61,111 bases of DNA from a virus, in the IMG/VR virus record IMGVR_UViG_3300042444_000090, positions 1 through 61,111 of that record, one strand, 5' to 3'. The notes under the pieces were generated by a model. It worked only from the letters and a program-made list of their open reading frames with translations, ran no database searches and was not told the DNA's origin. The position numbers were made by a program, and so were the translations under genes. Shown one piece after another: positions 1-61,111 of the stretch. The first letter of the stretch is position 1; every line of letters starts with the position of its first letter.

Positions 1-122
1 ACTTTGTCTTCTCCATCTTTGTTTGACCACGAAGACATGGCCTCATCCATTTTCTTGGAAAGGTTTTCCCCAAGGCTAACAAAGCCTTCGGGCAGTGAAA
101 TTTCTGATTTTTCGTATGGCAT
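1..122 (-). CDS. 5' fragment of the acidic 138-aa protein (repeat copy)
   Basis: The start codon at 120-122 and the first 40 codons of the protein encoded at 60661..61077 lie here, cut by the left edge of the window. It is not a second gene; it is the same gene seen twice because the ends overlap. The only difference is the silent third-base change at position 30 (Ser TCG here, TCA in the full copy). Confidence 0.9.
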   Translation of the reverse strand, partial: MPYEKSEISLPEGFVSLGENLSKKMDEAMSSWSNKDGEDK

Positions 123-156
123 AATGTTAGCTTTCTATTGATCAATTTCCCACGTT
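1..156. repeat. Terminal direct repeat, left copy
   Basis: These 156 bases are the same as 60956..61111 except at position 30 (C here, T at 60985). The repeat covers the 5' part of the 138-aa gene and the 3' end of the adhesin-like gene. It most likely marks a circular or circularly permuted genome whose assembled ends overlap, giving a unit length of about 60,955 bp. The single difference is a synonymous Ser31 codon change. Confidence 0.95.
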
Positions 157-959
157 GCCTTGAAAACTGTAATTCCAGCATTTCCGTTGTTCGTAGAAGG
201 TTGGAAAAAGCCCATTTCCCAAGTGCTGTGTCCAATTGGGCCGTTTCCAACAGGAGCGCCAGAAATGCCTGCCGCCGTCACATTTGTCGGCTGATTGTAG
301 TTGATCGAATGCCAAAGCTGCGCCGTCCCATTGGTTCCAGTGTGCCGAATTGAAATGTTCTGCCGCTGAAAAACATCTCCAACTTCATGCCAAGCGCCAT
401 TGGTGCTGTTAGTCCCGTTATGCGCTATGAGCCTAATTCTATTTGTAAGCCCTACAGTAGTTTCAATTTCAAACCCTATGGCTTTGTTAGTTGGATAACT
501 TGCAATATTTGACATCGCTGTCTGTGTGTTGCCTCCAATTACAGACCGAAAAACGCTTCCATTAGATCGAACAATTCCATCCCATGTAATTTTGAATATT
601 TTAGGAGTATCCCATCTAGTTCCAACGCCTCCAGTTCCCATATTATCTACATTGCGATAAACCCTTGCGAGCGCTTCAGAATTCGTTGAACTTCCAGTTA
701 CTCCAAATTCTAGAGCAGAGTTATCATCATTCACTACAGTAGATACTCCCTGAACATAGGATTCAAGTCCTCCATAGTTAACTGGATATACAAAACTTGC
801 CGCCGTGTCTGCTGTTCCAGTTGCAAGGTTGTTGGCAGTAATGAAATTCGTTGGCCGCTGAACAACGCCATTAGAATTTGCCATTACTCCGACAAGCCCT
901 TGAGACATTGCCGTTGCCGCGCTAACAAACAGCGCCATCAGTACATTTTTAAGGATCAT
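135..959 (-). CDS. Small adhesin/tail-fibre-like protein
   Basis: A 274-residue protein that I cannot assign to a named family. It opens with a hydrophobic, signal-like stretch (residues 1-20, ending near AMSQ). The rest is rich in Asn, Thr, Gly and Ser with a beta-strand-like pattern, as in receptor-binding or carbohydrate-binding tail proteins. It directly follows the tailspike gene and overlaps its 3' end by 11 bases, so the two are probably translated together. A short NGVVQRP motif near residue 30 resembles NGLVQRP in the N-terminal part of the tailspike, which may be a shared attachment motif or chance. Inference: a host-range accessory protein or fibre tip. Its 3' end falls in the terminal repeat. 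No clear Shine-Dalgarno site is seen. Confidence 0.6.
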   Translation of the reverse strand: MILKNVLMALFVSAATAMSQGLVGVMANSNGVVQRPTNFITANNLATGTADTAASFVYPVNYGGLESYVQGVSTVVNDDNSALEFGVTGSSTNSEALARVYRNVDNMGTGGVGTRWDTPKIFKITWDGIVRSNGSVFRSVIGGNTQTAMSNIASYPTNKAIGFEIETTVGLTNRIRLIAHNGTNSTNGAWHEVGDVFQRQNISIRHTGTNGTAQLWHSINYNQPTNVTAAGISGAPVGNGPIGHSTWEMGFFQPSTNNGNAGITVFKATWEIDQ

Positions 960-3900
960 ATGCTGCTAGTGGTTTCCATGATCCGCTGGCGCGAACATAG
1001 ACGGTTGTTGAGTGATCGCCATCAGACCTAATATAGATAGATCCTGTTGGCGCTGTTGCGCTAGGAACGCCAGTTCCATTAATGATTTGACCCGCTCCCA
1101 ATTGAATATTTCCGCGAGTCAATGCTAAAGCAATATCTTTGGTAAGCGTCAGTTCGGAAAAACTACTTATCGGCCCGTAAAATTCGTGATTGAACATCTC
1201 GCCAAATGTTCCGGGCGTAGTGATGGTAATTCCAGAAATCGTGAATGTATTCTGCGTTGCGTTAGAAACCGTTCTCACGCCATTAATTGAAGGCGTGCTA
1301 TTAGAGTCGCTAACGTAAATCTCGCATCCATTGTACAGACCGTGATTGTTAGAAGTAACAAGAGCATTCCCGCCACTGGCAGAAATAGAAGATATCTTCA
1401 AGGACGGTTTGGCGTCACATAGCGGAATTGCTCCTCTGTCGCTATATGAATAAATTTCGGAAATCATAAACCGCCCAAGCCAATCTTTCCAGTGATTAAA
1501 ATTCTGGACATAAAGGTCAAGATACGGCCTGCTTGTAGCCCTCATAAATCGTATTTTGCTAATAGGCACAGTATTGTCAGCGGCTCCATATGGCGCGAGT
1601 GGATTATATCTGACATTAATGCTGTTATTGTCTTGTGGAGAACAGCTAATATCAAACTCCAGACCCATTACCTTCACAACGCCACTACAAGTTTGATTAA
1701 TAATCGGAGCGTTTTCAAAACCATAGATAAACCGATACCATCCATTCGTTGTCGGAAGGAAATTGGCTGTATGTGACCTAATTCTAAGATCCGACCTGTT
1801 GGTGTATCCGTTCCTGTATGTATTTCCCTTGTTAGGCCCATCAACAATAAGGCAGCTTCCATTCTGACCGGCCATTAGGTAATCAAAATTATTGACCCAA
1901 TTGTCTTTGACAGTCATGTGCTGCCATCCAACAGTTGGCGAATCAGGGTTGAAAAAAACTATAGCGGCTTTTGTTCCGTGACCATCAATGATAGCAGAAG
2001 TGCCTGCCTGTGTAATTTGGCGATATGGATATTTGAATGTGTTCGGCGTTACATCCCTTGCAAAGAAGTCTCCATAAACTTCTCCAACGGTGTTAGATCC
2101 GCTAATCCAGAGCGACTGCCCTTCTGTATATCCGTGATTGGCGAGCGTGATCAATACAGCATCGCCACCTCCCCAAGTTGTTGGAGTAAGCGAGGTAGCA
2201 AACTTTCTTCTGCTTAAATTTCTGGCAACACAGTCAAATTTGTTATTAGTGATCGTCGCATAATCAACGCCAGCAAAGACACAGGCTCCTACAAGAAGCT
2301 GATCTTGATACTGGAAGGTATTGCCATCAACAATAGATCCCTGCTGGCGCAGCATAATTGGAAGAGTTCCCCCATTATATTGAGGCGTCAAATATTGCTG
2401 TTTCGGCGTGAAGTAGCTGGAAAACACATTGTTTGATATAATGGTGCTTCCCTTAACGCCTAAACTTCCCTCGTCGTTGCAATCCATGAGCCAGCTTGAA
2501 TTGTAAACGATGTTATTAGTAAATACCCCACGCGCTCGTTTATTTCTGAATGTGGGGGAATCCGTTGCACATGGGCAATCAGGATTAACGCCCGGCTCCC
2601 TGACAACCAATTGACTGTTAAACGTACAGCCATCAACAATGGTTGTATTCTCTCTAATATTATTAAACAGCGTGAAGTACCCTCCTTGTGTAATCACTGT
2701 TCCCGGGGCCAACGGTTGATATACGTACTCATAACTTTGACCAACCCAATACTGCGCTTCATCTAAGCGAGTGACGGTCAATGTTGTGCCGTTTGTAGCA
2801 ACCTGTGCCGCTGTCAAATTTTGCGTAGATTGATACACGCCGCAAAACTCTGACGCAGGCCACGTATTACGGAAAACTACAAAAATATCGCCAATCCGAA
2901 GATCTGTCAGATTCGGAGGGCCAAAATTCCAGCCATTAAGCGTGATGGTTACATTAGATCCGATGGCGGGTTGCGTATATGCAGCAGTAAATCCTGCAAC
3001 AGCACCTTCTCCTGTGATTTCAGAGATCAAAACTTCGATTGCATAGTTTCTAAATGTGCAACCACTAAACGTCTGATTGATGGCGCAAACATAATTGAAG
3101 CCATCTTTCGGGCCATTAACATCATTCGGGATAATGCCGTCTCTAGATCCCTCACCATAACAGTTAATCCATTTTGCATTTCTAACCCATTGGCTCAAAT
3201 TAACAGTTTGTCCTGACGCCTCTGGATATGAAGAAAGAGCAGGGTCGGTTGAGCCATACAAAATGCAAGATGCGTATGGATATAAAAATTCGCAGTTTGA
3301 CCATTCAACATTTTCTATTTTCCCGTACGTATCGCGCTGCCAGCCGGGGCCGGGGAAAATGTTTCTGATATATCCGAAATATTGACAGTTAACGAATTGG
3401 CAATTTCTGAAAGCCACCATTTCAATTGGATCCGTGCTAACGGGATACATAGTGAATCCCCAAGCGGTATACCAGTTGGAGCGCCGTTGATCGTCCCACT
3501 CTATTCGGAGATCTTCAAATACAATTCTTCTGGCTCTAGTATTTACTGCGAACATTGGCCCACAATTCGGATCAGTGGTATTGGTTCCCCAAATGCGCGC
3601 CCCATTTCCTCTTATTGTAAGGCACGTATTGACGGTTCCATTTCTAATTTCAATACAGTTTGCCCCCTGAGCAGAGCCGGGGTACTTTGCCGTAGACGCT
3701 TTGAATTGATCTACCCAATACGATTTGGGTTCAAATTCAACAACGGAAATGCCTTTTGTTACTGCGTAGTCCACAGCGGCCTGAATAGCTGCGCTGTCTT
3801 CGTATCCCCAATAAACGCGCTTGTTAGTGACATTTGCCTGAGCGTTTACGTTAAGGCGAACCTGTGTTGTTGAAACAACCTGAGTAATCGTTCCGCGCAA

Positions 3901-5025
3901 ATTTTGCCTTTCAGGAATGTATGCATTTGCATTTCCTGCTCCACGGACTTCCATAATAAGTCCAACGTCTCCTGCCACAAAATTTGCTCCAGTTACGGTT
4001 ACCAAATTACTGCCAGAGGACATTGCCGCTGTGTCTGCCTGCTTGAAACTTCCTTTTGCTCCGAAATCTTCGACCTTGACGCTATCGGCAAAACGATCTT
4101 CCAAATAGCGCGGAGTAGTAGTTCCCTGAGTTGTGATTGGGCCAATCGACAAAGATGGCAAACTTTGCCAGACCGCAGGCGCTCCATTTGGAGGGGCTGT
4201 TAAAACTTGCTGAATAGGGCCACCGGGCAGCGCGGGAAGTTCTTTTGGAATGATTCCCCACGTTGGGGCTGCATTAAGTCCTGCAGAAGTAAGATATTTC
4301 GTACCCGGCAACGGATCTGACGGAAGCTGTGTGAAGGCTTGCCACAAAACAGACCCGTTGAGTGACGTAAGTTGATATAGGCCAGAAGGAGGAATTGCAG
4401 GAACAGTCAATTTCGTTGCCAATTGGGCAAGCAAATATGCGAGCCAAGCGCCAACGGTTTGCGTTTGGCTGCTTCCTGTCGGTGTCGCATCGCTTTGAGT
4501 GACATCCTGAATAACTCCGGGGGGCTGATATCCAAGATTTACAATACTAATAATCGCTCCATTCGCTGGAGGAGTGACAAATACTATGTTGACAGGAGTC
4601 GTATTAGAAATTGTGTACTGCGAAATCGGGCGCTGAACTAAGCCATTGACTTGAACTAGATAACTTGACGCCAACGTGTTTACGCTAGGAGAAAGCGCAA
4701 AAGTATTTAGAGCGCCAGTTCCAGTATAAGACCAATACTGAAACGGAGAATATTGACCTACAGTATTCTGGAAAATCCGCATGAGATAACACAGGAGTCC
4801 TTCTCCTTCTTCTCGCGGAATAGTGGGAACCTCTGCAGGGCTTTGAGTAGGATCACATGGAATATCCCAAACAACGCGACCACCAGAAACTGTTTTTGTA
4901 ATTTCTCCGTAGAGCGAATCAACCAAGTTATCAATCAGGGAAGGAACACTTTCATGCTGAACCGTTGGATAAGGCGTGTCGGGGCAGCAGGAGTTTTTGT
5001 AAATGTTATTGTCGTTGCATGACAT
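949..5025 (-). CDS. Tailspike protein with right-handed beta-helix (pectate-lyase-like) domain
   Basis: 1358 residues. The N-terminal ~300 residues contain a Cys-rich start, a fibre-like segment (NGLVQRP) and a Pro/Gly-rich linker, and probably attach the spike to the tail. At about residue 318 the signature EDFGAKG introduces a pectate-lyase-type parallel beta-helix, the fold used by many phage tailspikes to bind and often cut surface polysaccharide. The following ~700 residues show the helix pattern of repeated short strands with aligned Asn and aromatic residues (for example RIVFEDLRIEW, NVEWSNCEF). The C-terminus carries a compact phage-fibre end domain (TGSIYIRSDG near the end). A Shine-Dalgarno site GAGGATC precedes the ATG. 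Substrate and catalytic residues cannot be read from the sequence. It is the main host-range determinant candidate, together with the fibre at 6661..7941. Confidence 0.85.
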   Translation of the reverse strand: MSCNDNNIYKNSCCPDTPYPTVQHESVPSLIDNLVDSLYGEITKTVSGGRVVWDIPCDPTQSPAEVPTIPREEGEGLLCYLMRIFQNTVGQYSPFQYWSYTGTGALNTFALSPSVNTLASSYLVQVNGLVQRPISQYTISNTTPVNIVFVTPPANGAIISIVNLGYQPPGVIQDVTQSDATPTGSSQTQTVGAWLAYLLAQLATKLTVPAIPPSGLYQLTSLNGSVLWQAFTQLPSDPLPGTKYLTSAGLNAAPTWGIIPKELPALPGGPIQQVLTAPPNGAPAVWQSLPSLSIGPITTQGTTTPRYLEDRFADSVKVEDFGAKGSFKQADTAAMSSGSNLVTVTGANFVAGDVGLIMEVRGAGNANAYIPERQNLRGTITQVVSTTQVRLNVNAQANVTNKRVYWGYEDSAAIQAAVDYAVTKGISVVEFEPKSYWVDQFKASTAKYPGSAQGANCIEIRNGTVNTCLTIRGNGARIWGTNTTDPNCGPMFAVNTRARRIVFEDLRIEWDDQRRSNWYTAWGFTMYPVSTDPIEMVAFRNCQFVNCQYFGYIRNIFPGPGWQRDTYGKIENVEWSNCEFLYPYASCILYGSTDPALSSYPEASGQTVNLSQWVRNAKWINCYGEGSRDGIIPNDVNGPKDGFNYVCAINQTFSGCTFRNYAIEVLISEITGEGAVAGFTAAYTQPAIGSNVTITLNGWNFGPPNLTDLRIGDIFVVFRNTWPASEFCGVYQSTQNLTAAQVATNGTTLTVTRLDEAQYWVGQSYEYVYQPLAPGTVITQGGYFTLFNNIRENTTIVDGCTFNSQLVVREPGVNPDCPCATDSPTFRNKRARGVFTNNIVYNSSWLMDCNDEGSLGVKGSTIISNNVFSSYFTPKQQYLTPQYNGGTLPIMLRQQGSIVDGNTFQYQDQLLVGACVFAGVDYATITNNKFDCVARNLSRRKFATSLTPTTWGGGDAVLITLANHGYTEGQSLWISGSNTVGEVYGDFFARDVTPNTFKYPYRQITQAGTSAIIDGHGTKAAIVFFNPDSPTVGWQHMTVKDNWVNNFDYLMAGQNGSCLIVDGPNKGNTYRNGYTNRSDLRIRSHTANFLPTTNGWYRFIYGFENAPIINQTCSGVVKVMGLEFDISCSPQDNNSINVRYNPLAPYGAADNTVPISKIRFMRATSRPYLDLYVQNFNHWKDWLGRFMISEIYSYSDRGAIPLCDAKPSLKISSISASGGNALVTSNNHGLYNGCEIYVSDSNSTPSINGVRTVSNATQNTFTISGITITTPGTFGEMFNHEFYGPISSFSELTLTKDIALALTRGNIQLGAGQIINGTGVPSATAPTGSIYIRSDGDHSTTVYVRASGSWKPLAAYDP

Positions 5026-5039
5026 ATGTTTGATCCTCG

Positions 5040-5600
5040 TTAGGCGTTTTCTACAAGCAAGTATGGAATGGTTTTCTGTCCATAGCGATCCATTTCTCCG
5101 TAGACCAGATTAATAAATGCGGCCCATTGGGAGGGGTAAATCGTTTGGCACCCGGCGGATGACGTAGACGTATAAGATCCTTTATGGATGTTAATCGCGA
5201 CTCCAACGCCATCGTAATAGCTATCGGTTTTGGCGTTGTATCGACTCACTGGCAAAGTTTCGCCCTGCGTAGCAGGGCGCAGGGCAGGATATCCAGACCC
5301 TCTGGATATTCCATGCCTGCCCTTTTTATAACGGTGAACTCCCGCTTTCAGCGTAGCAACGGCGGGTTTCAACCGTGATGGGTCGGTATTGGCATTGAAT
5401 GATGCATACGCCTGTGGCGACAAGATGAAAATCCCGTCATCATATATGCCAATATCGTTGCGATTTCTCTTCCCCATCGAATTTTTGTAATAGCCCCTGA
5501 TCCCCACCAAAGCTACCTGATCGGTAATGCCAGCCTTCTTCAGAAGCCTTTCGGTTTCCTTGCGGCTTTGCAGCGGCTTTGATGGGGGAACTATCTTCAT
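5040..5600 (-). CDS. Putative endolysin, L,D-transpeptidase-like fold
   Basis: 186 residues. The C-terminal half has NIHKG (His about residue 138) followed by SSAGCQT (Cys about residue 151). This His...Ser-x-Gly-Cys arrangement is the catalytic pattern of the L,D-transpeptidase/carboxypeptidase fold, and is also seen in phage proteins placed in lysis cassettes. The upstream segment (GIRGYY, NDIGIYDDGIF, FNANTDPS) is typical of that phage family. No signal peptide is seen, so it probably depends on the holin-like protein for export. The start codon overlaps the stop of the holin-like gene (ATGA), and the TM protein and lipoprotein genes precede it, forming a four-gene lysis cassette. Inference: it cleaves peptidoglycan peptides. 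The exact bond is unknown. Confidence 0.6.
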   Translation of the reverse strand: MKIVPPSKPLQSRKETERLLKKAGITDQVALVGIRGYYKNSMGKRNRNDIGIYDDGIFILSPQAYASFNANTDPSRLKPAVATLKAGVHRYKKGRHGISRGSGYPALRPATQGETLPVSRYNAKTDSYYDGVGVAINIHKGSYTSTSSAGCQTIYPSQWAAFINLVYGEMDRYGQKTIPYLLVENA

Positions 5601-5776
5601 TTGTTGCCCTTGCGGACTACGTTGATCAGGCCGACGAGCGACAGGCCAACGGCAATAATTTGACCCTGCAATTCAGGCTCAAGACGGACTCCAGCGGCTG
5701 TTGCAAGCATGATGAGTCCTCTCCAAGTTGAATTTTCGGTCAATCGTTCCAGAACGGTTTGAATGAGTTTATTCAT
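5597..5776 (-). CDS. Holin-like small membrane protein
   Basis: A 59-residue gene. The protein begins MNKLIQTVLERLTENSTWRG and has two short hydrophobic stretches (about residues 20-28 and 38-52), ending in a basic tail (VRKGNK). This layout, including the STWRG start and the GLINV second helix, matches small phage holin-like proteins. It overlaps the upstream lipoprotein gene by 4 bases and the endolysin-like gene by 4 bases (ATGA at both joints). Inference: forms the membrane lesion that lets the endolysin-like protein reach peptidoglycan. Confidence 0.6.
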   Translation of the reverse strand: MNKLIQTVLERLTENSTWRGLIMLATAAGVRLEPELQGQIIAVGLSLVGLINVVRKGNK

Positions 5777-5994
5777 TTTGATGATGTAGGTTTAGGTTGT
5801 TGTTTGCTCCAGAGATAATCTATCGCTCCAGAGACATTCGGTATGAAGACGAGCTTCATTTCAAGTCTTCCAAGTTTACCAGAGTTTTCTCCTGCAGGGG
5901 GAATCGGGATACTTACGCAAGAAGACAGTAACATCGCTGTAATAATTGCCAGAATGACAAGAAGAAGCATTGTCGCTGCCGTTTTTGGTTTCAT
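5773..5994 (-). CDS. Small lipoprotein, outer-membrane spanin-like
   Basis: 73 residues with an N-terminal hydrophobic signal (residues 9-23) and a lipobox LSSC with Cys26 as the predicted lipidation site, followed by a Pro-rich stretch (SIPIPPAG). Size, lipobox and position beside a single-TM coiled-coil protein fit the o-spanin (Rz1-like) half of a two-component spanin that disrupts the outer membrane at the end of lysis. The gene overlaps its neighbours on both sides by 4 bases. Spanins diverge strongly, so the assignment rests on architecture and context. Confidence 0.5.
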   Translation of the reverse strand: MKPKTAATMLLLVILAIITAMLLSSCVSIPIPPAGENSGKLGRLEMKLVFIPNVSGAIDYLWSKQQPKPTSSK

Positions 5995-6284
5995 CCTCCA
6001 GTTAAGCGCCTTTCTACTCGCTCCATTAGGGCTGTGTTCAAACTGATGGTCTTATGCGCCGTTCCGATTACTTCCAGCATATCTTTGTTAGCAATTTTAA
6101 GATGATTGATAAACTCAATGGATTGATCGTCCATCCGTTTCTGCAAGATATCGATGCGGCCAGTGAAATATTTGAAGAGCCAAAATGCTGAGAAAAGCCC
6201 AATCACAATTAGTGCGACAAAAAGCCATCGGTCACTTTGAGATGCCGCAACTGTTGCTGTTTCAATTACTGTTTGAGGATTCAT
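5991..6284 (-). CDS. Single-TM coiled-coil protein, inner-membrane spanin-like
   Basis: 97 residues. One transmembrane helix at about residues 20-38 (FVALIVIGLFSAFW) is followed by a charged, heptad-like region to the end. This N-in, periplasmic coiled-coil design is the i-spanin (Rz-like) pattern. Its stop codon overlaps the start of the lipoprotein gene, and the stop-adjacent GGAGG lies immediately before that start. An alternative is a second holin or antiholin. Confidence 0.45.
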   Translation of the reverse strand: MNPQTVIETATVAASQSDRWLFVALIVIGLFSAFWLFKYFTGRIDILQKRMDDQSIEFINHLKIANKDMLEVIGTAHKTISLNTALMERVERRLTGG

Positions 6285-6289
6285 TGGTA

Positions 6290-6664
6290 CTACGAGTTAA
6301 GAATTGTGAGAGCTTCTTGAACAATTTCTTCAAACGGATACGGAGCATTTGCCCAAAATAGTTTATCTTGAGGGTTCATTGCGTATTCCATAAGGATTCC
6401 ATCGATCCACGTTCTGGCAGCATTGAGCTTTGGTGAAGTTTTTCCAGCAGCTTGCAGCTTCTTCTCTAGATCAGAAAGGGTTAAAAGCCTTAATGAGGTA
6501 AATCCTTGATATCTGAGCCATTCTTCAGCGCCCATTCCATAATACTCATCTTCTTGGCCTGTTGGCTGGCCCTGAGCATTATAGAATATCTTTAGATACC
6601 CTGTCTTTTGATCTCCTGAAGGGTCTGTGTAGGTATAGGTTTGGATTTGGTATGTATCACTCAT
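6290..6664 (-). CDS. Conserved hypothetical, between fibre and lysis genes
   Basis: 124 residues from the ATG at 6664, which overlaps the fibre gene's stop (ATGA); an in-frame ATG 12 bases upstream would lie further inside the fibre gene. Residues 1-60 look like beta-strands (TYTYTDPSGDQKTGYLKIFY), and the C-terminal half is helical. There are no TM segments or recognisable catalytic motifs. Being coupled to the tail-fibre gene, it could be a fibre chaperone or an accessory fibre subunit, but that is only positional inference. Confidence 0.5.
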   Translation of the reverse strand: MSDTYQIQTYTYTDPSGDQKTGYLKIFYNAQGQPTGQEDEYYGMGAEEWLRYQGFTSLRLLTLSDLEKKLQAAGKTSPKLNAARTWIDGILMEYAMNPQDKLFWANAPYPFEEIVQEALTILNS

Positions 6665-7941
6665 GTGCGTACCCAAAATAGATTTGCGTAATGCCTGACA
6701 GCAGTAGGAGCCGTTGTGTGACTTGGCACAATCACGTAAAACGCATATTCGTCAGTAGTGTTTACAGCGATGCTCAATCCAGAATTTTGATAAGAAGACT
6801 GTGCAGAAGCATAATTTAGACCAGTAAATCCAAAGCTACTGAATACTGCAGTGGTTTTATTATATATTCCAATTGTTGCAGTGGTTGCATGGCCTGCTCC
6901 GACAGTGCCTCCTACTGAAATCGTTGCATTGGCCGCAACAATAGTGCCTGCATAAGGGAATCGGAATCCACGCTCAGTAGGTGAAATAGCGGCAACGGCA
7001 TCGTGCGGATATCCGAAATAGTATGTTTGCCCTCCAAGCGCTGGACTCAATCCAGTAGCATGATGTCCTCCAATAGTTGCCGGGGCATTTACGTTGCTTG
7101 CCGTAGGCGTGACGTTTCTCCAAAGAGATCCATCATATCGCAAAATCTGACCCGAAACAGCGCCAGAGATCAAAACGTCATGTAGCTCATCTAGTTCATA
7201 CCCATTTTGAACTTTGACGTAAGCAATGCCGTTTCCTGCGTTAGCTCGCTCTACAACTCCAAGAAATACGCTATGAGCAGGGGCAACAGGTTTTGTACGT
7301 TGATAGCCGCCATTTGTTCCTAAATAAATTGGATCGCCGTCTACAAATGGTGAGCCAAGATTGAGTTGATCCATCGATCCGTATAGGGTGATGGTTCCTT
7401 GAGCATTCGGAGCCAAACTTGCATCCCGAATAAATCCGATTGTAGTGGCAGATGTCGCATCAGAAGTGTTACTTGCTCGTTTTACCGATAGCTTGTTTCC
7501 GACAGAGCCAAACGCATACACAACAGTTCCTCGCGTTAGCGTCACCGAATCGGCGTTGACAACGGTTGCAATTAGATGGTCAGCGTCTCCAGTTCCACCA
7601 GTAACAGCAGCTTGAACAAAAGCTGTAGTGGCAAGTTGATTTGTGCTGGTTCCGGGTGCTGCTGTAGGGGCGAGCGGAACTCCCGTCAAAGACACATTGG
7701 TCTTGACCGTTGGATTCGGATAAGTTCCAGCTAAATCTCCTCCTGCCGTTCCAGACGGCGCTGTGCCATTTGTGGCGATGTAATTAAGCGCATATAGCAC
7801 TAAATGCCTAAAATCAGAGGTGCTTAGAATGGGCGGTTGTAGATTCAAATCGCCGGGGCCACCAATCGCGTTTAACAATTCCAATACCAACTGCTGGTAC
7901 TGAGACGTGCTCAAATTAGGAGGTATCGGAGAATACGGCAT
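6661..7941 (-). CDS. Tail fibre protein
   Basis: 426 residues. The N-terminal ~55 residues are helical. AGGDLAGTYPNP and TSTNQLATTAFVQ (about residues 65-110) are hallmark repeats of trimeric phage tail fibres. The middle contains a beta-rich shaft (for example TLTRGTVVYAFG and LTLYGSMDQLNLGSP-type strands), and the C-terminal ~130 residues form a compact beta domain that probably contacts the receptor. It follows the capsid gene and the hairpin at 7974..8002, and heads the fibre-lysis segment. Together with the tailspike it implies at least two kinds of receptor-binding appendage. Confidence 0.8.
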   Translation of the reverse strand: MPYSPIPPNLSTSQYQQLVLELLNAIGGPGDLNLQPPILSTSDFRHLVLYALNYIATNGTAPSGTAGGDLAGTYPNPTVKTNVSLTGVPLAPTAAPGTSTNQLATTAFVQAAVTGGTGDADHLIATVVNADSVTLTRGTVVYAFGSVGNKLSVKRASNTSDATSATTIGFIRDASLAPNAQGTITLYGSMDQLNLGSPFVDGDPIYLGTNGGYQRTKPVAPAHSVFLGVVERANAGNGIAYVKVQNGYELDELHDVLISGAVSGQILRYDGSLWRNVTPTASNVNAPATIGGHHATGLSPALGGQTYYFGYPHDAVAAISPTERGFRFPYAGTIVAANATISVGGTVGAGHATTATIGIYNKTTAVFSSFGFTGLNYASAQSSYQNSGLSIAVNTTDEYAFYVIVPSHTTAPTAVRHYANLFWVRT

Positions 7942-7973
7942 GACTCTAATAGATTCTGAATTTCACCTGATAG

Positions 7974-8002
7974 GGCGGGGGAGCGATTGCTCGCCCCCCG
8001 CC
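7974..8002 (-). terminator. Strong GNRA-capped hairpin after the capsid gene
   Basis: Arms 7974-7981 (GGCGGGGG on the plus strand) and 7995-8002 pair perfectly. After one bulged base, a further 4 bp (7983-7986 with 7991-7994) close a GCAA tetraloop on the sense strand. It lies 20 bases past the capsid stop. There is no U-tract, so it may act as a partial terminator, a 3'-end stabiliser or a processing site that sets the capsid-to-fibre mRNA ratio. Confidence 0.6.
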
Positions 8003-8022
8003 GTGATCAAGTGACTTCCAAA

Positions 8023-9231
8023 TTAGAGGCCAGTGGTGCTGGTCGAGCAGGGAAGCGGCAGACCGTCAAACGGGCAGCGCTTGTACACGATAGCACAGAC
8101 GTTCTGCGGACGAATCGGCTGAATCGCACGGCTGATTTGGTAGATGTGCTGACCAAAATCGCCATACAGGTTACAGTCGTTGTCGCGGAAGTACGTCCAC
8201 TCCAGTTCACCCATCGCAAGCTGCGGGGCAAACTTGAAGGTTCCTTCACCAGTGTAGCTCTCAGGAACCAGACGCTTGAACGCCTCACCAGCAATGACGA
8301 ACATGACTTCGTACGGAGCGTTCACCCAAGCCGGGTTACGGCGCTGAGCGAATCCGTTGGTCACGGCGCTGCTGATGATCGGGTTAACAAGCACAAGGTT
8401 GCCGCTGCCATCGAATCCAGTGGCGCGGAGAGGCTGTTGGTCGATACCAAAAGCGAATCCACGGTAGCCCATGAATTGATAGCCAGAGATGCTCTCTTCG
8501 CCCAAGCGGAAGGAGCCAGCAGACAGGTAATTCAGATCTTCCTTAACGTCCGCATCGTTGCGGAAGTTTTCGATCTGGTCTGCGGACGCCATAACTTGGA
8601 AGAACTCGCCATCGCGGGTAGCGAAAGGCTCAGCGAGCATTTCCTCACGCATGAACGTGCCGATCTTGTAGAGCGACTTGAAGTTCATCGGGCCGTCAGG
8701 GAGCGTAGGCGCAAACAGGGTATTAATCTGCTGCATATCGCCCGTCAGGTTTTGCGAGAAGGTCTTCGTGCTGTTAACGGTGAACTTAATGCCGCTCTGC
8801 TTCAGGTACTGGAAGCGGATGTCAGCATTGATGATCTGAAGGATCGATTTCTCAAGAGAAACCTGAGCCTGCAAATAACTACCCTTAAAGGCAGTGCGAG
8901 CTTGCTTCACGCAGACGCGAGGGCCAGCACCACGGAGGGTCTGAAGCTGGAATTGGTATTCCGTGCTTCCGACCTGATCAGGGGTTGCACCAACGCCGCA
9001 AAGCGTAGTGTCGTTAACGAATTCGGGCTGAGCCAAAGAGGCTGCAGGAACCGCCATTTCTTCGACAACGGAACGGACAACGTCAGAGACGTTAGGAAGC
9101 GTTCCACCATCGATGGAGTTAATATAGGGCGATTTGCGCGCAAGAACGCGACCAATCTGCCCAATGATACGATTGACATCTTTGGAGGCGAAATTTTGGA
9201 TCGTCGCCAAAGGAATACAGTCATTAGCCAT
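8023..9231 (-). CDS. Major capsid protein (probable)
   Basis: 402 residues with no signal peptide or TM segment. Size, compactness, an isolated cistron with its own long leader and strong 3' hairpin, and the position downstream of portal and scaffold genes all fit the major capsid protein of a podovirus-like phage. The N-terminal helical segment (residues 5-60), followed by a long mixed alpha/beta region and a C-terminal Cys-containing tail (CAIVYKRCPFDGLPLPC), is compatible with an HK97-type fold with an extra C-terminal extension. I infer identity from context rather than from a diagnostic motif. The four glycosyltransferase genes upstream raise the possibility that this protein is glycosylated. 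Confidence 0.75.
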   Translation of the reverse strand: MANDCIPLATIQNFASKDVNRIIGQIGRVLARKSPYINSIDGGTLPNVSDVVRSVVEEMAVPAASLAQPEFVNDTTLCGVGATPDQVGSTEYQFQLQTLRGAGPRVCVKQARTAFKGSYLQAQVSLEKSILQIINADIRFQYLKQSGIKFTVNSTKTFSQNLTGDMQQINTLFAPTLPDGPMNFKSLYKIGTFMREEMLAEPFATRDGEFFQVMASADQIENFRNDADVKEDLNYLSAGSFRLGEESISGYQFMGYRGFAFGIDQQPLRATGFDGSGNLVLVNPIISSAVTNGFAQRRNPAWVNAPYEVMFVIAGEAFKRLVPESYTGEGTFKFAPQLAMGELEWTYFRDNDCNLYGDFGQHIYQISRAIQPIRPQNVCAIVYKRCPFDGLPLPCSTSTTGL

Positions 9232-9464
9232 AGTTTTAGGATTTTATTAGGTTTTAAGGTTTTTGCCCCTAATCCCGTCCCAAAACTTTTCGGGGCGACA
9301 TTAGAAGCGGTTAAATTCCCACGGGTGCAGGAAAATGCTTTCTCTAGTCGCACCCGGCACGTTGGTGCTTTGTTTTCGGCCTGTCTTGCAGCGCTGATGA
9401 CCGCTGCTGGTCGCTGCTATAACGGAAGCAGTATCCCGATCTGTCGCCACAAGTAGTGACTTAT
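9232..9464 (-). promoter_or_regulatory. 233-nt capsid-gene leader with candidate promoter
   Basis: No gene is supportable here. A perfect -35 hexamer TTGACA (9473-9478, sense strand) overlaps the last codons of the upstream gene. At 17-bp spacing the only -10 candidate is the weak TACTTG (9450-9455). An inverted repeat (arms 9322-9328 and 9350-9356, CGGGTGC/GCACCCG) lies mid-leader. The last 40 bases before the ATG are AT-rich without a clear Shine-Dalgarno site. A separate promoter and a structured leader would suit a highly expressed capsid gene. Confidence 0.35.
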
Positions 9465-10190
9465 CTAATTTTTGTCAAGCGCCTTTTTTATCATCAATTC
9501 TATTGGGGCAAAATCCCCATCAATTGAGTAATGTGCGTCTTTGTATTTGACGATGGAATCTGGCAGCGGGGGGTGCGTTTCCTGAATAAGCGGGCGATTC
9601 AATCCTGCCGCTATCCAAAACGGCGCGGATTGATTTCCAATGAATAAGGCGCTTCCTTCAATTAACTGTGCAAGTTCCAACAAATTGTTGACCCATATAC
9701 TGTCAACCGATCCAAAGCTGCTCGTAAAATCTCCGCGCTCATCATAGAGGCCAACGAAAATTATCTGTCCACGGTATTTATCTACAATCTTTCCCCAAGG
9801 GAACGAGTCGTTTCGATATCTATGCGATCTGCAGCACAATATTTTGCCATCGGTTCTAGAATCTGGAGCAACGTCCAGCCATCGGAACGTGCTCGGATTG
9901 GAAATCCCAAGAGTTCTGGCCTGCATTTCAATGATTGGATGCTGGCCCCAATATTTTCTGAATCCCGTAACATCGTAATCGATGTTTTCAGGTGATTTTT
10001 CATAAACAACCGAATCGATGTACGGTTGAATTTCTAAGAGCGGCTTTAGGGAGTCGAACTTAAACCCCTCCATCAGCAAATGCGGCTGATGGTTGTGGTC
10101 TGTAATGACCAAAGTTCCGCCCCCAAGCGCTCTCATGCTTGGAAGAAACGCAATGATATCTCCAATATGGCCCGAATGCAGAAATCTCAT
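9465..10190 (-). CDS. Glycosyltransferase, GT9/heptosyltransferase-like (GT-B)
   Basis: 241 residues. It starts with the GT-B nucleotide-fold pattern HSGHIGDIIAFLPSMRALGG, typical of heptosyltransferase-like enzymes. It ends with the donor-binding pattern LAQLIEGSALFIGNQSAPFW followed by IAAGLNRPLIQE, where family 9 enzymes place the sugar-nucleotide site. It is shorter than cellular heptosyltransferases (about 320-350 residues), a size common for phage versions. It is the last gene of a block of three glycosyltransferases between scaffold and capsid. Inference: adds a sugar to a virion protein or to a glycan built by the neighbouring enzymes. Host-surface modification is the main alternative. 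Confidence 0.7.
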   Translation of the reverse strand: MRFLHSGHIGDIIAFLPSMRALGGGTLVITDHNHQPHLLMEGFKFDSLKPLLEIQPYIDSVVYEKSPENIDYDVTGFRKYWGQHPIIEMQARTLGISNPSTFRWLDVAPDSRTDGKILCCRSHRYRNDSFPWGKIVDKYRGQIIFVGLYDERGDFTSSFGSVDSIWVNNLLELAQLIEGSALFIGNQSAPFWIAAGLNRPLIQETHPPLPDSIVKYKDAHYSIDGDFAPIELMIKKALDKN

Positions 10191-10205
10191 CGTTGAAATG
10201 TTTTC

Positions 10206-10793
10206 TCACCGTACAAACTCCCTTAGTTCGGACGATTTAGACCTTTCTCTGGTTTTTTTGGCGTGAAATAACAAGGGCAAAACGTCTTGAAGTGTTGATT
10301 CAATGTTCAAAACGTCTGCCTCGTTTCTTTCTTTTCCAGCTTCCTCCAGTGGTTCTGCCAAAAACTTGGCGATAGCAGCGCTGCAATGCTGCTGACTTGC
10401 GTAAAACAGGTAGGAAGGCTCTCCCGTCACGGCGAGAATTGTAGATTGCGCTTCATACTTGTCGGCAGCGTCTGTTGGGAAGTTTATGTTGGCGACATCG
10501 TAGTCAGACATCCATCCCCCTCCTGCAGCGTGTAATGCACACCATCTGCGATATCTTGCCGCTATTTTAGAATACTCGTCGGCCTTGCCCTGATCCAATA
10601 GCCTAGCAAGATCTACCAATTTCTTAGTCAATTTGAAGTAGAAGTTGCTGTTTTTCGCATGGCTTGCGTTAAGCATCACGCATTCCCAACCGTGTCTCTC
10701 CCAAGATGACTTCCATATATTCGCACAGGCGAATTCTTCTTGTTGAGGAAAGCCCTGAAGGGACTCGTAGTAGGAGTAAATCTTCTTTTTCAT
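10206..10793 (-). CDS. Glycosyltransferase with DXD sugar-binding region (GT32-like)
   Basis: 195 residues from the ATG at 10793, which overlaps the stop of the upstream gene (ATGA); an in-frame start 84 bases upstream lies entirely inside that gene. The core RRWCALHAAGGGWMSDYDVA (residues about 80-100) is the glycosyltransferase sugar-binding signature: a long helix, Gly-Gly turn and D-x-D motif that binds the metal and nucleotide-sugar. No TM segment is seen. Translationally coupled to the GT2-like gene upstream, it probably acts in the same glycan pathway. Confidence 0.72.
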   Translation of the reverse strand: MKKKIYSYYESLQGFPQQEEFACANIWKSSWERHGWECVMLNASHAKNSNFYFKLTKKLVDLARLLDQGKADEYSKIAARYRRWCALHAAGGGWMSDYDVANINFPTDAADKYEAQSTILAVTGEPSYLFYASQQHCSAAIAKFLAEPLEEAGKERNEADVLNIESTLQDVLPLLFHAKKTRERSKSSELREFVR

Positions 10794-11863
10794 CCGTAGA
10801 TTTTGTATCCAACGTGATAAACGGGCAGACCAAGGTCTATGTGGGCCTGATGTCCAGCATCTTTGGCTCGCAGACAAAATGAAACGTCCTCGCCGCGCTC
10901 GGCATCAAACTCCCTGAAATAATCGTAGTCATAATCAGGAGTTTTTACCCTCAAGCTGTCTCCAAATTTTTCTCGGATTGCTGAAAAGACGTTTCTGTGG
11001 ATCAGAAGGCATCCTGTAGCAACCCAATCCACAGGAACAACGGCATCATCGCTGTTTTGCACACGGGACGCCAATTGCGTGTTGGAACACATAAGAAGAC
11101 CGTTTTCCTGTCTTCCGAAATATGGCCCCCCTATGAGCGTTTTCCCGCTTCCGATCAATCGGTGAAGAACGTGACGCTGTAGTGCCGTTTCCGTCTTGTT
11201 TCTCGACGGAGGAACCCAATAACGCATCCAGTTCGGCCTGCCAATACAGGGAACGATGTCATCATCGATCATCAGCAAATACTTGGCATCAGTTTCCAAG
11301 AATTTTGCTGCCATACGGTTCCTTGAGTGTCCGATTTTGGCGTCACCAAGGCACATTTCAAAGCGCAGCTTGTCTTTGCCGAAATCAAGCGCCAAAGCCA
11401 TGCAAGCCTGCATTGTTAATCCGTTGTGCGGCCCCTTGTGGAAGCAGCATCCAAGCATGATGTCGCGTCCGACAAACTCGCAACGGTATGATGGCGCTCC
11501 TTCGGCTGACCGTGACTCGGTGATTGGGTTAATAAAGTCAGGATCAATTGAATTTTCGGGTGCTTTTTCGATCTGAGAAAGCGCCTTTCCCTTTTTTGGT
11601 TTTTCGGGTTTTGCTGGCTTTGTTGATGTTTTGATTTGAACCTTCGGAGCGGGTGCTTGAGGCTTTTCCACTTGTTCGGCGGGTTTGTTTTGCTCTACAG
11701 GCTTGGACACAGGCTCATCGAACCGTGACAGATCTCGGTCTGTCGGAGGCACATAAGGCTGTTTTAACTCCTGCTGTGGAGCGCCGGGCCTTGTAAACGG
11801 ATCAAACGAATCCAAGGCATTCATTGTTATTTTCTCGTCAGGACTAACACGGTTTTCAGACAT
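10790..11863 (-). CDS. Glycosyltransferase, GT-A fold, with disordered N-terminal extension
   Basis: 357 residues from ATG 11863; a GTG at 11929, overlapping the scaffold stop, would add 22 residues. Residues 1-125 are Pro/Lys/Glu-rich and likely disordered (KPAKPEKPKKGKA). The catalytic part has a GT-A pattern: LGDAKIGHSRNRMAAKFL, then LLMIDDDIVP (D-x-D, about residue 200), then VDWVATGCLLIHRNVF and RGEDVSFCLRAKDAG, the GED-type acceptor/catalytic region of GT2-like enzymes. The unusual charged N-terminal tail may tether the enzyme to capsid, scaffold or a partner. The gene lies directly after the scaffold gene. Confidence 0.72.
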   Translation of the reverse strand: MSENRVSPDEKITMNALDSFDPFTRPGAPQQELKQPYVPPTDRDLSRFDEPVSKPVEQNKPAEQVEKPQAPAPKVQIKTSTKPAKPEKPKKGKALSQIEKAPENSIDPDFINPITESRSAEGAPSYRCEFVGRDIMLGCCFHKGPHNGLTMQACMALALDFGKDKLRFEMCLGDAKIGHSRNRMAAKFLETDAKYLLMIDDDIVPCIGRPNWMRYWVPPSRNKTETALQRHVLHRLIGSGKTLIGGPYFGRQENGLLMCSNTQLASRVQNSDDAVVPVDWVATGCLLIHRNVFSAIREKFGDSLRVKTPDYDYDYFREFDAERGEDVSFCLRAKDAGHQAHIDLGLPVYHVGYKIYG

Positions 11864-11928
11864 AATTTTGGTAAGTTTATCCTGAAGGAAACTTTTGGTT
11901 TCCCCCAATATATTTATGAGCCTTTGCA

Positions 11929-13212
11929 CTAGATTCCAGCCTCTTCAAGACCAAGGTCAATGGCATCGCTGGCCGACATTTTAATCCTGTCGTTCAGGCT
12001 GCTTCCCTTGCTTGCATTAGATCCAGTAACCGTGCTCTTAGGCATACGTGATGCGCCTTTAATTTTGCTGTTTTCGTCGTTCAGGCGCTTTAGCTGAGCC
12101 TCAAGTTGCTGCCTTGCCTGTTGTTCGGCCTGCAATTGTTCAACAAGAACGTGAGAGAATACTGCCGCAGCAGCGACTTCTGCCCTTTCCTGAGATGTTG
12201 TCGGCCACAATGCAGATTCAAACTTATCGGCTAAGTCTGTTACTTTCGCGTTGTGTTTTTCGATAGCTTCTCGCTCTTCAGGCGTTGCGTTAGGATTCGG
12301 TTCGTAGAACCTTGCCCAAGGAATTTCTTTAGTGACGCCATCAATGTGCTGGTAGATTTGTGCTCTTTCATTTTCGTACCAGTTCAAATTGGCCTGACCG
12401 CGCTTTACCATGAACTCTTCAATGTTATTCGCGGCATTTTCAATTTCTGTCTGTTGGGCGGTTTTGAGCTTGTTGATCTCTTTAAGCCCATCCTTGAGCA
12501 TTTCCGCATCAAGCATCGGAAGCCTGTCGATAGCGTTGGTTTTCCACCAATTCTGATCGATTTTGTCTGGCCCCCCTGCCTTCTCAATCGATGCAATGAC
12601 ATCTTCTGAGGCTCCATGTTTACGCAAAAGTCCGTAAACAGATTCTTTTGCGCTAGAGATTGGCTTTTCGTAGCGAGCTTGAAACTCTGAGTCGTTTTTC
12701 AGGTCAAAGATCTGCCTGAATTTTTTCAGATCTTCATAATCAGGGGGAAGCTGTTGCTGCTGTTGTCCCGATTCCATCTGCTGAACCCGTTGGCGCAACG
12801 CTTCGGCCTCTTGAGCCTGACGCTTGTAGACGGATGCTGTCTCTTGGAGCTTTTTCCAATTGTTCCTATTGGCCTCAGAAAGGTTTCTAGGTTGCTCAAT
12901 TGACGCGATTTCTGGATCAATCTCGGTAGCCTGCTGCTCATCTTGCGTTGGCGCTGGAGTTACGGCATTGCCCTGCAGTGCCGCTTTTACCTGTTCTGAG
13001 CTAACAGGCTCAGGAGCCTCTTCAGGTTCTGGCGCAATGGCTTCTTCGGATTCCTTGACTGCCTCATCAAGCAACGAATCGATTGCGGCATCTGTATCGT
13101 TGTCAATTTTGTCGGCATCCAAAGACGGATTTCCGAATCCTGCTGCTGGAGTGGGATCTGGAACAATATTTTCCTGATCTTGTGTGGGTTCTGTATCGAT
13201 GTCTGTTGTCAT
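11929..13212 (-). CDS. Scaffolding protein (probable)
   Basis: 427 residues. The N-terminal ~110 residues are highly acidic and Pro-rich. The middle (about 110-340) has long helices with coiled-coil character and a poly-Gln run (MESGQQQQQLP). The C-terminal ~80 residues contain a Gln/Glu-rich coiled coil (LQAEQQARQQLEAQLKRLN) and a basic Ser-rich stretch ending in a short helix. An acidic, helical, low-complexity protein encoded between portal and capsid is the usual profile of a podovirus scaffold. It precedes a run of glycosyltransferase genes rather than the capsid gene itself, which is unusual. The leader is AT-rich (AAATAAA) rather than a Shine-Dalgarno site. Confidence 0.7.
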   Translation of the reverse strand: MTTDIDTEPTQDQENIVPDPTPAAGFGNPSLDADKIDNDTDAAIDSLLDEAVKESEEAIAPEPEEAPEPVSSEQVKAALQGNAVTPAPTQDEQQATEIDPEIASIEQPRNLSEANRNNWKKLQETASVYKRQAQEAEALRQRVQQMESGQQQQQLPPDYEDLKKFRQIFDLKNDSEFQARYEKPISSAKESVYGLLRKHGASEDVIASIEKAGGPDKIDQNWWKTNAIDRLPMLDAEMLKDGLKEINKLKTAQQTEIENAANNIEEFMVKRGQANLNWYENERAQIYQHIDGVTKEIPWARFYEPNPNATPEEREAIEKHNAKVTDLADKFESALWPTTSQERAEVAAAAVFSHVLVEQLQAEQQARQQLEAQLKRLNDENSKIKGASRMPKSTVTGSNASKGSSLNDRIKMSASDAIDLGLEEAGI

Positions 13213-13217
13213 AGAGT

Positions 13218-13475
13218 TTATTTATTTCGCATGGATTTGGCTCCACGGCATTTCCATTTCTTCCTAGAAAGACTATTTGGCGAATTCGGATCGTTTTTCC
13301 AATCGCCTTTGATTTTTAGAGAGCGAGCGCAATATGCATCCCCCTTCTTTGTGCCGGGACGAATACGGTCTTTGCCATCTTTGGCCTTTCCAGCCTGACC
13401 GTATTTCACAGTGCGTGTTCTTCCCGTGGCCTTATTGGTCACAATCTTGGTAAATCGCTTTTTGATCGTCGCCAT
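13218..13475 (-). CDS. Small basic conserved phage protein
   Basis: 85 residues from ATG 13475; upstream in-frame codons overlap the preceding gene and look non-coding. It is very rich in Lys and Arg, with a conserved C-terminal block (GDAYCARSLKIKGDW, DPNSPNSLSRKKWKCRG) that I recognise from many tailed-phage genomes as an uncharacterised small protein encoded near head genes. The two Cys and strong positive charge suggest nucleic-acid or scaffold binding; no function is established. Confidence 0.7.
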   Translation of the reverse strand: MATIKKRFTKIVTNKATGRTRTVKYGQAGKAKDGKDRIRPGTKKGDAYCARSLKIKGDWKNDPNSPNSLSRKKWKCRGAKSMRNK

Positions 13476-13485
13476 AATCTGCTCT

Positions 13486-13725
13486 TTACATTTCGATAAA
13501 TTTGCCGCTAGACGGATCAAGATTTTGATCAGGATCTGACAACATCTCTTGCACGTCTTTGACTGCCTTTTCATAGCCCTCTTTGTATTTGGCTTCTAAC
13601 GCAACAGTCTCAATGGTTTTCCCATTGCACAGAGGAATGCGCGACTGAAGGACTTGCAGCAGTTTCCCTCCAGAGCGTTTGTGATAGTCGCGCAACAGCG
13701 CAATGTCGGATTCTTCCCAATTCAT
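13486..13725 (-). CDS. Small conserved protein of the portal-scaffold interval
   Basis: 79 residues, helical, charged, no TM segment (starts MNWEESDIALLRDYHKRSGG). Its start overlaps the stop of the GT34/GT8-like gene (ATGA). Residues 1-30 resemble short phage proteins encoded next to portal or scaffold genes, but I cannot name a function. Confidence 0.55.
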   Translation of the reverse strand: MNWEESDIALLRDYHKRSGGKLLQVLQSRIPLCNGKTIETVALEAKYKEGYEKAVKDVQEMLSDPDQNLDPSSGKFIEM

Positions 13726-14333
13726 TGTATGTATTGTTTTAATATTTCGATTCGGATTTCGTTTTCAAGGCTAGGCAGATGCAGCGCAAAATCTCCGTTT
13801 TGCCAGTGCGCTGAGTGACTTTTCGGATATTCATAAGCATCTGGATGGTATGAATTCAGTTCGCGCTGCGGAATGTAATGGACAATACCAGCATACGGGT
13901 AAACAGATGCAAAATGCTGTATTGCCTGCTGCTCTCCATTGGGCCTATCCCCGAAAAGCGTTTTGCCATGCGTTTTGCAAGCGTAGAAGAATGCTTTTGA
14001 CCAATCCGTGTTTCGGATCAGCATTGCTCCCGCATTCAGTCCGTTTATGTCCGCTGTCAGAAACACGTCTGCAGCAGGATTTTCGTCCAGAATCCAAGTT
14101 ATTGGCTTTGGATTTGTTATTAGAACGTCTGCGTCCAGCCACAGGACTGCGCTGTGCTTTTGGCTTAGATGTTCGCTTATTAGGTTCAGTTTTTCCCATA
14201 AACAGTTCTCCTGATCGACAATCTTGGCTTCCTGATTCCATCCGTAGGCTTCTGCAAATTTAACATGGCTAGGTATGGTCAGATCGGCCACAGCCTGCAT
14301 ATTTTCGCTATACAGACTGATGACTGACTTCAT
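13722..14333 (-). CDS. Glycosyltransferase, GT34/GT8-like (GT-A)
   Basis: 203 residues. WLDADVLITNP (about residues 64-74) is the D-x-D metal/UDP-sugar site. LNAGAMLIRNTDWSKAFF, GEQQAIQHF and the late GDFALHLPS His are the ordered motifs of galactosyltransferase-like GT34 and related GT8 enzymes. Compact and without a TM anchor. It is encoded between the portal-proximal basic protein and the small gene at 13486, coupled to both by 4-base overlaps. It is the fourth glycosyltransferase of the head module. Confidence 0.72.
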   Translation of the reverse strand: MKSVISLYSENMQAVADLTIPSHVKFAEAYGWNQEAKIVDQENCLWEKLNLISEHLSQKHSAVLWLDADVLITNPKPITWILDENPAADVFLTADINGLNAGAMLIRNTDWSKAFFYACKTHGKTLFGDRPNGEQQAIQHFASVYPYAGIVHYIPQRELNSYHPDAYEYPKSHSAHWQNGDFALHLPSLENEIRIEILKQYIQ

Positions 14334-14692
14334 TTTTTCATGCCTTTGGTCAGTACGGCGCGATCAGCCTTTTCTTGAGCAACATCTCGGAAGTTCGGCT
14401 TTCCTTCGCTCATTTGTTTGCGCGACTTTTTAAGGTTCGGCATGGATTCGTCCCACGCTTTGTCAAAATCGGCTTCATAGTCGATTTTTTTGATGGGTTC
14501 CATCTTCTTCATCTTGGGCATAGCCATCATTTTCTTTTTTTCCATTAGCATATATCCGCCCTTGCCAGTACGCCTTGAAGGGGGCGCCCCCTTGGATGCT
14601 TTTCTTTTTGGAGAAAGCATTTTTCCAATGCGGCTAATGTCACTTCCTGCGGGAGAAAGTATTTCTCCCATTTTTTTGATGTCTTTGTTCAT
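14330..14692 (-). CDS. Small Lys/Met-rich basic protein next to portal
   Basis: 120 residues from ATG 14692, 4 bases past the portal stop. Strongly basic, with Met/Lys-rich low complexity (MEKKKMMAMPKMKKMEPIKK) and two similar short blocks early on (GEILSP, GKMLSP). Possibly a DNA-binding head protein or portal-associated factor. I do not recognise a family. Confidence 0.5.
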   Translation of the reverse strand: MNKDIKKMGEILSPAGSDISRIGKMLSPKRKASKGAPPSRRTGKGGYMLMEKKKMMAMPKMKKMEPIKKIDYEADFDKAWDESMPNLKKSRKQMSEGKPNFRDVAQEKADRAVLTKGMKK

Positions 14693-14696
14693 ATAA

Positions 14697-17120
14697 TTAT
14701 CCTGCTGTTGGTGGTTTGGGAGGAGTGGCAACTTGGCCTACTGCACTCCATTGTGACGGCATATCTTCAGAAGCTAGTTTTCCAACTTCTTTGACTTGTG
14801 CCGACGAAACTCTGCGGGGTGAAGGCGTTGGCCCTGACGCTGCGGCGGCTGCTGGCTGCAACTCTGGCGGCGGCGGTACTGCCATACCCTTGGTAAGGTG
14901 ATCAAACGCCTGTTTGACTGCTTGCTTCATCTGCGAAATAAGCTGCGGGTTGGCTTGCTTCATTTCGGCCTGCTGCAAGTGCGTTGTGAAGTGCTTCAGG
15001 GCGCTCATAAACGGCGCAACCATCTCAGGCGGCAAGCTGCCGGGCGGGGCTTGCGCGATAACGGGGAAGAGTTTCTCCGCCATCGTAGTCAAATGGATCA
15101 CATCGTTGTCGCGAGGCGAAACAGGCACTTCCTGACCAGCAATCATGCTCTGTAGCTCAATAACTTGCTGTCTAGTCGCCTCAATCGCCAGCGCCTCGAC
15201 TTGATCTTTCGGAAGAATGACGGAATTGGCGATAGATTCGCCAACTTTGCGGCTCCAATCGAGTTTGATCAGTTCATCCTGATTGATTGCGGGGTTGCCC
15301 ATGTAGCGCTGGATCAAAAGATCCAAAATCGCCTCTTCTTGGGCCAACGTGTCAGGCAAAAGTTCCTCTGCGGACGAGTGAGCCATGAGCAAAATGTCGC
15401 TAGGCGGCAAATTGCGCTCCATCATCGCCAAACAGCATGAAATTGCGTCTTCGTCCAAGTGTTCAGGCACTTCAAAAGGCACAAGGAATGACGGAAGTTC
15501 CATCGTTGACTTCTCAAAAGCGAAAACGACTTCTTTTTTGGCCCAAACGGCATTTTTTGACTGCATTCGGGCCATGTCTAGCGCCGTTTTTAGCTCAGAT
15601 GCGGCCTTTACGTGCTCAGGATGACAAATTCCGCGCTGCATACGGGCCACAGCCTTGGAATATTGCTTAACCCAACGCATCAGGATGCCCTCGCGGATCT
15701 GTCCTTCGATTGCGGCGATGCGGTTGACCTCGCTTGCGGTCTTTTGTGTGGTGCTTCGGCCTAGCGCCTCGCCCGGCAGGAATGCGCCGATCTGAATTTC
15801 GGCCAATCCTGAGACAAACTGGTCGAGTCTGATGAAATCTTCGACATCAGACGGCAAATTTTGCGCCACAACATCGTATCCTTCGGCCACATAGGCGATA
15901 GGATGCATGACTGTAAGCGGAGGAACGCCTGCTTTAGCATTCGGCCCCTTCTTTAGCAGCAAAAGACCGCGCAAATACGTGTTATCCACCACCAAGTTGC
16001 GAGCCTTATCAATGGCAATGTGCGTGTTATAAAGATCTCGTCCCGCTCCACGGGATGACATCAGCGAACCTGAGCCAATTTCGATGGCGAACAATGCAAT
16101 AGCATCGCTCATGCGATTGTATCGATCCAACTGTGTGCAAATTTCAGACCCTGACTTGTCGCTCATCAGGTATCTGGAGATTTTTCCAGTGGGTTCTTTG
16201 ACCAGAATCTCGCCTAGCTCTACGTACTTCGCATCGTTTTCAAAAGCAGCGCCGTACGAACCCTCGCGAATCCAATCTTCATAGCGCCGTGCGTCATCAT
16301 CCGTATCAAGCGACCTTCCAATCGGCGTTGCGTTGTTGATTGCCTCGACAAGATTGTCGATATGCCAGCCAGCCAACGCTGAAAGTTCGGGATCTTCCAA
16401 AATCGGCAGCAATTCGGACACTTGGTAACGGCGCTTCCTCGCCCAAATCGGAATAGCGTCTGCCTCTTGCGGGGTTTCTATGCTGAAAAACGTGAAGTCT
16501 TGGCGCAGAAACTCAGGCTTCCAATCGCGCAAATCATCCCAACACATCGCCGTAAATCCAAAAGTGGTATTCTCATGGACAATCTGAGCGACAAGATCGT
16601 CATGGCCTCGCCATGCCCTGATACACTTCGTAATCTCCTCGCGGAAAATCTTGGTTTTATTTTCTGAATCAACGCCTTCTTTCGGGAACTTCGTGTACGT
16701 AAGCGTAGGCGTTTGCTCAATGACCTGACGGAACGGCGGCTGAATACGCGACACCATCGTGGAAAGAAATCCTGTAGGACGATTGCTCCTCCAGCTTTGC
16801 CCCATGCTTTCCAGCTTCTTTTGCTGATACGGCGGTTCGTTGTTCAGCTTCTTTTGGATAAGCTGATTCTTACGATTGCGTTCGGCATTCTGCTGCTTGA
16901 GACGCTTATAAGCGCTGTACGCTTGCTGAGTATCGCGGAAAACCCTGCGAACTTTCAAATTCTTCGGGTTTACAACATCTCCAGAAGTATTCGGGCCAGC
17001 TTCGGTAATCTGCAGTCCAATAATTTTTGGCTTGTCTGTCGCGTCACCAATACGCGCTGCTTCGTTTGCGTACGTGTCAGTAATCTCTGGCGGCAGAGGC
17101 TTAGATGTTTTAGTTGCCAT
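14697..17120 (-). CDS. Portal protein
   Basis: 807 residues from ATG 17120; an in-frame start 24 bases upstream would overlap the preceding gene. The length and helix-rich layout fit the large portals of podoviruses. A basic helical N-terminus precedes a portal-like core (RPTGFLSTMVSRIQPPFRQVIEQTP, given here only as the first 20 residues' region near 115-140; TTFGFTAMCWDDLRD; SEICTQLDRYNRMSDAIALF). A long C-terminal helical barrel is rich in Gln and Ala, and the end is Pro-rich and disordered. Position next to the terminase and scaffold genes supports the call. It forms the dodecameric DNA channel and docks the terminase and tail adaptor. Confidence 0.8.
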   Translation of the reverse strand: MATKTSKPLPPEITDTYANEAARIGDATDKPKIIGLQITEAGPNTSGDVVNPKNLKVRRVFRDTQQAYSAYKRLKQQNAERNRKNQLIQKKLNNEPPYQQKKLESMGQSWRSNRPTGFLSTMVSRIQPPFRQVIEQTPTLTYTKFPKEGVDSENKTKIFREEITKCIRAWRGHDDLVAQIVHENTTFGFTAMCWDDLRDWKPEFLRQDFTFFSIETPQEADAIPIWARKRRYQVSELLPILEDPELSALAGWHIDNLVEAINNATPIGRSLDTDDDARRYEDWIREGSYGAAFENDAKYVELGEILVKEPTGKISRYLMSDKSGSEICTQLDRYNRMSDAIALFAIEIGSGSLMSSRGAGRDLYNTHIAIDKARNLVVDNTYLRGLLLLKKGPNAKAGVPPLTVMHPIAYVAEGYDVVAQNLPSDVEDFIRLDQFVSGLAEIQIGAFLPGEALGRSTTQKTASEVNRIAAIEGQIREGILMRWVKQYSKAVARMQRGICHPEHVKAASELKTALDMARMQSKNAVWAKKEVVFAFEKSTMELPSFLVPFEVPEHLDEDAISCCLAMMERNLPPSDILLMAHSSAEELLPDTLAQEEAILDLLIQRYMGNPAINQDELIKLDWSRKVGESIANSVILPKDQVEALAIEATRQQVIELQSMIAGQEVPVSPRDNDVIHLTTMAEKLFPVIAQAPPGSLPPEMVAPFMSALKHFTTHLQQAEMKQANPQLISQMKQAVKQAFDHLTKGMAVPPPPELQPAAAAASGPTPSPRRVSSAQVKEVGKLASEDMPSQWSAVGQVATPPKPPTAG

Positions 17121-17122
17121 AT

Positions 17123-17704
17123 TTAGTATTTGTTTAGCCAACAATGCGGATTCAGATCTGCTGGCGTGTTAAAGTGACTCCTGTCGAAAAAGATTGCAGT
17201 TCTATTGTCATGTCTTAACTGCTTACATCCTCCAAGAGCTTTGCTTGTTTTAGTATCGCGAGCCTGTCTCAGGCCCGTTGAAAGTCTATCTGCGGCAATA
17301 ATGCACGATTTGCATCCCGATTTCCATGCCACATTGTTTGGGCAAGCCTTGCAAATCTTGGCGCGTTGTTCGGCCAAGTCATCCGAAACAAGCATATGCT
17401 GGTTCCGTGATCCTGCCAGATTCCGCGCCCAAATTGTAATATCCTGAAGAAGTTCAGAGGATCGTGACTGAATGCTGACGCTTGTAATCGCGACCATATC
17501 AACGCCATGACAATGCGTAGGATAATTGCTGCAAAGAAATGAGTTTACATCGCCCTCGACATCTCCAAGGGGCAAATGGTTTTCGGCCCTATAATTCGTG
17601 ACCGTCTCGTACAATTGATCAAGCGTAATGGCGTCGAGCCTGACATCACTCTCGTAGTAATGCCATCCGCCGGGCGGCGTAAATCCCCATATCGGTTTAG
17701 CCAT
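17123..17704 (-). CDS. Cys-rich conserved protein between terminase and portal
   Basis: 193 residues from ATG 17704. It starts MAKPIWGFTPPGGWHYYESD, an N-terminal pattern I recognise from uncharacterised phage proteins encoded next to the terminase. The C-terminal half has a cluster of Cys (CKACPNNVAWKSGCKSC plus later Cys) suited to a zinc site, and FLCSNYPTHCHG near residue 85. It is likely a structural or assembly factor. In-frame sequence upstream of the chosen start runs antiparallel to other features and looks non-coding. Confidence 0.6.
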   Translation of the reverse strand: MAKPIWGFTPPGGWHYYESDVRLDAITLDQLYETVTNYRAENHLPLGDVEGDVNSFLCSNYPTHCHGVDMVAITSVSIQSRSSELLQDITIWARNLAGSRNQHMLVSDDLAEQRAKICKACPNNVAWKSGCKSCIIAADRLSTGLRQARDTKTSKALGGCKQLRHDNRTAIFFDRSHFNTPADLNPHCWLNKY

Positions 17705-17729
17705 AATCGTGCTTGGGGGTTCTACCGTT

Positions 17730-18338
17730 TCATTTGAAGAGATTACGGAGCGTTCCTCCGCCTCCCTTTTGAATAACAAACTCAATAAACGCTTCCACAC
17801 GATTTGCAAAGTTATAAGTCTGATCAACCGTTGTGCCAATCTTATAATCGTAGTTTTTATCGACAAGCCTGCAAATGCAGACCGTATGCTGCGGAAAGTT
17901 TTCCTCAAGCCATTCTGGCAGCTTTACATGATGCGGGGCAGGACTTCCTTTCTGCCACATACTAAACGTGGCCTTATGATCTGGATTGTATCGGCTAGGC
18001 CAGACCATGCCCTCATACAGTTCCCAACTCGGAACGGTCACAACCAAATACCCATTGGGCTTCAGCACCTGTAGCCAGTTCTCCACCGCAACCTTCGGAT
18101 CGTGCATATGCTCCAAGCACTGGCTCGCATGGACATAATCAAACCAATTGGACTCAAAATAATGATGCAGATTGTTTGCGTCTCCATCTCCCATGTCAAA
18201 ACCCCGCACCCCATCCACCGCAATCAAATCATCCCCTGATCCGACATCAATTCCGCTTCCGCTGAATACTGTCTTCCAAAATTCAGACTCCTTCGGATCT
18301 TCAAATCTTCGGAGCATTGCTTTGCTGGATTCGCGCAT
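17730..18338 (-). CDS. SAM-dependent methyltransferase (class I, type 11-like)
   Basis: 202 residues. SGIDVGSGDD (about residues 28-37) is the SAM-binding motif I, and FDYVHASQCLEHMHDP with LKPNGYLVVTVPSWELYE are the post-I and motif IV-VI blocks of methyltransferase_11-type enzymes. No DNA target-recognition domain or DPPY motif is seen, so a small-molecule, protein or sugar acceptor is more likely than DNA. Placed between TerL and the portal-side genes and near four glycosyltransferases, it could methylate a virion-linked glycan. That link is inference. Confidence 0.72.
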   Translation of the reverse strand: MRESSKAMLRRFEDPKESEFWKTVFSGSGIDVGSGDDLIAVDGVRGFDMGDGDANNLHHYFESNWFDYVHASQCLEHMHDPKVAVENWLQVLKPNGYLVVTVPSWELYEGMVWPSRYNPDHKATFSMWQKGSPAPHHVKLPEWLEENFPQHTVCICRLVDKNYDYKIGTTVDQTYNFANRVEAFIEFVIQKGGGGTLRNLFK

Positions 18339-18351
18339 AACCGTTTGTATC

Positions 18352-20190
18352 TCACTCGCTAAAGTCTACAAACTCTAAATTGTCAACGATTGTTTCTATT
18401 TTCCGCTCAATCGGCTCAGGTTTTGGCTCAGTCATCGTCGGCACTGCCCCGCCCCTTTGCCGCATTAAATACACCAATAAAGACAGGGAGTCCAAGGCGT
18501 CAGGGCTACTCTGCCTTGTCCGCTTAACATAATCCGCCTTGCTCTCCACCCTCACCAATCCCTTCCCCTGCTGTTTGTAGCGCCTAGCTATCGCCTGCTT
18601 CACCACATCGTCGTTCCGAAAACTCGGCGCTATTTTTAGGAATTCAAACTCCACGTACTTCGACAATCCAAAGATCAGTTCGGTCACCACTCCGCTGTAT
18701 AACTCGTTTGCCTTCTGACTATCGTCGCCAAGGATTCTGGTTTCCGTAGCCGCCCAACTGTAATTGACCCCCATCACTTCCGATCCAAAAAGGCTACATA
18801 AAGAATCGTGGATGCCAGCGCCGTTGCCTGTCCTGTCCACACACAGCCAGTTCGGGCTGATCCGCATCTGCTTGCAGAACTTTATAATCGCCGCCGTCTG
18901 CTCCAGTGTCGCCCTCTTCGGAAAGCTGATCTGCCCGTCCAACTGAAGGACAATCTTCGGCTTCTTGAACTCAATGAACTTCCCATCCCTAGGCGTCCAG
19001 CCATCGCTCAGGCCAAACCGCCCATGCGAGCACAGCACCTGATCGTTTCCCTCCAAGGCTAAGTCAAATGCCGCCAATGGCACTACTGGCCCAATGAACC
19101 GCACGTTCCCAATAGAATTGTCCATCATAGCAGGCGTTATGATCGCCATCGCTATGCCTTCCTGCGGGAAGAAGCCGCGAGCCATCGTGTAGTATTCCGC
19201 CGTCTTGCCCCTCGCTTCATAGGCCATGTAGCCCTCGTAGGTCTGGAAGCCGGGGAACACTACCCGCTTCTCCGTCACGTTCTCGCACCTAGCCGCATCC
19301 AATCGCAATACGTGCCACCCATCCCTGCTCTTCCACTCAAAGTCCTCCTCACAGTCCGCAGTGAGCCACCCGCCCTCTGGCTCGCATCGCTTGCCAAACT
19401 CGCTCATCCGATCCTTCGGGTTCGACGCTCCAAAAATCTTAATACGTCCTTTTGCTCCCTCCGTATCCGCCGCCGACAAGATGTTCTGCAAGCCTTCCCA
19501 TACGCCTGCAGGAACTTCCTCCGCCTCGTCCAGTACCACATGGGTTCGACTCATAAGCCCCCATTTCGGATGCGGTTTCCCTGCTCTCGGCGCTGGATGG
19601 AATCCGCGCAGCGTTCCCGTCCCACTGTCACCCCTCGGCACTGCCACCAGATGAATCCCGTTCTTGTCATCGTCATTCGCCTGAATCGACTTCACCAGTT
19701 CCTCGCCGCCCTCATACTCTGGTTTCACTAGCGCCGTTCTATAAAACGTCTTAATCGCTGCAAATACGTTCCGCTGTGCGTGAGCCTCAGTCAGCGAAAC
19801 AACTTTAATACAGGTGTAATAAGGATCGCGCATCCAATCCAACAAGAACCATGCCGCCGCATTGAACGTCTTGCCCATCGCACCCGCTCCCTGAATCAGC
19901 AGCTTGTCATGCTCAAACAAGCAGCGCCAAGTGTCCTTCGCTGATTGCGGACGCCAATCGTAAACCGTGCTGCCCCACAGGATCGTCGCCGCCGCCTCAA
20001 ACTGATCCTTCTCCAACAAGTCCTGAACAAACTGCAGCACTATCGACTTCGCCATCGCTTCATCAATCGACTTCGGCATCTTGCCGCCAACCGTTGCCTT
20101 CTTCAGGATATGCGCTGCTGCATATAATACGCCTTTTAACTCATCGCGCTCCGCCTCTGCACGAATCTCCTTCGCCAGCGTCAGCGCCAT
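18352..20190 (-). CDS. terL: Terminase large subunit (ATPase and nuclease)
   Basis: 612 residues from ATG 20190, which has the Shine-Dalgarno site AGGAAGAG; an earlier in-frame ATG at 20223 lies inside the upstream gene without such a site. The ATPase domain has Walker A GAGAMGKT (about residues 102-109) and Walker B VVLDEAEE (about 220). The RNase H-like nuclease domain shows FDLALEGND (about 375), VDRTGNGAG, and the late PDALDSLS acidic site (about 565). It cuts the concatemer and pumps DNA into the prohead through the portal. With the small subunit at 22017..22499 it forms the packaging motor. Only five or so small genes separate the two subunits. Confidence 0.93.
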   Translation of the reverse strand: MALTLAKEIRAEAERDELKGVLYAAAHILKKATVGGKMPKSIDEAMAKSIVLQFVQDLLEKDQFEAAATILWGSTVYDWRPQSAKDTWRCLFEHDKLLIQGAGAMGKTFNAAAWFLLDWMRDPYYTCIKVVSLTEAHAQRNVFAAIKTFYRTALVKPEYEGGEELVKSIQANDDDKNGIHLVAVPRGDSGTGTLRGFHPAPRAGKPHPKWGLMSRTHVVLDEAEEVPAGVWEGLQNILSAADTEGAKGRIKIFGASNPKDRMSEFGKRCEPEGGWLTADCEEDFEWKSRDGWHVLRLDAARCENVTEKRVVFPGFQTYEGYMAYEARGKTAEYYTMARGFFPQEGIAMAIITPAMMDNSIGNVRFIGPVVPLAAFDLALEGNDQVLCSHGRFGLSDGWTPRDGKFIEFKKPKIVLQLDGQISFPKRATLEQTAAIIKFCKQMRISPNWLCVDRTGNGAGIHDSLCSLFGSEVMGVNYSWAATETRILGDDSQKANELYSGVVTELIFGLSKYVEFEFLKIAPSFRNDDVVKQAIARRYKQQGKGLVRVESKADYVKRTRQSSPDALDSLSLLVYLMRQRGGAVPTMTEPKPEPIERKIETIVDNLEFVDFSE

Positions 20191-20209
20191 GTTAAGGCTC
20201 TTCCTGATC

Positions 20210-20536
20210 TTAGTTCTTTCCATGCAGCAACACTGGTTCAAGTATCCAATCCAAATAAGCAGGCGTTTGCTCCCCTGAATAGTTCCCTTCGATATTGTAC
20301 TCAAAGAACTCTTCGGCCTCATCTTCACTCATGCCATCACGCATAAGTATCTTTATGCATTTCTCGCGATGGTAGATCGCAATGGGATTGCCGCACTGTC
20401 TTGCTACCCCAACGAAAGCCTCTTCAAACCCGTCAGCCAATAAGATCGGCTCGTCCACGTCCATCAGTTCCTTGAGCTTTGTCAGAAGCTGTTCCTTTGT
20501 CCTGCAAGTCATATTGGCCTTTATTAAGAGTTTCAC
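20210..20536 (-). CDS. Small conserved phage protein upstream of TerL
   Basis: 108 residues from a GTG at 20536 whose first bases overlap the TGA of the preceding frame (GTGA); an in-frame ATG at 20512 is an alternative start. The C-terminal half (MRDGMSEDEAEEFFEYNIEG, then GEQTPAYLD) is a block I recognise from many phage genomes as a short uncharacterised protein. There is no catalytic motif. It overlaps a possible longer start of TerL, suggesting coupled expression. Confidence 0.65.
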   Translation of the reverse strand: MKLLIKANMTCRTKEQLLTKLKELMDVDEPILLADGFEEAFVGVARQCGNPIAIYHREKCIKILMRDGMSEDEAEEFFEYNIEGNYSGEQTPAYLDWILEPVLLHGKN

Positions 20537-20729
20537 TTGTTAAAGTTTTCCTCTACTGCGTTTAATACAAGTTCCGTTGCGTATACTAAAGCGTCATTCA
20601 GTTTATACAACGCTAGTACCTGATCGTCTGCCCAAGCCAAAGCATTCTTGCTTCATGGTCATACGCGACTTCTGGCAGCGATGAACAGCCAGACATAATC
20701 AGCGCGATGATGGCACAGGCTGTTCGCAT
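20533..20729 (-). pseudogene. Small lipoprotein gene split by a frameshift
   Basis: From ATG 20729 one frame encodes a 38-residue peptide with a signal-like start and lipobox (IALIMSGC, Cys15) that stops at 20613. The -1 frame continues with clearly coding sequence (ALAWADDQVLALYKLNDALV and onward) to a TGA at 20533-20535 that overlaps the GTG of the next gene in the coupled GTGA arrangement. Joined, the two frames would give a ~65-residue lipoprotein. No canonical slippery heptamer is visible, so an indel (real or from assembly) is likelier than programmed frameshifting. Confidence 0.45.
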
Positions 20730-20887
20730 AGCGGACAAAGCGCAAGGTTCGGCGCTGGCTTCTTGGCGCGATAAGCGTCTGCTGCTCTGGACGCAATCGC
20801 TACAAGCGCACAGCAGACAACCATGCCAACCAGAAACATAATAGGCGTTATTGTTGGGCCTCTCATGTTAATCAGCTTGCTTCTCAT
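20699..20887 (-). CDS. Small membrane protein with C-terminal CxxC
   Basis: 62 residues from ATG 20887, chosen for its AAGGAGG Shine-Dalgarno site 6 bases upstream; an internal ATG at 20866 would give 55. One TM helix (about residues 14-34, PIMFLVGMVVCCALVAIAS) and a short tail with CPLC, possibly a half zinc site. It overlaps the preceding Cys-rich gene by 20 bases and the frameshifted lipoprotein by 31 bases. Function unknown. Confidence 0.55.
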   Translation of the reverse strand: MRSKLINMRGPTITPIMFLVGMVVCCALVAIASRAADAYRAKKPAPNLALCPLCEQPVPSSR

Positions 20888-21173
20888 GGCCGTCCTCCTT
20901 GTTTGCGCTGACCTTCCACCACTTGCCTGTCGGACAGTACTCCGTTGCCATAGCGCTCTTTATTTCCATGTTACAGCCACAGACGTTGCACTTGCCCATG
21001 CCGCCGTAGCCTGTCTTGTCGTAATGCTCACAGTAGCGGCAGAAGTCTAGGCGCTTCTCAATGTCAGCGACTGAGGCGCGAGGCATCCCTGCAGCGACGA
21101 ACACAGCGGCAGACTTGAAGAAGTTCTTCGCCATCTGTGCCATTGTTGGCTTTGGTGGTAGCGGTTTGTTCAT
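20868..21173 (-). CDS. Zinc-ribbon-like small protein
   Basis: 101 residues. The C-terminal half carries CRYCEHYDKTGYGGMGKCNVCGC followed by a further Cys (residues about 45-85, quoted only in part elsewhere), a two-knuckle C-x2-C arrangement that suggests a zinc ribbon, and a CPTGKWW end. Such small C4 proteins occur near terminase genes in many phages. The start overlaps the previous stop by 4 bases. The role is unknown; protein or nucleic-acid contact is plausible. Confidence 0.6.
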   Translation of the reverse strand: MNKPLPPKPTMAQMAKNFFKSAAVFVAAGMPRASVADIEKRLDFCRYCEHYDKTGYGGMGKCNVCGCNMEIKSAMATEYCPTGKWWKVSANKEDGHEKQAD

Positions 21174-21430
21174 GCCATTACGTCATCGTATTTCGCGTGA
21201 GCCTTTATCTCGTCTAGCTCTTTCTTCACTGCAATGAAAGCATCCACTGCGGCCTGAGTCTTGCGCGTATGCCATTCCAGCAGGCGCTTGGCTTCTGCCA
21301 GATCATGGAACACGTCATTGCGCTGCTCTTCCATGCGCTCAGCGTGTTCGGTCAGGCGGATGATCTGTCGGCCCACAGGCGAGCCTACAAGGTTCTTCCG
21401 CACGGCATCTGTCTCAGGGGTAATCTTCAC
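21170..21430 (-). CDS. Small coiled-coil protein
   Basis: 86 residues, almost wholly helical and charged. It opens with MKITPETDAVRKNL, a start seen in several unnamed phage proteins, followed by a heptad-like stretch to the end. Coupled to both neighbours by 4-base overlaps. No function assigned. Confidence 0.55.
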   Translation of the reverse strand: MKITPETDAVRKNLVGSPVGRQIIRLTEHAERMEEQRNDVFHDLAEAKRLLEWHTRKTQAAVDAFIAVKKELDEIKAHAKYDDVMA

Positions 21431-21747
21431 GGGCGCTCCTCCTTCTCCAGAAGGCGCTGATACATGATCGCTGCTCGCTCAAACTGTAGCCAGCCATCCT
21501 CAGCGCATTTGCCTGCTACGTGAAAGAACGTCCTGCAGCAATCCATCGCATCCTTGAGCTTCATCTTCAGGTCATAGACTTCCAGCGTCAGGGCCAGTTC
21601 TCTGTCGGCACAGCGTTCCAGAGCGGTCTGGAGCTTAGCCGTCTTCGGGGGTGAGCCAGTGTTGGGGCGCAAACCTTCCCCAAGGTTTTTGTTATGTTGA
21701 TTTCCAACACTGGCTCGTTTCTTCTTGGTATTCATTGATTTATCCAT
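21427..21747 (-). CDS. Hypothetical basic/coiled-coil protein
   Basis: 106 residues from ATG 21747; an in-frame ATG at 21735 (MNTKKKRASV) is equally possible. The N-terminal 35 residues are basic and disordered; the rest is helical with heptad spacing and includes a DCC pair. It may be a partner of the coiled-coil protein encoded directly after it. No family recognised. Confidence 0.5.
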   Translation of the reverse strand: MDKSMNTKKKRASVGNQHNKNLGEGLRPNTGSPPKTAKLQTALERCADRELALTLEVYDLKMKLKDAMDCCRTFFHVAGKCAEDGWLQFERAAIMYQRLLEKEERP

Positions 21748-21817
21748 ATGGGGTATTAATTGATAGATGAGTCTGTTCGCCTATACATGACTATGTTTGT
21801 ATTGCGTTATAGGCAAG

Positions 21818-22030
21818 TTATCTCCGTAAGCCCTTGGTTTTGTGCTTGTTGCAGGCGTCCATGTACGTTCTCAAATTCGCCATATCTCGCTCTGCTGCCT
21901 CTCTCCCCTCAGGGGTATCGGGGTAGGTCTGCTCGTAGCGGGGCATGGGTAGCCCCCTAGATAGCCTAGCCCCCACGGGGCCATACGGGGTGCATATCGT
22001 CAGGCGGATACTTAGTTCAGGGCTGCTCAT
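21818..22030 (-). CDS. Hypothetical small protein overlapping TerS
   Basis: 70 residues; the start overlaps the 3' end of the TerS gene by 14 bases and is preceded by GAGGAAAAGG in the TerS coding sequence. The C-terminal half is helical and charged (TPEGREAAERDMANLRTYMD). No motif recognised. Confidence 0.4.
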   Translation of the reverse strand: MSSPELSIRLTICTPYGPVGARLSRGLPMPRYEQTYPDTPEGREAAERDMANLRTYMDACNKHKTKGLRR

Positions 22031-22499
22031 GTTCCTTTTCCTCTATCCTGACAAAGTCGCCATCGATGACTTCTGCCTCGACTAGCTCAGGGTGCTCGTC
22101 ACGGCTAGGCGTGTTGAAGGTGAGCGTCAGCTTCTGCTCGCCTGTATGTTCATGCTCAATCCGATCACCGTAGCGTTTCGGGGCCAGCTTGCTGGATACC
22201 CATTTTAGAGCATCTACGCGAAGCCGTCCGATCTGTGCATCATGCGAACTGAATGCTTCATCGATGATCATGTCGAAGTACGTGTCTGCCTGCTCGTCAC
22301 GCGCCTGTGCGTAGTGGGTGCGAAACTCAGGGTACTTTTTAAGCCAACGGAGGACGGTAACCTTGTCGGGGAAGTTATCATCGCGGCAGATGGCGCGGAG
22401 GGATTCACCGAGGGAGATGCGCTCGCATATGGCGTTGGCGATGTATTCGGAGTACGAAGAAGGTCTTCCGATAGGCTTTGCCAATTGTTTCTTCTTCAT
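22017..22499 (-). CDS. terS: Terminase small subunit
   Basis: 160 residues. GRPSSYSEYIANAICERIS (residues about 11-29), a helix-turn-helix-like region ending VTVLRWLKKYPEFR, and the ALKWVSSKLAPKRYGDR block are characteristic of the small-terminase family that recognises phage DNA and activates TerL. The acidic C-terminal tail (IEEKEHEQP) likely contacts TerL. Upstream lies a plus-strand consensus promoter pointing away from this gene; I see no good promoter for the gene itself, so it is probably expressed by read-through from the early genes. Confidence 0.82.
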   Translation of the reverse strand: MKKKQLAKPIGRPSSYSEYIANAICERISLGESLRAICRDDNFPDKVTVLRWLKKYPEFRTHYAQARDEQADTYFDMIIDEAFSSHDAQIGRLRVDALKWVSSKLAPKRYGDRIEHEHTGEQKLTLTFNTPSRDEHPELVEAEVIDGDFVRIEEKEHEQP

Positions 22500-22517
22500 G
22501 GGGTTATGACTTCAATA

Positions 22518-22545
22518 TTGACAGGTTATGCAACGATGGTATAAT
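22518..22545 (+). promoter_or_regulatory. Perfect-consensus sigma70-type promoter on the plus strand
   Basis: TTGACA (22518-22523) and TATAAT (22540-22545) are both exact consensus hexamers with a 16-bp spacer. No gene on the plus strand follows that I can support; a transcript starting near 22552 would run antisense to the RusA-like, 61-aa and glycosyltransferase genes. By rough count, an exact pair at 16-18 bp spacing is expected about 0.02 times in a genome of this size. Confidence 0.65.
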
Positions 22546-22560
22546 CAAACAGGTGTTTGA
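22545..22560. promoter_or_regulatory. Operator-like dyad at the plus-strand promoter start site
   Basis: TCAAACAGGTGTTTGA is a 7-bp inverted repeat with a 2-base centre. It begins at the last base of the -10 hexamer and covers the expected transcription start (about 22552). The size and place are those of a repressor operator that would block this promoter. The regulator is not identified; the LuxR-type and AbrB-like proteins encoded at 30758 and 33919 are candidates. Confidence 0.5.
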
Positions 22561-22578
22561 ATATGAGTCGATGCTTTT

Positions 22579-22959
22579 TTACGAGCGGATGTCGATGATG
22601 GTTTCTTCTTCCAAGCGCGTTTTGACTTTTTCTTGGACGAATTGGAGTTCGATGCTTTCTGGATCATCATTCGGGATGAGTTTGGCATACCTGAGTTGAT
22701 CGATGAGAGGTTTGCAGCCTCCTGCAAAATTGTCCAAGTCGAGGACATGGCACGATCTGCGCGTAATGCACACGATAGCGCGAGAGCGGCCTTTTTCTTT
22801 TCTTTGAGGAGATGGCTCCAGTGTTTCCCTAGGAGTTGGTTGAGTGACGGGGTTAGGTAGTGAGGTAGAATTATGCGAAGGTGCGGGGGTAGGTGGACGG
22901 GAATACGATCCATCAGGGAGTTGGGAGTAGCCGAGTTTGCGGAGGTCATCGAAGGTCAT
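22579..22959 (-). CDS. RusA-like Holliday-junction resolvase
   Basis: 126 residues. After a Pro/Ser-rich N-terminal linker, the C-terminal ~70 residues contain HVLDLDNFAGGCKPLIDQLR and LIPNDDPESIELQF, matching the RusA pattern in which Asp residues of D-x-DN and of the later NDDP loop bind the metal. It resolves branched DNA before packaging. The gene overlaps its upstream neighbour by 14 bases. The whole gene lies under the possible antisense transcript from the promoter at 22518. Confidence 0.65.
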   Translation of the reverse strand: MTFDDLRKLGYSQLPDGSYSRPPTPAPSHNSTSLPNPVTQPTPRETLEPSPQRKEKGRSRAIVCITRRSCHVLDLDNFAGGCKPLIDQLRYAKLIPNDDPESIELQFVQEKVKTRLEEETIIDIRS

Positions 22960-23131
22960 TGTCTATTGAGTCTTTGTGAGCTTCGGGGGCGTCATTATAG
23001 ACCAGAGATTGGTCATTGGGTGTGGGAGTGTCGGAGGGGGTGTGGCGCTTCTTGGAGAAGATAGCGTCATAGTTTTCCCTGTAGACGATTAGATTAGTGG
23101 GACGGGGCTTATCACCTTTGCCAGCGCTCAT
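22946..23131 (-). CDS. Small conserved phage protein (MSAGKGD type)
   Basis: 61 residues from ATG 23131, whose start overlaps the stop of the glycosyltransferase gene (ATGA). The N-terminus MSAGKGDKPRPTNLIVYREN with the following YDAIF is a pattern recurring in many tailed phages as an unnamed short protein near replication or modification genes. The tail is disordered. No function is known. Confidence 0.6.
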   Translation of the reverse strand: MSAGKGDKPRPTNLIVYRENYDAIFSKKRHTPSDTPTPNDQSLVYNDAPEAHKDSIDNDLR

Positions 23132-24012
23132 GTGGTTTTTTCTATTTGTGTGAGGCGCATACCATAATCGTTTACAGCGCCTGTGCGAACATATTGTTCG
23201 TAGTGAGGGACGCGATTGAGTTTGTTGCGTTTGAATCTTTTGTAATCGACGTGATGGTGCAGGCGATTGAAGCGCCAAGTGATTTCGGAGACATCGGGGT
23301 GCAGGGCTTTGAGCATTTCGGATTTTGGGCCTGTGCCTTCGTGTGCGTAGAAGGCGTCCGTGTTGCCGCCCTTGAGGGTTTGGGTGGTGGCCTTTTCTTG
23401 GAGGAAGGCGTTGAACTGGCAAGTGACGTAGCCATCCTTGAGTGCGCGGAGGGAGAGGTCGGTGTCCTCGTTATAGCGTCCTCGCCAGCGGTACGGCAGT
23501 GCGTTGTCTATGAGCAGGCAGGAGTATATGCGCGTATTTAGGACGAATGCGGGGAGTGGTTCCTTGGCCTTGGCGAAGAAGTCGTAGTTGAAGCCAGCGA
23601 TGGCGAGGTTGGTGTAGCGGTCTGTGAAGTCTTCGGCGGCGGCGAAGATAGCGCCGTTGGTGACTTTGACCATGAGGTTACGGTTGAGGCGATTGAAAGA
23701 GGCGATGTTATCGTCCATGACCCAATGGCGCTGGTAGCCAGAGAGGGAGGAGATGTCCCATGCGAAGTTCCGTGCGGGGCCGGGGCCGAGCGGCTTGGTG
23801 CGTCCATGCTCATCGCACGGCTCATACTGCTCATGGTACTGCGGGGGCAGCGTCAGGATCTTATCAGGGTGTATAACCTTTGCGTACAGATCGTACTCAT
23901 CACGCTCCACGATGATGTAGTACGGGACGTTGATTGACTCCAGCGCCTTGCTAGTCAGGCGAGAGTCAGCGCGTCCTTTTGATACAATATAGATCGGATA
24001 GCGCGGGTTCAT
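23128..24012 (-). CDS. TET/JBP-associated-type glycosyltransferase (DNA base glycosylation candidate)
   Basis: 294 residues. Ordered motifs match the phage TET-associated glycosyltransferase family: PIYIVSKGRADSRLTSKALE at the start, GPARNFAWD, HWVMDDNI (about residue 97-104, the metal/donor site), LNTRIYSCLLIDN, RGRYNEDTDLSLRALKDG (about 175-192), and KGGNTDAFY. In phages with a TET/JBP oxygenase these enzymes are predicted or shown to add sugars to hydroxymethylated pyrimidines in DNA, protecting it from host nucleases. No TET/JBP oxygenase or nucleotide hydroxymethylase is recognisable here, so the acceptor is open. Its neighbour at 24009 is a frequent partner. Confidence 0.75.
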   Translation of the reverse strand: MNPRYPIYIVSKGRADSRLTSKALESINVPYYIIVERDEYDLYAKVIHPDKILTLPPQYHEQYEPCDEHGRTKPLGPGPARNFAWDISSLSGYQRHWVMDDNIASFNRLNRNLMVKVTNGAIFAAAEDFTDRYTNLAIAGFNYDFFAKAKEPLPAFVLNTRIYSCLLIDNALPYRWRGRYNEDTDLSLRALKDGYVTCQFNAFLQEKATTQTLKGGNTDAFYAHEGTGPKSEMLKALHPDVSEITWRFNRLHHHVDYKRFKRNKLNRVPHYEQYVRTGAVNDYGMRLTQIEKTT

Positions 24013-24287
24013 GCGACAGTCTCAGGGGCGTCCTGAGTGTAGCGCAAGTGCGATGCACGGCGGTGCTCCATAGCAGGGAACCACAGTGCGCGTTGCTTGG
24101 GGGTGATGGGCTGGCCCATACGGCGCGAGAATTCTTTTACGTCTTCCTCATTACGGAAGCGCACGTTGATCACGCGATAGGGGCGGAGATCCTCCATGAC
24201 GAATTCAGGCATATCCTGCCATTCTTCCTGCCATAGGGACGGGACATCAAGGAGTGTGGGGTTCTGCTTTGGGCTGAGCTTTTTCAT
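24009..24287 (-). CDS. Small conserved protein next to the DNA-type glycosyltransferase
   Basis: 92 residues from ATG 24287, which lies inside the upstream 58-aa gene; conserved-looking LWQEEWQDMPEF near residue 18 argues for a start this far upstream. Later features are RVINVRFRNEEDVKEFSRRM and KQRALWFP. The stop overlaps the glycosyltransferase start (ATGA), implying coupled translation. I have a general recollection of W-x3-W-x2-MPEF proteins beside this glycosyltransferase type in phages. Function unknown. Confidence 0.5.
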   Translation of the reverse strand: MKKLSPKQNPTLLDVPSLWQEEWQDMPEFVMEDLRPYRVINVRFRNEEDVKEFSRRMGQPITPKQRALWFPAMEHRRASHLRYTQDAPETVA

Positions 24288-24423
24288 CGATGATGAGGGG
24301 AGTGGGTTCCTTACAAAACTGGTCATAGGCCAAATCGGCAGCGAGGTCACAGGGATTGCAATCGCCGTAGAGTTTGCCGTGGACGCAGTATTCTGACGTT
24401 GGGATGGGTTCTTTATCGCTCAT
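24247..24423 (-). CDS. Small Cys-containing hypothetical protein
   Basis: 58 residues (starts MSDKEPIPTSEYC). Residues 13-25 read CVHGKLYGDCNPC, a C-x2-H-x6-C-x2-C spacing suited to a small zinc site. It overlaps the next gene by 41 bases in another frame. AT-rich leader (CAATTGAATTAT) instead of a Shine-Dalgarno site. Confidence 0.5.
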   Translation of the reverse strand: MSDKEPIPTSEYCVHGKLYGDCNPCDLAADLAYDQFCKEPTPLIIDEKAQPKAEPHTP

Positions 24424-24446
24424 TATAATTCAATTGTGTTGGTATT

Positions 24447-24491
24447 AGCAGCAGCGCCTACGCAGTCACTTGCTGTTTCAGCGCTGCTGCT
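24447..24491 (-). promoter_or_regulatory. 11-bp inverted repeat between SSB and the 58-aa gene
   Basis: Arms AGCAGCAGCGC (24447-24457) and GCGCTGCTGCT (24481-24491) are perfect complements separated by 23 bases. It sits in the only gap (about 90 bases) between the SSB and modification genes. No U-tract, so it looks like an RNA processing or pausing hairpin or a protein-binding dyad rather than a classic terminator. Confidence 0.5.
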
Positions 24492-24512
24492 CCATACATA
24501 CCAAATTAGCCT

Positions 24513-25037
24513 CTAGAACGGAATGTCATCGTCGGCTAGTTCCTCTTCCTCTTGCTTCGGCTTAGAGGACATGGCCTTAGCCTTGGCATCAGCGGCTTTG
24601 CTAGATGGCTGAGCGATGGAAGTGCTTTCTCCTTTGTCCTCAGCCTTCATGCGAGCGAGCAGACGGTCAGCGACTTCAGCCTTGGCTTTGTTGGTCAGGC
24701 TGTTGAGCCACTTGGCCTTGATCATGGTCTTGCCGTTGTATTCCTCTTCTTCGGTCACGATGATGACTTCAATGTCTGCAAACGAGTCGAGGTCATCCCA
24801 ATCACCATTCCAATCGAATGCCCTGATGAGCGCTTCGACGGTGCGGGGTTTGGCTTTCTCGCTGAGGTAACCGCGCCAGACGATTTCCCTGCGGTACTGG
24901 TCGCCTGCTTCTGTGACGATGCAGGGGATTCGGATGAATGGTGTGCCGCTTTGCGTTTCGTCTAGCCATCCGTTGGGAGGACGTTTGACGGTGCAGAGGA
25001 AGCTGCCTACTTGATCGATGTATTTATTGTCGCTCAT
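24513..25037 (-). CDS. ssb: Single-stranded DNA-binding protein (DUF669-like)
   Basis: 174 residues. The N-terminal ~115 residues are beta-rich, compatible with an OB fold of the phage DUF669/SSB type (SFLCTVKRPPNGWLDE, then RIPCIVTEAGDQYRREIVW). A disordered Ala/Lys/Ser linker leads to an acidic end finishing exactly DDDIPF, the same C-terminal tip that bacterial SSB uses to recruit replication and repair partners. It probably coats ssDNA for the RecT-like annealing protein and host replisome. Confidence 0.75.
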   Translation of the reverse strand: MSDNKYIDQVGSFLCTVKRPPNGWLDETQSGTPFIRIPCIVTEAGDQYRREIVWRGYLSEKAKPRTVEALIRAFDWNGDWDDLDSFADIEVIIVTEEEEYNGKTMIKAKWLNSLTNKAKAEVADRLLARMKAEDKGESTSIAQPSSKAADAKAKAMSSKPKQEEEELADDDIPF

Positions 25038-25045
25038 ATTGATGA

Positions 25046-25321
25046 TTATTCTTCAAACGGGTTGCTGTCTTGTGCCGCCACAGGTGCTGGTGTGGCTTCA
25101 GGTTGCGGTGTGAGGCTAACTTGCGGATGATGACCGGGGGGCCAAGTCTGCGATTCCAGCACCTTTGCGATCTTAGCTAGTTCGCCGCTGATGTATTTAT
25201 ACCAAGCATGGCACTGTTCGTGTTCCATCTTGAGTTCACCTTTGAATTCTTCAGGCTGCGTCCTGCGTTTGGCAGTCTTCACCATGAAGATCAGTTTGCT
25301 AGGTTTAGGTTGTTTAGGCAT
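25046..25321 (-). CDS. Hypothetical protein upstream of SSB
   Basis: 91 residues, with a basic N-terminus, a central helix (MEHEQCHAWYKYISGELAKI) and a Pro/Ala-rich tail ending SNPFEE. That acidic aromatic end loosely resembles an SSB-type tip. Starts directly after the stop of the 52-aa gene. No family recognised. Confidence 0.45.
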   Translation of the reverse strand: MPKQPKPSKLIFMVKTAKRRTQPEEFKGELKMEHEQCHAWYKYISGELAKIAKVLESQTWPPGHHPQVSLTPQPEATPAPVAAQDSNPFEE

Positions 25322-25480
25322 TTATTTTCCTTTCTTGGGCGAATACACCATCTTTCTGACGGAGAATCCACCACGTTTGTTTTTCATTTTGCTCCACGTC
25401 TCTGGATCGATTGTCGATTTGGACTTAGAGCGTGATTTTCCAGCTTTCTTTCGCTTATTGATGTTCTCGTAGAGACTCAT
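25322..25480 (-). CDS. Small Lys/Ser-rich protein (MSLYENI type)
   Basis: 52 residues, very basic (RKKAGKSRSKSKS). The start MSLYENINKRKKAG followed by a KSKSTID-like segment matches a recurring class of tiny phage proteins encoded in the early region. It overlaps the Gp88-type gene by 4 bases and abuts the next start. Function unknown; DNA binding is plausible from charge. Confidence 0.5.
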   Translation of the reverse strand: MSLYENINKRKKAGKSRSKSKSTIDPETWSKMKNKRGGFSVRKMVYSPKKGK

Positions 25481-26124
25481 TGCTTGGGTTTCTTGTTGCT
25501 GAAGTTCTCCAGCAGCGCGAAGGGTGAGCGGCCATAAGCGGCCAAATAGTCATCGGTATCGATGACAAGGCCGAGCTTATCTGCCGTATCTTCACTCCAC
25601 ACTACTTTGGCGTACTTCAAGTTATGGGTTTGGATCAGGTGATCATGCTTGCCGCCGCAGGACGCCTGCAGGACAAGGTTCTTGGGGATCTGGCCTAAAC
25701 GATTAACCCAAAAGGTTAATGATTTAGTGAATGCCCAAAAGTGTATGTCAGGGTTCTCCATGACGAAGAGCAGCCATCCGTCGAAGTATGTCTGCGAGAA
25801 GAAGTCTCCTGCAGTGTGGACGCGACAGCGCTTCATCTTCTTAGGCTTGGCGCGAGTCAGGATCGAACAGACCTGATGCGGTGTCTTGCCCTTGACGGCT
25901 TCAAAGTTCGTCCACAGGCGATTACGCACGGATGGGTAGCGCTCAGTCACGGCGGAGTAGCAGCGGAATTCCTGCTTCGGGCCGTTCCAGACTTTGCCCG
26001 TGTTGCGATCAGCGATGGCGAGGCACTTCTCAGCGCCGGGGCAAGTCGTACCGCTTGGCAGCGACCACGAATACGCATCCGAATCAAATACGTACCGATT
26101 TACTTTGGTGAACGCAGGGATCAT
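25477..26124 (-). CDS. Gp88-family protein
   Basis: 215 residues. SWSLPSGTTCPGAEKC near the start, then RVHTAGDFFSQTYFDGWLLF and FWAFTKSL, are the family's ordered motifs (as in mycobacteriophage gene product 88). The early Cys residues and conserved HTAGDFF suggest a metal or cluster site; biochemical function is unknown. Here it sits between an unnamed three-gene group and SSB, in the replication and modification region. Confidence 0.7.
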   Translation of the reverse strand: MIPAFTKVNRYVFDSDAYSWSLPSGTTCPGAEKCLAIADRNTGKVWNGPKQEFRCYSAVTERYPSVRNRLWTNFEAVKGKTPHQVCSILTRAKPKKMKRCRVHTAGDFFSQTYFDGWLLFVMENPDIHFWAFTKSLTFWVNRLGQIPKNLVLQASCGGKHDHLIQTHNLKYAKVVWSEDTADKLGLVIDTDDYLAAYGRSPFALLENFSNKKPKQ

Positions 26125-26315
26125 GGCGCAATCGTGAACGTGTAGTTTGTATTGTCAGCATCCATCATCGGCACAGCCTGCAGCAGCGCCTGCTGCCAAG
26201 GAACAAACTTGCTGATATGTCCAAATGCTGCAGTGATCATCGAAGTAAATTGTGATCCCATAAAGACGCATATTTTTGGATCTTCATAAGGCTCATCGAT
26301 ATCTTCAAAAATCAT
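26121..26315 (-). CDS. Hypothetical 64-aa protein
   Basis: Starts MIFEDIDEPYEDPKI, with an acidic N-terminus and a mildly hydrophobic middle (FMGSQFTSMITAAFGHI). Overlaps both neighbours (4 and 11 bases). No family recognised; probably acts with the 192-aa protein encoded just before it. Confidence 0.4.
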   Translation of the reverse strand: MIFEDIDEPYEDPKICVFMGSQFTSMITAAFGHISKFVPWQQALLQAVPMMDADNTNYTFTIAP

Positions 26316-26883
26316 ATCGGTAGTTTTGGCGTTCGTCTACAGAATAAACTGTCTCCTGCAAGATGAGTTTGGGGATTGGTTGCGCGTCGATCACGTAGGA
26401 CGAATCTTGAAATATAACGTGATTATTGGGCTGTATTGTCATGCGGCCATTGTCCAAAGCACACCATATAAACATTTTGTCCTGATCGGGAGCATCGCTC
26501 CATCCATCATTCAGATGAGTGGTGCTGAACAAGTAGCGGCCAACATGGATTCCTGACTTGGTCTTGGCGCTCACTCTCATGCCGTCGAGCACAGGATCTT
26601 GCAGCGTGACGAAGTCATAGCTGTAGCAATTCCATGCCTGAGCATCATCGATGTTCCAAGCGAATTGCATTGATCGGTCAAAGGCAATCGCGTTGGGCGG
26701 GATGTTTCGGTACATCATGCCGCCTAGACGGAAGATGACGTTGATACCCCAAGCGCGACCCGGTATCGCCGTGATGCCTACCCACATGGCTTCTTGCCAT
26801 CCGATAGACTTCTCATGCGTGAATGCAGTATCCACGATGACGTAGCGATGGATTGGGATAGATCCTATTTTGCAATAACGCAT
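26305..26883 (-). CDS. Hypothetical 192-aa protein, early region
   Basis: Beta-rich and aromatic, without TM segments. Short conserved-looking stretches are IPIHRYVIVDTAF (residues 9-21) and GWQEAMWVGITAIPG. The Asp in VIVDTAF could be an RNase H-like first acidic residue, reminiscent of the start of terminase nuclease-like folds (DTAF), but no second and third acidic sites are clear. I do not assign a function. Confidence 0.5.
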   Translation of the reverse strand: MRYCKIGSIPIHRYVIVDTAFTHEKSIGWQEAMWVGITAIPGRAWGINVIFRLGGMMYRNIPPNAIAFDRSMQFAWNIDDAQAWNCYSYDFVTLQDPVLDGMRVSAKTKSGIHVGRYLFSTTHLNDGWSDAPDQDKMFIWCALDNGRMTIQPNNHVIFQDSSYVIDAQPIPKLILQETVYSVDERQNYRYDF

Positions 26884-27206
26884 TGTTTTGGCCTTTCCAT
26901 GTTGATGGCTTCCTGCAGCAACTTGCAGATGATGCGGATGCGGTTGTTGTTCGGTTCGTTGCCTGCAATTTCCTGAGCTTCTGCCAGCGCCTCAGTTACG
27001 AGCGTTTCAGTACGGTGCTTGCTGCGGGAGAGGATCTTGATCAATCCATCTGCTGCATCATGCTCGCGCCAATCAAGCGCACAGCAAACGATCTCATGCC
27101 AGTTGCCATCAACCAGCACAGACCATGAAGTGCGGCGACAATCTTCCTCGCTGTCATCTTGCGATTTGAGGGGGAACCCGTAGTAACTTCCATCGTATGT
27201 ATTCAT
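26865..27206 (-). CDS. Hypothetical 113-aa protein downstream of the helicase loader
   Basis: N-terminal half mixed, with RRTSWSVLVDGNWHEIVCC; C-terminal half helical and basic. The leader is AAATAAAT immediately before the ATG rather than a Shine-Dalgarno site. Overlaps the 192-aa gene by 19 bases. No family recognised. Confidence 0.45.
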   Translation of the reverse strand: MNTYDGSYYGFPLKSQDDSEEDCRRTSWSVLVDGNWHEIVCCALDWREHDAADGLIKILSRSKHRTETLVTEALAEAQEIAGNEPNNNRIRIICKLLQEAINMERPKQCVIAK

Positions 27207-27208
27207 AT

Positions 27209-27916
27209 TTATTTGTAATGTATTGTGGTGGAGAACTGTTGAAGGCGACGAAGGATCGGTTCTCCGCGATCTTCCGAAAGCATTTGCCTGAATGATTTGC
27301 CGTCCGCATTGCTCGTCGCAATGGTCGGCTTCTTGTGGGACGTTCTGTATTCCAGAATGTCGAATAACTCTAGCTCAGCGCGTTCTGTGAACTTCTGTTT
27401 GCCTAGATCATCAAGCAACAGGATGCTGCATGACTTGCATTCTTGGATCACATATTCGGCTTTATTGCGCTCTTCCGCACGGGAATGCCATTGATCGGCA
27501 GCAAACTTGGCAAGCTGAGTGGCCGTCACGCCAAAGCAACGCTTGCCTGCGAGCGTATACCGCTTGATGAGCATCCAAGCAGCGCGAGACTTTCCTTTGC
27601 CTGCAGGGCCAACAAGGATCAATCCCGTAGGACTAAACTCCCAATCCTCGACGGCTCGCACGTATGGCGCATAGATCCGCGAAGGATCGGTATCCTGATA
27701 GAGGGGAGGACAGAGATTGGAGAATGCCGCGAGGCGCTGAGCCTGCTCATCCCTTTTCATCTGCTCCTCGTATGCCTTCTGCTCCTTATCGGCACACTCA
27801 TCGCACGTCGAGTCGAAGCGGATCTTACGGGTTCCTACCATGAATACGGGAACCTCGTAGGGCTTGAAGCACTCAGAGCAGGCTACGGTTTCTGTTTGCT
27901 GTTCGTCACCAATCAT
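27209..27916 (-). CDS. DnaC-like helicase loader (AAA+ ATPase)
   Basis: 235 residues from ATG 27916, chosen for AAAGGA 8 bases upstream; earlier in-frame ATGs lie further inside the previous gene. An N-terminal zinc-ribbon-like region (CSECFKPYEVP ... CDECADK) precedes the AAA+ core: Walker A GPAGKGKSRA (about 104), Walker B ILLLDDLGKQKF (about 167), sensor 1 TIATSN, and the late RRLQQFSTTIHY arginine region. It should load the host replicative helicase at the phage origin, which fits the lack of a phage helicase or polymerase. It follows a DUF1376-type initiator gene, the usual pairing. Confidence 0.8.
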   Translation of the reverse strand: MIGDEQQTETVACSECFKPYEVPVFMVGTRKIRFDSTCDECADKEQKAYEEQMKRDEQAQRLAAFSNLCPPLYQDTDPSRIYAPYVRAVEDWEFSPTGLILVGPAGKGKSRAAWMLIKRYTLAGKRCFGVTATQLAKFAADQWHSRAEERNKAEYVIQECKSCSILLLDDLGKQKFTERAELELFDILEYRTSHKKPTIATSNADGKSFRQMLSEDRGEPILRRLQQFSTTIHYK

Positions 27917-28646
27917 ATTCGGATTCCTTTCCATCTTTGGATTTCTTGGGCTGCTGTTTGCCATACGCTGGCTGCATTGGGCTACCATCAGCGACCCACT
28001 TTGTCTTCACGCGATTCAGGACTGACTGCCATTTTTGGATCGGACGATGGTTCCAATCAATCCATCCAGAGCCTTCATGCTCCTCAAACCAATCCTTGGC
28101 TTTCCAAGCGGCCAGACCGATACGATCAGCATAGGCCAAGACTTCTTCCAACGTAGGCCACTCGCGCCCTCTCTCTACTACTATACTTGTAGATGAAGAT
28201 GAAGAGTTGCCTTTTGGTTCCAACCTAGATGCCAAGGGTGGTTCCAAGGGTGGTTGACCGTTGGTTGACGTTTGCTTGGACTTTCGGCGCATTTCGGCAG
28301 ACATAAGGCCACCTTGGCGGCTTTTCTCCAAGAACGTCTCCCGCTCGCGCTTGAGAGCGTCCAGCTTGTCATGTACCAACACGTCACCAGCGCCTGAACC
28401 AGAATCCAAGGGTGCTTGGAACATGGTTGCAACCTCCTGTGCAAGGGTGGTTGAAGCACCCTTGCCAATCAGACGGGCCAGCTTAGCTGGATCTTTCGGG
28501 ATGCTGCCATGCTGCCAGCAGTACGATAACAGCCTGATATAGGCTCCTTCTTCCTCAAGGGTCATAAGGCTGACCCTTTGCGACCCTAGCCAATCGGCAG
28601 GGTAAAACATGAATGCGGGGGCTTTACTCTTGGACATGGCAGGCAT
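27906..28646 (-). CDS. DUF1376-type replication initiator
   Basis: 246 residues from ATG 28646 (AAAGG 8 bases upstream); an in-frame ATG 9 bases later is possible. FMFYPADWLGSQRVSLMTLE followed by EEGAYIRLLSYCW is the DUF1376 signature found in phage replisome organisers. A Ser-rich linker leads to a C-terminal domain (WPTLEEVLAYADRIGLAAWK, WIDWNHRPIQKW) like the DnaT/DnaD-type partner region of such proteins. It likely binds the origin and hands over to the DnaC-like loader encoded next, with an 11-base overlap. Confidence 0.75.
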   Translation of the reverse strand: MPAMSKSKAPAFMFYPADWLGSQRVSLMTLEEEGAYIRLLSYCWQHGSIPKDPAKLARLIGKGASTTLAQEVATMFQAPLDSGSGAGDVLVHDKLDALKRERETFLEKSRQGGLMSAEMRRKSKQTSTNGQPPLEPPLASRLEPKGNSSSSSTSIVVERGREWPTLEEVLAYADRIGLAAWKAKDWFEEHEGSGWIDWNHRPIQKWQSVLNRVKTKWVADGSPMQPAYGKQQPKKSKDGKESEYDW

Positions 28647-28956
28647 GGGCTTTGCCTTTGTAGACTGCGATTGTGGCTGCGTGAGAGCGCTTGCGCCGTG
28701 AGTTGGTATATCCAACCTTAACGATGACGCCTTGCTTACAGGCAGTCAGGAAACGAGCGCCCATAGCATTGTGGTGATGCGGTGGATCTCCGCAGAAGTC
28801 ACGGACATCCTCCGCCGTGAATTCGGAACCGTTTGCGGCCATTGATGCGATGACGCCATCGCAAGCCATGACCCATTCGTTGGACGTGTTCTCCGACACT
28901 TTCGCAGCGCCTTCATCGCGTAGCCTGCGACCTTCTGAGTTATCGTATTTATTCAT
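28624..28956 (-). CDS. Conserved early protein upstream of initiator
   Basis: 110 residues. FTAEDVRDFCGDPPHHHNAM and ARFLTACKQGVIVKVGY outline a small winged-helix-like fold, and SRRKRSHAATIAVYKG gives a basic C-terminal strand. I recognise the pattern from phage genes that sit before DUF1376 initiators; DNA binding is plausible. The ATG follows the leader AAATAAATAC directly, and the first codons repeat AATAAATAC. Confidence 0.6.
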   Translation of the reverse strand: MNKYDNSEGRRLRDEGAAKVSENTSNEWVMACDGVIASMAANGSEFTAEDVRDFCGDPPHHHNAMGARFLTACKQGVIVKVGYTNSRRKRSHAATIAVYKGKAHACHVQE

Positions 28957-28960
28957 GTAT

Positions 28961-29977
28961 TTATTTGAGGGTTTTGATCTTCGTTTCGGTCATGCGGGTT
29001 GTTCCTTGCTTGAACTTTGCGTCCAAGGCAGAAGGCGAATACCCACGTTTATCCGCCCATGCACGGAATGTTTTGCCATCTATCTCTCCGCCAAACAAGC
29101 TAATAATATCGTTTATTGACGCTCCCGTTGTCTCCGCCGCCTCAGCAATCGCCTCAGCAGTGAAGTACTCGCTCCCTTTGGTTGTGCTGATCTTCCAGCC
29201 AGCGACATCAACGCCTTGGCCCATCAATTCCTTGGCTTTGTCTTTGGCGAAATCCCATAGCTCTTTCTTGAACACGTTTGCCATCTTCAAGAACTGGCCC
29301 AAACGCTCAGGGTTGCTGGTCACTTGCTCGCGCAGTTGATCGAGCGTTGTATCGACGCTCTCGACAACGGTGAGAGATTCTTCAACAGGCCCAACAATCG
29401 CGGGGCAAGTGTTTCGCATAGCGCACCATCCGCAGTAGTCGCATGGCGTTGGCTGTTTATTCGGATCTTTATAGGCCGATATGATGCGGCCAACGATCTG
29501 CTTTGCCTCGTCATGCGTGAACTCATGCGTGACCTGAGTCTGGAAATCACAGAACAGGAGAATGCACGTCCAGCTATCAACGAAATGCGACTCCATGTTG
29601 CCCAAGGCATACGCTGCCATCTGCTCCATGTAGTTCCGCATCTGCCCTGTCTTAAGATCCAGAGATATCGACTTGCTTGGGATGCGAGCATCCTCAGTTC
29701 CGATATGTTCGATGCCTGACGTTTTAACCTTCAAGCTGTCCTCATCAACGATGACGGTGTCATCCAAGGCATAGTCCAGCGTTGTCTCAATTGCCCACTG
29801 CACGGACTTTTTGTCAGCGCCAGTGAGTTGATCAAGCAACGCTATATTGCCCGATAATGCAGCGCGATAGGCTGCGTCCATGTTAGTGCCTCGCTGTGCC
29901 GCTGGAGACGTACCTCCAGACGGCTGATAGCAAGCACACGCTGCCAACTTGGGCAGCGATGAATGGCGCAGACTCAT
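28961..29977 (-). CDS. PD-(D/E)XK exonuclease, Cas4/DUF2800-like
   Basis: 338 residues. The N-terminal RHSSLPKLAACACYQPSGG and SPAAQRGT block, the central ISLDLKTGQMRNYMEQM (Asp ... Lys-Thr-Gly, the D-x-K active site and following helix) and CDYCGWCAMRNTCP (about residue 180-195, an iron-sulphur-like Cys set as in Cas4) define the family. It is coupled by ATGA overlap to the RecT-like gene, making a classic exonuclease plus annealing-protein recombination pair that would process DNA ends for strand annealing. Confidence 0.75.
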   Translation of the reverse strand: MSLRHSSLPKLAACACYQPSGGTSPAAQRGTNMDAAYRAALSGNIALLDQLTGADKKSVQWAIETTLDYALDDTVIVDEDSLKVKTSGIEHIGTEDARIPSKSISLDLKTGQMRNYMEQMAAYALGNMESHFVDSWTCILLFCDFQTQVTHEFTHDEAKQIVGRIISAYKDPNKQPTPCDYCGWCAMRNTCPAIVGPVEESLTVVESVDTTLDQLREQVTSNPERLGQFLKMANVFKKELWDFAKDKAKELMGQGVDVAGWKISTTKGSEYFTAEAIAEAAETTGASINDIISLFGGEIDGKTFRAWADKRGYSPSALDAKFKQGTTRMTETKIKTLK

Positions 29978-30753
29978 TTCGTAACGGCTGCGATGAACTT
30001 GTCAGGATGCGCCAGAATGCGCTCACGGTAGGAGCCTTCGGGAACATCTTTCCACGTCATGCCTTTGTTGATGACGCCTTTGCTGATGAGGAATTCGTTG
30101 GCGCTGCTGTCATGCTTGCCAATCAAATCCTCCACAGGAGCGTACCAAGGCTTGTCCTCGACAACCTCGACCTCGACAACGCTCACTTCCTCGACCTCAA
30201 CCGTGACGGCATCTTCCTTGTCAGGAGCGCTCGTCACAATATCACGGGGAAGCGACTTGGTTGGCGCGGAGAAGTCTGCAACCTCTTCAGGCGTATACAT
30301 CCCCTGCAAGACTGCGGGGAACACGGAGCGCACCCCCTCGCTGATGACGCGAGCGCGTAGCATCTGACGTGGATAGTTCTTCCAGTTGTCCTTGCCAGCA
30401 ATGCCAGCAGCTTTGGCGCGAGCCATGTCCCAATCGATGCGGAGCACTCCGCCCTGCGGGTGAGAGAATGTCGCTGCGACTTTCTCGTCGGTGTGGTCAT
30501 GCCACTCGACCTTGCCGCCTGCCTGCTGGAAACGCGCCAGCATGGCGTCAGAGCGCAAGGATGCCTTGCCTTGGATGATGTGGTATTCAGAGGCGATGCT
30601 GCCGGGGTGCTTCCCCTCAGCTACCGCCGTGATCATTAACGCCAGCGCCTGATCGACAGTTTTCATGCCGAATAGACCGCTCTTGGCGAATGCGATTGCC
30701 ATGCGCTCCATTTCGGAGACGGACGGCATTTGGACTGCTAGTTCTTTGCTCAT
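29974..30753 (-). CDS. RecT/Red-beta-like single-strand annealing protein
   Basis: 259 residues. YHIIQGKASLRSDAMLARFQ, FSHPQGGVLRIDWDMARAKAAG and WKNYPRQMLRARVISEGVRS are the ordered motifs of a RecT-superfamily branch common in phages. A C-terminal acidic Val/Glu-rich linker (about 180-205) leads to a small helical domain. It anneals complementary ssDNA made by the adjacent nuclease and supports recombination-dependent replication. The ATG follows AAATAAATAC, the same leader as at 28956. Confidence 0.78.
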   Translation of the reverse strand: MSKELAVQMPSVSEMERMAIAFAKSGLFGMKTVDQALALMITAVAEGKHPGSIASEYHIIQGKASLRSDAMLARFQQAGGKVEWHDHTDEKVAATFSHPQGGVLRIDWDMARAKAAGIAGKDNWKNYPRQMLRARVISEGVRSVFPAVLQGMYTPEEVADFSAPTKSLPRDIVTSAPDKEDAVTVEVEEVSVVEVEVVEDKPWYAPVEDLIGKHDSSANEFLISKGVINKGMTWKDVPEGSYRERILAHPDKFIAAVTK

Positions 30754-30757
30754 GTAT

Positions 30758-31072
30758 TTATTTGCTTTGGTTCAGGTTGATGCCGTCCTGCAGCTTCGGC
30801 GCGAGCGCCTTGAGAGCCTTGCGGCTTTTCGGGTAGTACTCGCGGTTGTACTGCATGATCCAGCGGTTGGTTTTGTCGTACTGAATGATGCGGTTCAGAA
30901 TACTGAATCGCGTTATATCAGCGCTATTGCGTAGGGCGAATGTCTTCATCAGGCGCTGACGATGTTTCTCAATCGTCTTCATGCTGATGTTCAGATCATC
31001 CGCCATCTCCTTGTTGGTGCGTCCAAGTGAAATCGCTGCTGCGATTTGGCGCATCCTGTTTGTCATGTTCAT
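30758..31072 (-). CDS. LuxR/GerE-type helix-turn-helix regulator
   Basis: 104 residues. RQIAAAISLGRTNKEMADDL then NISMKTIEKHRQRLMKTFAL is the LuxR-type HTH, with the NKEMA turn and the KTIEKHRQRL recognition helix. No receiver or ligand domain is present; the last 45 residues are basic. It is encoded just before the RecT-nuclease pair. Candidate regulator of the early promoters described here or of the dyad at 22545; this is inference. The leader ends CATCAATACATCA before the ATG, like the other early genes. Confidence 0.75.
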   Translation of the reverse strand: MNMTNRMRQIAAAISLGRTNKEMADDLNISMKTIEKHRQRLMKTFALRNSADITRFSILNRIIQYDKTNRWIMQYNREYYPKSRKALKALAPKLQDGINLNQSK

Positions 31073-31087
31073 TGATGTATTGATGGT

Positions 31088-31123
31088 GCGAGCAGCGAAG
31101 CCGTCAGCTACTCCGCTGCTCGC
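31088..31123 (-). promoter_or_regulatory. 10-bp inverted repeat upstream of the LuxR-type gene
   Basis: Arms GCGAGCAGCG (31088-31097) and CGCTGCTCGC (31114-31123) pair perfectly around a 16-base loop, between the 99-aa gene and the regulator gene. No U-tract follows. It could be an attenuator-like hairpin, a processing site or an operator dyad. Confidence 0.5.
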
Positions 31124-31162
31124 TGTTCTTTGTTGGTTGTGGTGCTGACGAAAGTCACGGGA

Positions 31163-31462
31163 CTAGATGGCTCTGAGGCTTTTGCCCTTGCACGTCTGTG
31201 CCTTGACCATTGTCGCGAGCACTTCACGGCAGCGCTCCTCAAACTGGTCGAGGAACTCTTTGCGGCAGCGCCCCTTGACCCACCACTTGCCGCACTCGTC
31301 TGCGAGCTTGAGCGCGAGCTTTTTGCTGTAGGCGCGATTGGTCACGCCACTGCTCTTCGATGCGCGGGATTTTTTCCCGTCCGCTTTGACAGCAGGCTTG
31401 CTGCTGGTGCTGGTCTTGCTTGCTTTGCTGCGAAGAATCGCAGCGCTGTCTCCGTATGTCAT
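31163..31462 (-). CDS. Small basic protein expressed from its own internal promoter
   Basis: 99 residues starting MTYGDSAAILRSKASK. The N-terminal half is Lys/Ser-rich and disordered; the C-terminal half (KLADECGKWWVKGRCRKEF) is helical with several Cys. The ATG is preceded by the AC-rich leader ending CATACATACCAACT, and a promoter lies 52-80 bases upstream, so I take this as an independent gene. The same frame stays open upstream to 31930. Function unknown; DNA or RNA binding is possible. Confidence 0.6.
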   Translation of the reverse strand: MTYGDSAAILRSKASKTSTSSKPAVKADGKKSRASKSSGVTNRAYSKKLALKLADECGKWWVKGRCRKEFLDQFEERCREVLATMVKAQTCKGKSLRAI

Positions 31463-31930
31463 AGTTGGTATGTATGTATGGTTGATGTTGATGCCCATTG
31501 ATTGAGCATGGGTAGTATCGCCCATAGCCGTTTCGCGGTCAAGATTTATTTTTAGGGGGGTGGGCGGTTCTACCCGCCATGCCCTGCGGATGTGGGAGCC
31601 TAGGGGGGTTCGCACCCTGTCACAGATTTGGCCGTTGACCACTGCCAGCGCATGGCCCCGCACGGTAACGTAGAACGCCCCCTGCGGGTTCTTCTTGGCA
31701 AACTTGCCTAGCGTACCGCTGCGGCACACCAGAGCGAAGCTATGGCTGACCTCGCTGGCGACTTGCCTGACAACACGGGCGAAGGGGATGCCCTTGCGAT
31801 CTTTGCGGCCTACTGCCCTCATGGCGGCATGGCAGCGCGAGTACGGCAGGCCCGTGACGGCACAGAGCGCGACTACGGTGCAGTCTCTCCGCTCGTTAAA
31901 GCCCTGTCTCTCGTTGGAGATGGAGTCCAT
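31163..31930 (-). CDS. In-frame long form: papain-like NERxDC domain fused to the 99-aa protein
   Basis: From ATG 31930 a continuous 255-codon frame runs through the promoter and leader of the 99-aa gene into that gene. Residues 10-125 (NERRDCTVVALCAVTGLPYS, GRKDRKGIPF, GHALAVVNGQICD) match a small phage family with a Cys ... His pair and papain-like look. In relatives I know of, such a protein ends soon after the AWRV segment; here no stop occurs, and about 30 residues encoded by the promoter/leader DNA follow. Either a true fusion with an internal start making two products, or loss of a stop codon. Confidence 0.5.
   Translation of the reverse strand: MDSISNERQGFNERRDCTVVALCAVTGLPYSRCHAAMRAVGRKDRKGIPFARVVRQVASEVSHSFALVCRSGTLGKFAKKNPQGAFYVTVRGHALAVVNGQICDRVRTPLGSHIRRAWRVEPPTPLKINLDRETAMGDTTHAQSMGININHTYIPTMTYGDSAAILRSKASKTSTSSKPAVKADGKKSRASKSSGVTNRAYSKKLALKLADECGKWWVKGRCRKEFLDQFEERCREVLATMVKAQTCKGKSLRAI
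31514..31542 (-). promoter_or_regulatory. Early promoter A (TTGACC-N17-GATACT)
   Basis: On the sense strand TTGACC (31537-31542) and GATACT (31514-31519) are separated by 17 bp, with TGGGC just before the -10 element. Expected start near 31507, about 45 bases before the ATG at 31462. Lies wholly within the open frame of the 255-codon ORF. Confidence 0.6.
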
Positions 31931-31945
31931 GTGGTGGGGTTCCCG

Positions 31946-31967
31946 TGCGGGGGCTTGCGCCCCCGCA
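31946..31967 (-). terminator. GNRA-capped hairpin after the DUF932-type gene
   Basis: Sense strand TGCGGGGGC, GCAA loop, GCCCCCGCA: a perfect 9-bp stem with a GCAA tetraloop, 13 bases past the stop at 31980 and just before the next ATG at 31930. No U-tract. Likely an mRNA 3'-end stabiliser or a partial terminator. Confidence 0.55.
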
Positions 31968-31979
31968 GCGGGATGCTGG

Positions 31980-32720
31980 TCAGTTGACGAAGTGCTGAGT
32001 GAGATCCCACAGCTTCTGGTTTACCACAACGTCAGCGGCGGGAGACGTGATGCGGCGAACCCCGCTCCAGCGATCTCCGCGAATCAGCGTTTCTTGGACG
32101 CGATTGTAGACGTTCCACAGGTTGCCGTCCGAATCAGCGTTGCGGCGAACCTTGTTCAAGGCGTTGTAGTGATCCTGAGTAGGCTCATCCCAACGCAGCT
32201 TGGCCGCTTCCATGACGTACGTCATCTCGACGAGCGGATGCAGATTGGTGCTTCGCATGGCCTTGACGGCTTCCAGCATCTCAGGCGAGCGCTGAGCCAT
32301 TCCGACAACGGCTTCCTGCACGTTCTCGACATTGGCAAGGCGATGAATGACGCGAGTCTGGAACAGCGACGATCCAGCGATGAGGCCATTGCTGCAGACG
32401 AAACGGAACCACCCAAGCGCAATGCGGAGAGAGGATTTTCCGTCATGGCTGTTGATTATGACAATCTCAGGATGCCCCTCGTCACCGACAACGGGCATGA
32501 TGTCTTTGTGCGTAAGACGCACAAGGTGCTTTTGGAATCCGCGAGTCTCGGCGCTGTTAGCGCGGCAGATCTCGACTTTGCGCGGAACGAATCCGTGCGG
32601 CTCCAAGTGGCTGATGATGTCGCGAGTCGATACGAATCCGTACTTGTCGCTTGTGGTCTTGGCAGCGTGACTTGCCTCAAGAGGAGTCAGTGCTGTGTTG
32701 TAGTCTAGGTTGCTAATCAT
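31980..32720 (-). CDS. DUF932-family protein
   Basis: 246 residues. FQKHLVRLTHKDIMPVVGDE, IVIINSHDGKSSLRIALGWF and RFVCSNGLIAGSS are the ordered signature of DUF932, common on phages and plasmids. NSHDG and CSNG are its most conserved points. Function is not established; many relatives are strongly expressed early genes. It has its own promoter (32769-32797) and SD-less leader, and a strong hairpin follows it. Confidence 0.75.
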   Translation of the reverse strand: MISNLDYNTALTPLEASHAAKTTSDKYGFVSTRDIISHLEPHGFVPRKVEICRANSAETRGFQKHLVRLTHKDIMPVVGDEGHPEIVIINSHDGKSSLRIALGWFRFVCSNGLIAGSSLFQTRVIHRLANVENVQEAVVGMAQRSPEMLEAVKAMRSTNLHPLVEMTYVMEAAKLRWDEPTQDHYNALNKVRRNADSDGNLWNVYNRVQETLIRGDRWSGVRRITSPAADVVVNQKLWDLTQHFVN

Positions 32721-32768
32721 GGTTGTATGTATGGTTTGTTGTTAGGTGCTCCTTAATGGAGCATGGGC

Positions 32769-32797
32769 AGTATTGCCCACGCGCACTTGATGCACAA
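32769..32797 (-). promoter_or_regulatory. Early promoter B (TTGTGC-N17-AATACT)
   Basis: Sense strand TTGTGC (32792-32797), 17 bp, AATACT (32769-32774), with TGGGC before the -10 as in the sister promoters. Expected start near 32762, about 42 bases before ATG 32720. The leader holds a small GCTCC/GGAGC hairpin, then ACCATACATACAACC before the ATG. Upstream is the shared 16-mer at 32827-32842. Confidence 0.6.
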
Positions 32798-32826
32798 GGG
32801 TTTTTTCAAAGTTTTTTTCAAGGCCC

Positions 32827-32842
32827 ATTTTACTCTGTTGAA
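32827..32842 (-). repeat. Shared 16-mer upstream of promoters B and E, copy 1
   Basis: Sense TTCAACAGAGTAAAAT; the second copy at 34839-34854 reads TTTAACAGAGTAAAAT. They lie 29 and 17 bases upstream of the respective -35 elements. This copy overlaps no gene. A binding site for a regulator or an UP-like element is possible. Confidence 0.45.
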
Positions 32843-32853
32843 AGCCCGTGAAC

Positions 32854-33117
32854 TCATGGGTTTACCAGCAGCGAGGGAATGGGGTTCACCTCAACCTCGG
32901 AGAAGTCGAGTCCTTCAATGATGTTCGATGCTGCGGCCTCTTCTGCATCACGAACCCACTGCTCAAGGGACTGATGATTAATGCGGCAGACGTTGACGTT
33001 GCACCCCATCTGGTAATCGGTGGCTTTTGCAATGAAGTAAAAGTATCCGTCACCGTTCCCGTGAACAATGAGGCCAGTGTGCTCAATGGCTTTGTTGATG
33101 CGTTTAATCGTTAGCAT
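32854..33117 (-). CDS. Hypothetical 87-aa early protein
   Basis: From ATG 33117 (MLTIKRINKAIEHTGL), chosen because the typical AC-rich early leader (CAACAACCAATACATCATC) ends there. Contains a beta-like DGYFYFIAK strand and an acidic helical second half. This looks like the short phage proteins with an E-H-x-G-L start encoded near DUF932 genes. Function unknown. Confidence 0.55.
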   Translation of the reverse strand: MLTIKRINKAIEHTGLIVHGNGDGYFYFIAKATDYQMGCNVNVCRINHQSLEQWVRDAEEAAASNIIEGLDFSEVEVNPIPSLLVNP

Positions 33118-33161
33118 GATGATGTATTGGTTGTTGTGGCTCGCCATTGGCGCTCCATACC

Positions 33162-33181
33162 GCCCCCGCCGTAGCGGGGGC
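33162..33181 (-). terminator. UACG-capped hairpin after the 230-aa gene
   Basis: Sense strand GCCCCCGC, TACG, GCGGGGGC: a perfect 8-bp stem closed by a UNCG-class tetraloop, 10 bases past the stop at 33192. No U-tract. Same style as the hairpins at 31946 and 7974. Confidence 0.55.
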
Positions 33182-33191
33182 AGGAGGAACG

Positions 33192-33884
33192 TCAGTGTGC
33201 CAATTCAGCCCAATCCTCGTTACTGCAGCCCCAATCCTTGAAGTCATCGCACCCGTCGAATCCTTCGTTGTAGGCCATTGCCTCTTTGGAGGTGAGTCTG
33301 GTGATCTCGTCGCCTTCGTAGGACGCACCGACATAGAAGTGCGGGTTCTTGCTGCGTCCGTAGTATGCATCGGAGTGACCCCTGTCCCAAGGGCTTCCGT
33401 GCTCACGATCCAGACGCTCAGGAACGCCTCGCTCAGCGACCATCTCGGCATCGTGCTTATCGATGGCATTAAGGATTTTCGCCTTCGCGGTTTCAAAGCC
33501 CGGCTCAGAAATAACCTCGGCGCGGCCTGCGCTTGCAGCGTAAAGCGCCTCGCGCTTTGCGTTTAATTCCTCCTGCACGTTAATGCGGTCAGCGGGATAG
33601 ATGATCTTGCCTTCAAACTCCATCTGGTTTTTCTCGGACTGAGTTTGGAACGAGGCGTCAACCTCCTGCCACTCGGCAGGAAATTCTTTGTAGCCAATGC
33701 TGTTGGAGCAACGGGCGGCGACATAAGCCACTGCGTCTTGAATGCGCTGCAGGCCCGTGACGATGTAGTCGTTGCCGCCTTTGAATTTCCAGTAGGCGTT
33801 GCCGTTGATGAAGCGCCCGTCTTTGTCGTGCGCTCCATAGTTTTCGATGGTCTGAGTTTGGATGTAGAACGTAGGTGTATTCAT
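33192..33884 (-). CDS. Hypothetical 230-aa early protein
   Basis: From ATG 33884, which follows the leader ending CCATACATACATCA; longer in-frame starts would run through the promoter into the AbrB-like gene. The N-terminal half is beta-rich (DGRFINGNAYWKFKGGNDYI), the middle helical. The C-terminus has GSPWDRGHSDAYYGR, a motif seen in several small phage proteins of unknown role (D-x-G-x2-D-AYYGR). No enzyme signature. Confidence 0.6.
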   Translation of the reverse strand: MNTPTFYIQTQTIENYGAHDKDGRFINGNAYWKFKGGNDYIVTGLQRIQDAVAYVAARCSNSIGYKEFPAEWQEVDASFQTQSEKNQMEFEGKIIYPADRINVQEELNAKREALYAASAGRAEVISEPGFETAKAKILNAIDKHDAEMVAERGVPERLDREHGSPWDRGHSDAYYGRSKNPHFYVGASYEGDEITRLTSKEAMAYNEGFDGCDDFKDWGCSNEDWAELAH

Positions 33885-33918
33885 TGATGTATGTATGGTT
33901 GATGTTTGAGTTAATGCT

Positions 33919-34218
33919 CTATTGAGCGTGATCAATATGGGGTGTTTCCCCCATGCCGTCAAGGGGTTTTTTTGGGGCGATATAGCGCCACATGAAGCCA
34001 ATGGTTTCTCCGCCTTCCACGATGGTTTCAAAGACGTGATTGCGGCTAGGAGCCTTGCCGATAGGCGTCAGGACGATCTCTGTGCCTCCAAAAGCGGGGC
34101 GGGTGGTGACTAAGCACTCAGAGCCTTCCCCCAGCTTCAAACGCTTCCTGAAGGCTTTAGGAACCACCACTTGGCCCTTGGTGCTGAACTTTACCTTCTT
34201 GAGCGGGAGGGGCTTCAT
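33919..34218 (-). CDS. SpoVT/AbrB-like DNA-binding regulator
   Basis: 99 residues from ATG 34218, overlapping the upstream stop (ATGA). KKVKFSTKGQVVVPKAFRKR (residues 6-25) is the swapped-hairpin AbrB fold: beta-strand, TKGQVVVPK turn, then the basic helix. The second half is unlike AbrB C-termini and may mediate oligomerisation. Its 3' end contains promoter D. Such proteins are transition-state or antitoxin-type regulators; here it probably tunes early promoters. No toxin partner is evident. Confidence 0.7.
   Translation of the reverse strand: MKPLPLKKVKFSTKGQVVVPKAFRKRLKLGEGSECLVTTRPAFGGTEIVLTPIGKAPSRNHVFETIVEGGETIGFMWRYIAPKKPLDGMGETPHIDHAQ
33934..33962 (-). promoter_or_regulatory. Early promoter D (TTGACG-N17-CATATT)
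   Basis: Sense TTGACG (33957-33962), 17 bp, CATATT (33934-33939), inside the last codons of the AbrB-like gene. Start expected near 33927, about 43 bases before ATG 33884. The spacer contains GGGGGAAACACCCC, an inverted repeat that could serve as an operator. The leader has a GCTC/GAGC hairpin then CATCAACCATACATACATCA. Confidence 0.6.
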
Positions 34219-34784
34219 TTGGCCCCTCCCTTCATCTTGCGTGTCGGCCACTGGTTGAAGACCTTGCCCAAGCAAGACACGTTCAGGATCTGCTGCGTCC
34301 TCCATTGCTCCGTGCCGCTGTTCTTCTCAACGGTCAGGATGCTGTAGTCCCACAGGTGACCGACAACGCTGGCACTGACCACGCCCTCGCCAACTTTGGA
34401 AGTCAGCTTGACAACGTATGCGTCAAACGATGCGCCAGCGTCTTTGCGGACTTGCTCAATCTCACGGGCATAACCCGCCTCGCTGATGCGAACCAACTCA
34501 GGAGCACCATAGGGACGGCATCCAAACTTGTTTTTATTGGACGCTTCGGTGATGCGCTGGATCTGAGCGCGGAACTTCGACTTGTAGACGTAGGAAGCGC
34601 GACTGTCGCGCATACCATTCGGACGGGGAGCAGCCTTGTTGATGTCATAACCGTGCTCAGCGAGCAGCGGCTTGATTGTGTTCTCGACGTAGTTGATGAA
34701 CGCTTTTTCAGCGCGATCAACGCACTCGGTTTTCTGCGGCTCAATGGCAGCAGCTATCGGGTTGGTATGTATTGATGTATTCAT
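34215..34784 (-). CDS. Hypothetical early protein, first gene after promoter E
   Basis: 189 residues from ATG 34784. N-terminal helices (DRAEKAFINYVENTIKPLLA), a basic middle (RASYVYKSKFRAQIQRIT), then beta-like C-terminal strands. The ATG is only 9 bases downstream of the -10 of promoter E, so the mRNA would be leaderless or nearly so; the first codons (AATACATCAATACATACC) look like the untranslated leader of the sister genes. Function unknown. Confidence 0.6.
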   Translation of the reverse strand: MNTSIHTNPIAAAIEPQKTECVDRAEKAFINYVENTIKPLLAEHGYDINKAAPRPNGMRDSRASYVYKSKFRAQIQRITEASNKNKFGCRPYGAPELVRISEAGYAREIEQVRKDAGASFDAYVVKLTSKVGEGVVSASVVGHLWDYSILTVEKNSGTEQWRTQQILNVSCLGKVFNQWPTRKMKGGAK

Positions 34785-34792
34785 CAGGTAGG

Positions 34793-34821
34793 AGTATTGC
34801 CCATCCCCTGCCTGCGGTCAA
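34793..34821 (-). promoter_or_regulatory. Early promoter E (TTGACC-N17-AATACT)
   Basis: Sense TTGACC (34816-34821), 17 bp, AATACT (34793-34798), preceded by ATGGGC. It is the first promoter after the terminator at 34867 and should start the early operon. The shared 16-mer TTTAACAGAGTAAAAT (34839-34854) lies 17 bases upstream of the -35. Confidence 0.65.
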
Positions 34822-34838
34822 TATCTATTCTTAAAGAA

Positions 34839-34854
34839 ATTTTACTCTGTTAAA
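34839..34854 (-). repeat. Shared 16-mer upstream of promoters B and E, copy 2
   Basis: Sense TTTAACAGAGTAAAAT, differing at one base from 32827-32842. Placed between the terminator and promoter E, so it is outside any gene. Confidence 0.45.
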
Positions 34855-34866
34855 TGCCGATTTTGG

Positions 34867-34901
34867 CAAAAAATTGGGGGAGAGACTTTCGCCTCTCCCC
34901 C
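34867..34901 (-). terminator. Rho-independent terminator ending the late transcript
   Basis: Sense GGGGGAGAG, 8-base loop, CTCTCCCCC, then AATTTTTTG: a 9-bp GC-rich stem followed by six T. It lies 41 bases past the stop of the 92-aa gene and separates the late region from the early promoters. It is the only classic intrinsic terminator I found in the window. Confidence 0.85.
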
Positions 34902-34941
34902 TTTGCGCCTCACCAGCGCAATGCCCAATTGCCCGTGCTTA

Positions 34942-35220
34942 TTAAGCGTCAGGCTGCACTACTTGCAAGTCTGGATTTGCGTTCTCCTCGCTCGCCTGCT
35001 GAGCCTGCTCGTCGGTTTGCTCGGCAGCGCCCTTCGCGTTTATCTTTTCAAGCAACGCCACAGCGACCATCAAGCGCATGGAATGCAGCTTGGTCTGCAG
35101 CAGAATGTCTTGAAAGACTGCTTCAGGGGTTATTTCGTCCATGTTGATTTGTCCCAAAACAGCTTGGACAAGCTGATCTGGCGTTTGTGGCTGTTCGTTG
35201 GTTTGGTTTTCTTCGCTCAT
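34942..35220 (-). CDS. Hypothetical 92-aa acidic protein, last gene before terminator
   Basis: Gln/Glu/Asp-rich, helical in the middle (FQDILLQTKLHSMRLMVAVA), with disordered ends (QQASEENANPDLQ). Its start overlaps the previous stop (ATGA), and both this and the next protein start MSEE. No family recognised; possibly a small virion or chaperone-like protein. Confidence 0.5.
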   Translation of the reverse strand: MSEENQTNEQPQTPDQLVQAVLGQINMDEITPEAVFQDILLQTKLHSMRLMVAVALLEKINAKGAAEQTDEQAQQASEENANPDLQVVQPDA

Positions 35221-35486
35221 GTTTCGGGGTTTTCTTGTTCAGAAGGTGCTGGCTCAGAAGGTGCTGGCTCAGAAATTTCTTGAACAATGTTTGACTGAGA
35301 AGCTGCCTGAACCCCCTGCGCTATCATGTTACGAGAGTATTCGCGCAAACGCTTGCTTCTTTCCTGCATCTCAACAAACTCTTTACGCATTCCTTCATGG
35401 AGCGCCTCAAGTTCTTCTGGAGGAACAGGTGTGGGTGCTGGAATTTCTTCTAGCGGTATTTGTTGGAACGGAATTTCTTCGCTCAT
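35217..35486 (-). CDS. Hypothetical 89-aa Pro/Glu-rich protein
   Basis: Starts MSEEIPFQQIPLEEIPAPTP, with a central charged helix and a repeated EPAPSEPAPSE near the end encoded by a 15-base tandem repeat (35241-35270). The low-complexity ends suggest a flexible linker or partner-binding protein. AT-rich leader, no clear Shine-Dalgarno site. Confidence 0.5.
   Translation of the reverse strand: MSEEIPFQQIPLEEIPAPTPVPPEELEALHEGMRKEFVEMQERSKRLREYSRNMIAQGVQAASQSNIVQEISEPAPSEPAPSEQENPET
35241..35270. repeat. 15-base tandem repeat, two copies
   Basis: AGAAGGTGCTGGCTC occurs twice back to back (35241-35255, 35256-35270), then partly again. It encodes repeated PAPSE units in the 89-aa protein, probably by replication slippage. 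Confidence 0.8.
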
Positions 35487-35497
35487 AATGTTAGTGT

Positions 35498-35761
35498 TTA
35501 TTTTTCTAGGGAATCTCGCTCAACAAGCATCGCCGTAGCCAATTCATACGCTTTGCGGGATACAGCTTCATCCGAATAGCCGTCCTTGAAAATACCAGCA
35601 AGCAAGCCCTGCATTGCCATTCCCGCGAGCCAATCGCGGATAGCCATGCCACTGTTCGGCCTGATAGCTGGAATTTTCCCGTCTCCCGCGAAAGCGTTGA
35701 CAGGGAATGCTGGATGGTTGTTAAGACGAGCCATATCTATTGATGTAGTTGATGCGTTCAT
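35498..35761 (-). CDS. Small conserved phage protein (GMAIRDWLAGMAMQGLL type)
   Basis: 87 residues. GMAIRDWLAGMAMQGLLAG (about 38-56) followed by a SRKAYELATAMLVERDSLEK-like end is a widespread motif of short phage proteins of unknown function. The leader ATAAATAAATTT directly precedes the ATG. Confidence 0.65.
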   Translation of the reverse strand: MNASTTSIDMARLNNHPAFPVNAFAGDGKIPAIRPNSGMAIRDWLAGMAMQGLLAGIFKDGYSDEAVSRKAYELATAMLVERDSLEK

Positions 35762-35815
35762 AAATTTATTTATAGGTTTTGACGCTATGCTTTTTAAGGC
35801 ATTAGCGCAAGAAAA

Positions 35816-35889
35816 TAGCGGGGAGAGGATTTGAACCTCTGACCTTCAGGTTATGGGCCTGACGAGCTACCAGACTGCTCCACCCCGCA
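35816..35889 (-). tRNA. tRNA-Met (CAT), initiator-like
   Basis: A 74-base cloverleaf. It has a 6-bp GC-rich acceptor stem with an unpaired position 1:72 (T opposite T), D-stem GAGC/GCTC giving A11:U24, anticodon stem TCAGG/CCTGA around CCCATAA (anticodon CAT), and TpsiC stem AGAGG/CCTCT with loop TTCAAAT. The 1:72 mismatch and A11:U24 are initiator (fMet) hallmarks; two of the three initiator G-C pairs next to the anticodon loop are kept and the third is A:U. CCA is not encoded. It lies between the giant virion gene block and the small genes before the terminator. Confidence 0.88.
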
Positions 35890-35895
35890 AAGTTG

Positions 35896-36045
35896 TTATT
35901 TAGCGCGTTTTCTTGCAGCTTTCTTTGCTTCACGTTGTACCGAATAGGCAATAGCAAGAGCCTGTTTCTTGGGCTTTCCTGACTTCAGTTCAGCCTTGAG
36001 ATTTCGGGTGAAGCAGTTCTGCGAGGCGCATTTTCGGATAGGCAT
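35896..36045 (-). CDS. Small basic conserved protein (DUF6496-like)
   Basis: 49 residues. SGKPKKQALAIAYSVQREAK is the recurring core of tiny phage/bacterial proteins of the DUF6496 type; ends in a Lys/Arg run. Two early Cys (CASQNC) are extra. Function unknown, nucleic-acid binding likely from charge. Confidence 0.6.
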   Translation of the reverse strand: MPIRKCASQNCFTRNLKAELKSGKPKKQALAIAYSVQREAKKAARKRAK

Positions 36046-36046
36046 A

Positions 36047-36229
36047 TTAAACCTCCACACCTACGGCTTCTGCCAGTTTATCGATGTTCCCGTTGTCTAG
36101 CTCGTAGGCCAAAGTAGTGACCTCGGTTTCATCGGTTGTTTTCGGATCGTAATAGATCTCGCCGCCATTGTACGGGACTGCCTCCCAACCATCGGGTTTC
36201 TCGTCCCATTCTGAAAGCAGGATGTCCAT
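36047..36229 (-). CDS. Hypothetical 60-aa acidic protein
   Basis: Starts MDILLSEWDEKPDGWEAVPY; acidic, with a possible small beta domain. The ATG overlaps the TAA of the giant gene by one base, so it is probably translated by re-initiation. It has no recognised family. Confidence 0.45.
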   Translation of the reverse strand: MDILLSEWDEKPDGWEAVPYNGGEIYYDPKTTDETEVTTLAYELDNGNIDKLAEAVGVEV

Positions 36230-39200
36230 TAAGGTATCTTAATCTCTGGAAGAGGGGTTTTCAACATCGAACCTACAACGTCATTGTCGCTTACAGCCTT
36301 CCCCTTTTTGGCATTGGCTACAAGCGTTTTATGCTGTTTTTCGTATTTCGGGAACAGCTTCCTAAGATGTGTCGGAGTTTTAATCAGGAAGTTGTTGCCA
36401 TTGGCAGGGCCAATCATCATCCACGGGTAGGAAGGATGGATCTTAAAGTTGGGTTTCTTCAAAAACGCATCTCGCATCTTCTTCTCCGCTGGAGTCATGG
36501 CCGCTTCCTGCTTTGGATTGTTGCCAAAGTATAGAGCAAAAGCCTCAGGATTTGAAGATAGCTGAATTACGGCCACGGCTTGCCCCGTTGTGGCATTGAT
36601 CATGTCTTCAGAATTCTGCAAGGCATTCACTACATTGGGAAGATCGGGAATACCAGAAACTGACTTAGTCGCTTCTCCTCTTGCCGTAAATGAGTAGCCC
36701 AAAAATTCTTGCAGGAAGTTTTTGTTCGATCCCAACTTCAATAAGCGCTTAAACCATGCTTTATTTTTATGCGCGTTGTATACCTTGAGCGCTTCTTTTT
36801 TGGCAGTAGCCATTAGTTTGGGATCATTCTTAGCAACGCGATTCTTGATCGGAGTTAGCGCCCTGTTGAATGCAATGATTGCGTCTTCTTCAGGCGTATT
36901 CTCAGGAGCGGGAATCGGCTTTTCTCCCTTTGCTGCGCGTATCCTGTTCTTCGCCCCGCGCCTTGTAGCGGCTTTGATCTTTTGCGCCCTTAGGTTTCCA
37001 ATCTCCAAAAGGACATGAGCCAGATCTTTTACCCAAGGCTCCAGTTTCCCTGCCTTGTCAAAGGCATCAACTTCTTTGATGTAATCAGTCCCGAAAGCAA
37101 TGTTGGATCGGTGAGCATCATCCGCCATGATTTGCACGATGTGGTATCCATCGTCTACGTAGGGTAGCCTGTTACGCATTGCATTCACTGGCGCAAGCCC
37201 AAGGTTGCCCCAAACGATCTTATATAGAACGCCATCTGGCCCCATTACGGTTTCCTGATTGGACTTGAGGAATTCGTGCATCGGCCCACCCATGTCCTTG
37301 CCAAGGGTGTGATGCCTGTCTGCCTGCACCATCCCAACGCGCTTGCCGCTGATGTCGCTCAGATCTTTGACAACAGGATTAACTACGCGAGTAGGATCTA
37401 TTTTTACAAGGATCTCAGTTCCAGTATCGTCAATCAGGGAAGCGTAGAAAAATCCACGGGCAGGAACCTTCTTCGGAAGTTTGACTACTCCTGTCTTTGT
37501 AATTGTGAAGTCAGCAACTGGAGGATTTTTGCGCTTTGGAAGCATTAAAGGCATTTCCCCTTCTTCAGGCGGCTCAATCTGGCGCGAGATAAATCCGCCG
37601 CCTTCCATTTCGGTCACGTCATTGAACTCAGGGTTCAGCATTTCCGCTATTGCTTTTGCTTCGTCACGTTCTGCCTGTTCCTGTGTTTTTCCCATCGTGC
37701 GTTGATACAGCAGATCCATTGTCTCAGGTTGGATGTCTACAAAGTCAGACAGCACTTCGGCAGCATTGAGAACATCGTTGTTTGCTGAATAGCCGGGGTT
37801 GTATCCTTCTGGAAATGTTCCTGCAGGAGGATGCACTGCGGACATAACATTCGATATATCGACCAATACATCGTCTATTGGCCGCTCCATTCCTTTCGGA
37901 AAGTTCTTTTTCAAGACGTTAAACGGATCGACACGGGAGTCTGTTTTCTTATCCAAGGCAACAATGTCAGGAAGCGATGCGGCAAGATCTGAAAACAGAT
38001 CCATCATATAGCTCATTGCTGTCTTGTTTAGTTCAATGGACTTTGTCAATTCAGCCGATCTTTCTTCGGCATATGGCATTGGAATTTCTCCGCGATTAAG
38101 TTTTTCCAGAAAGTTCTTGTATATACGTTGCAATGTGGACGGCTCAAAATCGTCCAATATTCTGCGAGCAATCGTTGTCAGGTGGAAAGACCTGTCGAAA
38201 CCACCAGAAAATCCTCCACCAAGCGGAGTGTTTACTAAGTCCATAGCATCTATCTCAAAACGATCTTTTCGGAGCAACACGTCATCTTCAGGAAGATCGG
38301 GATCTCTTTCGTAGCGCCTGCTCGGCATGAATTCAGGCTGCGGCCCCGCGCTCGGATCATTTTCGTCTGTCAGACGATCAATTGAATCGACCCACTCAAT
38401 CCATTGCTGCTCGCCATAGCGGCTCTTCATCAGGCTCACAATGGCTTCCTTATTATAGCCGTATTCGATAGCTTTTGTGCCGTTGGCAAAGTTAATGACC
38501 CATCGGGTATTCAAAGAATCGTCCAATAGGCGCTTGCTAGACGGAAGCGTATCAAAATAGGCAGGAGTCGCCTCTTGGCGCATTTCTTCTGCATCTACTT
38601 GCTCTTCTAATGATGGAATAAGCGACTCAAAGCCATTGATACGGAGGGTATTTTCCCAAGCGCCAGCCTTATATTTCGGCCTGTCGGTTCCAACAATGGG
38701 GATTTGAATTTCTTCAAACTGAGCCATTGGCAGATTGTTTTTTTCAAACATCGCCTGCAATTCGGCCTGTGCCTGCTCAAATGTCTTTAGTGGCGGCGGC
38801 ATTAGCAATTTTGAGTCTATTGCCGTATCACCCTCAAAATATAGCTCAGGAGAGAATGCCCCCGTGCCGTCAGCGCCGGGTACAATTCGGATTCTGGCAA
38901 GCCAACTGCCCTTCTTGTCGTTTAGCTCTCCACTGAATCGGACAAATGAAGACGGCTCGCGCTGCGGCATAAACTGAGGCTGGCCCTCTTGTTCAATGCG
39001 AGCAACGGCTTCTGGAGAAAGATCAACTCTCCACATTGGAACAATGCCCTCAATTAGCTGTTTTTGAAAATCTAAAGCCTCTTCAACGGTGTCAAAGCGA
39101 GGACTGATCGGCTTCATGCTATCGTCTCGACTAACCCAAAACTGCTTGTTCGTCTTATTCCATTCGCTTCTGAGTCTAGTGTCAGTAGCCTGCATTCCAT

Positions 39201-42200
39201 ATTCAGGAACCCTTAGAAAGGTATCAACAGCCTTAGCTCCGTAGGGTTTCATGTATTTCCCAATGTCAGAAGGTTGGACTATATCGTAGTAGCCCTTCAT
39301 TCCTTCTCCGCCAATCGTCATGTCCGCTTCGGTAATGCTTTGCTGGTTGCCTGTTGCGTTTTCTATAATTTGAGAGGCCATTTTTTTGCCAACGATTTCG
39401 TTGAGCTTAACTTCAGCGGGACGATTTCCTTCTGCAGCTTCTCCGCGAACCTCTTCTAAAATGTCATTTATCCGCCCTTCTCCACCAATAACAACCCCAT
39501 CGCTTTTACGGACAATGGCCTTGCCAATCATTCCCGGCGTTTGAAGAACATCAACATCTTCTCCCGGTTCTCCTGATTGATCATAGAGCGGATCTCCCTT
39601 GTAGAAGAACACATCTATTTTGTTTTCGCCCGTCTGGTAATAGCTGATGCCGTCAATAATTTGACGCATCATATCCTGATAGCGCTCAACTTGGGTGACG
39701 CCTTTCGTCCATCCAATCCACTCAATGCCATTCGCGGCTACTGGTTTATTAGGAATAGCCTGTATCGCTTGCAACGCTTCGGGGCTGCTATACCCGTAAG
39801 CGTCTTTATAACGATTAGCTCTCTCAACTGCCGCATCAAATTCTTCTCTGCGAATTGCCTCATCAGCGCTTACAGCTTTCTCTAACACTCGTTTGAAAAG
39901 TTGCGTTCCCCAATCGCGCTTGAACGGCATATCGGGAATTCCCGCAAAATCGCCATCTTCGGCTTCCTGCTTTAGAACGGCATCTTCCACAAGGTTTGCG
40001 GCCATTTGGCCTATGGTCATCTTTTGAAGATCACCAGAATATGGATCCATCGCTTCTGTTTCCGTAGTGTCTTCAAGCATTTGTTTCACGGCTTTTTTGA
40101 TTGCTTCGGCTTCCATGCTGTCAGCCTGCATTCTTAGTTCGTGATATGGATCGCTTGTATCCATCAACGGGCTAGATTCGATATCACGCTGAACTTGTTC
40201 GATGGTTTTTTTGCCAGCCTCTCGGCTTTGCTTTCCAAGCAGCGATACGTAAATGTTCTCTAGTCTCCATCTGCTTAGTGTATCTATCAATTTAACTGGA
40301 TCTTCTTCACGCCAACCGTAGTCGCGACCTTTTTGCGCTCTGTCCGATTGGAACTCTTCAATCATTATGCCCAAGCGGCCATTTTCATCGTAACGGTATT
40401 TGTACCTGACATGACCCAAATAGCCGGGGATTTGCTTATAATGTCCTGAACGAAATTCTTTTAGCGGCTTTCCCTCGCGATTCGTGCGCGGAGTCATGGT
40501 CAAAACCATTTCATAATATCCATCTCCACCAGCAAGCGTAAGTGATCCAGTATTATATCGATTTCCTCCATCAACAATTAACAATTCTGGTCTATTCGCT
40601 TTGATATGCTCCATCAAAAGATCCTTACTGACTTTGCCCCCGCCCTGAGTAGCGAGCTTATTAATTACATTAATGGCATCGCTGAACAGAACTTCATCTT
40701 CCCTGATTTTATTAGGGGAATTCCAATTGACCCTAACCTTTACGCCTTCGGTAGCCCGTGAACGTGCCGCTGCTTCTGCTATGGCTTTTTGATCTGCTGG
40801 AACTCTTGCAATGACGGATGTTTTATTATTCTCGTCAGTTTCCGTGACAATATACTCTCCAAGCATGGCCTTGGCTTGCTCTGGCGTCACATACTTACCC
40901 TGAATTTTGCTATTTAGCGTCCTTTCAAGCTGACTATAGAAGCCCCGCTCGCTTGTTGGTTCTTTCATTTCCCTGCGCGGCATGAATGTCGGCAAGCTGT
41001 TCGTGTTTACGGCATCAACAAGCGCTGGTGTGATCGGGAATATCCAGCCTTCATCGGCATCTATGTAGTCGATATTTTCCTGTTTCTGAGCCTCTCCAAC
41101 AGCTTTCTCAAGCGTCTTGTACTCGGCTACAGCTTGGTCTGGCATTGTTGGGTCTGCAGGGTCTTTGGGATCTTTCATCCCAACGTATACCAAGTCTCCC
41201 CTGCCCATGTTTTGCGGCTTCGGAATTTGGAATGGAAATACTTTGCTTCCGTATTTTTTTAGGAACTTATTGACCTCATTGACGGCAATTTCATCGTAGT
41301 AAGGCTTGAATTTCAAACCGCCAAAAAATGTCGATCCGCGCTTTGGTTTGATGGTGTTGCTTATCCCGTTTTTGGCATTGTTAAGGATTTCATCTGCCAT
41401 TGACTTCGGAATGATTTTGTCGAGAGCCTTACCTTGGAAATCATAACTCCCCATGCCCGGAGACATCTCAGCAAAAATGACTTCTTTGCTGTTAGGATCG
41501 ACGGTCAAATATGCATAGACCCCACTAGACGGATACAGCAAAACTTGAACCTGTCCCGAATCATCGATGCCTTTATATTCGACCTTTTCAAGAGGAGCCA
41601 TATCGCGCCAGCGCTTGGCTTGGGTTTTTCCGCCTGACCAGTAGACGTATTTTTGTTCGTTCTTAACGGCATCTACAATTTGGTTTTTAATCAAAGCTAA
41701 GCCCCATTCACGGCTCTGACTAAATGGAGCTTCAGGAGGGGCTTCCCTGTTTACTGGAACGGGATCTCCCGCCTCAACACGCAATTTAATGGTCGGTTCA
41801 GGGAGGTTGCTAACATCTAAAACCCCTCCAACCATTGGCAGCTTAGTTCCAGATTGTTTTGCAGACTGTCCCGCAAGAAATCTCTTCATATTGGGATCTG
41901 TTCCATAGCTCCCAAAATATTCGTCTAGATATTGCTCGGCATCTTCGCGTCTATCAAAATCTTGTTTCAAAGTAATGTCAGGGCCGTCATCAACATTTAG
42001 AATCACCTTGTAAGAGTTAGTATACTGGCGATACCCAATTGGATTGCCCTGACCATCTTTTCTGCGAGCGGCCTGATTTCTGTCGCTCTGCATTTCGTGG
42101 ATATGGCTAATCGGAACAAGATGGCTGAATCCAGTTCCTCCATATGCTCGCATTGCAACGTCAGGAGATCTGAAGTCCCAACCCTTATACGTCAAATAAA

Positions 42201-45200
42201 AGTCTGCTTCTTGGCGATTTATGATGTCGTTTTTGACAGCTTCTGCCACAACATGAAGAGGAATTCCAGATTTGGCGTCCCATTCAGCAAATTCAGGATC
42301 AGGCGTGTATATTGTTTTTAGCGCCGATTCGATCTGTGGTATTGTCCGCAGTGTCGGATCAACAATCATGCGGTCACCTACGCGCATATGGGCTATATAG
42401 TACGGATAGCTTTCGTAATGTGTTTCAGTGAATTCTAGACCTTCTGCTCGTCCGCGATTGCTTATTTGAAAGTCTAATGCCTGCTCTCTAGAAAGATTGC
42501 GAGCAACCTTCTCCGCCATTGCTTTTGTATCGTAGTAAGCGCCGACAGGAGCATCTGTATTTGGGAAAACCCTGTCTCCCTGCTCAAAGACAACTTCGTA
42601 TTTTCCTGCTCCAGAAAGCGCGTCTTTTGGCCTTTTCCTGACTGTATACTTTACAACTTCAAGTTTTGGACGGACTTGCAGAATTTTTTCTCTGTAATTT
42701 GTATCACCAAGGATTCGGTATTCGCCGTATTGAGTAGTAGGACGATCCCGATATCCACCAATTGCTTGCGGCCAATATTGTTTAAGACCAAGTTCATTCA
42801 CATTATAAATGCGCTGCGTTGGATCTTTTACCATGCCATTGATGCGCCAGTAAGCCTGAGAACGCTTTTCCTCGGATGCAATTTGCTGATCTAGCTCAAG
42901 AAGATTGATCTCGCTTTCGTCCATTGCCAAATCGCGCTTGCGGACAGCTTCATCCAGCTTACGCATTGCCTTGGCAGTAGCCAAATCTTTGTCCTTTGCA
43001 GCCTCTAGCTCTCTGCTGGCAGCTTCGCGCTCGGCCATATACTCGTCATTGATACGTTGCCAATCCTTGTCAGCAATCTGATCACGTTTAGACTGTATTT
43101 GCTGCGCTCGCTCATCTGCTGCTTCTGCAGTCAGGCGCGACCAACGCTCTGCTTCTTCTACTCCAAAATCATCAATGCCTTGTATGGCTTTCAGAAGCGC
43201 ATACTTATCAAGATTGAATCCCTGATCGGCCAACTCTCCCAACACTTCTGTTTTGATAAATCCGCTAGGTTGGCGAATCCTTGCTCTTTTAAGCGCTGAT
43301 TGGGCCTCTTGCTCAGAAAGATAATATGGGAAACGAGCAACTGCGGGACTAGGACTCCAGATGTTTCCAGCTTCATCATAGATCCCCCAAGATCCAGTGG
43401 CGGGATCTTGATTGACCGTGTAGTTGCCAACTAGGTCGGGAATGCGGTTGCGAGCTTCTTGGTCAAGATTCAAATACTGCGAAAACAAAGTCTCTAATTT
43501 AGAAGCCAAACGCTTGCCTGCAGGGGCCATGTTTTTCCATGAAATGGCGCGTTCTCCAGAATCTTGTCCACCAAGAACGCTAAGCATGAATTTGACGTTA
43601 TTCTGGCGGAGGTACTCCATCAGATCGGCTTTATTCACGTTCTTGCCGTCATTACTCAGCGTATCTATGGCCTCGTTAATTTTGCTCCATTCAATTTCGG
43701 AAGGCTTAATTCCATTTTGCGGATTGTTGATGATAGCTTTAACCTGTTCGATTGTTGCTGATTTGCCTTGAATCTTCTCATCTAGCGCTCCCTCAAGCCT
43801 GCTGTTGAAACCGGGGTACACGCGCTCGTCAATGGTCATTTCCCGCCTTGGCCGCATGGGCATGAACGCAGCAGCTTCTCGGAGATCGCGGAGAGACTGC
43901 AGTTCACTTGTGTAGTCCTGACCGTAGGCTTCAGCAAATTGATCGCCAAGCGACCTCTCTTCGTCTTCAAGAATCCTAAGGCGCTCGCGCTGCTCAGAAG
44001 TCATGCGGAATCCCTCTTTTGGCAAGGTTTCTGGCTGGCGAATACCGCCATCGCGTTGAGGCATAAAGTTGGCTTTTGCCAAGCCATAGGCCACAGGCAT
44101 TTTCGGCAAGGATGTTGGAGCGATTTGCGCGATGTGATCAATGCGGACGGACATAATCGTCCTGTCCATATTCAGATCGCGGGGATCTCCTTTTCTGCGA
44201 GGAACCTTTGTCCGATCAGGATTCGCTCCTTCTGTAGATGTGTCAAATAAGTTAAGAAAATCGTTAAAGACGTTTCTCTTCATGGCCGCTACTTGCGGAT
44301 CTGCATCAAGCGGCTTTGCATTAGGGCCAGCAATTTGTCCGCTTTCGGTATATCCACTGCCGGGCAATCCCTGCTGCCAGTTATTGAGGTAACTCTGAGT
44401 AAACTCGTTCCAGAATTGTTCTTTGCTGCCCTTCCAAGGCATCAAACGCGCAGGCATCCTGTCGCCCCATGCATGAAGTTTATCAAACATTCGACCTACT
44501 GAAATCGCCGTGAAAAGGAAGTTTCCAGCCTTGGACATCATCAATCCAATCGGAACAAGATCATAATACTTCGGTGAAAAGGCTTCATATTCGCCCTTTT
44601 CATTCATCATCGCGGCATAATTGATCAAGTACCTTGATCCATCGTTGCGAACCAACGAGTCATTGATATTTAGAATAACGTCCTTGATGCTTTTCGGTAG
44701 AATTGTTTCGGGCAGGCTTTTAATAGCTTCAACCTGTAAGGGGCTTAGAGTTCCACGATATGTATCGCCGCCTTCTTTGGTAGGATCAAAACGATTGGGA
44801 GCGCCATAGTCAGGGGTATCTAGTGCCTCCTGAATGATTTTATTGCGCTGCTTTAGAATCCGTTTCGCTTCTTTGGGTTGATGGAACTTAGGCGTTACCC
44901 CGTCTGGCTGCATCGCAATCTGCCTTGCGACAATAATCTTGCTGCCTACTGGAATGCCTTGGATGTTAACCTCTGCAGACAGTGGCCCGTATCCATTGCT
45001 TTGCTGTACTCCAGCATCAGTAATATCCCAAGAGCCTTCGTAGACCATTGTCCCTGACAACGCCTGTGGAGCGCCAATCGCTTTTCCATCAGGCCCAATA
45101 ATTTGTGCCTGAACTTCAGTAACTGGCAGCGGACTGTATGTTCCAAACGTCTCTAAAAGCGCTTTGTTTTTGACCAGTTCAGACCGTGTAATTCTAGGAG

Positions 45201-48200
45201 CCTGCTTGCCTTTTACTGCAGGACTGATCTGCCCCTGCAAATCAATCATGGCTTCCAACGCTTCACGTGCCAGCAACTGAACTTCGGGAGTGAATCTTGC
45301 CCCGCTATTGTCTGAAATAACGTCCTGCGAGTCAGGAATATTAAGAAGACGCTTCATGGCAGACAGCTTCTTCGATAGGGTTTCAAACTTTGCTCTCTTA
45401 AATGCTAAGTTAGCCTTGTCAAAAATGACCTGAATGGCAGGAGTGGGAGCCTTTCCAAAAACTCGGCTCATGCTGTCAGCGGCCAAGTCTGCCGTAATTT
45501 CTTCACGCAGTTTGGCTGCTGCCTCTTTTTGATTGATTAGAACTTGGCCTGTTTGTGGATCTCTTAATACTTGTCCACTAACTGGATCGCGTTGCGCGAC
45601 AGAATTCAGGAAAAATTCAGGGTTTACGGCAGTTCCTGCGTATACATTCACGTAAAGATCGGCCAATTCTGATTCGGTCAGCCCCTCGCCAACTTCGGCA
45701 ATTACCTGACCATCGGCATTTTTGATCTGTTCCTTGAAAAGAATACGATATGGCTCAGCCATCAACTGCTGGTACTCAGGAATTTTGCTTAAATGGTGTC
45801 CCGCCTCATGCCTTAGCGCCGTCAAAGGATCTTGACCACTATTAATGCGGCGAATAACAGCATCTGTATTGATGACCATCGTCGGTTTGGCGTCATCCAT
45901 GACAATCTTAGGCCCACGAAACTGAGGAATGCCGCCAGAAATGACAGTGTCATCTATTGTTCCATCATAAAATCCATCCTGCTCTGCGTATGCATCAAGT
46001 TGAGCATCAGAAGCGTCAGGATATTTAGCGCGTAGATGGTCTTTAATTTGTTGGCTGCTCAACAAACGAATGCCCACGTTATTCTGACCACGAACAAATC
46101 CGCCGTTAGCCTGATTGTGAATTCCTGCGAGCGTTAGCAGATATTGCCTTCCAAATTCATTGCGCGTTTGGACGTTTGCTCGTTTCATGCGCTCCAGCGC
46201 ACGTTGGTTATTCGCCAAATTTTTCTGTGCCACCTCCGCAAGCTGAGGATTATTGCTTGCAGCAGCAGCTTGAGCAGCTTGAGCGGCACGATCAACGCGC
46301 TGTTGCTGGTTGTTGATGACAACTTGCCAATCTGTCATGGCATCCACATTGCCTCGGTCAGTGGGATTAAGATCTTGGTAAGCCTTCCAAGCGTCTGAAT
46401 CTTCTTTGCGCCTGCGCCGTGCATCGTAAACGGGATCATCCATCCCGAAAACCTTGTTCATCAGGCGCGTTTGTGTGCGACCTAAGCTAGACCACAGCAA
46501 ACCCTGACCCAACATCGCGGCCATTTCTTCAGAATCTTGAGAGTCCGCAATGCCAACGGCCAATCCAACGAGAGTCGGCTCAACGCCTGCACGAATATAC
46601 TCTCTGGTATTGTCAATAATGCTGTCTAAGCGCTTGCCACCAGAAGCTGTTAGCCTGTCGCTCAAGCCGCCCTTAATCGGCGTTGCTTTAATCGGCTCTC
46701 CGCCTTCTGCCCTAGGAGCACCTTTGCCTGCCTGACGGTCACGGCGGAGCTTAGACATCGTTTCAAATGTTCCAGCCTGACCTCCAGCGGATAGGCGCTT
46801 CGCCTCATAGTAGTTTCGGATGAATTCAGGGGTAGATTTAAGCATCCTCGCTCCGATCAATCCCCCGATAACTCCCAAAGGTGAATCAGGCTCTAGGCCA
46901 TAGCCAATGCCAGCGCCAGCCACATATGGTGAAACTTGACGAACCTTCTTAAAGAAGTTGCTTCTATCAATGGCCTCTTGCGCCCGTTTAAGAGATTCGT
47001 CTACCGCAACAGCAGTTTTTTCTCTTTTCGTTACACGTTGAGACTTGTCGAATGTTGCCGCCTGTTTTGAGCGCAGCTTTTGGGCATCTTCGGCCAAAAT
47101 CCGATTCACTTCATCGGGGGTTTTCCCACGGAATCTCAGGTAGCTCGCAACCTTGGGTGTCGCATATGACCCCAATTTGAGCAAATTCATGCCGTAGCCA
47201 ACCGCATCCAATCCGAATCCCTCTGGCAGAAGGATCTCGCCAGCGGTCATAATGTCCTGATCCATCTCAGGAATCAGTTTTTTGGCTTCCGCGATGGCTT
47301 CAAGACCTCCAACCGTCATGGCCTCTAAGTCGCCTTCACGCGCAGTAATGGCTTGCTCGCGGGTATATCCATAATCCCGCATATAGTCTTCGACAGTTCC
47401 AATACTAGACGTAGCAACAGCATTCACTGCAGGCGCAATAAAGTCCAAATACCTGTGGTAAGCCGTTGGATTGAGCGATTCAAACTCGTATGCCGCCCCT
47501 TCATAGTTCTTGCGAGCTTTCCAGCGCTCAAAACTTGTATCGTAGCTGTTTAGGCCAACGCTTTCGCTCAAAAGATCCCATCCCTCAACCCCGCCAGCAC
47601 CCATTTTCTGACCAAGTTTGGCAAGTTGGTAGGGAAGGTCTACGGCAGGAGAAACAAAGGCCATAGGCGCTGCTTTAGCCCTGTCGGTGACATCCTGCTG
47701 CGTTTTAAGGATCTCTTGCTGCTGCTCAGGAGTGTATTCCTGCAAAACTAGATCAAGATACTCTTTGCCAGTAAATTCAACGCCACCACCCGTGTATCCC
47801 GCTTGAGGATAATACTCGCCAATGCGCTCGTTTACGCGCTCCCGTGCGCGGACAGGAAGCTGAGAGTGAAGCTGCCATGCAAGATTGTAGTCCTTGCCAG
47901 TAATCTCGCCCAAAGCGACATCTCTGACGCCTTTTGCAACGCCTTTTCCAACGCCAACAAGCGTTTCCCCAAACATGACTGCCATGTCGATTGGGAATTT
48001 GCCAACAGCGCCCCCAAGATTTAGCCACTCCTGAGAGTTTTTAGGGATGCGCCAAGCGCTATTTGAGCGAATATAGTCATATACCTCGCGCTCTTGCTTG
48101 GCGTTTAGAGGCATATCGGGACGCAATTTGACAGCTTCTGCCAGTTCTTCAGTGCTTAAAGAGTCCCGCAGATCCATCAAGTTGGCGTCCATTTCAGAGC

Positions 48201-48657
48201 CAGCCTGATCAGCGGAAAGTCTTAGAAAAATATCTAGCGGTTTGGTTGAAACTTCTTCTTTCGGCTCTTCTGCCTTTGGCTGCGTAATGATTTCAGGAGC
48301 CTTAGTTGGCTCTTCCTGCTTGAACGGAAGCATCCACGCCTTCCAATCTTTGGCAGGAGCGCTGATCTCAGCGCCTCGCGTCATTTGCTCAATCGTAACG
48401 GGCTTCCCTGCCTCTACTTTAGGAGGTTCTGGATTAGGAGGAAGCTGAGGGGCGGGTTCTGCTTTGGCTGCTTCGGTCAAAGGCTCAGGAACAGCACCTT
48501 TTTCGGCTACAACAGGAGGAAGCGCCATGCGCTCACGCTCAACAACATCTTCAGCCTCTGCCAGAATTTGATCAGCGGGTGTAAGAGGGGGTTTTTGACC
48601 CTCTTCTGCATCTAGCGCCTCTTGCGCTTCCCGCAGGATGTCTTCAGCAGTAGCCAT
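36229..48657 (-). CDS. Giant polyvalent virion protein with zincin domain (4142 aa)
   Basis: A single uninterrupted frame of 12.4 kb, a fifth of the genome. Pro/Glu-rich N-terminus; membrane-active-looking Gly/hydrophobic segments near residues 220-250 and 570-620; a metalloprotease motif HEAGHH (residues 950-955). Then a module occurs twice: MxxRREM start, GF-x-S-x-LE, KIQGK, a QSDR motif (2190 and 2771), a W-x2-G-x-TQ-x2-R[WY] motif (W2340 and W2983) and a YYD...KY/F...YG motif (Y2453 and Y3123). FMPxR linkers stand at 1531, 1598, 2558, 3229 and 3443. QSD, WTxGxxQ and YYD blocks are typical of phage large polyvalent proteins, which are packaged and injected to disarm host defences. The C-terminal ~450 residues are a separate helical region with HHTLGKDMGG. 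Confidence 0.8.
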   Translation of the reverse strand: MATAEDILREAQEALDAEEGQKPPLTPADQILAEAEDVVERERMALPPVVAEKGAVPEPLTEAAKAEPAPQLPPNPEPPKVEAGKPVTIEQMTRGAEISAPAKDWKAWMLPFKQEEPTKAPEIITQPKAEEPKEEVSTKPLDIFLRLSADQAGSEMDANLMDLRDSLSTEELAEAVKLRPDMPLNAKQEREVYDYIRSNSAWRIPKNSQEWLNLGGAVGKFPIDMAVMFGETLVGVGKGVAKGVRDVALGEITGKDYNLAWQLHSQLPVRARERVNERIGEYYPQAGYTGGGVEFTGKEYLDLVLQEYTPEQQQEILKTQQDVTDRAKAAPMAFVSPAVDLPYQLAKLGQKMGAGGVEGWDLLSESVGLNSYDTSFERWKARKNYEGAAYEFESLNPTAYHRYLDFIAPAVNAVATSSIGTVEDYMRDYGYTREQAITAREGDLEAMTVGGLEAIAEAKKLIPEMDQDIMTAGEILLPEGFGLDAVGYGMNLLKLGSYATPKVASYLRFRGKTPDEVNRILAEDAQKLRSKQAATFDKSQRVTKREKTAVAVDESLKRAQEAIDRSNFFKKVRQVSPYVAGAGIGYGLEPDSPLGVIGGLIGARMLKSTPEFIRNYYEAKRLSAGGQAGTFETMSKLRRDRQAGKGAPRAEGGEPIKATPIKGGLSDRLTASGGKRLDSIIDNTREYIRAGVEPTLVGLAVGIADSQDSEEMAAMLGQGLLWSSLGRTQTRLMNKVFGMDDPVYDARRRRKEDSDAWKAYQDLNPTDRGNVDAMTDWQVVINNQQQRVDRAAQAAQAAAASNNPQLAEVAQKNLANNQRALERMKRANVQTRNEFGRQYLLTLAGIHNQANGGFVRGQNNVGIRLLSSQQIKDHLRAKYPDASDAQLDAYAEQDGFYDGTIDDTVISGGIPQFRGPKIVMDDAKPTMVINTDAVIRRINSGQDPLTALRHEAGHHLSKIPEYQQLMAEPYRILFKEQIKNADGQVIAEVGEGLTESELADLYVNVYAGTAVNPEFFLNSVAQRDPVSGQVLRDPQTGQVLINQKEAAAKLREEITADLAADSMSRVFGKAPTPAIQVIFDKANLAFKRAKFETLSKKLSAMKRLLNIPDSQDVISDNSGARFTPEVQLLAREALEAMIDLQGQISPAVKGKQAPRITRSELVKNKALLETFGTYSPLPVTEVQAQIIGPDGKAIGAPQALSGTMVYEGSWDITDAGVQQSNGYGPLSAEVNIQGIPVGSKIIVARQIAMQPDGVTPKFHQPKEAKRILKQRNKIIQEALDTPDYGAPNRFDPTKEGGDTYRGTLSPLQVEAIKSLPETILPKSIKDVILNINDSLVRNDGSRYLINYAAMMNEKGEYEAFSPKYYDLVPIGLMMSKAGNFLFTAISVGRMFDKLHAWGDRMPARLMPWKGSKEQFWNEFTQSYLNNWQQGLPGSGYTESGQIAGPNAKPLDADPQVAAMKRNVFNDFLNLFDTSTEGANPDRTKVPRRKGDPRDLNMDRTIMSVRIDHIAQIAPTSLPKMPVAYGLAKANFMPQRDGGIRQPETLPKEGFRMTSEQRERLRILEDEERSLGDQFAEAYGQDYTSELQSLRDLREAAAFMPMRPRREMTIDERVYPGFNSRLEGALDEKIQGKSATIEQVKAIINNPQNGIKPSEIEWSKINEAIDTLSNDGKNVNKADLMEYLRQNNVKFMLSVLGGQDSGERAISWKNMAPAGKRLASKLETLFSQYLNLDQEARNRIPDLVGNYTVNQDPATGSWGIYDEAGNIWSPSPAVARFPYYLSEQEAQSALKRARIRQPSGFIKTEVLGELADQGFNLDKYALLKAIQGIDDFGVEEAERWSRLTAEAADERAQQIQSKRDQIADKDWQRINDEYMAEREAASRELEAAKDKDLATAKAMRKLDEAVRKRDLAMDESEINLLELDQQIASEEKRSQAYWRINGMVKDPTQRIYNVNELGLKQYWPQAIGGYRDRPTTQYGEYRILGDTNYREKILQVRPKLEVVKYTVRKRPKDALSGAGKYEVVFEQGDRVFPNTDAPVGAYYDTKAMAEKVARNLSREQALDFQISNRGRAEGLEFTETHYESYPYYIAHMRVGDRMIVDPTLRTIPQIESALKTIYTPDPEFAEWDAKSGIPLHVVAEAVKNDIINRQEADFYLTYKGWDFRSPDVAMRAYGGTGFSHLVPISHIHEMQSDRNQAARRKDGQGNPIGYRQYTNSYKVILNVDDGPDITLKQDFDRREDAEQYLDEYFGSYGTDPNMKRFLAGQSAKQSGTKLPMVGGVLDVSNLPEPTIKLRVEAGDPVPVNREAPPEAPFSQSREWGLALIKNQIVDAVKNEQKYVYWSGGKTQAKRWRDMAPLEKVEYKGIDDSGQVQVLLYPSSGVYAYLTVDPNSKEVIFAEMSPGMGSYDFQGKALDKIIPKSMADEILNNAKNGISNTIKPKRGSTFFGGLKFKPYYDEIAVNEVNKFLKKYGSKVFPFQIPKPQNMGRGDLVYVGMKDPKDPADPTMPDQAVAEYKTLEKAVGEAQKQENIDYIDADEGWIFPITPALVDAVNTNSLPTFMPRREMKEPTSERGFYSQLERTLNSKIQGKYVTPEQAKAMLGEYIVTETDENNKTSVIARVPADQKAIAEAAARSRATEGVKVRVNWNSPNKIREDEVLFSDAINVINKLATQGGGKVSKDLLMEHIKANRPELLIVDGGNRYNTGSLTLAGGDGYYEMVLTMTPRTNREGKPLKEFRSGHYKQIPGYLGHVRYKYRYDENGRLGIMIEEFQSDRAQKGRDYGWREEDPVKLIDTLSRWRLENIYVSLLGKQSREAGKKTIEQVQRDIESSPLMDTSDPYHELRMQADSMEAEAIKKAVKQMLEDTTETEAMDPYSGDLQKMTIGQMAANLVEDAVLKQEAEDGDFAGIPDMPFKRDWGTQLFKRVLEKAVSADEAIRREEFDAAVERANRYKDAYGYSSPEALQAIQAIPNKPVAANGIEWIGWTKGVTQVERYQDMMRQIIDGISYYQTGENKIDVFFYKGDPLYDQSGEPGEDVDVLQTPGMIGKAIVRKSDGVVIGGEGRINDILEEVRGEAAEGNRPAEVKLNEIVGKKMASQIIENATGNQQSITEADMTIGGEGMKGYYDIVQPSDIGKYMKPYGAKAVDTFLRVPEYGMQATDTRLRSEWNKTNKQFWVSRDDSMKPISPRFDTVEEALDFQKQLIEGIVPMWRVDLSPEAVARIEQEGQPQFMPQREPSSFVRFSGELNDKKGSWLARIRIVPGADGTGAFSPELYFEGDTAIDSKLLMPPPLKTFEQAQAELQAMFEKNNLPMAQFEEIQIPIVGTDRPKYKAGAWENTLRINGFESLIPSLEEQVDAEEMRQEATPAYFDTLPSSKRLLDDSLNTRWVINFANGTKAIEYGYNKEAIVSLMKSRYGEQQWIEWVDSIDRLTDENDPSAGPQPEFMPSRRYERDPDLPEDDVLLRKDRFEIDAMDLVNTPLGGGFSGGFDRSFHLTTIARRILDDFEPSTLQRIYKNFLEKLNRGEIPMPYAEERSAELTKSIELNKTAMSYMMDLFSDLAASLPDIVALDKKTDSRVDPFNVLKKNFPKGMERPIDDVLVDISNVMSAVHPPAGTFPEGYNPGYSANNDVLNAAEVLSDFVDIQPETMDLLYQRTMGKTQEQAERDEAKAIAEMLNPEFNDVTEMEGGGFISRQIEPPEEGEMPLMLPKRKNPPVADFTITKTGVVKLPKKVPARGFFYASLIDDTGTEILVKIDPTRVVNPVVKDLSDISGKRVGMVQADRHHTLGKDMGGPMHEFLKSNQETVMGPDGVLYKIVWGNLGLAPVNAMRNRLPYVDDGYHIVQIMADDAHRSNIAFGTDYIKEVDAFDKAGKLEPWVKDLAHVLLEIGNLRAQKIKAATRRGAKNRIRAAKGEKPIPAPENTPEEDAIIAFNRALTPIKNRVAKNDPKLMATAKKEALKVYNAHKNKAWFKRLLKLGSNKNFLQEFLGYSFTARGEATKSVSGIPDLPNVVNALQNSEDMINATTGQAVAVIQLSSNPEAFALYFGNNPKQEAAMTPAEKKMRDAFLKKPNFKIHPSYPWMMIGPANGNNFLIKTPTHLRKLFPKYEKQHKTLVANAKKGKAVSDNDVVGSMLKTPLPEIKIP

Positions 48658-48658
48658 G

Positions 48659-50425
48659 TTAGTCTACAGCAATAGCGGATTCCATTTCTGCTTCTAGAAC
48701 TTTCTTTTGCGCCAACAACTTTTTCAGTTCATCGAACTTTGCGTTGTATTCATCAGTTCCTTTGGTCAGTCCTGTCATTTCGACAACTTTTGCTCGTACT
48801 TGTGATTCAATATCCCCAAGCGGATCGGGGGTTTTCAGGTCAATTGCCACCATTTCTGGACGCGCTCCAGATTGTTCAGCAAGACGCTTATAAATGTTGG
48901 TAAGCTGATTCTGACCACGTTGTCTCTCCATAAAAAGAGACTTGCCCTGTTTGACAAAGTTTTTTCTCTGATCGGGGGCAAGCCTTCCGCCAGTAAGCAG
49001 TCGATTATATTCCGCTCTGATGCGGTCAGGAACGCCTGCCGCATTCTGAGCGTTTGCAAACTCTTGTTCTCGGACAACACTGCCGGGGTCTAGCAGCTTC
49101 ATAAAGCTGAAGATCATCGCAAGATCTCCCGCTCCCTCGCCACCAGACTCTGCCATACGCGAAGCACTTTTGATGTTAGCCCATGCATTTTGAACCACCA
49201 TGTAGTCCTTGGATGACGCAATAAACTCCTTACGCAGCTTTTGTTCCGCATCTGTATCAGCGCCAGCGGTAGTTGCAGGCTTTTCTGCTTCGGCTCTTGC
49301 CTTACCAACTTCAAGTCTGGCTTTTTCAAGGGCTAGGCGCTCAGCTTCCGTTTGCGGAGCTTTGGGCTTCGGCGGCATGACTTCAAAATAAGTTTCACCA
49401 GTTGGGTCATCCACCCTAGGAACAACTTCTGGACGCTCGTAATTCTCAGGCATTGGCATTTCTGCCACTCGTCGCGCCTGATCATAATTCGCGTACGCTC
49501 CCGGCTCAAATCCAGCGGGAAACTCCGTTGTTGGAGGAGCCATTTGGGCCAACGGCGCTCCCGCCGTGCTAGGAGTAAGATCACGAACCCCCTGCTGCAA
49601 TTCTTGCATTTGGCGAGCAGTTTCAGAGGGGATATAAGCGATATTAATCTGTCCAGCTAAGTCGGTAAGCGGCAGTCCCATTGCGCTTGCAGGAAGAGCC
49701 TGCGGTGCTCCGCCAGCTTGAGCAGCAGCAAATTGTGCAGCCTGCTCAGGGTTAATCCGCATCGCTCCAGCGGGAATAACATCGCTTCCTACTGGCAATA
49801 CGGGCGGAGGCGTCAGATTAAAAAGCGATCCCTCCCCTTGGACAGCAGGCAAATCCTCCTCGTCTTTTGTTGGAAGATCTGGCTCAACGGGAGGAATATC
49901 TCGTAGGTCTTCATTAAGATTTGGCTCAAGTGGGTCGGTTCCGTCGAAACTTTCTTCATCTTCAATGTCTCCGCCACCGCGATAAGGCGCTGTAGAGGGT
50001 TCGCCAATCATGCGGCGGGGGGGCTTTTTATTTGCCCCAACTTCCTGAAGGCGTTGTGCTGCAGATTCGCGCAAATACTGAATGCGTTTTTGCACGGCAT
50101 CTGAAGAACGGGCAGACTTAATCTGTTCAATATCTAGCGCCCTGCTGTGCTTTCTTTCTTCTGCAGCCACAGCCCGTTCTTGCTCAACATTGCTCATGTA
50201 AGCCTGCAATCCCGCTGCTCCAAGAGCCTGAAGAGCGCCATACGCAGCAGTAGCGGGAGCTTCTGGATTCTCGTCTCCAATCGCATATGCCCCTGCCACG
50301 TCTCTTGTAAAATCATTTTGAGTGACTACAGGTGTAAATGGAGAAAGACCCTCCAAAGCAGAAGTTATTTTTGACTGCTTAGGGGTAAATGAATATCCCG
50401 CTGTTTCTGACATTGGCGCTGCCAT
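48659..50425 (-). CDS. Internal virion/ejection protein with conserved LDPGSVVRE domain
   Basis: 588 residues. The C-terminal third has FMKLLDPGSVVREQEFANAQ followed by a helical NRLLTGGRLAPDQRKNF segment, a domain that recurs in internal virion and DNA-transfer proteins of many podovirus-like phages. The first 150 residues are helical and charged; the middle is Pro/Gly/Ala-rich and disordered. A Shine-Dalgarno site GGAGGAT, formed by the last codons of the upstream gene, precedes the ATG. It is encoded directly before the giant protein, so the two may be ejected together. Confidence 0.7.
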   Translation of the reverse strand: MAAPMSETAGYSFTPKQSKITSALEGLSPFTPVVTQNDFTRDVAGAYAIGDENPEAPATAAYGALQALGAAGLQAYMSNVEQERAVAAEERKHSRALDIEQIKSARSSDAVQKRIQYLRESAAQRLQEVGANKKPPRRMIGEPSTAPYRGGGDIEDEESFDGTDPLEPNLNEDLRDIPPVEPDLPTKDEEDLPAVQGEGSLFNLTPPPVLPVGSDVIPAGAMRINPEQAAQFAAAQAGGAPQALPASAMGLPLTDLAGQINIAYIPSETARQMQELQQGVRDLTPSTAGAPLAQMAPPTTEFPAGFEPGAYANYDQARRVAEMPMPENYERPEVVPRVDDPTGETYFEVMPPKPKAPQTEAERLALEKARLEVGKARAEAEKPATTAGADTDAEQKLRKEFIASSKDYMVVQNAWANIKSASRMAESGGEGAGDLAMIFSFMKLLDPGSVVREQEFANAQNAAGVPDRIRAEYNRLLTGGRLAPDQRKNFVKQGKSLFMERQRGQNQLTNIYKRLAEQSGARPEMVAIDLKTPDPLGDIESQVRAKVVEMTGLTKGTDEYNAKFDELKKLLAQKKVLEAEMESAIAVD

Positions 50426-50428
50426 ATT

Positions 50429-51160
50429 TTATCCTCCGCCGTAAGTTAGATTTTGAGATGAAATGTTGAACCGATTACTTCTGGCATTTCTTCCGCCAGA
50501 TTCTTGATTGATAGCTGCAGCAGCAACGGCAGGGGCGACATTGCTAGGAGCCATATAAGGAGTGGCCCCTGCAAGAGAACCCCCGCCTGCTCCTCCAACA
50601 TTAGAAAGAGCCTGAAGACGTGCCGCATTAATATCGAATCCCCCGCCCACGTTCCCCACCGATGTGTTCGCTAAAGCGTATTTCTGACCCGCAGCGGAAT
50701 CTGCGGCCACTTGTGCAGCATTCATTGCGCTCAATCGTCCACTTGCTCTTTGAATAGAAGCATTTTGCGCTGCTGTTGCCGATTGGTTTTCTGCAGCAAT
50801 TGCCGCATCTCGTTGACGCTTAGCTTCGGCCTCAGCAGCCGCTTTTTTTTCTGCATCAAGTTTTGCCTGAAGCGCTTTAATAGCTTTATCGTTTTCTGCC
50901 TGTTGTGCCGCTGATGTCCCTCCGACAACTGTTACGGTTGGACGCTGCGGATTTACAATACTATTAACCGCTCTTCCAACGCCCCCAAATGCATTGCCAA
51001 CTGCTCTTCCTGCAGAACTAACCGCTCCTGTAACGCCTCTCCAAGCGTTACTAATTGCGCGGCCAAGACTCCATCCACCTAAAAGCAAAAGCCATTCGGG
51101 ACGTTCTGGAGAAAACGCAAGACAAACAGTATTGATGATAAAATCAACAATGCCGTGCAT
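50429..51160 (-). CDS. Ala/Gln-rich internal protein, paralogue 3 (with TM-like N-terminus)
   Basis: 243 residues. Unlike its two paralogues it starts with a hydrophobic stretch (residues 5-35) and a Gly-rich amphipathic region (AVSSAGRAVGNAFGGVGRAV) that could insert in membranes. Then follow the shared parts: an Ala/Lys/Gln coiled coil (AKRQRDAAIAAENQSA), the motif GGGFDINAARLQALSNVGGA, a variable linker and a C-terminal NRFN ... LTYGGG. The SD for the next gene is built from its last codons. Probably an ejected or tail-internal protein. Confidence 0.6.
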   Translation of the reverse strand: MHGIVDFIINTVCLAFSPERPEWLLLLGGWSLGRAISNAWRGVTGAVSSAGRAVGNAFGGVGRAVNSIVNPQRPTVTVVGGTSAAQQAENDKAIKALQAKLDAEKKAAAEAEAKRQRDAAIAAENQSATAAQNASIQRASGRLSAMNAAQVAADSAAGQKYALANTSVGNVGGGFDINAARLQALSNVGGAGGGSLAGATPYMAPSNVAPAVAAAAINQESGGRNARSNRFNISSQNLTYGGG

Positions 51161-51161
51161 A

Positions 51162-51707
51162 TTATGCTCCTCCGAATGTCAGATTTTGTGCTTGCGGCAA
51201 TCCGAAACGATTTTGCGGAGCATTTGTTCCGCCTGCTTGTGCATTGGCGGCAATCAGACCCTGAGGAACTCCCATCGGAACAGCGCCACCTGAAGCTGCA
51301 GGGCCAGACGCATATGGCAACGCAGCCGCAGCGCCTGCACCAGCAACATTGCCAAGAGCCTGCATTTTAGCGGCGTTGATATCGAATCCTCCGCCGCCAC
51401 CCAATCCAGATGTCGCCATACTTTGACGTTGTGCCGCTTGCGTGTCTTGCAATTGTTGTGAAGCCTGCAGTCCGCTCAGTGAGCGTTGTGCCTGTTGAAC
51501 AGAAGTAAGCTGTTGGCCTCGCGCCTGATCATCCTCGGCTTGAATTTTGATTTGCCGTTGACGCTCTGCTTCAGCTTTGGCAGCAGCAGCAGCCGCCGCT
51601 GCTTGTTGCGCCCTTAGCTGATTCATCATCTGCTCCATTCTGTTGTCTACTTGCGGCATACCAGTTACCGCTCTCGTTCCCCCGCCTCTTCGTCCCATGC
51701 CGCCCAT
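51162..51707 (-). CDS. Ala/Gln-rich internal protein, paralogue 2
   Basis: 181 residues from ATG 51707, placed 6 bases after GGAGGAG in the end of the preceding gene. Gly/Arg-rich start, coiled coil (AAAAKAEAERQRQIKIQAED), GGGGFDINAAKMQALGNVAG, then a Gly/Ala-rich part ending NRFGLPQAQNLTFGGA. Same architecture as 50429..51160 and 51709..52245, indicating tandem gene duplication. Confidence 0.6.
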   Translation of the reverse strand: MGGMGRRGGGTRAVTGMPQVDNRMEQMMNQLRAQQAAAAAAAAKAEAERQRQIKIQAEDDQARGQQLTSVQQAQRSLSGLQASQQLQDTQAAQRQSMATSGLGGGGGFDINAAKMQALGNVAGAGAAAALPYASGPAASGGAVPMGVPQGLIAANAQAGGTNAPQNRFGLPQAQNLTFGGA

Positions 51708-51708
51708 A

Positions 51709-52245
51709 TTATGCTCCTCCAAAGGTTAGTTTTTGTGCGTTTGGCAAGGTAAATACATTCGATTTTTGAGTGCTTCCACCAGTGCCAGTGTTAAGTGATT
51801 CGGCAGTAGTCAACGCTGGATTAATTAGCGCTGGATTTGCCGCGAGATTCGCAGCCGTCGAGGGGAGCGTAGTGGAAGCAGCACCCAAGTTAGCCAAAGC
51901 GGCATTCCTAGAAGCGTTGATATCAAATCCTCCGCCCGTTGCCGCCATTCCCGCAGCTTCTTGCTCTTGTTTATACCTGTTGAGCGCTGCTTGATCAGCC
52001 AAACCCTGTGTAGCTTGCATTCTGCTAAGTGTATCAGCAGCGCTCTGCGTCGATTGCTGCATCCTTTGTTCGGCGCTGCGATCTTCTGCGGCAATTGCAG
52101 CTTCCCGTTGTGCTTTTGCAGCAGCAGCAGCAGCTTCTTTAGCTGCAGCAATTTGCTGTTGCATCATTTGTTGCATCATAGCCGCTGAATTGTCAGCAGG
52201 CATTGAATAAGTGATGTTTCCACCACCTCCGAATAGTCCTCCCAT
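51709..52245 (-). CDS. Ala/Gln-rich internal protein, paralogue 1
   Basis: 178 residues. Starts MGGLFGGGGNITYSMPADNS, then a Met/Gln and Ala-rich helix (AAAKAQREAAIAAEDRSAEQ), ATGGGFDINASRNAALANLG, and a C-terminus NVFTLPNAQKLTFGGA. GGAGGAT Shine-Dalgarno site upstream. First of the tandem triplicate in transcription order. Function unknown; location suggests a virion-internal or tail-tip role. Confidence 0.6.
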   Translation of the reverse strand: MGGLFGGGGNITYSMPADNSAAMMQQMMQQQIAAAKEAAAAAAKAQREAAIAAEDRSAEQRMQQSTQSAADTLSRMQATQGLADQAALNRYKQEQEAAGMAATGGGFDINASRNAALANLGAASTTLPSTAANLAANPALINPALTTAESLNTGTGGSTQKSNVFTLPNAQKLTFGGA

Positions 52246-52310
52246 AATTTTATCCTCCGTTTTGTTAGTTGTTATGCTTTCTTGAGGGTTCTCCCAAGAA
52301 AAATGTTAGG

Positions 52311-53225
52311 TTATGCCGTCATTTGTGTAAGCCCTGACATTGTTTGATCAAATCCTTTGCCAAAACCTGAGCTTCCTCCTGTTTTGGCTTTATAAATCGG
52401 CCCGTCAACTGCGCCATCAAGCCCTCCGAAAATCGATCCGAATAAAGCGCCATATGCAGACCCTGTAGGCCCACCAAAAGATCCGCCCGTCCATCCCTCA
52501 GATCCTCCAATGCTTATCCCCTTGAGCGTCCGATCTATCCAAGGGGTTCCTGTTTTTACTCCGCCAAGGCTTTTCAAGGCCATCGGAACAATTGCGCCCA
52601 TAGCGCCAGAAGCAATGTTCCCGCCCCCTCCGCCAAGACTTTTCATAGCCCCCGTCATTCCTCCGCCTGCAGCCGTTCCAGACGCAGCTTTTGCCGCTCC
52701 AGCGCCAGTGGCAACGTCTTTTCCTCCGCCTAACAGTCCACCAAGCCCTCCTGATCCACCTCCTGATCCACTCATCATTGACATTGCTGCAGGAATTGCC
52801 GCTGACAAGATGTCTGTTCCTGCCCCCATCGCGGCACTTCCAGCGGCCTCATTATTGTCTGCTGCCACTTGATAATTTTCGGGATTATCAGGAGAAAAAG
52901 TAAATCCGTTTTGCTCGCGCTCGCTCTGGCTTTGCATGGCATTCCATTGTGATGCAGCAGAAGATTGGCGCTGAGACGTGATTGCGCGGGAAAATCTATC
53001 CGTTGCGGATGTTCCAAGCGCTTCTTGTGCAAGCCGCATCAGAGCTTCTGACCGCTTATCTGCCTCAGGTTTCCCGTAAAACTGTCCTTCTGACATCAAA
53101 TTAGCAGCATAATTTTGACGCGCTGCTCTTTCAGATCCAGCAGAAGGCGCGGCCATACGGTTGGCTTTATAATCAGCCGCCGTTGGCAGGGTTGCCTTTT
53201 GAACCTGTTGATTTGATCCGCCCAT
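52311..53225 (-). CDS. Gly/Ala-rich internal virion protein
   Basis: 304 residues (starts MGGSNQQVQKATLPTAADYK). The N-terminal ~110 residues are helical and polar; the middle is Gly/Ala/Met-rich with membrane-active character (GAGTDILSAAIPAAMSMMSG, SGGGSGGLGGLLGGG). The C-terminus is Gly/Ser-rich. Resembles small ejection proteins of podoviruses, which form a conduit through the cell envelope. AT-rich leader, no Shine-Dalgarno site. Confidence 0.55.
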   Translation of the reverse strand: MGGSNQQVQKATLPTAADYKANRMAAPSAGSERAARQNYAANLMSEGQFYGKPEADKRSEALMRLAQEALGTSATDRFSRAITSQRQSSAASQWNAMQSQSEREQNGFTFSPDNPENYQVAADNNEAAGSAAMGAGTDILSAAIPAAMSMMSGSGGGSGGLGGLLGGGKDVATGAGAAKAASGTAAGGGMTGAMKSLGGGGGNIASGAMGAIVPMALKSLGGVKTGTPWIDRTLKGISIGGSEGWTGGSFGGPTGSAYGALFGSIFGGLDGAVDGPIYKAKTGGSSGFGKGFDQTMSGLTQMTA

Positions 53226-53239
53226 AGTTTTATTTAGAA

Positions 53240-54082
53240 CTATCTTCCGCCGAAATACATGGCCCCCGCCTGAGTTGCCATTCCTCCCAAATTGCCAAGA
53301 GCACCAATCATTGCTGCTTGTTGTGCATTTCGTGCTGCGGCATTCTGAGCAGCGCCTTGATAAAGCATTTGTTGATAGGCTTGCTGATTTGCTCTGTTTG
53401 CTTGTGAAAGGCTAAGCAAGTCTCCAATTCCAGTGTTTCCAAAGTCTGCAGCAGATGCTCCAAGACCTTGTGCAGCGCCAAGAAGTCCAGCTTGCCAGCG
53501 TCCAACAGCTTCCTTGTTGGCTACTTCGGCAGCTTGCTTGCCAGCCATCAATGCGCCCGGATCAAGTCCTCCCGTAGGAGCGCCATAAGCATTAACATAG
53601 TTTTGTTGCGCGGCGATGTTGCCCAATTCAAAATCTCTTCCTGCCTGAGTAGACATATCGAACAAAGCAGAGCGGGAAATGGTGCTGTCTGGATCGATTC
53701 CAGTAGCCGACATTGCAGGGATTCCTTTTGTTTTTGCCCATTCTTCCATTTGCTTTTTCCAAGCATCTTTGGAAGTGGCCTCTTGAAGTCGCCTCGGAAC
53801 GTCTCGGCGCATTTGCGCTGCTTCAGGGCTTGCAAGTTCTTCGTATTTGCGGGATCTGGCAAGGTTTGCCATGCCAAGTTCTCCAGCTTCGCGGGATACT
53901 TGTTCAGGACTAAACTCCTGCATCTGTGGCGTAATATTTGAGGCCAGCTTCAGCATATCAGCCTGATTTTTCAAAAACATCAGGCCCATCTGGTTTTTCT
54001 GACCCAACAAAGCCGCTTCCATGTCCATAGAAGGGCGCTTGATGTAGTCGCCGGGGTTTACTGTTGCTGGTGATCCGCCCAT
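53240..54082 (-). CDS. Ala/Gln-rich internal virion protein
   Basis: 280 residues (starts MGGSPATVNPGDYIKRPSMD). Mostly helical; the C-terminal ~90 residues are rich in Ala, Gln and Gly (AQNAARNAQQAAMIGALGNL-like pattern) and could be membrane-active. AAGGAG Shine-Dalgarno site. Similar start (MGGS) and composition to the next gene, which may reflect ancient duplication. Likely part of the ejected core. Confidence 0.55.
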   Translation of the reverse strand: MGGSPATVNPGDYIKRPSMDMEAALLGQKNQMGLMFLKNQADMLKLASNITPQMQEFSPEQVSREAGELGMANLARSRKYEELASPEAAQMRRDVPRRLQEATSKDAWKKQMEEWAKTKGIPAMSATGIDPDSTISRSALFDMSTQAGRDFELGNIAAQQNYVNAYGAPTGGLDPGALMAGKQAAEVANKEAVGRWQAGLLGAAQGLGASAADFGNTGIGDLLSLSQANRANQQAYQQMLYQGAAQNAAARNAQQAAMIGALGNLGGMATQAGAMYFGGR

Positions 54083-54086
54083 ATAA

Positions 54087-54479
54087 TTACTCCTTAGGTT
54101 CTTTGATTTCGTAGATTTCTCGGTTCAATGGAGTAAGACCTATTTTTGTCATTACCTCATTTGGAAAATTTGGACGCTTATCTGCTGTAGGAACTCCAAT
54201 ATAAGCGAGTGATCCAGACATTTGCACATGGCTAACAAAATCATTTATTACAGAAAAAACGTCTTTTGGCTTCGTGTGTTCGGGATGAAATGCTGGATAA
54301 ATTGTCGGGATATAAACCCAATCCGAATATCCAACAAGCCGACCATCTCTGTAATGTCCAAGGACGTTAATATTCGGATGTTCTTTGATTTCGTGATTAA
54401 ACTCTTGAGCAAAATCTACAGCCTCAAGGAATTCGTTGGTTCCATGTCTCAACAATTTGTAATTTATGCGTCTATTCAT
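54087..54479 (-). CDS. Conserved hypothetical, possible GNAT-like fold
   Basis: 130 residues from ATG 54479, one base from the upstream stop. INVLGHYRDGRLVGYSDWVY resembles the central beta-strands of GNAT acetyltransferases, but the acetyl-CoA pyrophosphate loop (Q/R-x2-G-x-G/A) is not evident. YPAFHPEHTKPKDVF follows. I recall similar proteins in tail regions of other podovirus-like phages without known function. Confidence 0.45.
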   Translation of the reverse strand: MNRRINYKLLRHGTNEFLEAVDFAQEFNHEIKEHPNINVLGHYRDGRLVGYSDWVYIPTIYPAFHPEHTKPKDVFSVINDFVSHVQMSGSLAYIGVPTADKRPNFPNEVMTKIGLTPLNREIYEIKEPKE

Positions 54480-54480
54480 G

Positions 54481-54726
54481 TTATGCTCTACCCACAAAAA
54501 CCTCATTTTTGGTAGTATATCCAGCGAATTTTGCAGCCTGCTCCTGAATAACTTTAACCCTGTCCGTAAAGCTGCCGCAGACAGCGCACGGAAGGCATTC
54601 GGGATCTTTGTATGCCGTGAATGGGATCGATGAATACAGCGGAACCATGCTTGTATCCGAAAAAGGACTGATGAACTTGTTTGGAAAGCTCGTTACTGGA
54701 ACAGCGGCCTGTGAAATATTGGGCAT
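54481..54726 (-). CDS. Small Cys-containing virion-region protein
   Basis: 81 residues from ATG 54726, one base past the nozzle gene's stop; upstream in-frame codons lie antisense-like inside that gene. Contains ECLPCAVCGSF (three Cys, two as C-x2-C) around residue 48, possibly a metal or disulphide site, and a helical end. Function unknown. Confidence 0.5.
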   Translation of the reverse strand: MPNISQAAVPVTSFPNKFISPFSDTSMVPLYSSIPFTAYKDPECLPCAVCGSFTDRVKVIQEQAAKFAGYTTKNEVFVGRA

Positions 54727-54727
54727 A

Positions 54728-56854
54728 TTAGCAAGGATTAGAAATTTTATACTGCACAGCCGCAGCATTTGCTGCCTGAAGCGCCAAAACGCCAGCCTGT
54801 TCCTCGGCATGGGCATAGGAAATGAAGGAAAGATATGATGCAGAAGCTGTTGCAGATATTGATGGATAGCCAACGCATGGCAGCGTAACCGTCTTGAATA
54901 CCTTGGCGAAAAACGTCTTGTTTTCACCAAGAGGACTGTCCTGCGGACTCGGAAGAATATCGATCTTTATGGAGTCTCCGCTCTCCCCAACAACGCAAGT
55001 CAGGGTTTCGCTTGTGTTGGGATTACCCACGGACTTCTCGCTCCAAGGATCTTGGAATACCCTGACAACTTCCACTCCTAGCTCTCCACACCATTCGATC
55101 AGCACAGAAAAGGCTTTGTCTATGTCTGCGGTCAAAGGGCTTTCGCACGTCTCATAACGCGCATTTCGCGTGGCGCTTTCGGTAACCAAACGCCTGTATT
55201 GGGTGTTTAGAAAGCCCAATTCATTGATTTCTTCTTCAAACGGTGTGTTCTTGTATTGATGAGGCTCGGTAATTGCCAAAATTCTACGATCTAGAACCTT
55301 CTGATATGACCCCTTGCTGCCCCTGAAGCTGGCTCGCACATCAACAGTGCCGCCGATCTCTTTGCATTCAATCTCGGCATACACAAATTGCTTTAGATCC
55401 ATACCATCACCAAGCTGGGCGGTTTCGATCTGGCTATAAATGCGGTTATAGAACTCCGTTGTGCTGCCGTCTTGGTTGATCCGCAAATATGAGTCCGTGC
55501 GTTCTGGCATGAAGGACTCCCAAAGATGGTTGTAAGACCCATCGTTTGTAGCCGTGTAATCCAAAGAAAAATGGAAGCACCTTGGCTGACCATCAACCAC
55601 TCCGCCCGTCCACTCAACGGGCCTTGTTCCTTCCCAAACGCCACACCAAGCAGGGTTTCTTGCCTGACCCCACTCAGATGCCGCCGCATAGTCGAGCACC
55701 ATTGTGGCCGAATTTACGGGTTCTAGGTAAGGGACAGAGTAAAGAAGGTAATTCTCAAACGATGTAGCGCAAATTTGCTTCTGATCTCCAGCCATGTAGC
55801 GCTTTGTACGCGCCATCTCGACATCTTTGTACAAAACCTGAGATGACAAATATGAGGCGGCAGCAACGTCAGCAGCAACCAATCCACCCTGAGAATACCA
55901 CCACATTTGTCCAGCCTGAAACGCTATGCTTTTGCCAGCAACGCATCCGACAGTTGGATACAGCGTATTTTGGAAGTTTGCCGTAGATGCCCATGCAGAC
56001 CTGTCCAAAATTCCTGACGCCAGCGAGAATGTAGACCTGTCAGTAAAAACAATCAGTCGCGTGTCTGTGTTTTGACCGACATAAGATACAAGTCCAGTTA
56101 CGGGCCTTGAAAAACTGAAATCTCCCCTGCCTGCACCTGAAGTTCTTTCAAGCCAGCTTGTGGGATCGCCCAAATCTGAAGCCAAAACAAGGTTGTTGTC
56201 GGCAATCCAAAGCCGATTTCCAGAAAATGCCATCCATGTCCCAACAGGAATCTTGTCGCTTTGAACTCCTGTGCGGTTTGATCCGTCCCAATAGGCTGGA
56301 GAAGAAATTCCGTCCTGAATCATCACGATGCGATGCGATGGAGTAACCGTTGTATCGCCGCCAGTGGAAGTGGTGGCCGATCTGGTCGCTAACGTGAAGA
56401 CGCATTGCGAGACATCTTCATCCAGCTTGATGCCGCGCAGTCGATAATCGTCCCAATTCTTGGGCTGCACTAGCGGGAATGGAGCAAAATATACGTTTCC
56501 GCTAACAGCGAATAAGATGTATGGAATTTCATCTTTCGCCACTCCCTTGCCATCAACGTCAAAAATTTGTCTTGGAACTGTGATTAGCTGTCCGTTGACA
56601 GTTTTTTTCTCGGCAGCTTGAGACTGTTTGTTAGCCGCAAAAAAAACTCCTCCTTGTATGTTTCCGGGCGGTAAAGAAAGGCGCATTGCATAGCCGGGGC
56701 GCGTTTGGGCAATGCCGCCCCTGACGGTAACATTGACGCCCCACTTCAGTTGGTTTTCTGGAAGCGCCCAAGCGTTTCTGACGCTGTTAACCCCTTGAGT
56801 CCAACCAGCAGTGCTTTTTACAAGCCTTCCAGCGTTGATTTGATCGGACTTCAT
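54728..56854 (-). CDS. Tail nozzle / tail tubular protein B-like
   Basis: 708 residues. WALPENQLKWGVNVTVRGG followed by IAQTRPGYAMRL near the start, then a long series of beta-strands with blade-like repeats (IVMIQDGISSPAYWDGSNRT, MAFSGNRLWIADNNLVLASD) is the pattern of T7 gp12-type nozzles with a beta-propeller. The last ~60 residues are Ala-rich. It caps the tail channel beneath the adaptor encoded just upstream, with a 4-base overlap, consistent with the order adaptor-nozzle in podoviruses. Confidence 0.75.
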   Translation of the reverse strand: MKSDQINAGRLVKSTAGWTQGVNSVRNAWALPENQLKWGVNVTVRGGIAQTRPGYAMRLSLPPGNIQGGVFFAANKQSQAAEKKTVNGQLITVPRQIFDVDGKGVAKDEIPYILFAVSGNVYFAPFPLVQPKNWDDYRLRGIKLDEDVSQCVFTLATRSATTSTGGDTTVTPSHRIVMIQDGISSPAYWDGSNRTGVQSDKIPVGTWMAFSGNRLWIADNNLVLASDLGDPTSWLERTSGAGRGDFSFSRPVTGLVSYVGQNTDTRLIVFTDRSTFSLASGILDRSAWASTANFQNTLYPTVGCVAGKSIAFQAGQMWWYSQGGLVAADVAAASYLSSQVLYKDVEMARTKRYMAGDQKQICATSFENYLLYSVPYLEPVNSATMVLDYAAASEWGQARNPAWCGVWEGTRPVEWTGGVVDGQPRCFHFSLDYTATNDGSYNHLWESFMPERTDSYLRINQDGSTTEFYNRIYSQIETAQLGDGMDLKQFVYAEIECKEIGGTVDVRASFRGSKGSYQKVLDRRILAITEPHQYKNTPFEEEINELGFLNTQYRRLVTESATRNARYETCESPLTADIDKAFSVLIEWCGELGVEVVRVFQDPWSEKSVGNPNTSETLTCVVGESGDSIKIDILPSPQDSPLGENKTFFAKVFKTVTLPCVGYPSISATASASYLSFISYAHAEEQAGVLALQAANAAAVQYKISNPC

Positions 56855-59800
56855 TGCATAACCACATCTGTGCCATCCCCGTAAGTAATGTTATTGATCT
56901 GAGGGGTAGCCATTGCGTGTCCTTCAATGCTTTCTTGCTGATTTTTCAAGTACGCTATAGCTATTGTCCAATAGCGTTGCGCCTGATCGGCAAAATCCTT
57001 GTCTTCCAAGTCAACCGCATGAAGCGCTGCCAGAATCGCACGTTCATTCTCCAACGGAATGAAATCATACATAGATTCAATCGTTGGGTTCTTAATGCGA
57101 TATATAATACGCGCCCAAGAGCATGGCTGACCAAGTCGGATTCTCCTGTACTGAGGATTAATATCCGCAGGATGGTATTGCCCGATTAGGGTCATGTCAT
57201 TACTGCGCCCGTAATCGTAAGCGTACAAAGACACAAATCCGTCCGTTTTTGGCTTTTCAATCTGTTGGACTGATTTCACCAAGGTAGGAGGTTCAATTGA
57301 GTCTATAATAAAGGTGCTGTCGGCGCTATTTCCTGCCGTTTGATAGGAAACACGTCCGACAGTTGAAGCTAGGTTTCTTGCCTGAGCTTCAGTGCTATAC
57401 AGTTCAAACTCGTCGGAATCCAGCTTTCTGACGTAGTAGTTCGCCCCCGCAACCAGAGGATTAGGAAGAGAATCCCCATCTCTCGGACGCGCCGTAATGG
57501 CTTGTCCTGTCGAGTAAAGCGATGCCGTCTCTACAATGCTTGTAGATGGAACCGCTGTTACCGTCCTATCCAAGTCGAGGCTGAGTTGGCCTGTCCCCGG
57601 AGTGGTAATCGTTACCAAGGTATTGTTGGAATATACCTTAACATCGTCACCAAAAATTTTGATTGTGTAGTCCGTACCCGCAACAAGAGGAGAAGGCAGG
57701 GTTCCAGAAGAAGAAAACCGCACAACTTCGTTTTCCTGCAAAAATTGAACGCTATCAGGATTAATTCGGTTTTGATATGGCAACGGAAATGCCGAAACTC
57801 GCAAAGCATAGTATGCCTGACCAGTTCCAAAAGCTGTCACGCTAATCAACCCCGTTGTTCCGCCAGCATTTGCATTAGTTACCGTATTATAAATACGAGC
57901 AGTCTGATTTCCTGCGTCAATATTGAGGAAAAACTGAGTAGTTCCCTTATCAATAGATGGAGTTGTGCTCGGAAGGTTGTAGTCAGATGCAAAATAAATT
58001 CCCTGTCCAGTGTTCAGTCCATCAAAATCTCCAACCCATCTATTGGTGAATCCAACAGCAAATGATCTAGAAATCAGCACATAAAACTGTCCCGTTCCAA
58101 CGCTAGTAATATTTACGGGACTGTAATCGACGTTGGTGATTGTAAAGCTGGACGATGAAAATGGTTGTTCTGCTCGATATGATGCGCCCTGAGTAATTGG
58201 GCTTGGAAAAGTTCCTGTGGTTGTAAAAGAGACAAATACGCCAGTTGAAGGAGTAAACGTAATGGTAGGATTGCCAGTGTATCCCGTTCCTTTGGTGACC
58301 ACATTAACTTTTACAAGTTGACCTCCAGACACAACGGCAGTTGCAGTTGCGCCTGTGCCGCCGCCGCCGCTGATCGTTACTGCAGGAGCCTGCGTATAGC
58401 CAGATCCTCCATTGGTTACTTCAATGTATTCAAGGAATGACGTTGTAATGGTACACGTTCCAGCAGCATTTGTGCCGCCGCCGCCAGTAAATGAAAGCCT
58501 CGGCGGGATGACATAACCCTCACCCGGACTATTAATGATCAAACCGTTGACCACTTGAGATGTGTTATTGATGGTAGCAGATATGATGGCTCCAGAACCA
58601 ACAGCCTGCAGGGTAATTCCCGTGATTCCACCATTGATATCTAGCCCATTGATTGTGGCCCTTGCGCCTTTGCCAGCTTTCGCAATACTTAAATCAGTAA
58701 TTGTAACTGTTGCGTTTGGCTGATATCCGCTGCCAGCGCTAACAACGCCAATCGATGCAACGCGACCACCTGTAACAGTGATATTAAATGTGGCCTGTGT
58801 TGTAAATGTGCTGTCGATCTCAATGCCAACCTGATTTTGCACGTATCCAGCGCCACCAGTATCGTCAACCGTCACTGTAGGAACACTGGTATAGCCACTG
58901 CCGGGCGCGGTTACTTGAACTCCAGTAATAATGCCAGATGGAACGCCTTTCGCCTGAGCACCAGACCCTGAAGGATTCGGAAGATTCAAGCCTTCAGCAA
59001 GAATGTTACTTTGTGTCCCGATAGCAACGGTTGCAGGAATCAACTTAACCAAAGAGTTTGTACCGCTTCCAGAAGTCACCAAGTTGATCGGATTGGTGTC
59101 GTTTACGGCATCAGATGATGTTGGATGGATGCTGACCGTTGTGGAGTTAATCGCTCGCACATAGTAGTTTGTTCCAGCCACCAACGGTTGAGGCAAAATT
59201 CCGCCGTTGGTCGTGGCTTGAACCTGATCTCCTGTTGAAAATCCGTGCGGGACGGAGAACGTCATCTTCGTTTGCGGCGAAATCGGCTTTTGAAGATCTA
59301 CGTTGATAGCTGTAGTCGCTCCCGTAGTGTAAACGGGATTCGTATTGTTCGTAGCATCTGCAATCGATTCAAAAATCTGCAGATGCGTAGGACTGATCAG
59401 GTTGGCAAAATAGGTAGCCTTAGAAATTAAAGGAGAAGGCAGGATGTTGCCGGGGAAATTGATCGGGTTAGCAGTGTCCAGAGCAATTGCAGGAGTGCTC
59501 GACAGCGAGAGAGCCGTGACTACCCTGCTTGGTTTTTTGTCCAACAGCCTTAGCGACGAAACCCCCACAATGCTCTGGAGATTAATAGGATAATTGCCAG
59601 CCTGAGCGTTCAGGGGATCAGCATAAAGCTGAATAACCGTAGGACTGACAACCCCCACGTAATAAATCTGGCCGTCTCGGAGAGGCGGAGGAACCACCCC
59701 CCCGATTGGAGTGATGACCACTGATTGACCAGAGTCCAAGGTGTGTGGCGTTGCCGTTTGGAAGAATCCAAGCGGGGATATCGCCGCATCTCTTGTCCTG

Positions 59801-60336
59801 ACGGTCACATCAGGAGGGAGGATGGCTCCTAGGGGGAAATCCTCTGGACTGTAAATCGGTATGTATAGACCGTCTACACCTTGCCCGTCAGGAGTTTGGC
59901 TTCTGAGCGTAGCATTCCATTGGTTTGTCCCAAGAACCCTGATTTGTTTCCCTGCATCATTTGATACCTCAGCGATAGCAATAAGCTGAGACGGCTGAAT
60001 GATGTCCATCATCGTGGCCGTATATCCACGATCATCCCAAGCCCAAGGGACGGAACTATAAGCGCCCCCCTTATTTACGTGATATTGAAAAAGTCTGTTT
60101 CGGAAATACAGAGGACTGCCGTCCGTGTTTACGGCTAAAGGCACTTCAATGCCCCTAGGCAGCGCAACACTGCAGCGATCCCATCCAGTGCAGATATCGA
60201 TCTCTGCTACCGAATGCGTCCAGTGACCAGACTCCATCAGGGTCTGGATCGATTGAGTCAGTTTCCGAAAAACCTTGGTTTTGTCTGTAGTGCCAAGGAT
60301 TTCTGCTGCCTCGTCAAAGATTTGCGAGACAAACAT
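56851..60336 (-). CDS. Tail adaptor-like protein with large repeated insertion (1161 aa)
   Basis: The N-terminal ~150 residues (FDEAAEILGTTDKTKVFRKL, SPLYFRNRLFQYHVNKGG) and C-terminal ~110 residues (IRLGQPCSWARIIYRIKNPT, ILAALHAVDLEDKDFADQAQ) resemble the two halves of a podovirus head-to-tail adaptor/tail tubular A protein, normally about 200 residues. Between them lie at least six to seven beta repeats built around LPxPLxxGTxYYV (about 217, 302, 384, 715, 795, 882, 962) and a block of Gly-rich repeats (GSGYTxxPxVTI, about 450-690). The insert could decorate the tail or bind the host. Start has no close Shine-Dalgarno site. Confidence 0.65.
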   Translation of the reverse strand: MFVSQIFDEAAEILGTTDKTKVFRKLTQSIQTLMESGHWTHSVAEIDICTGWDRCSVALPRGIEVPLAVNTDGSPLYFRNRLFQYHVNKGGAYSSVPWAWDDRGYTATMMDIIQPSQLIAIAEVSNDAGKQIRVLGTNQWNATLRSQTPDGQGVDGLYIPIYSPEDFPLGAILPPDVTVRTRDAAISPLGFFQTATPHTLDSGQSVVITPIGGVVPPPLRDGQIYYVGVVSPTVIQLYADPLNAQAGNYPINLQSIVGVSSLRLLDKKPSRVVTALSLSSTPAIALDTANPINFPGNILPSPLISKATYFANLISPTHLQIFESIADATNNTNPVYTTGATTAINVDLQKPISPQTKMTFSVPHGFSTGDQVQATTNGGILPQPLVAGTNYYVRAINSTTVSIHPTSSDAVNDTNPINLVTSGSGTNSLVKLIPATVAIGTQSNILAEGLNLPNPSGSGAQAKGVPSGIITGVQVTAPGSGYTSVPTVTVDDTGGAGYVQNQVGIEIDSTFTTQATFNITVTGGRVASIGVVSAGSGYQPNATVTITDLSIAKAGKGARATINGLDINGGITGITLQAVGSGAIISATINNTSQVVNGLIINSPGEGYVIPPRLSFTGGGGTNAAGTCTITTSFLEYIEVTNGGSGYTQAPAVTISGGGGTGATATAVVSGGQLVKVNVVTKGTGYTGNPTITFTPSTGVFVSFTTTGTFPSPITQGASYRAEQPFSSSSFTITNVDYSPVNITSVGTGQFYVLISRSFAVGFTNRWVGDFDGLNTGQGIYFASDYNLPSTTPSIDKGTTQFFLNIDAGNQTARIYNTVTNANAGGTTGLISVTAFGTGQAYYALRVSAFPLPYQNRINPDSVQFLQENEVVRFSSSGTLPSPLVAGTDYTIKIFGDDVKVYSNNTLVTITTPGTGQLSLDLDRTVTAVPSTSIVETASLYSTGQAITARPRDGDSLPNPLVAGANYYVRKLDSDEFELYSTEAQARNLASTVGRVSYQTAGNSADSTFIIDSIEPPTLVKSVQQIEKPKTDGFVSLYAYDYGRSNDMTLIGQYHPADINPQYRRIRLGQPCSWARIIYRIKNPTIESMYDFIPLENERAILAALHAVDLEDKDFADQAQRYWTIAIAYLKNQQESIEGHAMATPQINNITYGDGTDVVMQ

Positions 60337-60341
60337 GGCAA

Positions 60342-60659
60342 CTACATGGCTCCTCGTTGATTTAGCTCGGCAGCAAAGGCTTCCAGATCGGCATCAGAGG
60401 GCGCTCCAGCGGGGGCAGCAGGCTCTCCAGCGGCCATTTCAGGAGTCGTTGGCCCTGTTCCACCAGAAGCCGCATCAACCTCTAGTGCGAGCGCATCAAG
60501 GGCGGTAGCAAGCTGGATCACAATGTTGTGCATCTCCATGAAAGCGTTTTTCGGGATACTCACCATGACGGTTCCTGCATCAGCAGGAGCGGCAGGCATC
60601 GGCGCTTCTTCGGGCATTGGCGGCATGGGAGCCATATTGGGTGTGTTTGGTTTAGCCAT
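60342..60659 (-). CDS. Small Pro/Ala-rich head-region protein
   Basis: 105 residues from ATG 60659 (GAAGAAGA upstream), one base past the previous stop; a longer frame would run inside the upstream gene. Pro/Met-rich N-terminus (MAPMPPMPEEAPMPAAP), a central helix (FMEMHNIVIQLATALDALAL) and a Gly/Pro/Ala-rich end. Similar low-complexity proteins occur near head-tail genes in related phages. Function unknown. Confidence 0.5.
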   Translation of the reverse strand: MAKPNTPNMAPMPPMPEEAPMPAAPADAGTVMVSIPKNAFMEMHNIVIQLATALDALALEVDAASGGTGPTTPEMAAGEPAAPAGAPSDADLEAFAAELNQRGAM

Positions 60660-60660
60660 A

Positions 60661-61077
60661 TTAATCTTCTTCCTCTTCTTCGGACTCATCGTCCTCAGGT
60701 TCGTTTTCTGCTTCGGCAAGGCCGCTTTCAATTGCGTCCTCGTCATCCATTTCTTCTTCAGATTCTTCTGAAAGGTTTTCTTCGGGTTTGATTCCGCAAA
60801 TGCAAAGTTCAACAGAATAGCGCTTGTCTGTCCCGTCTTCAGTTTTGACAGATTCGGTTTTTTCCATGACCTTCTTGTAGCGGATCATGGCAGTGCCTTC
60901 TGAAGGCATATCCTTCAATCCCTTCACGTTTTCAAAATACAGTGAAGGATAGTAAACTTTGTCTTCTCCATCTTTGTTTGACCATGAAGACATGGCCTCA
61001 TCCATTTTCTTGGAAAGGTTTTCCCCAAGGCTAACAAAGCCTTCGGGCAGTGAAATTTCTGATTTTTCGTATGGCAT
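60661..61077 (-). CDS. Acidic conserved head/tail-region protein
   Basis: 138 residues. The first ~95 residues form a compact domain (PEGFVSLGENLSKKMDEAMS, VYYPSLYFENVKGLKDMPSE); the last 40 are almost entirely Glu/Asp. Placed as the first gene of the adaptor-nozzle segment across the circle junction. Could be a capsid-associated or decoration-type protein; the acidic tail may mimic DNA or bind basic partners. The 5' part is duplicated at 1..122 because of the terminal repeat. Confidence 0.6.
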   Translation of the reverse strand: MPYEKSEISLPEGFVSLGENLSKKMDEAMSSWSNKDGEDKVYYPSLYFENVKGLKDMPSEGTAMIRYKKVMEKTESVKTEDGTDKRYSVELCICGIKPEENLSEESEEEMDDEDAIESGLAEAENEPEDDESEEEEED

Positions 61078-61111
61078 AATGTTAGCTTTCTATTGATCAA
61101 TTTCCCACGTT
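60956..61111. repeat. Terminal direct repeat, right copy
   Basis: Same 156 bases as 1..156 with T at 60985 instead of C at 30. See the left copy; the two together imply circular closure. Confidence 0.95.

What the first reader, a model, noticed from the sequence alone, without database searches (positions are those of the whole stretch)
36229..48657. 4142-residue polyvalent giant protein with a zincin motif
A single 12.4-kb frame takes a fifth of the genome. It combines membrane-active-looking N-terminal segments, HEAGHH at residues 950-955 and QSDR/WTxGxxQ/YYD modules typical of large polyvalent proteins. Such proteins are thought to be packaged and injected to counter host defences. Here it would be one of very few effectors of the phage, and the only one large enough to hold many activities.
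Basis: partly seen in the sequence, partly recalled or inferred. Interest (0 to 1): 0.8.

Follow-up and report, generated by a model that had tools for sequence, protein, structure and literature searches.

The report
Giant phage protein built from cassettes
A fifth of this phage's genome codes for one enormous protein, probably injected into the host with the DNA, in which relatives keep a constant head and tail but swap the enzyme-like modules in between, mostly at a short repeated 'F-M/L-P-x-R' tag that may be where the chain is cut.

Summary
In detail: one uninterrupted 4142-residue ORF, on the minus strand (48657..36229), with HEAGHH at 950-955 and two QSDR modules. No Pfam model matches it, but IMG/VR relatives explain it. 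Four lineages share a constant head (residues 1-1534, with the only HExxH plus an invariant downstream Glu) and mostly a constant ~430-residue tail. Between lie exchangeable cassettes: two QSDR/QSDW modules here; a GNAT plus three ADP-ribosyltransferase stretches (PF18760, E=9e-18) in relative L006. Nearly every cassette ends in a tag, [FY][ML]Px[RKEDS]. The tag is ~100-fold over shuffles in the window protein; 17 of 26 homology breakpoints lie within 15 residues of one (1.9 expected); its second residue switches (M to L) between two lineages at 4 of 5 shared boundaries. The preceding gene resembles a P22-type ejection protein, so the giant sits in the gp16 slot. Best reading: an injected polyvalent protein of a new cassette-and-tag architecture; cleavage at tags by the zincin-like head is plausible but unshown. 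The zincin fold was not confirmed (poor model). The QSDW module is a widespread family (593 confirmed loci in a capped scan) without a Pfam model, with a weak GNAT-like fold match.

The parts
36229..48657 (-). Giant ORF, 4142 aa (P0001)
   Evidence: orthologues
44056..48657 (-). M0, constant head (res 1-1534): disordered N-terminus, glycine-rich segments, zincin-like region, conserved KAGN region
   Evidence: conserved in all four lineages
45796..45810 (-). HExxH (res 950-954), putative zinc site
   Evidence: H950, E951, H954 invariant in 12 aligned sequences
45499..45501 (-). E1053, putative third zinc ligand
   Evidence: invariant in 12 aligned sequences; in a predicted helix
44053..44067 (-). 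Tag 1 FMPQR (res 1531-1535), end of M0
43852..44055 (-). M1, 68-residue segment
43852..43866 (-). Tag 2 FMPMR (res 1598-1602)
40972..43851 (-). M2, first (diverged) QSDW-family module, res 1603-2562
40972..40986 (-). Tag 3 FMPRR (res 2558-2562)
38959..40971 (-). M3, second QSDW-family module, res 2563-3233
   Evidence: AF2 pLDDT 85.4, pTM 0.82
38959..38973 (-). Tag 4 FMPQR (res 3229-3233)
38317..38958 (-). M4, conserved module of unknown function, res 3234-3447
   Evidence: 63% identical in L006
38317..38331 (-). Tag 5 FMPSR (res 3443-3447)
37531..38316 (-). M5, conserved module of unknown function, res 3448-3709
   Evidence: 68-71% identical in L006
37531..37545 (-). Tag 6, variant MLPKR (res 3705-3709)
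   Evidence: FLPKR in L002, L004 and L006
36232..37530 (-). M6, constant tail, res 3710-4142
   Evidence: 92% identical in L006; detected in lineages C and D
48659..50425 (-). 588-aa gene upstream: P22 gp20-like ejection protein
   Evidence: tblastn to SEN22, Kapi1, Mx8, CRP-901; orthologues before the giant in lineages B and D

Best explanation
This is the terminal ejection protein of a podovirus-like phage, occupying the slot that P22 gp16 occupies after a gp20-like gene, that has become a polyvalent cassette protein. A constant zincin-like head (M0) and a constant tail (M6) frame exchangeable enzyme-like modules. It is probably packaged in the head and injected with the DNA (inferred from context). 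Modules are gained, lost and swapped at a short [FY][ML]Px[RKEDS] tag that ends nearly every module (shown by comparison of four lineages). Most likely the tag is an exposed processing site, cut by the protein's own metallopeptidase-like head or by another protease, so that the chain is released as separate effectors before packaging or after entry (inferred, roughly 40-50% for cleavage of any kind). The effector modules here are two QSDW-family domains, probably enzymes because of their invariant polar residues, possibly GNAT-like in fold; in relatives they are replaced by or combined with ADP-ribosyltransferases and a GNAT, which suggests covalent modification of host targets.
For: Relatives and constant head and tail. 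Cassette swap: L006 lacks M2 and M3 and has GNAT plus three ART-PolyVal stretches instead; other ART cassettes in lineages C and D. Tag count 5 versus 0.05 in shuffles; it is the most repeated 4-position motif in W, L002 and L006 and joint top in L003; synonymous codons vary, so the peptide is conserved. Breakpoints: 17 of 26 within 15 residues of a tag, 1.9 expected, 0 of 20,000 randomisations reached it. M-to-L switch at the M0, M1, M2 and M4 ends between lineages A and B. HExxH and Glu invariant. Gp20-like neighbour and gene order. The tag ends the M3 model at low confidence (last block pLDDT 52), as expected of a flexible junction. QSDW family membership E=2e-62. Analogy: the 4515-aa giant of the 61-kb podovirus JC1 also follows a virion-associated gene and is in the virion by mass spectrometry.
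Against: No direct evidence of cleavage, packaging or injection. The zincin AF2 model is poor (pLDDT 56) and gave no protease match; no PDB or Pfam zincin match and PF18818 absent. No sequence similarity of M0 to gp16-position proteins. The pre-M6 boundary is L-type in both lineages A and B, and some C-lineage boundaries are imperfect (FMPDV, FKPAQ). GNAT similarity of QSDW is weak (Foldseek best E 0.037, low TM) and absent by sequence. N4 vRNAP, also with an MPTase domain, is packaged unprocessed (Iyer 2017).
Confidence: 0.6

Rival explanations
1. The tag is not a cleavage site but a structural or evolutionary linker: a flexible hinge that lets modules fold separately or thread one by one through the tail, and that tolerates recombination joints.
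For: Flexible at the end of M3; breakpoints cluster there; N4 vRNAP is ejected unprocessed (Iyer 2017).
Against: A hinge does not need a fixed F-[ML]-P-x-R peptide with varying codons, nor a residue switched together at four unrelated boundaries.
Confidence: 0.35
2. The tag is a cut site for another protease (host, or a phage head-maturation protease), and the HExxH head is itself an effector or a remnant.
For: P1 DarA is cut by the trans-acting head protease Pro (PMC12810830); Iyer 2017 also lists MPTases acting on host proteins.
Against: No head-maturation protease was recognised among the structural genes searched, though most had no match; HExxH and Glu stay invariant while the rest of the head diverges to about 31% identity.
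Confidence: 0.15
3. The giant is mainly structural: a scaffold or ejectosome protein whose modules have no effector function.
For: Gp16-like position next to a gp20-like gene; unknown modules M4 and M5 are well conserved.
Against: Exchange of catalytic families (ART, GNAT) inside one framework and invariant polar residues in QSDW modules suit effectors, not scaffolds.
Confidence: 0.12

Closest known systems
Polyvalent proteins of phages and conjugative elements (Iyer et al. 2017, PMC5512222)
   Same: Very large, multidomain, probably injected; zincin-like HExxH plus Glu; ART-PolyVal and GNAT domains in relatives; processing by the MPTase was proposed there.
   Different: The window protein matches no Pfam polyvalent model; constant head and tail with swapped middle; a repeated boundary tag, which I did not find in the sections of that paper I read.
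DarB-like giant of Bcep22-like podoviruses (JC1 gp69, 4515 aa, PMC9144972)
   Same: Phage of about 61 kb, giant taking about a fifth of the genome, following a roughly 500-aa virion-associated gene; found in virions by mass spectrometry.
   Different: No helicase or methylase domain found here; no tblastn match of the window giant to any INPHARED phage.
P22-type ejection proteins gp7-gp20-gp16 (SEN22 gene order)
   Same: The preceding gene is gp20-like and the giant has the gp16 position.
   Different: Six times longer and no sequence similarity to gp16-position proteins.
PLxRFG / tail-700 giants (NCBIfam NF032893)
   Same: Giant phage proteins that can also carry a QSDW module (L084).
   Different: The tail-700 domain is absent from the window giant and from L118 and L122.
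Polymorphic toxin systems
   Same: Constant delivery part plus exchangeable effector cassettes, from general knowledge and the abstract listed.
   Different: Here several cassettes sit in series inside one injected phage protein between constant ends; no immunity genes were looked for.

Membership tests
Polyvalent protein (Iyer 2017) | Several domains of disparate activity in one polypeptide | tested here: met
   Met directly in relatives of the same protein (L006: GNAT plus ART-PolyVal; L118 ART plus QSDW). In the window protein itself: two QSDW modules plus zincin signature; activities unknown.
Polyvalent protein (Iyer 2017) | Match of the window protein to a curated polyvalent-domain model | tested here: not met
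   No Pfam family at E<=1 for the whole protein; only weak chance-level matches per module.
Polyvalent protein (Iyer 2017) | Delivered into the host with the DNA | not testable with these tools
   Context only: gp20-like neighbour.
Zincin-like metallopeptidase | HExxH plus downstream Glu ligand, conserved | tested here: met
   H950, E951, H954, E1053 invariant in 12 sequences of four lineages.
Zincin-like metallopeptidase | Zincin fold | tested here: inconclusive
   Model pLDDT 56 overall, 70-84 over most of the region, with HExxH and Glu in helices after short strands; no protease among the listed Foldseek matches.
MPTase-PolyVal PF18818 | Match to the Pfam model | tested here: not met
   No match in G000 or relatives; the model rang only below its cut-off in controls.
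QSDW module family (unnamed) | EE[IF]QSD, W[TS]xGxxQ, GG..MK.[FY]YD, GxPxF ending | tested here: met
   HMM of 77 loci hits W with E=2e-62, both modules.
GNAT acetyltransferase (for the QSDW module) | GNAT fold | tested here: inconclusive
   The first 29 Foldseek PDB matches are GNATs or proteins with a GNAT-like domain, but E 0.04-0.75 with low TM; no sequence support.
P22 gp16 ejection protein | Sequence homology to gp16 | tested here: not met
   hhalign of the M0 profile to four gp16-position proteins: probabilities below 1%.
DarB-like antirestriction protein | Methylase-helicase domains | tested here: not met
   No helicase or methylase Pfam match.
PLxRFG / tail-700 | NF032893 match | tested here: not met

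The most novel reading that the evidence does not exclude
A phage polyprotein: the constant zincin head recognises and cuts the lineage-specific [FY][ML]P tag at every module boundary, releasing separate effectors in the host, and the shared tag makes modules interchangeable between phages, a plug-in system for injected effectors in which tag and protease co-evolve.
Probability: 0.33. Interest if true: 0.82.

Novelty: new variant of a known kind. Interest (0 to 1): 0.62.

Why it matters
It has been proposed since 2017 that polyvalent proteins are processed by their own metallopeptidase domain, but I found no described cut site. The tag gives concrete, mutable candidate sites and a matched protease candidate in one chain, plus natural variation (M versus L, R versus E/D) to test specificity. 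It also shows how effectors are exchanged between phages, and it flags a common phage domain (593 confirmed loci in a capped scan) that still has no Pfam model.

Tried and rejected
tblastn of both halves of the giant against INPHARED: nothing. M0 of lineage C against INPHARED: nothing. PF18857 and PF18818 in the genome: nothing. PDB profile searches for QSDW and M0: nothing useful. Zincin fold by AF2: poor model, so the Foldseek matches are not interpreted. GNAT homology of QSDW by hhalign against four GNAT-like proteins: no. M0 against gp16-position proteins: no. Other polyvalent giants re-using their own boundary tripeptide: only a modest excess (27 versus 15.6; LFSR three times in L077), not enough to generalise. 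The DNA form of the tag also occurs once in the 708-aa structural protein, with the same FMPER-type sequence in lineages A and B alike, taken as unrelated. Prophage relatives in GTDB genomes: none by this pattern scan. Selection bias noted: L103 was found with an RNFMPAE pattern, so its first tag is not independent evidence; L119-L125 came by homology to M0.

Full report
OBSERVATION. The ORF of 4142 codons exists, but on the minus strand, 48657 down to 36229. It starts one base after the stop of the 588-aa gene upstream. HEAGHH is at 950-955 and is the only HExxH; QSDR is at 2190 and 2770. The window is an IMG/VR virus record of 61,111 bases.

RELATIVES. Pfam, PHROGs and NCBIfam say nothing useful about the protein, and INPHARED has no relative. 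IMG/VR has: L002 (4269 aa), L003 (4137 aa), L006 (3740 aa) and partial ones, then L098 and, through L103, a wider set L118-L125. I group them as A (window, L001-L005), B (L006, L098), C (L118-L121) and D (L122-L125).

ARCHITECTURE. All lineages keep the head M0 (E 1e-80 to 1e-134 for its two main segments in C and D) and, where the C-terminus was seen, almost all keep the tail M6 (not detected in L124, where an unlike C-terminus follows the last tag). The middle differs. The window has M1, M2, M3, M4, M5. L006 has M4, M5, then a GNAT-like module and three ADP-ribosyltransferase stretches (PF18760, E=9e-18), with no M2 or M3, and its M6 is 92% identical to the window's although the heads are 41-42% identical. 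L118 has a QSDW module and an ART; L121, L122 and L124 have ART or other modules. This is cassette exchange within a fixed frame.

THE TAG. Nearly every module ends in [FY][ML]P followed by a variable residue and usually R or K (lineages A, B, D) or E/D/S (C): window 1531, 1598, 2558, 3229, 3443 and, as MLPKR, 3705. In shuffled sequences F[ML]P.R is expected 0.05 times; it is seen 5, 6, 5 and 7 times in the window, L002, L003 and L006. It was the most repeated 4-position motif in an unbiased count for the window, L002 and L006, and joint first in L003. Codons at the tag vary, so conservation is of the peptide. Ends of homology blocks between relatives fall on tags: L118 and L120 agree up to ...RNFMP and then differ; the L118/L121 tail block restarts at RFMPSS; the window and L006 end at FMPQR/FLPRR and restart at MLPKR/FLPKR. 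In all, 17 of 26 block ends are within 15 residues of a tag against 1.9 expected under random placement (0 of 20,000 trials); several pairs share history, so the effective number is smaller. Most of the misses are changes inside cassettes. Between lineages A and B the second tag residue is M versus L at the ends of M0, M1, M2 and M4, and L in both before M6.

ZINCIN. H950, E951, H954 and E1053 are invariant in an alignment of 12 sequences from four lineages at about 31% identity; the two residues between E951 and H954 vary (AG, FG, TS, DA), which is what a metal site, not mere kinship, would give. Short strands precede the HExxH helix, and E1053 is in a later helix, in line with the MPTase description in Iyer 2017. 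But the model is poor and Foldseek gave nothing. The fold is therefore likely, not shown.

QSDW MODULES. An HMM from 77 loci finds both modules (window E=2e-62). No Pfam family is shared by more than 3 of 64 members and no PDB chain matches. Invariant residues in 64 sequences include H177, R189, E205, E206, Q208, S209, D210, Q213 and D563 of M3, typical of an enzyme. AF2 of M3 is good (pLDDT 85.4, pTM 0.82). Its first PDB matches are GNAT acetyltransferases or proteins with a GNAT-like domain, but at E 0.04-0.75 with low TM scores, and sequence gives no support, so 'GNAT-like' is a lead. In BFVD the matches (E down to 1e-16) are uncultured phage proteins, some named ART-PolyVal-like or large polyvalent protein.

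CONTEXT. The 588-aa gene just upstream matches in its C-terminal part (residues 392-528) virion proteins of Mx8, CRP-901 and MW202867 and, weakly (E=3e-4), the P22-like ejection protein of SEN22 'released from the phage upon host infection'. In those phages the next gene is another ejection or virion protein, or a large protein of unknown role; here it is the giant. Lineages B and D have the same neighbour. Podovirus JC1 (61,182 bp) has a comparable order, a 510-aa virion protein followed by a 4515-aa DarB-like giant found in virions by 51 peptides. There is no sequence homology between M0 and gp16-position proteins.

MECHANISM. Shown: constant head and (mostly) tail, exchangeable modules, tag at boundaries, exchange at tags, HExxH plus Glu signature, ejection-gene context. 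Inferred: packaging and injection; enzymatic action of modules on host targets; cleavage at tags. For cleavage speak the fixed peptide with varying codons at ends of unrelated modules, the lineage-wise switch, and the resident protease signature. P1 DarA shows that an injected anti-restriction protein can be cut by a trans-acting head protease, and N4 vRNAP that an MPTase-bearing giant can be packaged whole. I put cleavage of any kind at 40-50%, and by the own zincin at about 33%.

VERDICT. The finding is sound and its polyvalent reading is largely right, by way of relatives. What is new is the cassette frame with a lineage-specific boundary tag, and a widespread unmodelled domain family. It is a new variant of a known kind.

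Noticed in passing
window 50429-51160, 51162-51722, 51709-52245 (minus): Three consecutive Ala/Gln-rich small proteins look paralogous and share a C-terminus like QNLTFGG (NLTYGGG, NLTFGGA, KLTFGGA); a similar ending QNLTFKN is seen upstream of the giant in L103. Perhaps gp7-like internal virion proteins with a common sorting end.
   Followed up: no
window 56851-60336 (minus): 1161-aa protein whose middle (about 460-785) matches phage baseplate and virion structural families, with unlike flanks; looks like a virion protein with a large repetitive insertion.
   Followed up: no
window 27209-30753 (minus): DnaC-like helicase loader, exonuclease and RecT-like annealing protein: a lambda-type recombination set that could drive the cassette exchange.
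   Followed up: no
L077 res 2021, 2130, 2448; L043: Unrelated polyvalent giants may have their own boundary tag (LFSR three times in L077, FQA in L043); overall excess modest.
   Followed up: partly
L084 (4317 aa): A giant with a QSDW module and a C-terminal tail-700/PLxRFG domain (NF032893, E=4e-221), linking the QSDW family to a second class of giants.
   Followed up: no
window 9465-11929 (minus): Two weak glycosyltransferase matches (PF01075 E=0.0013; phrog_2456 E=0.0023) next to tail-fibre genes.
   Followed up: no
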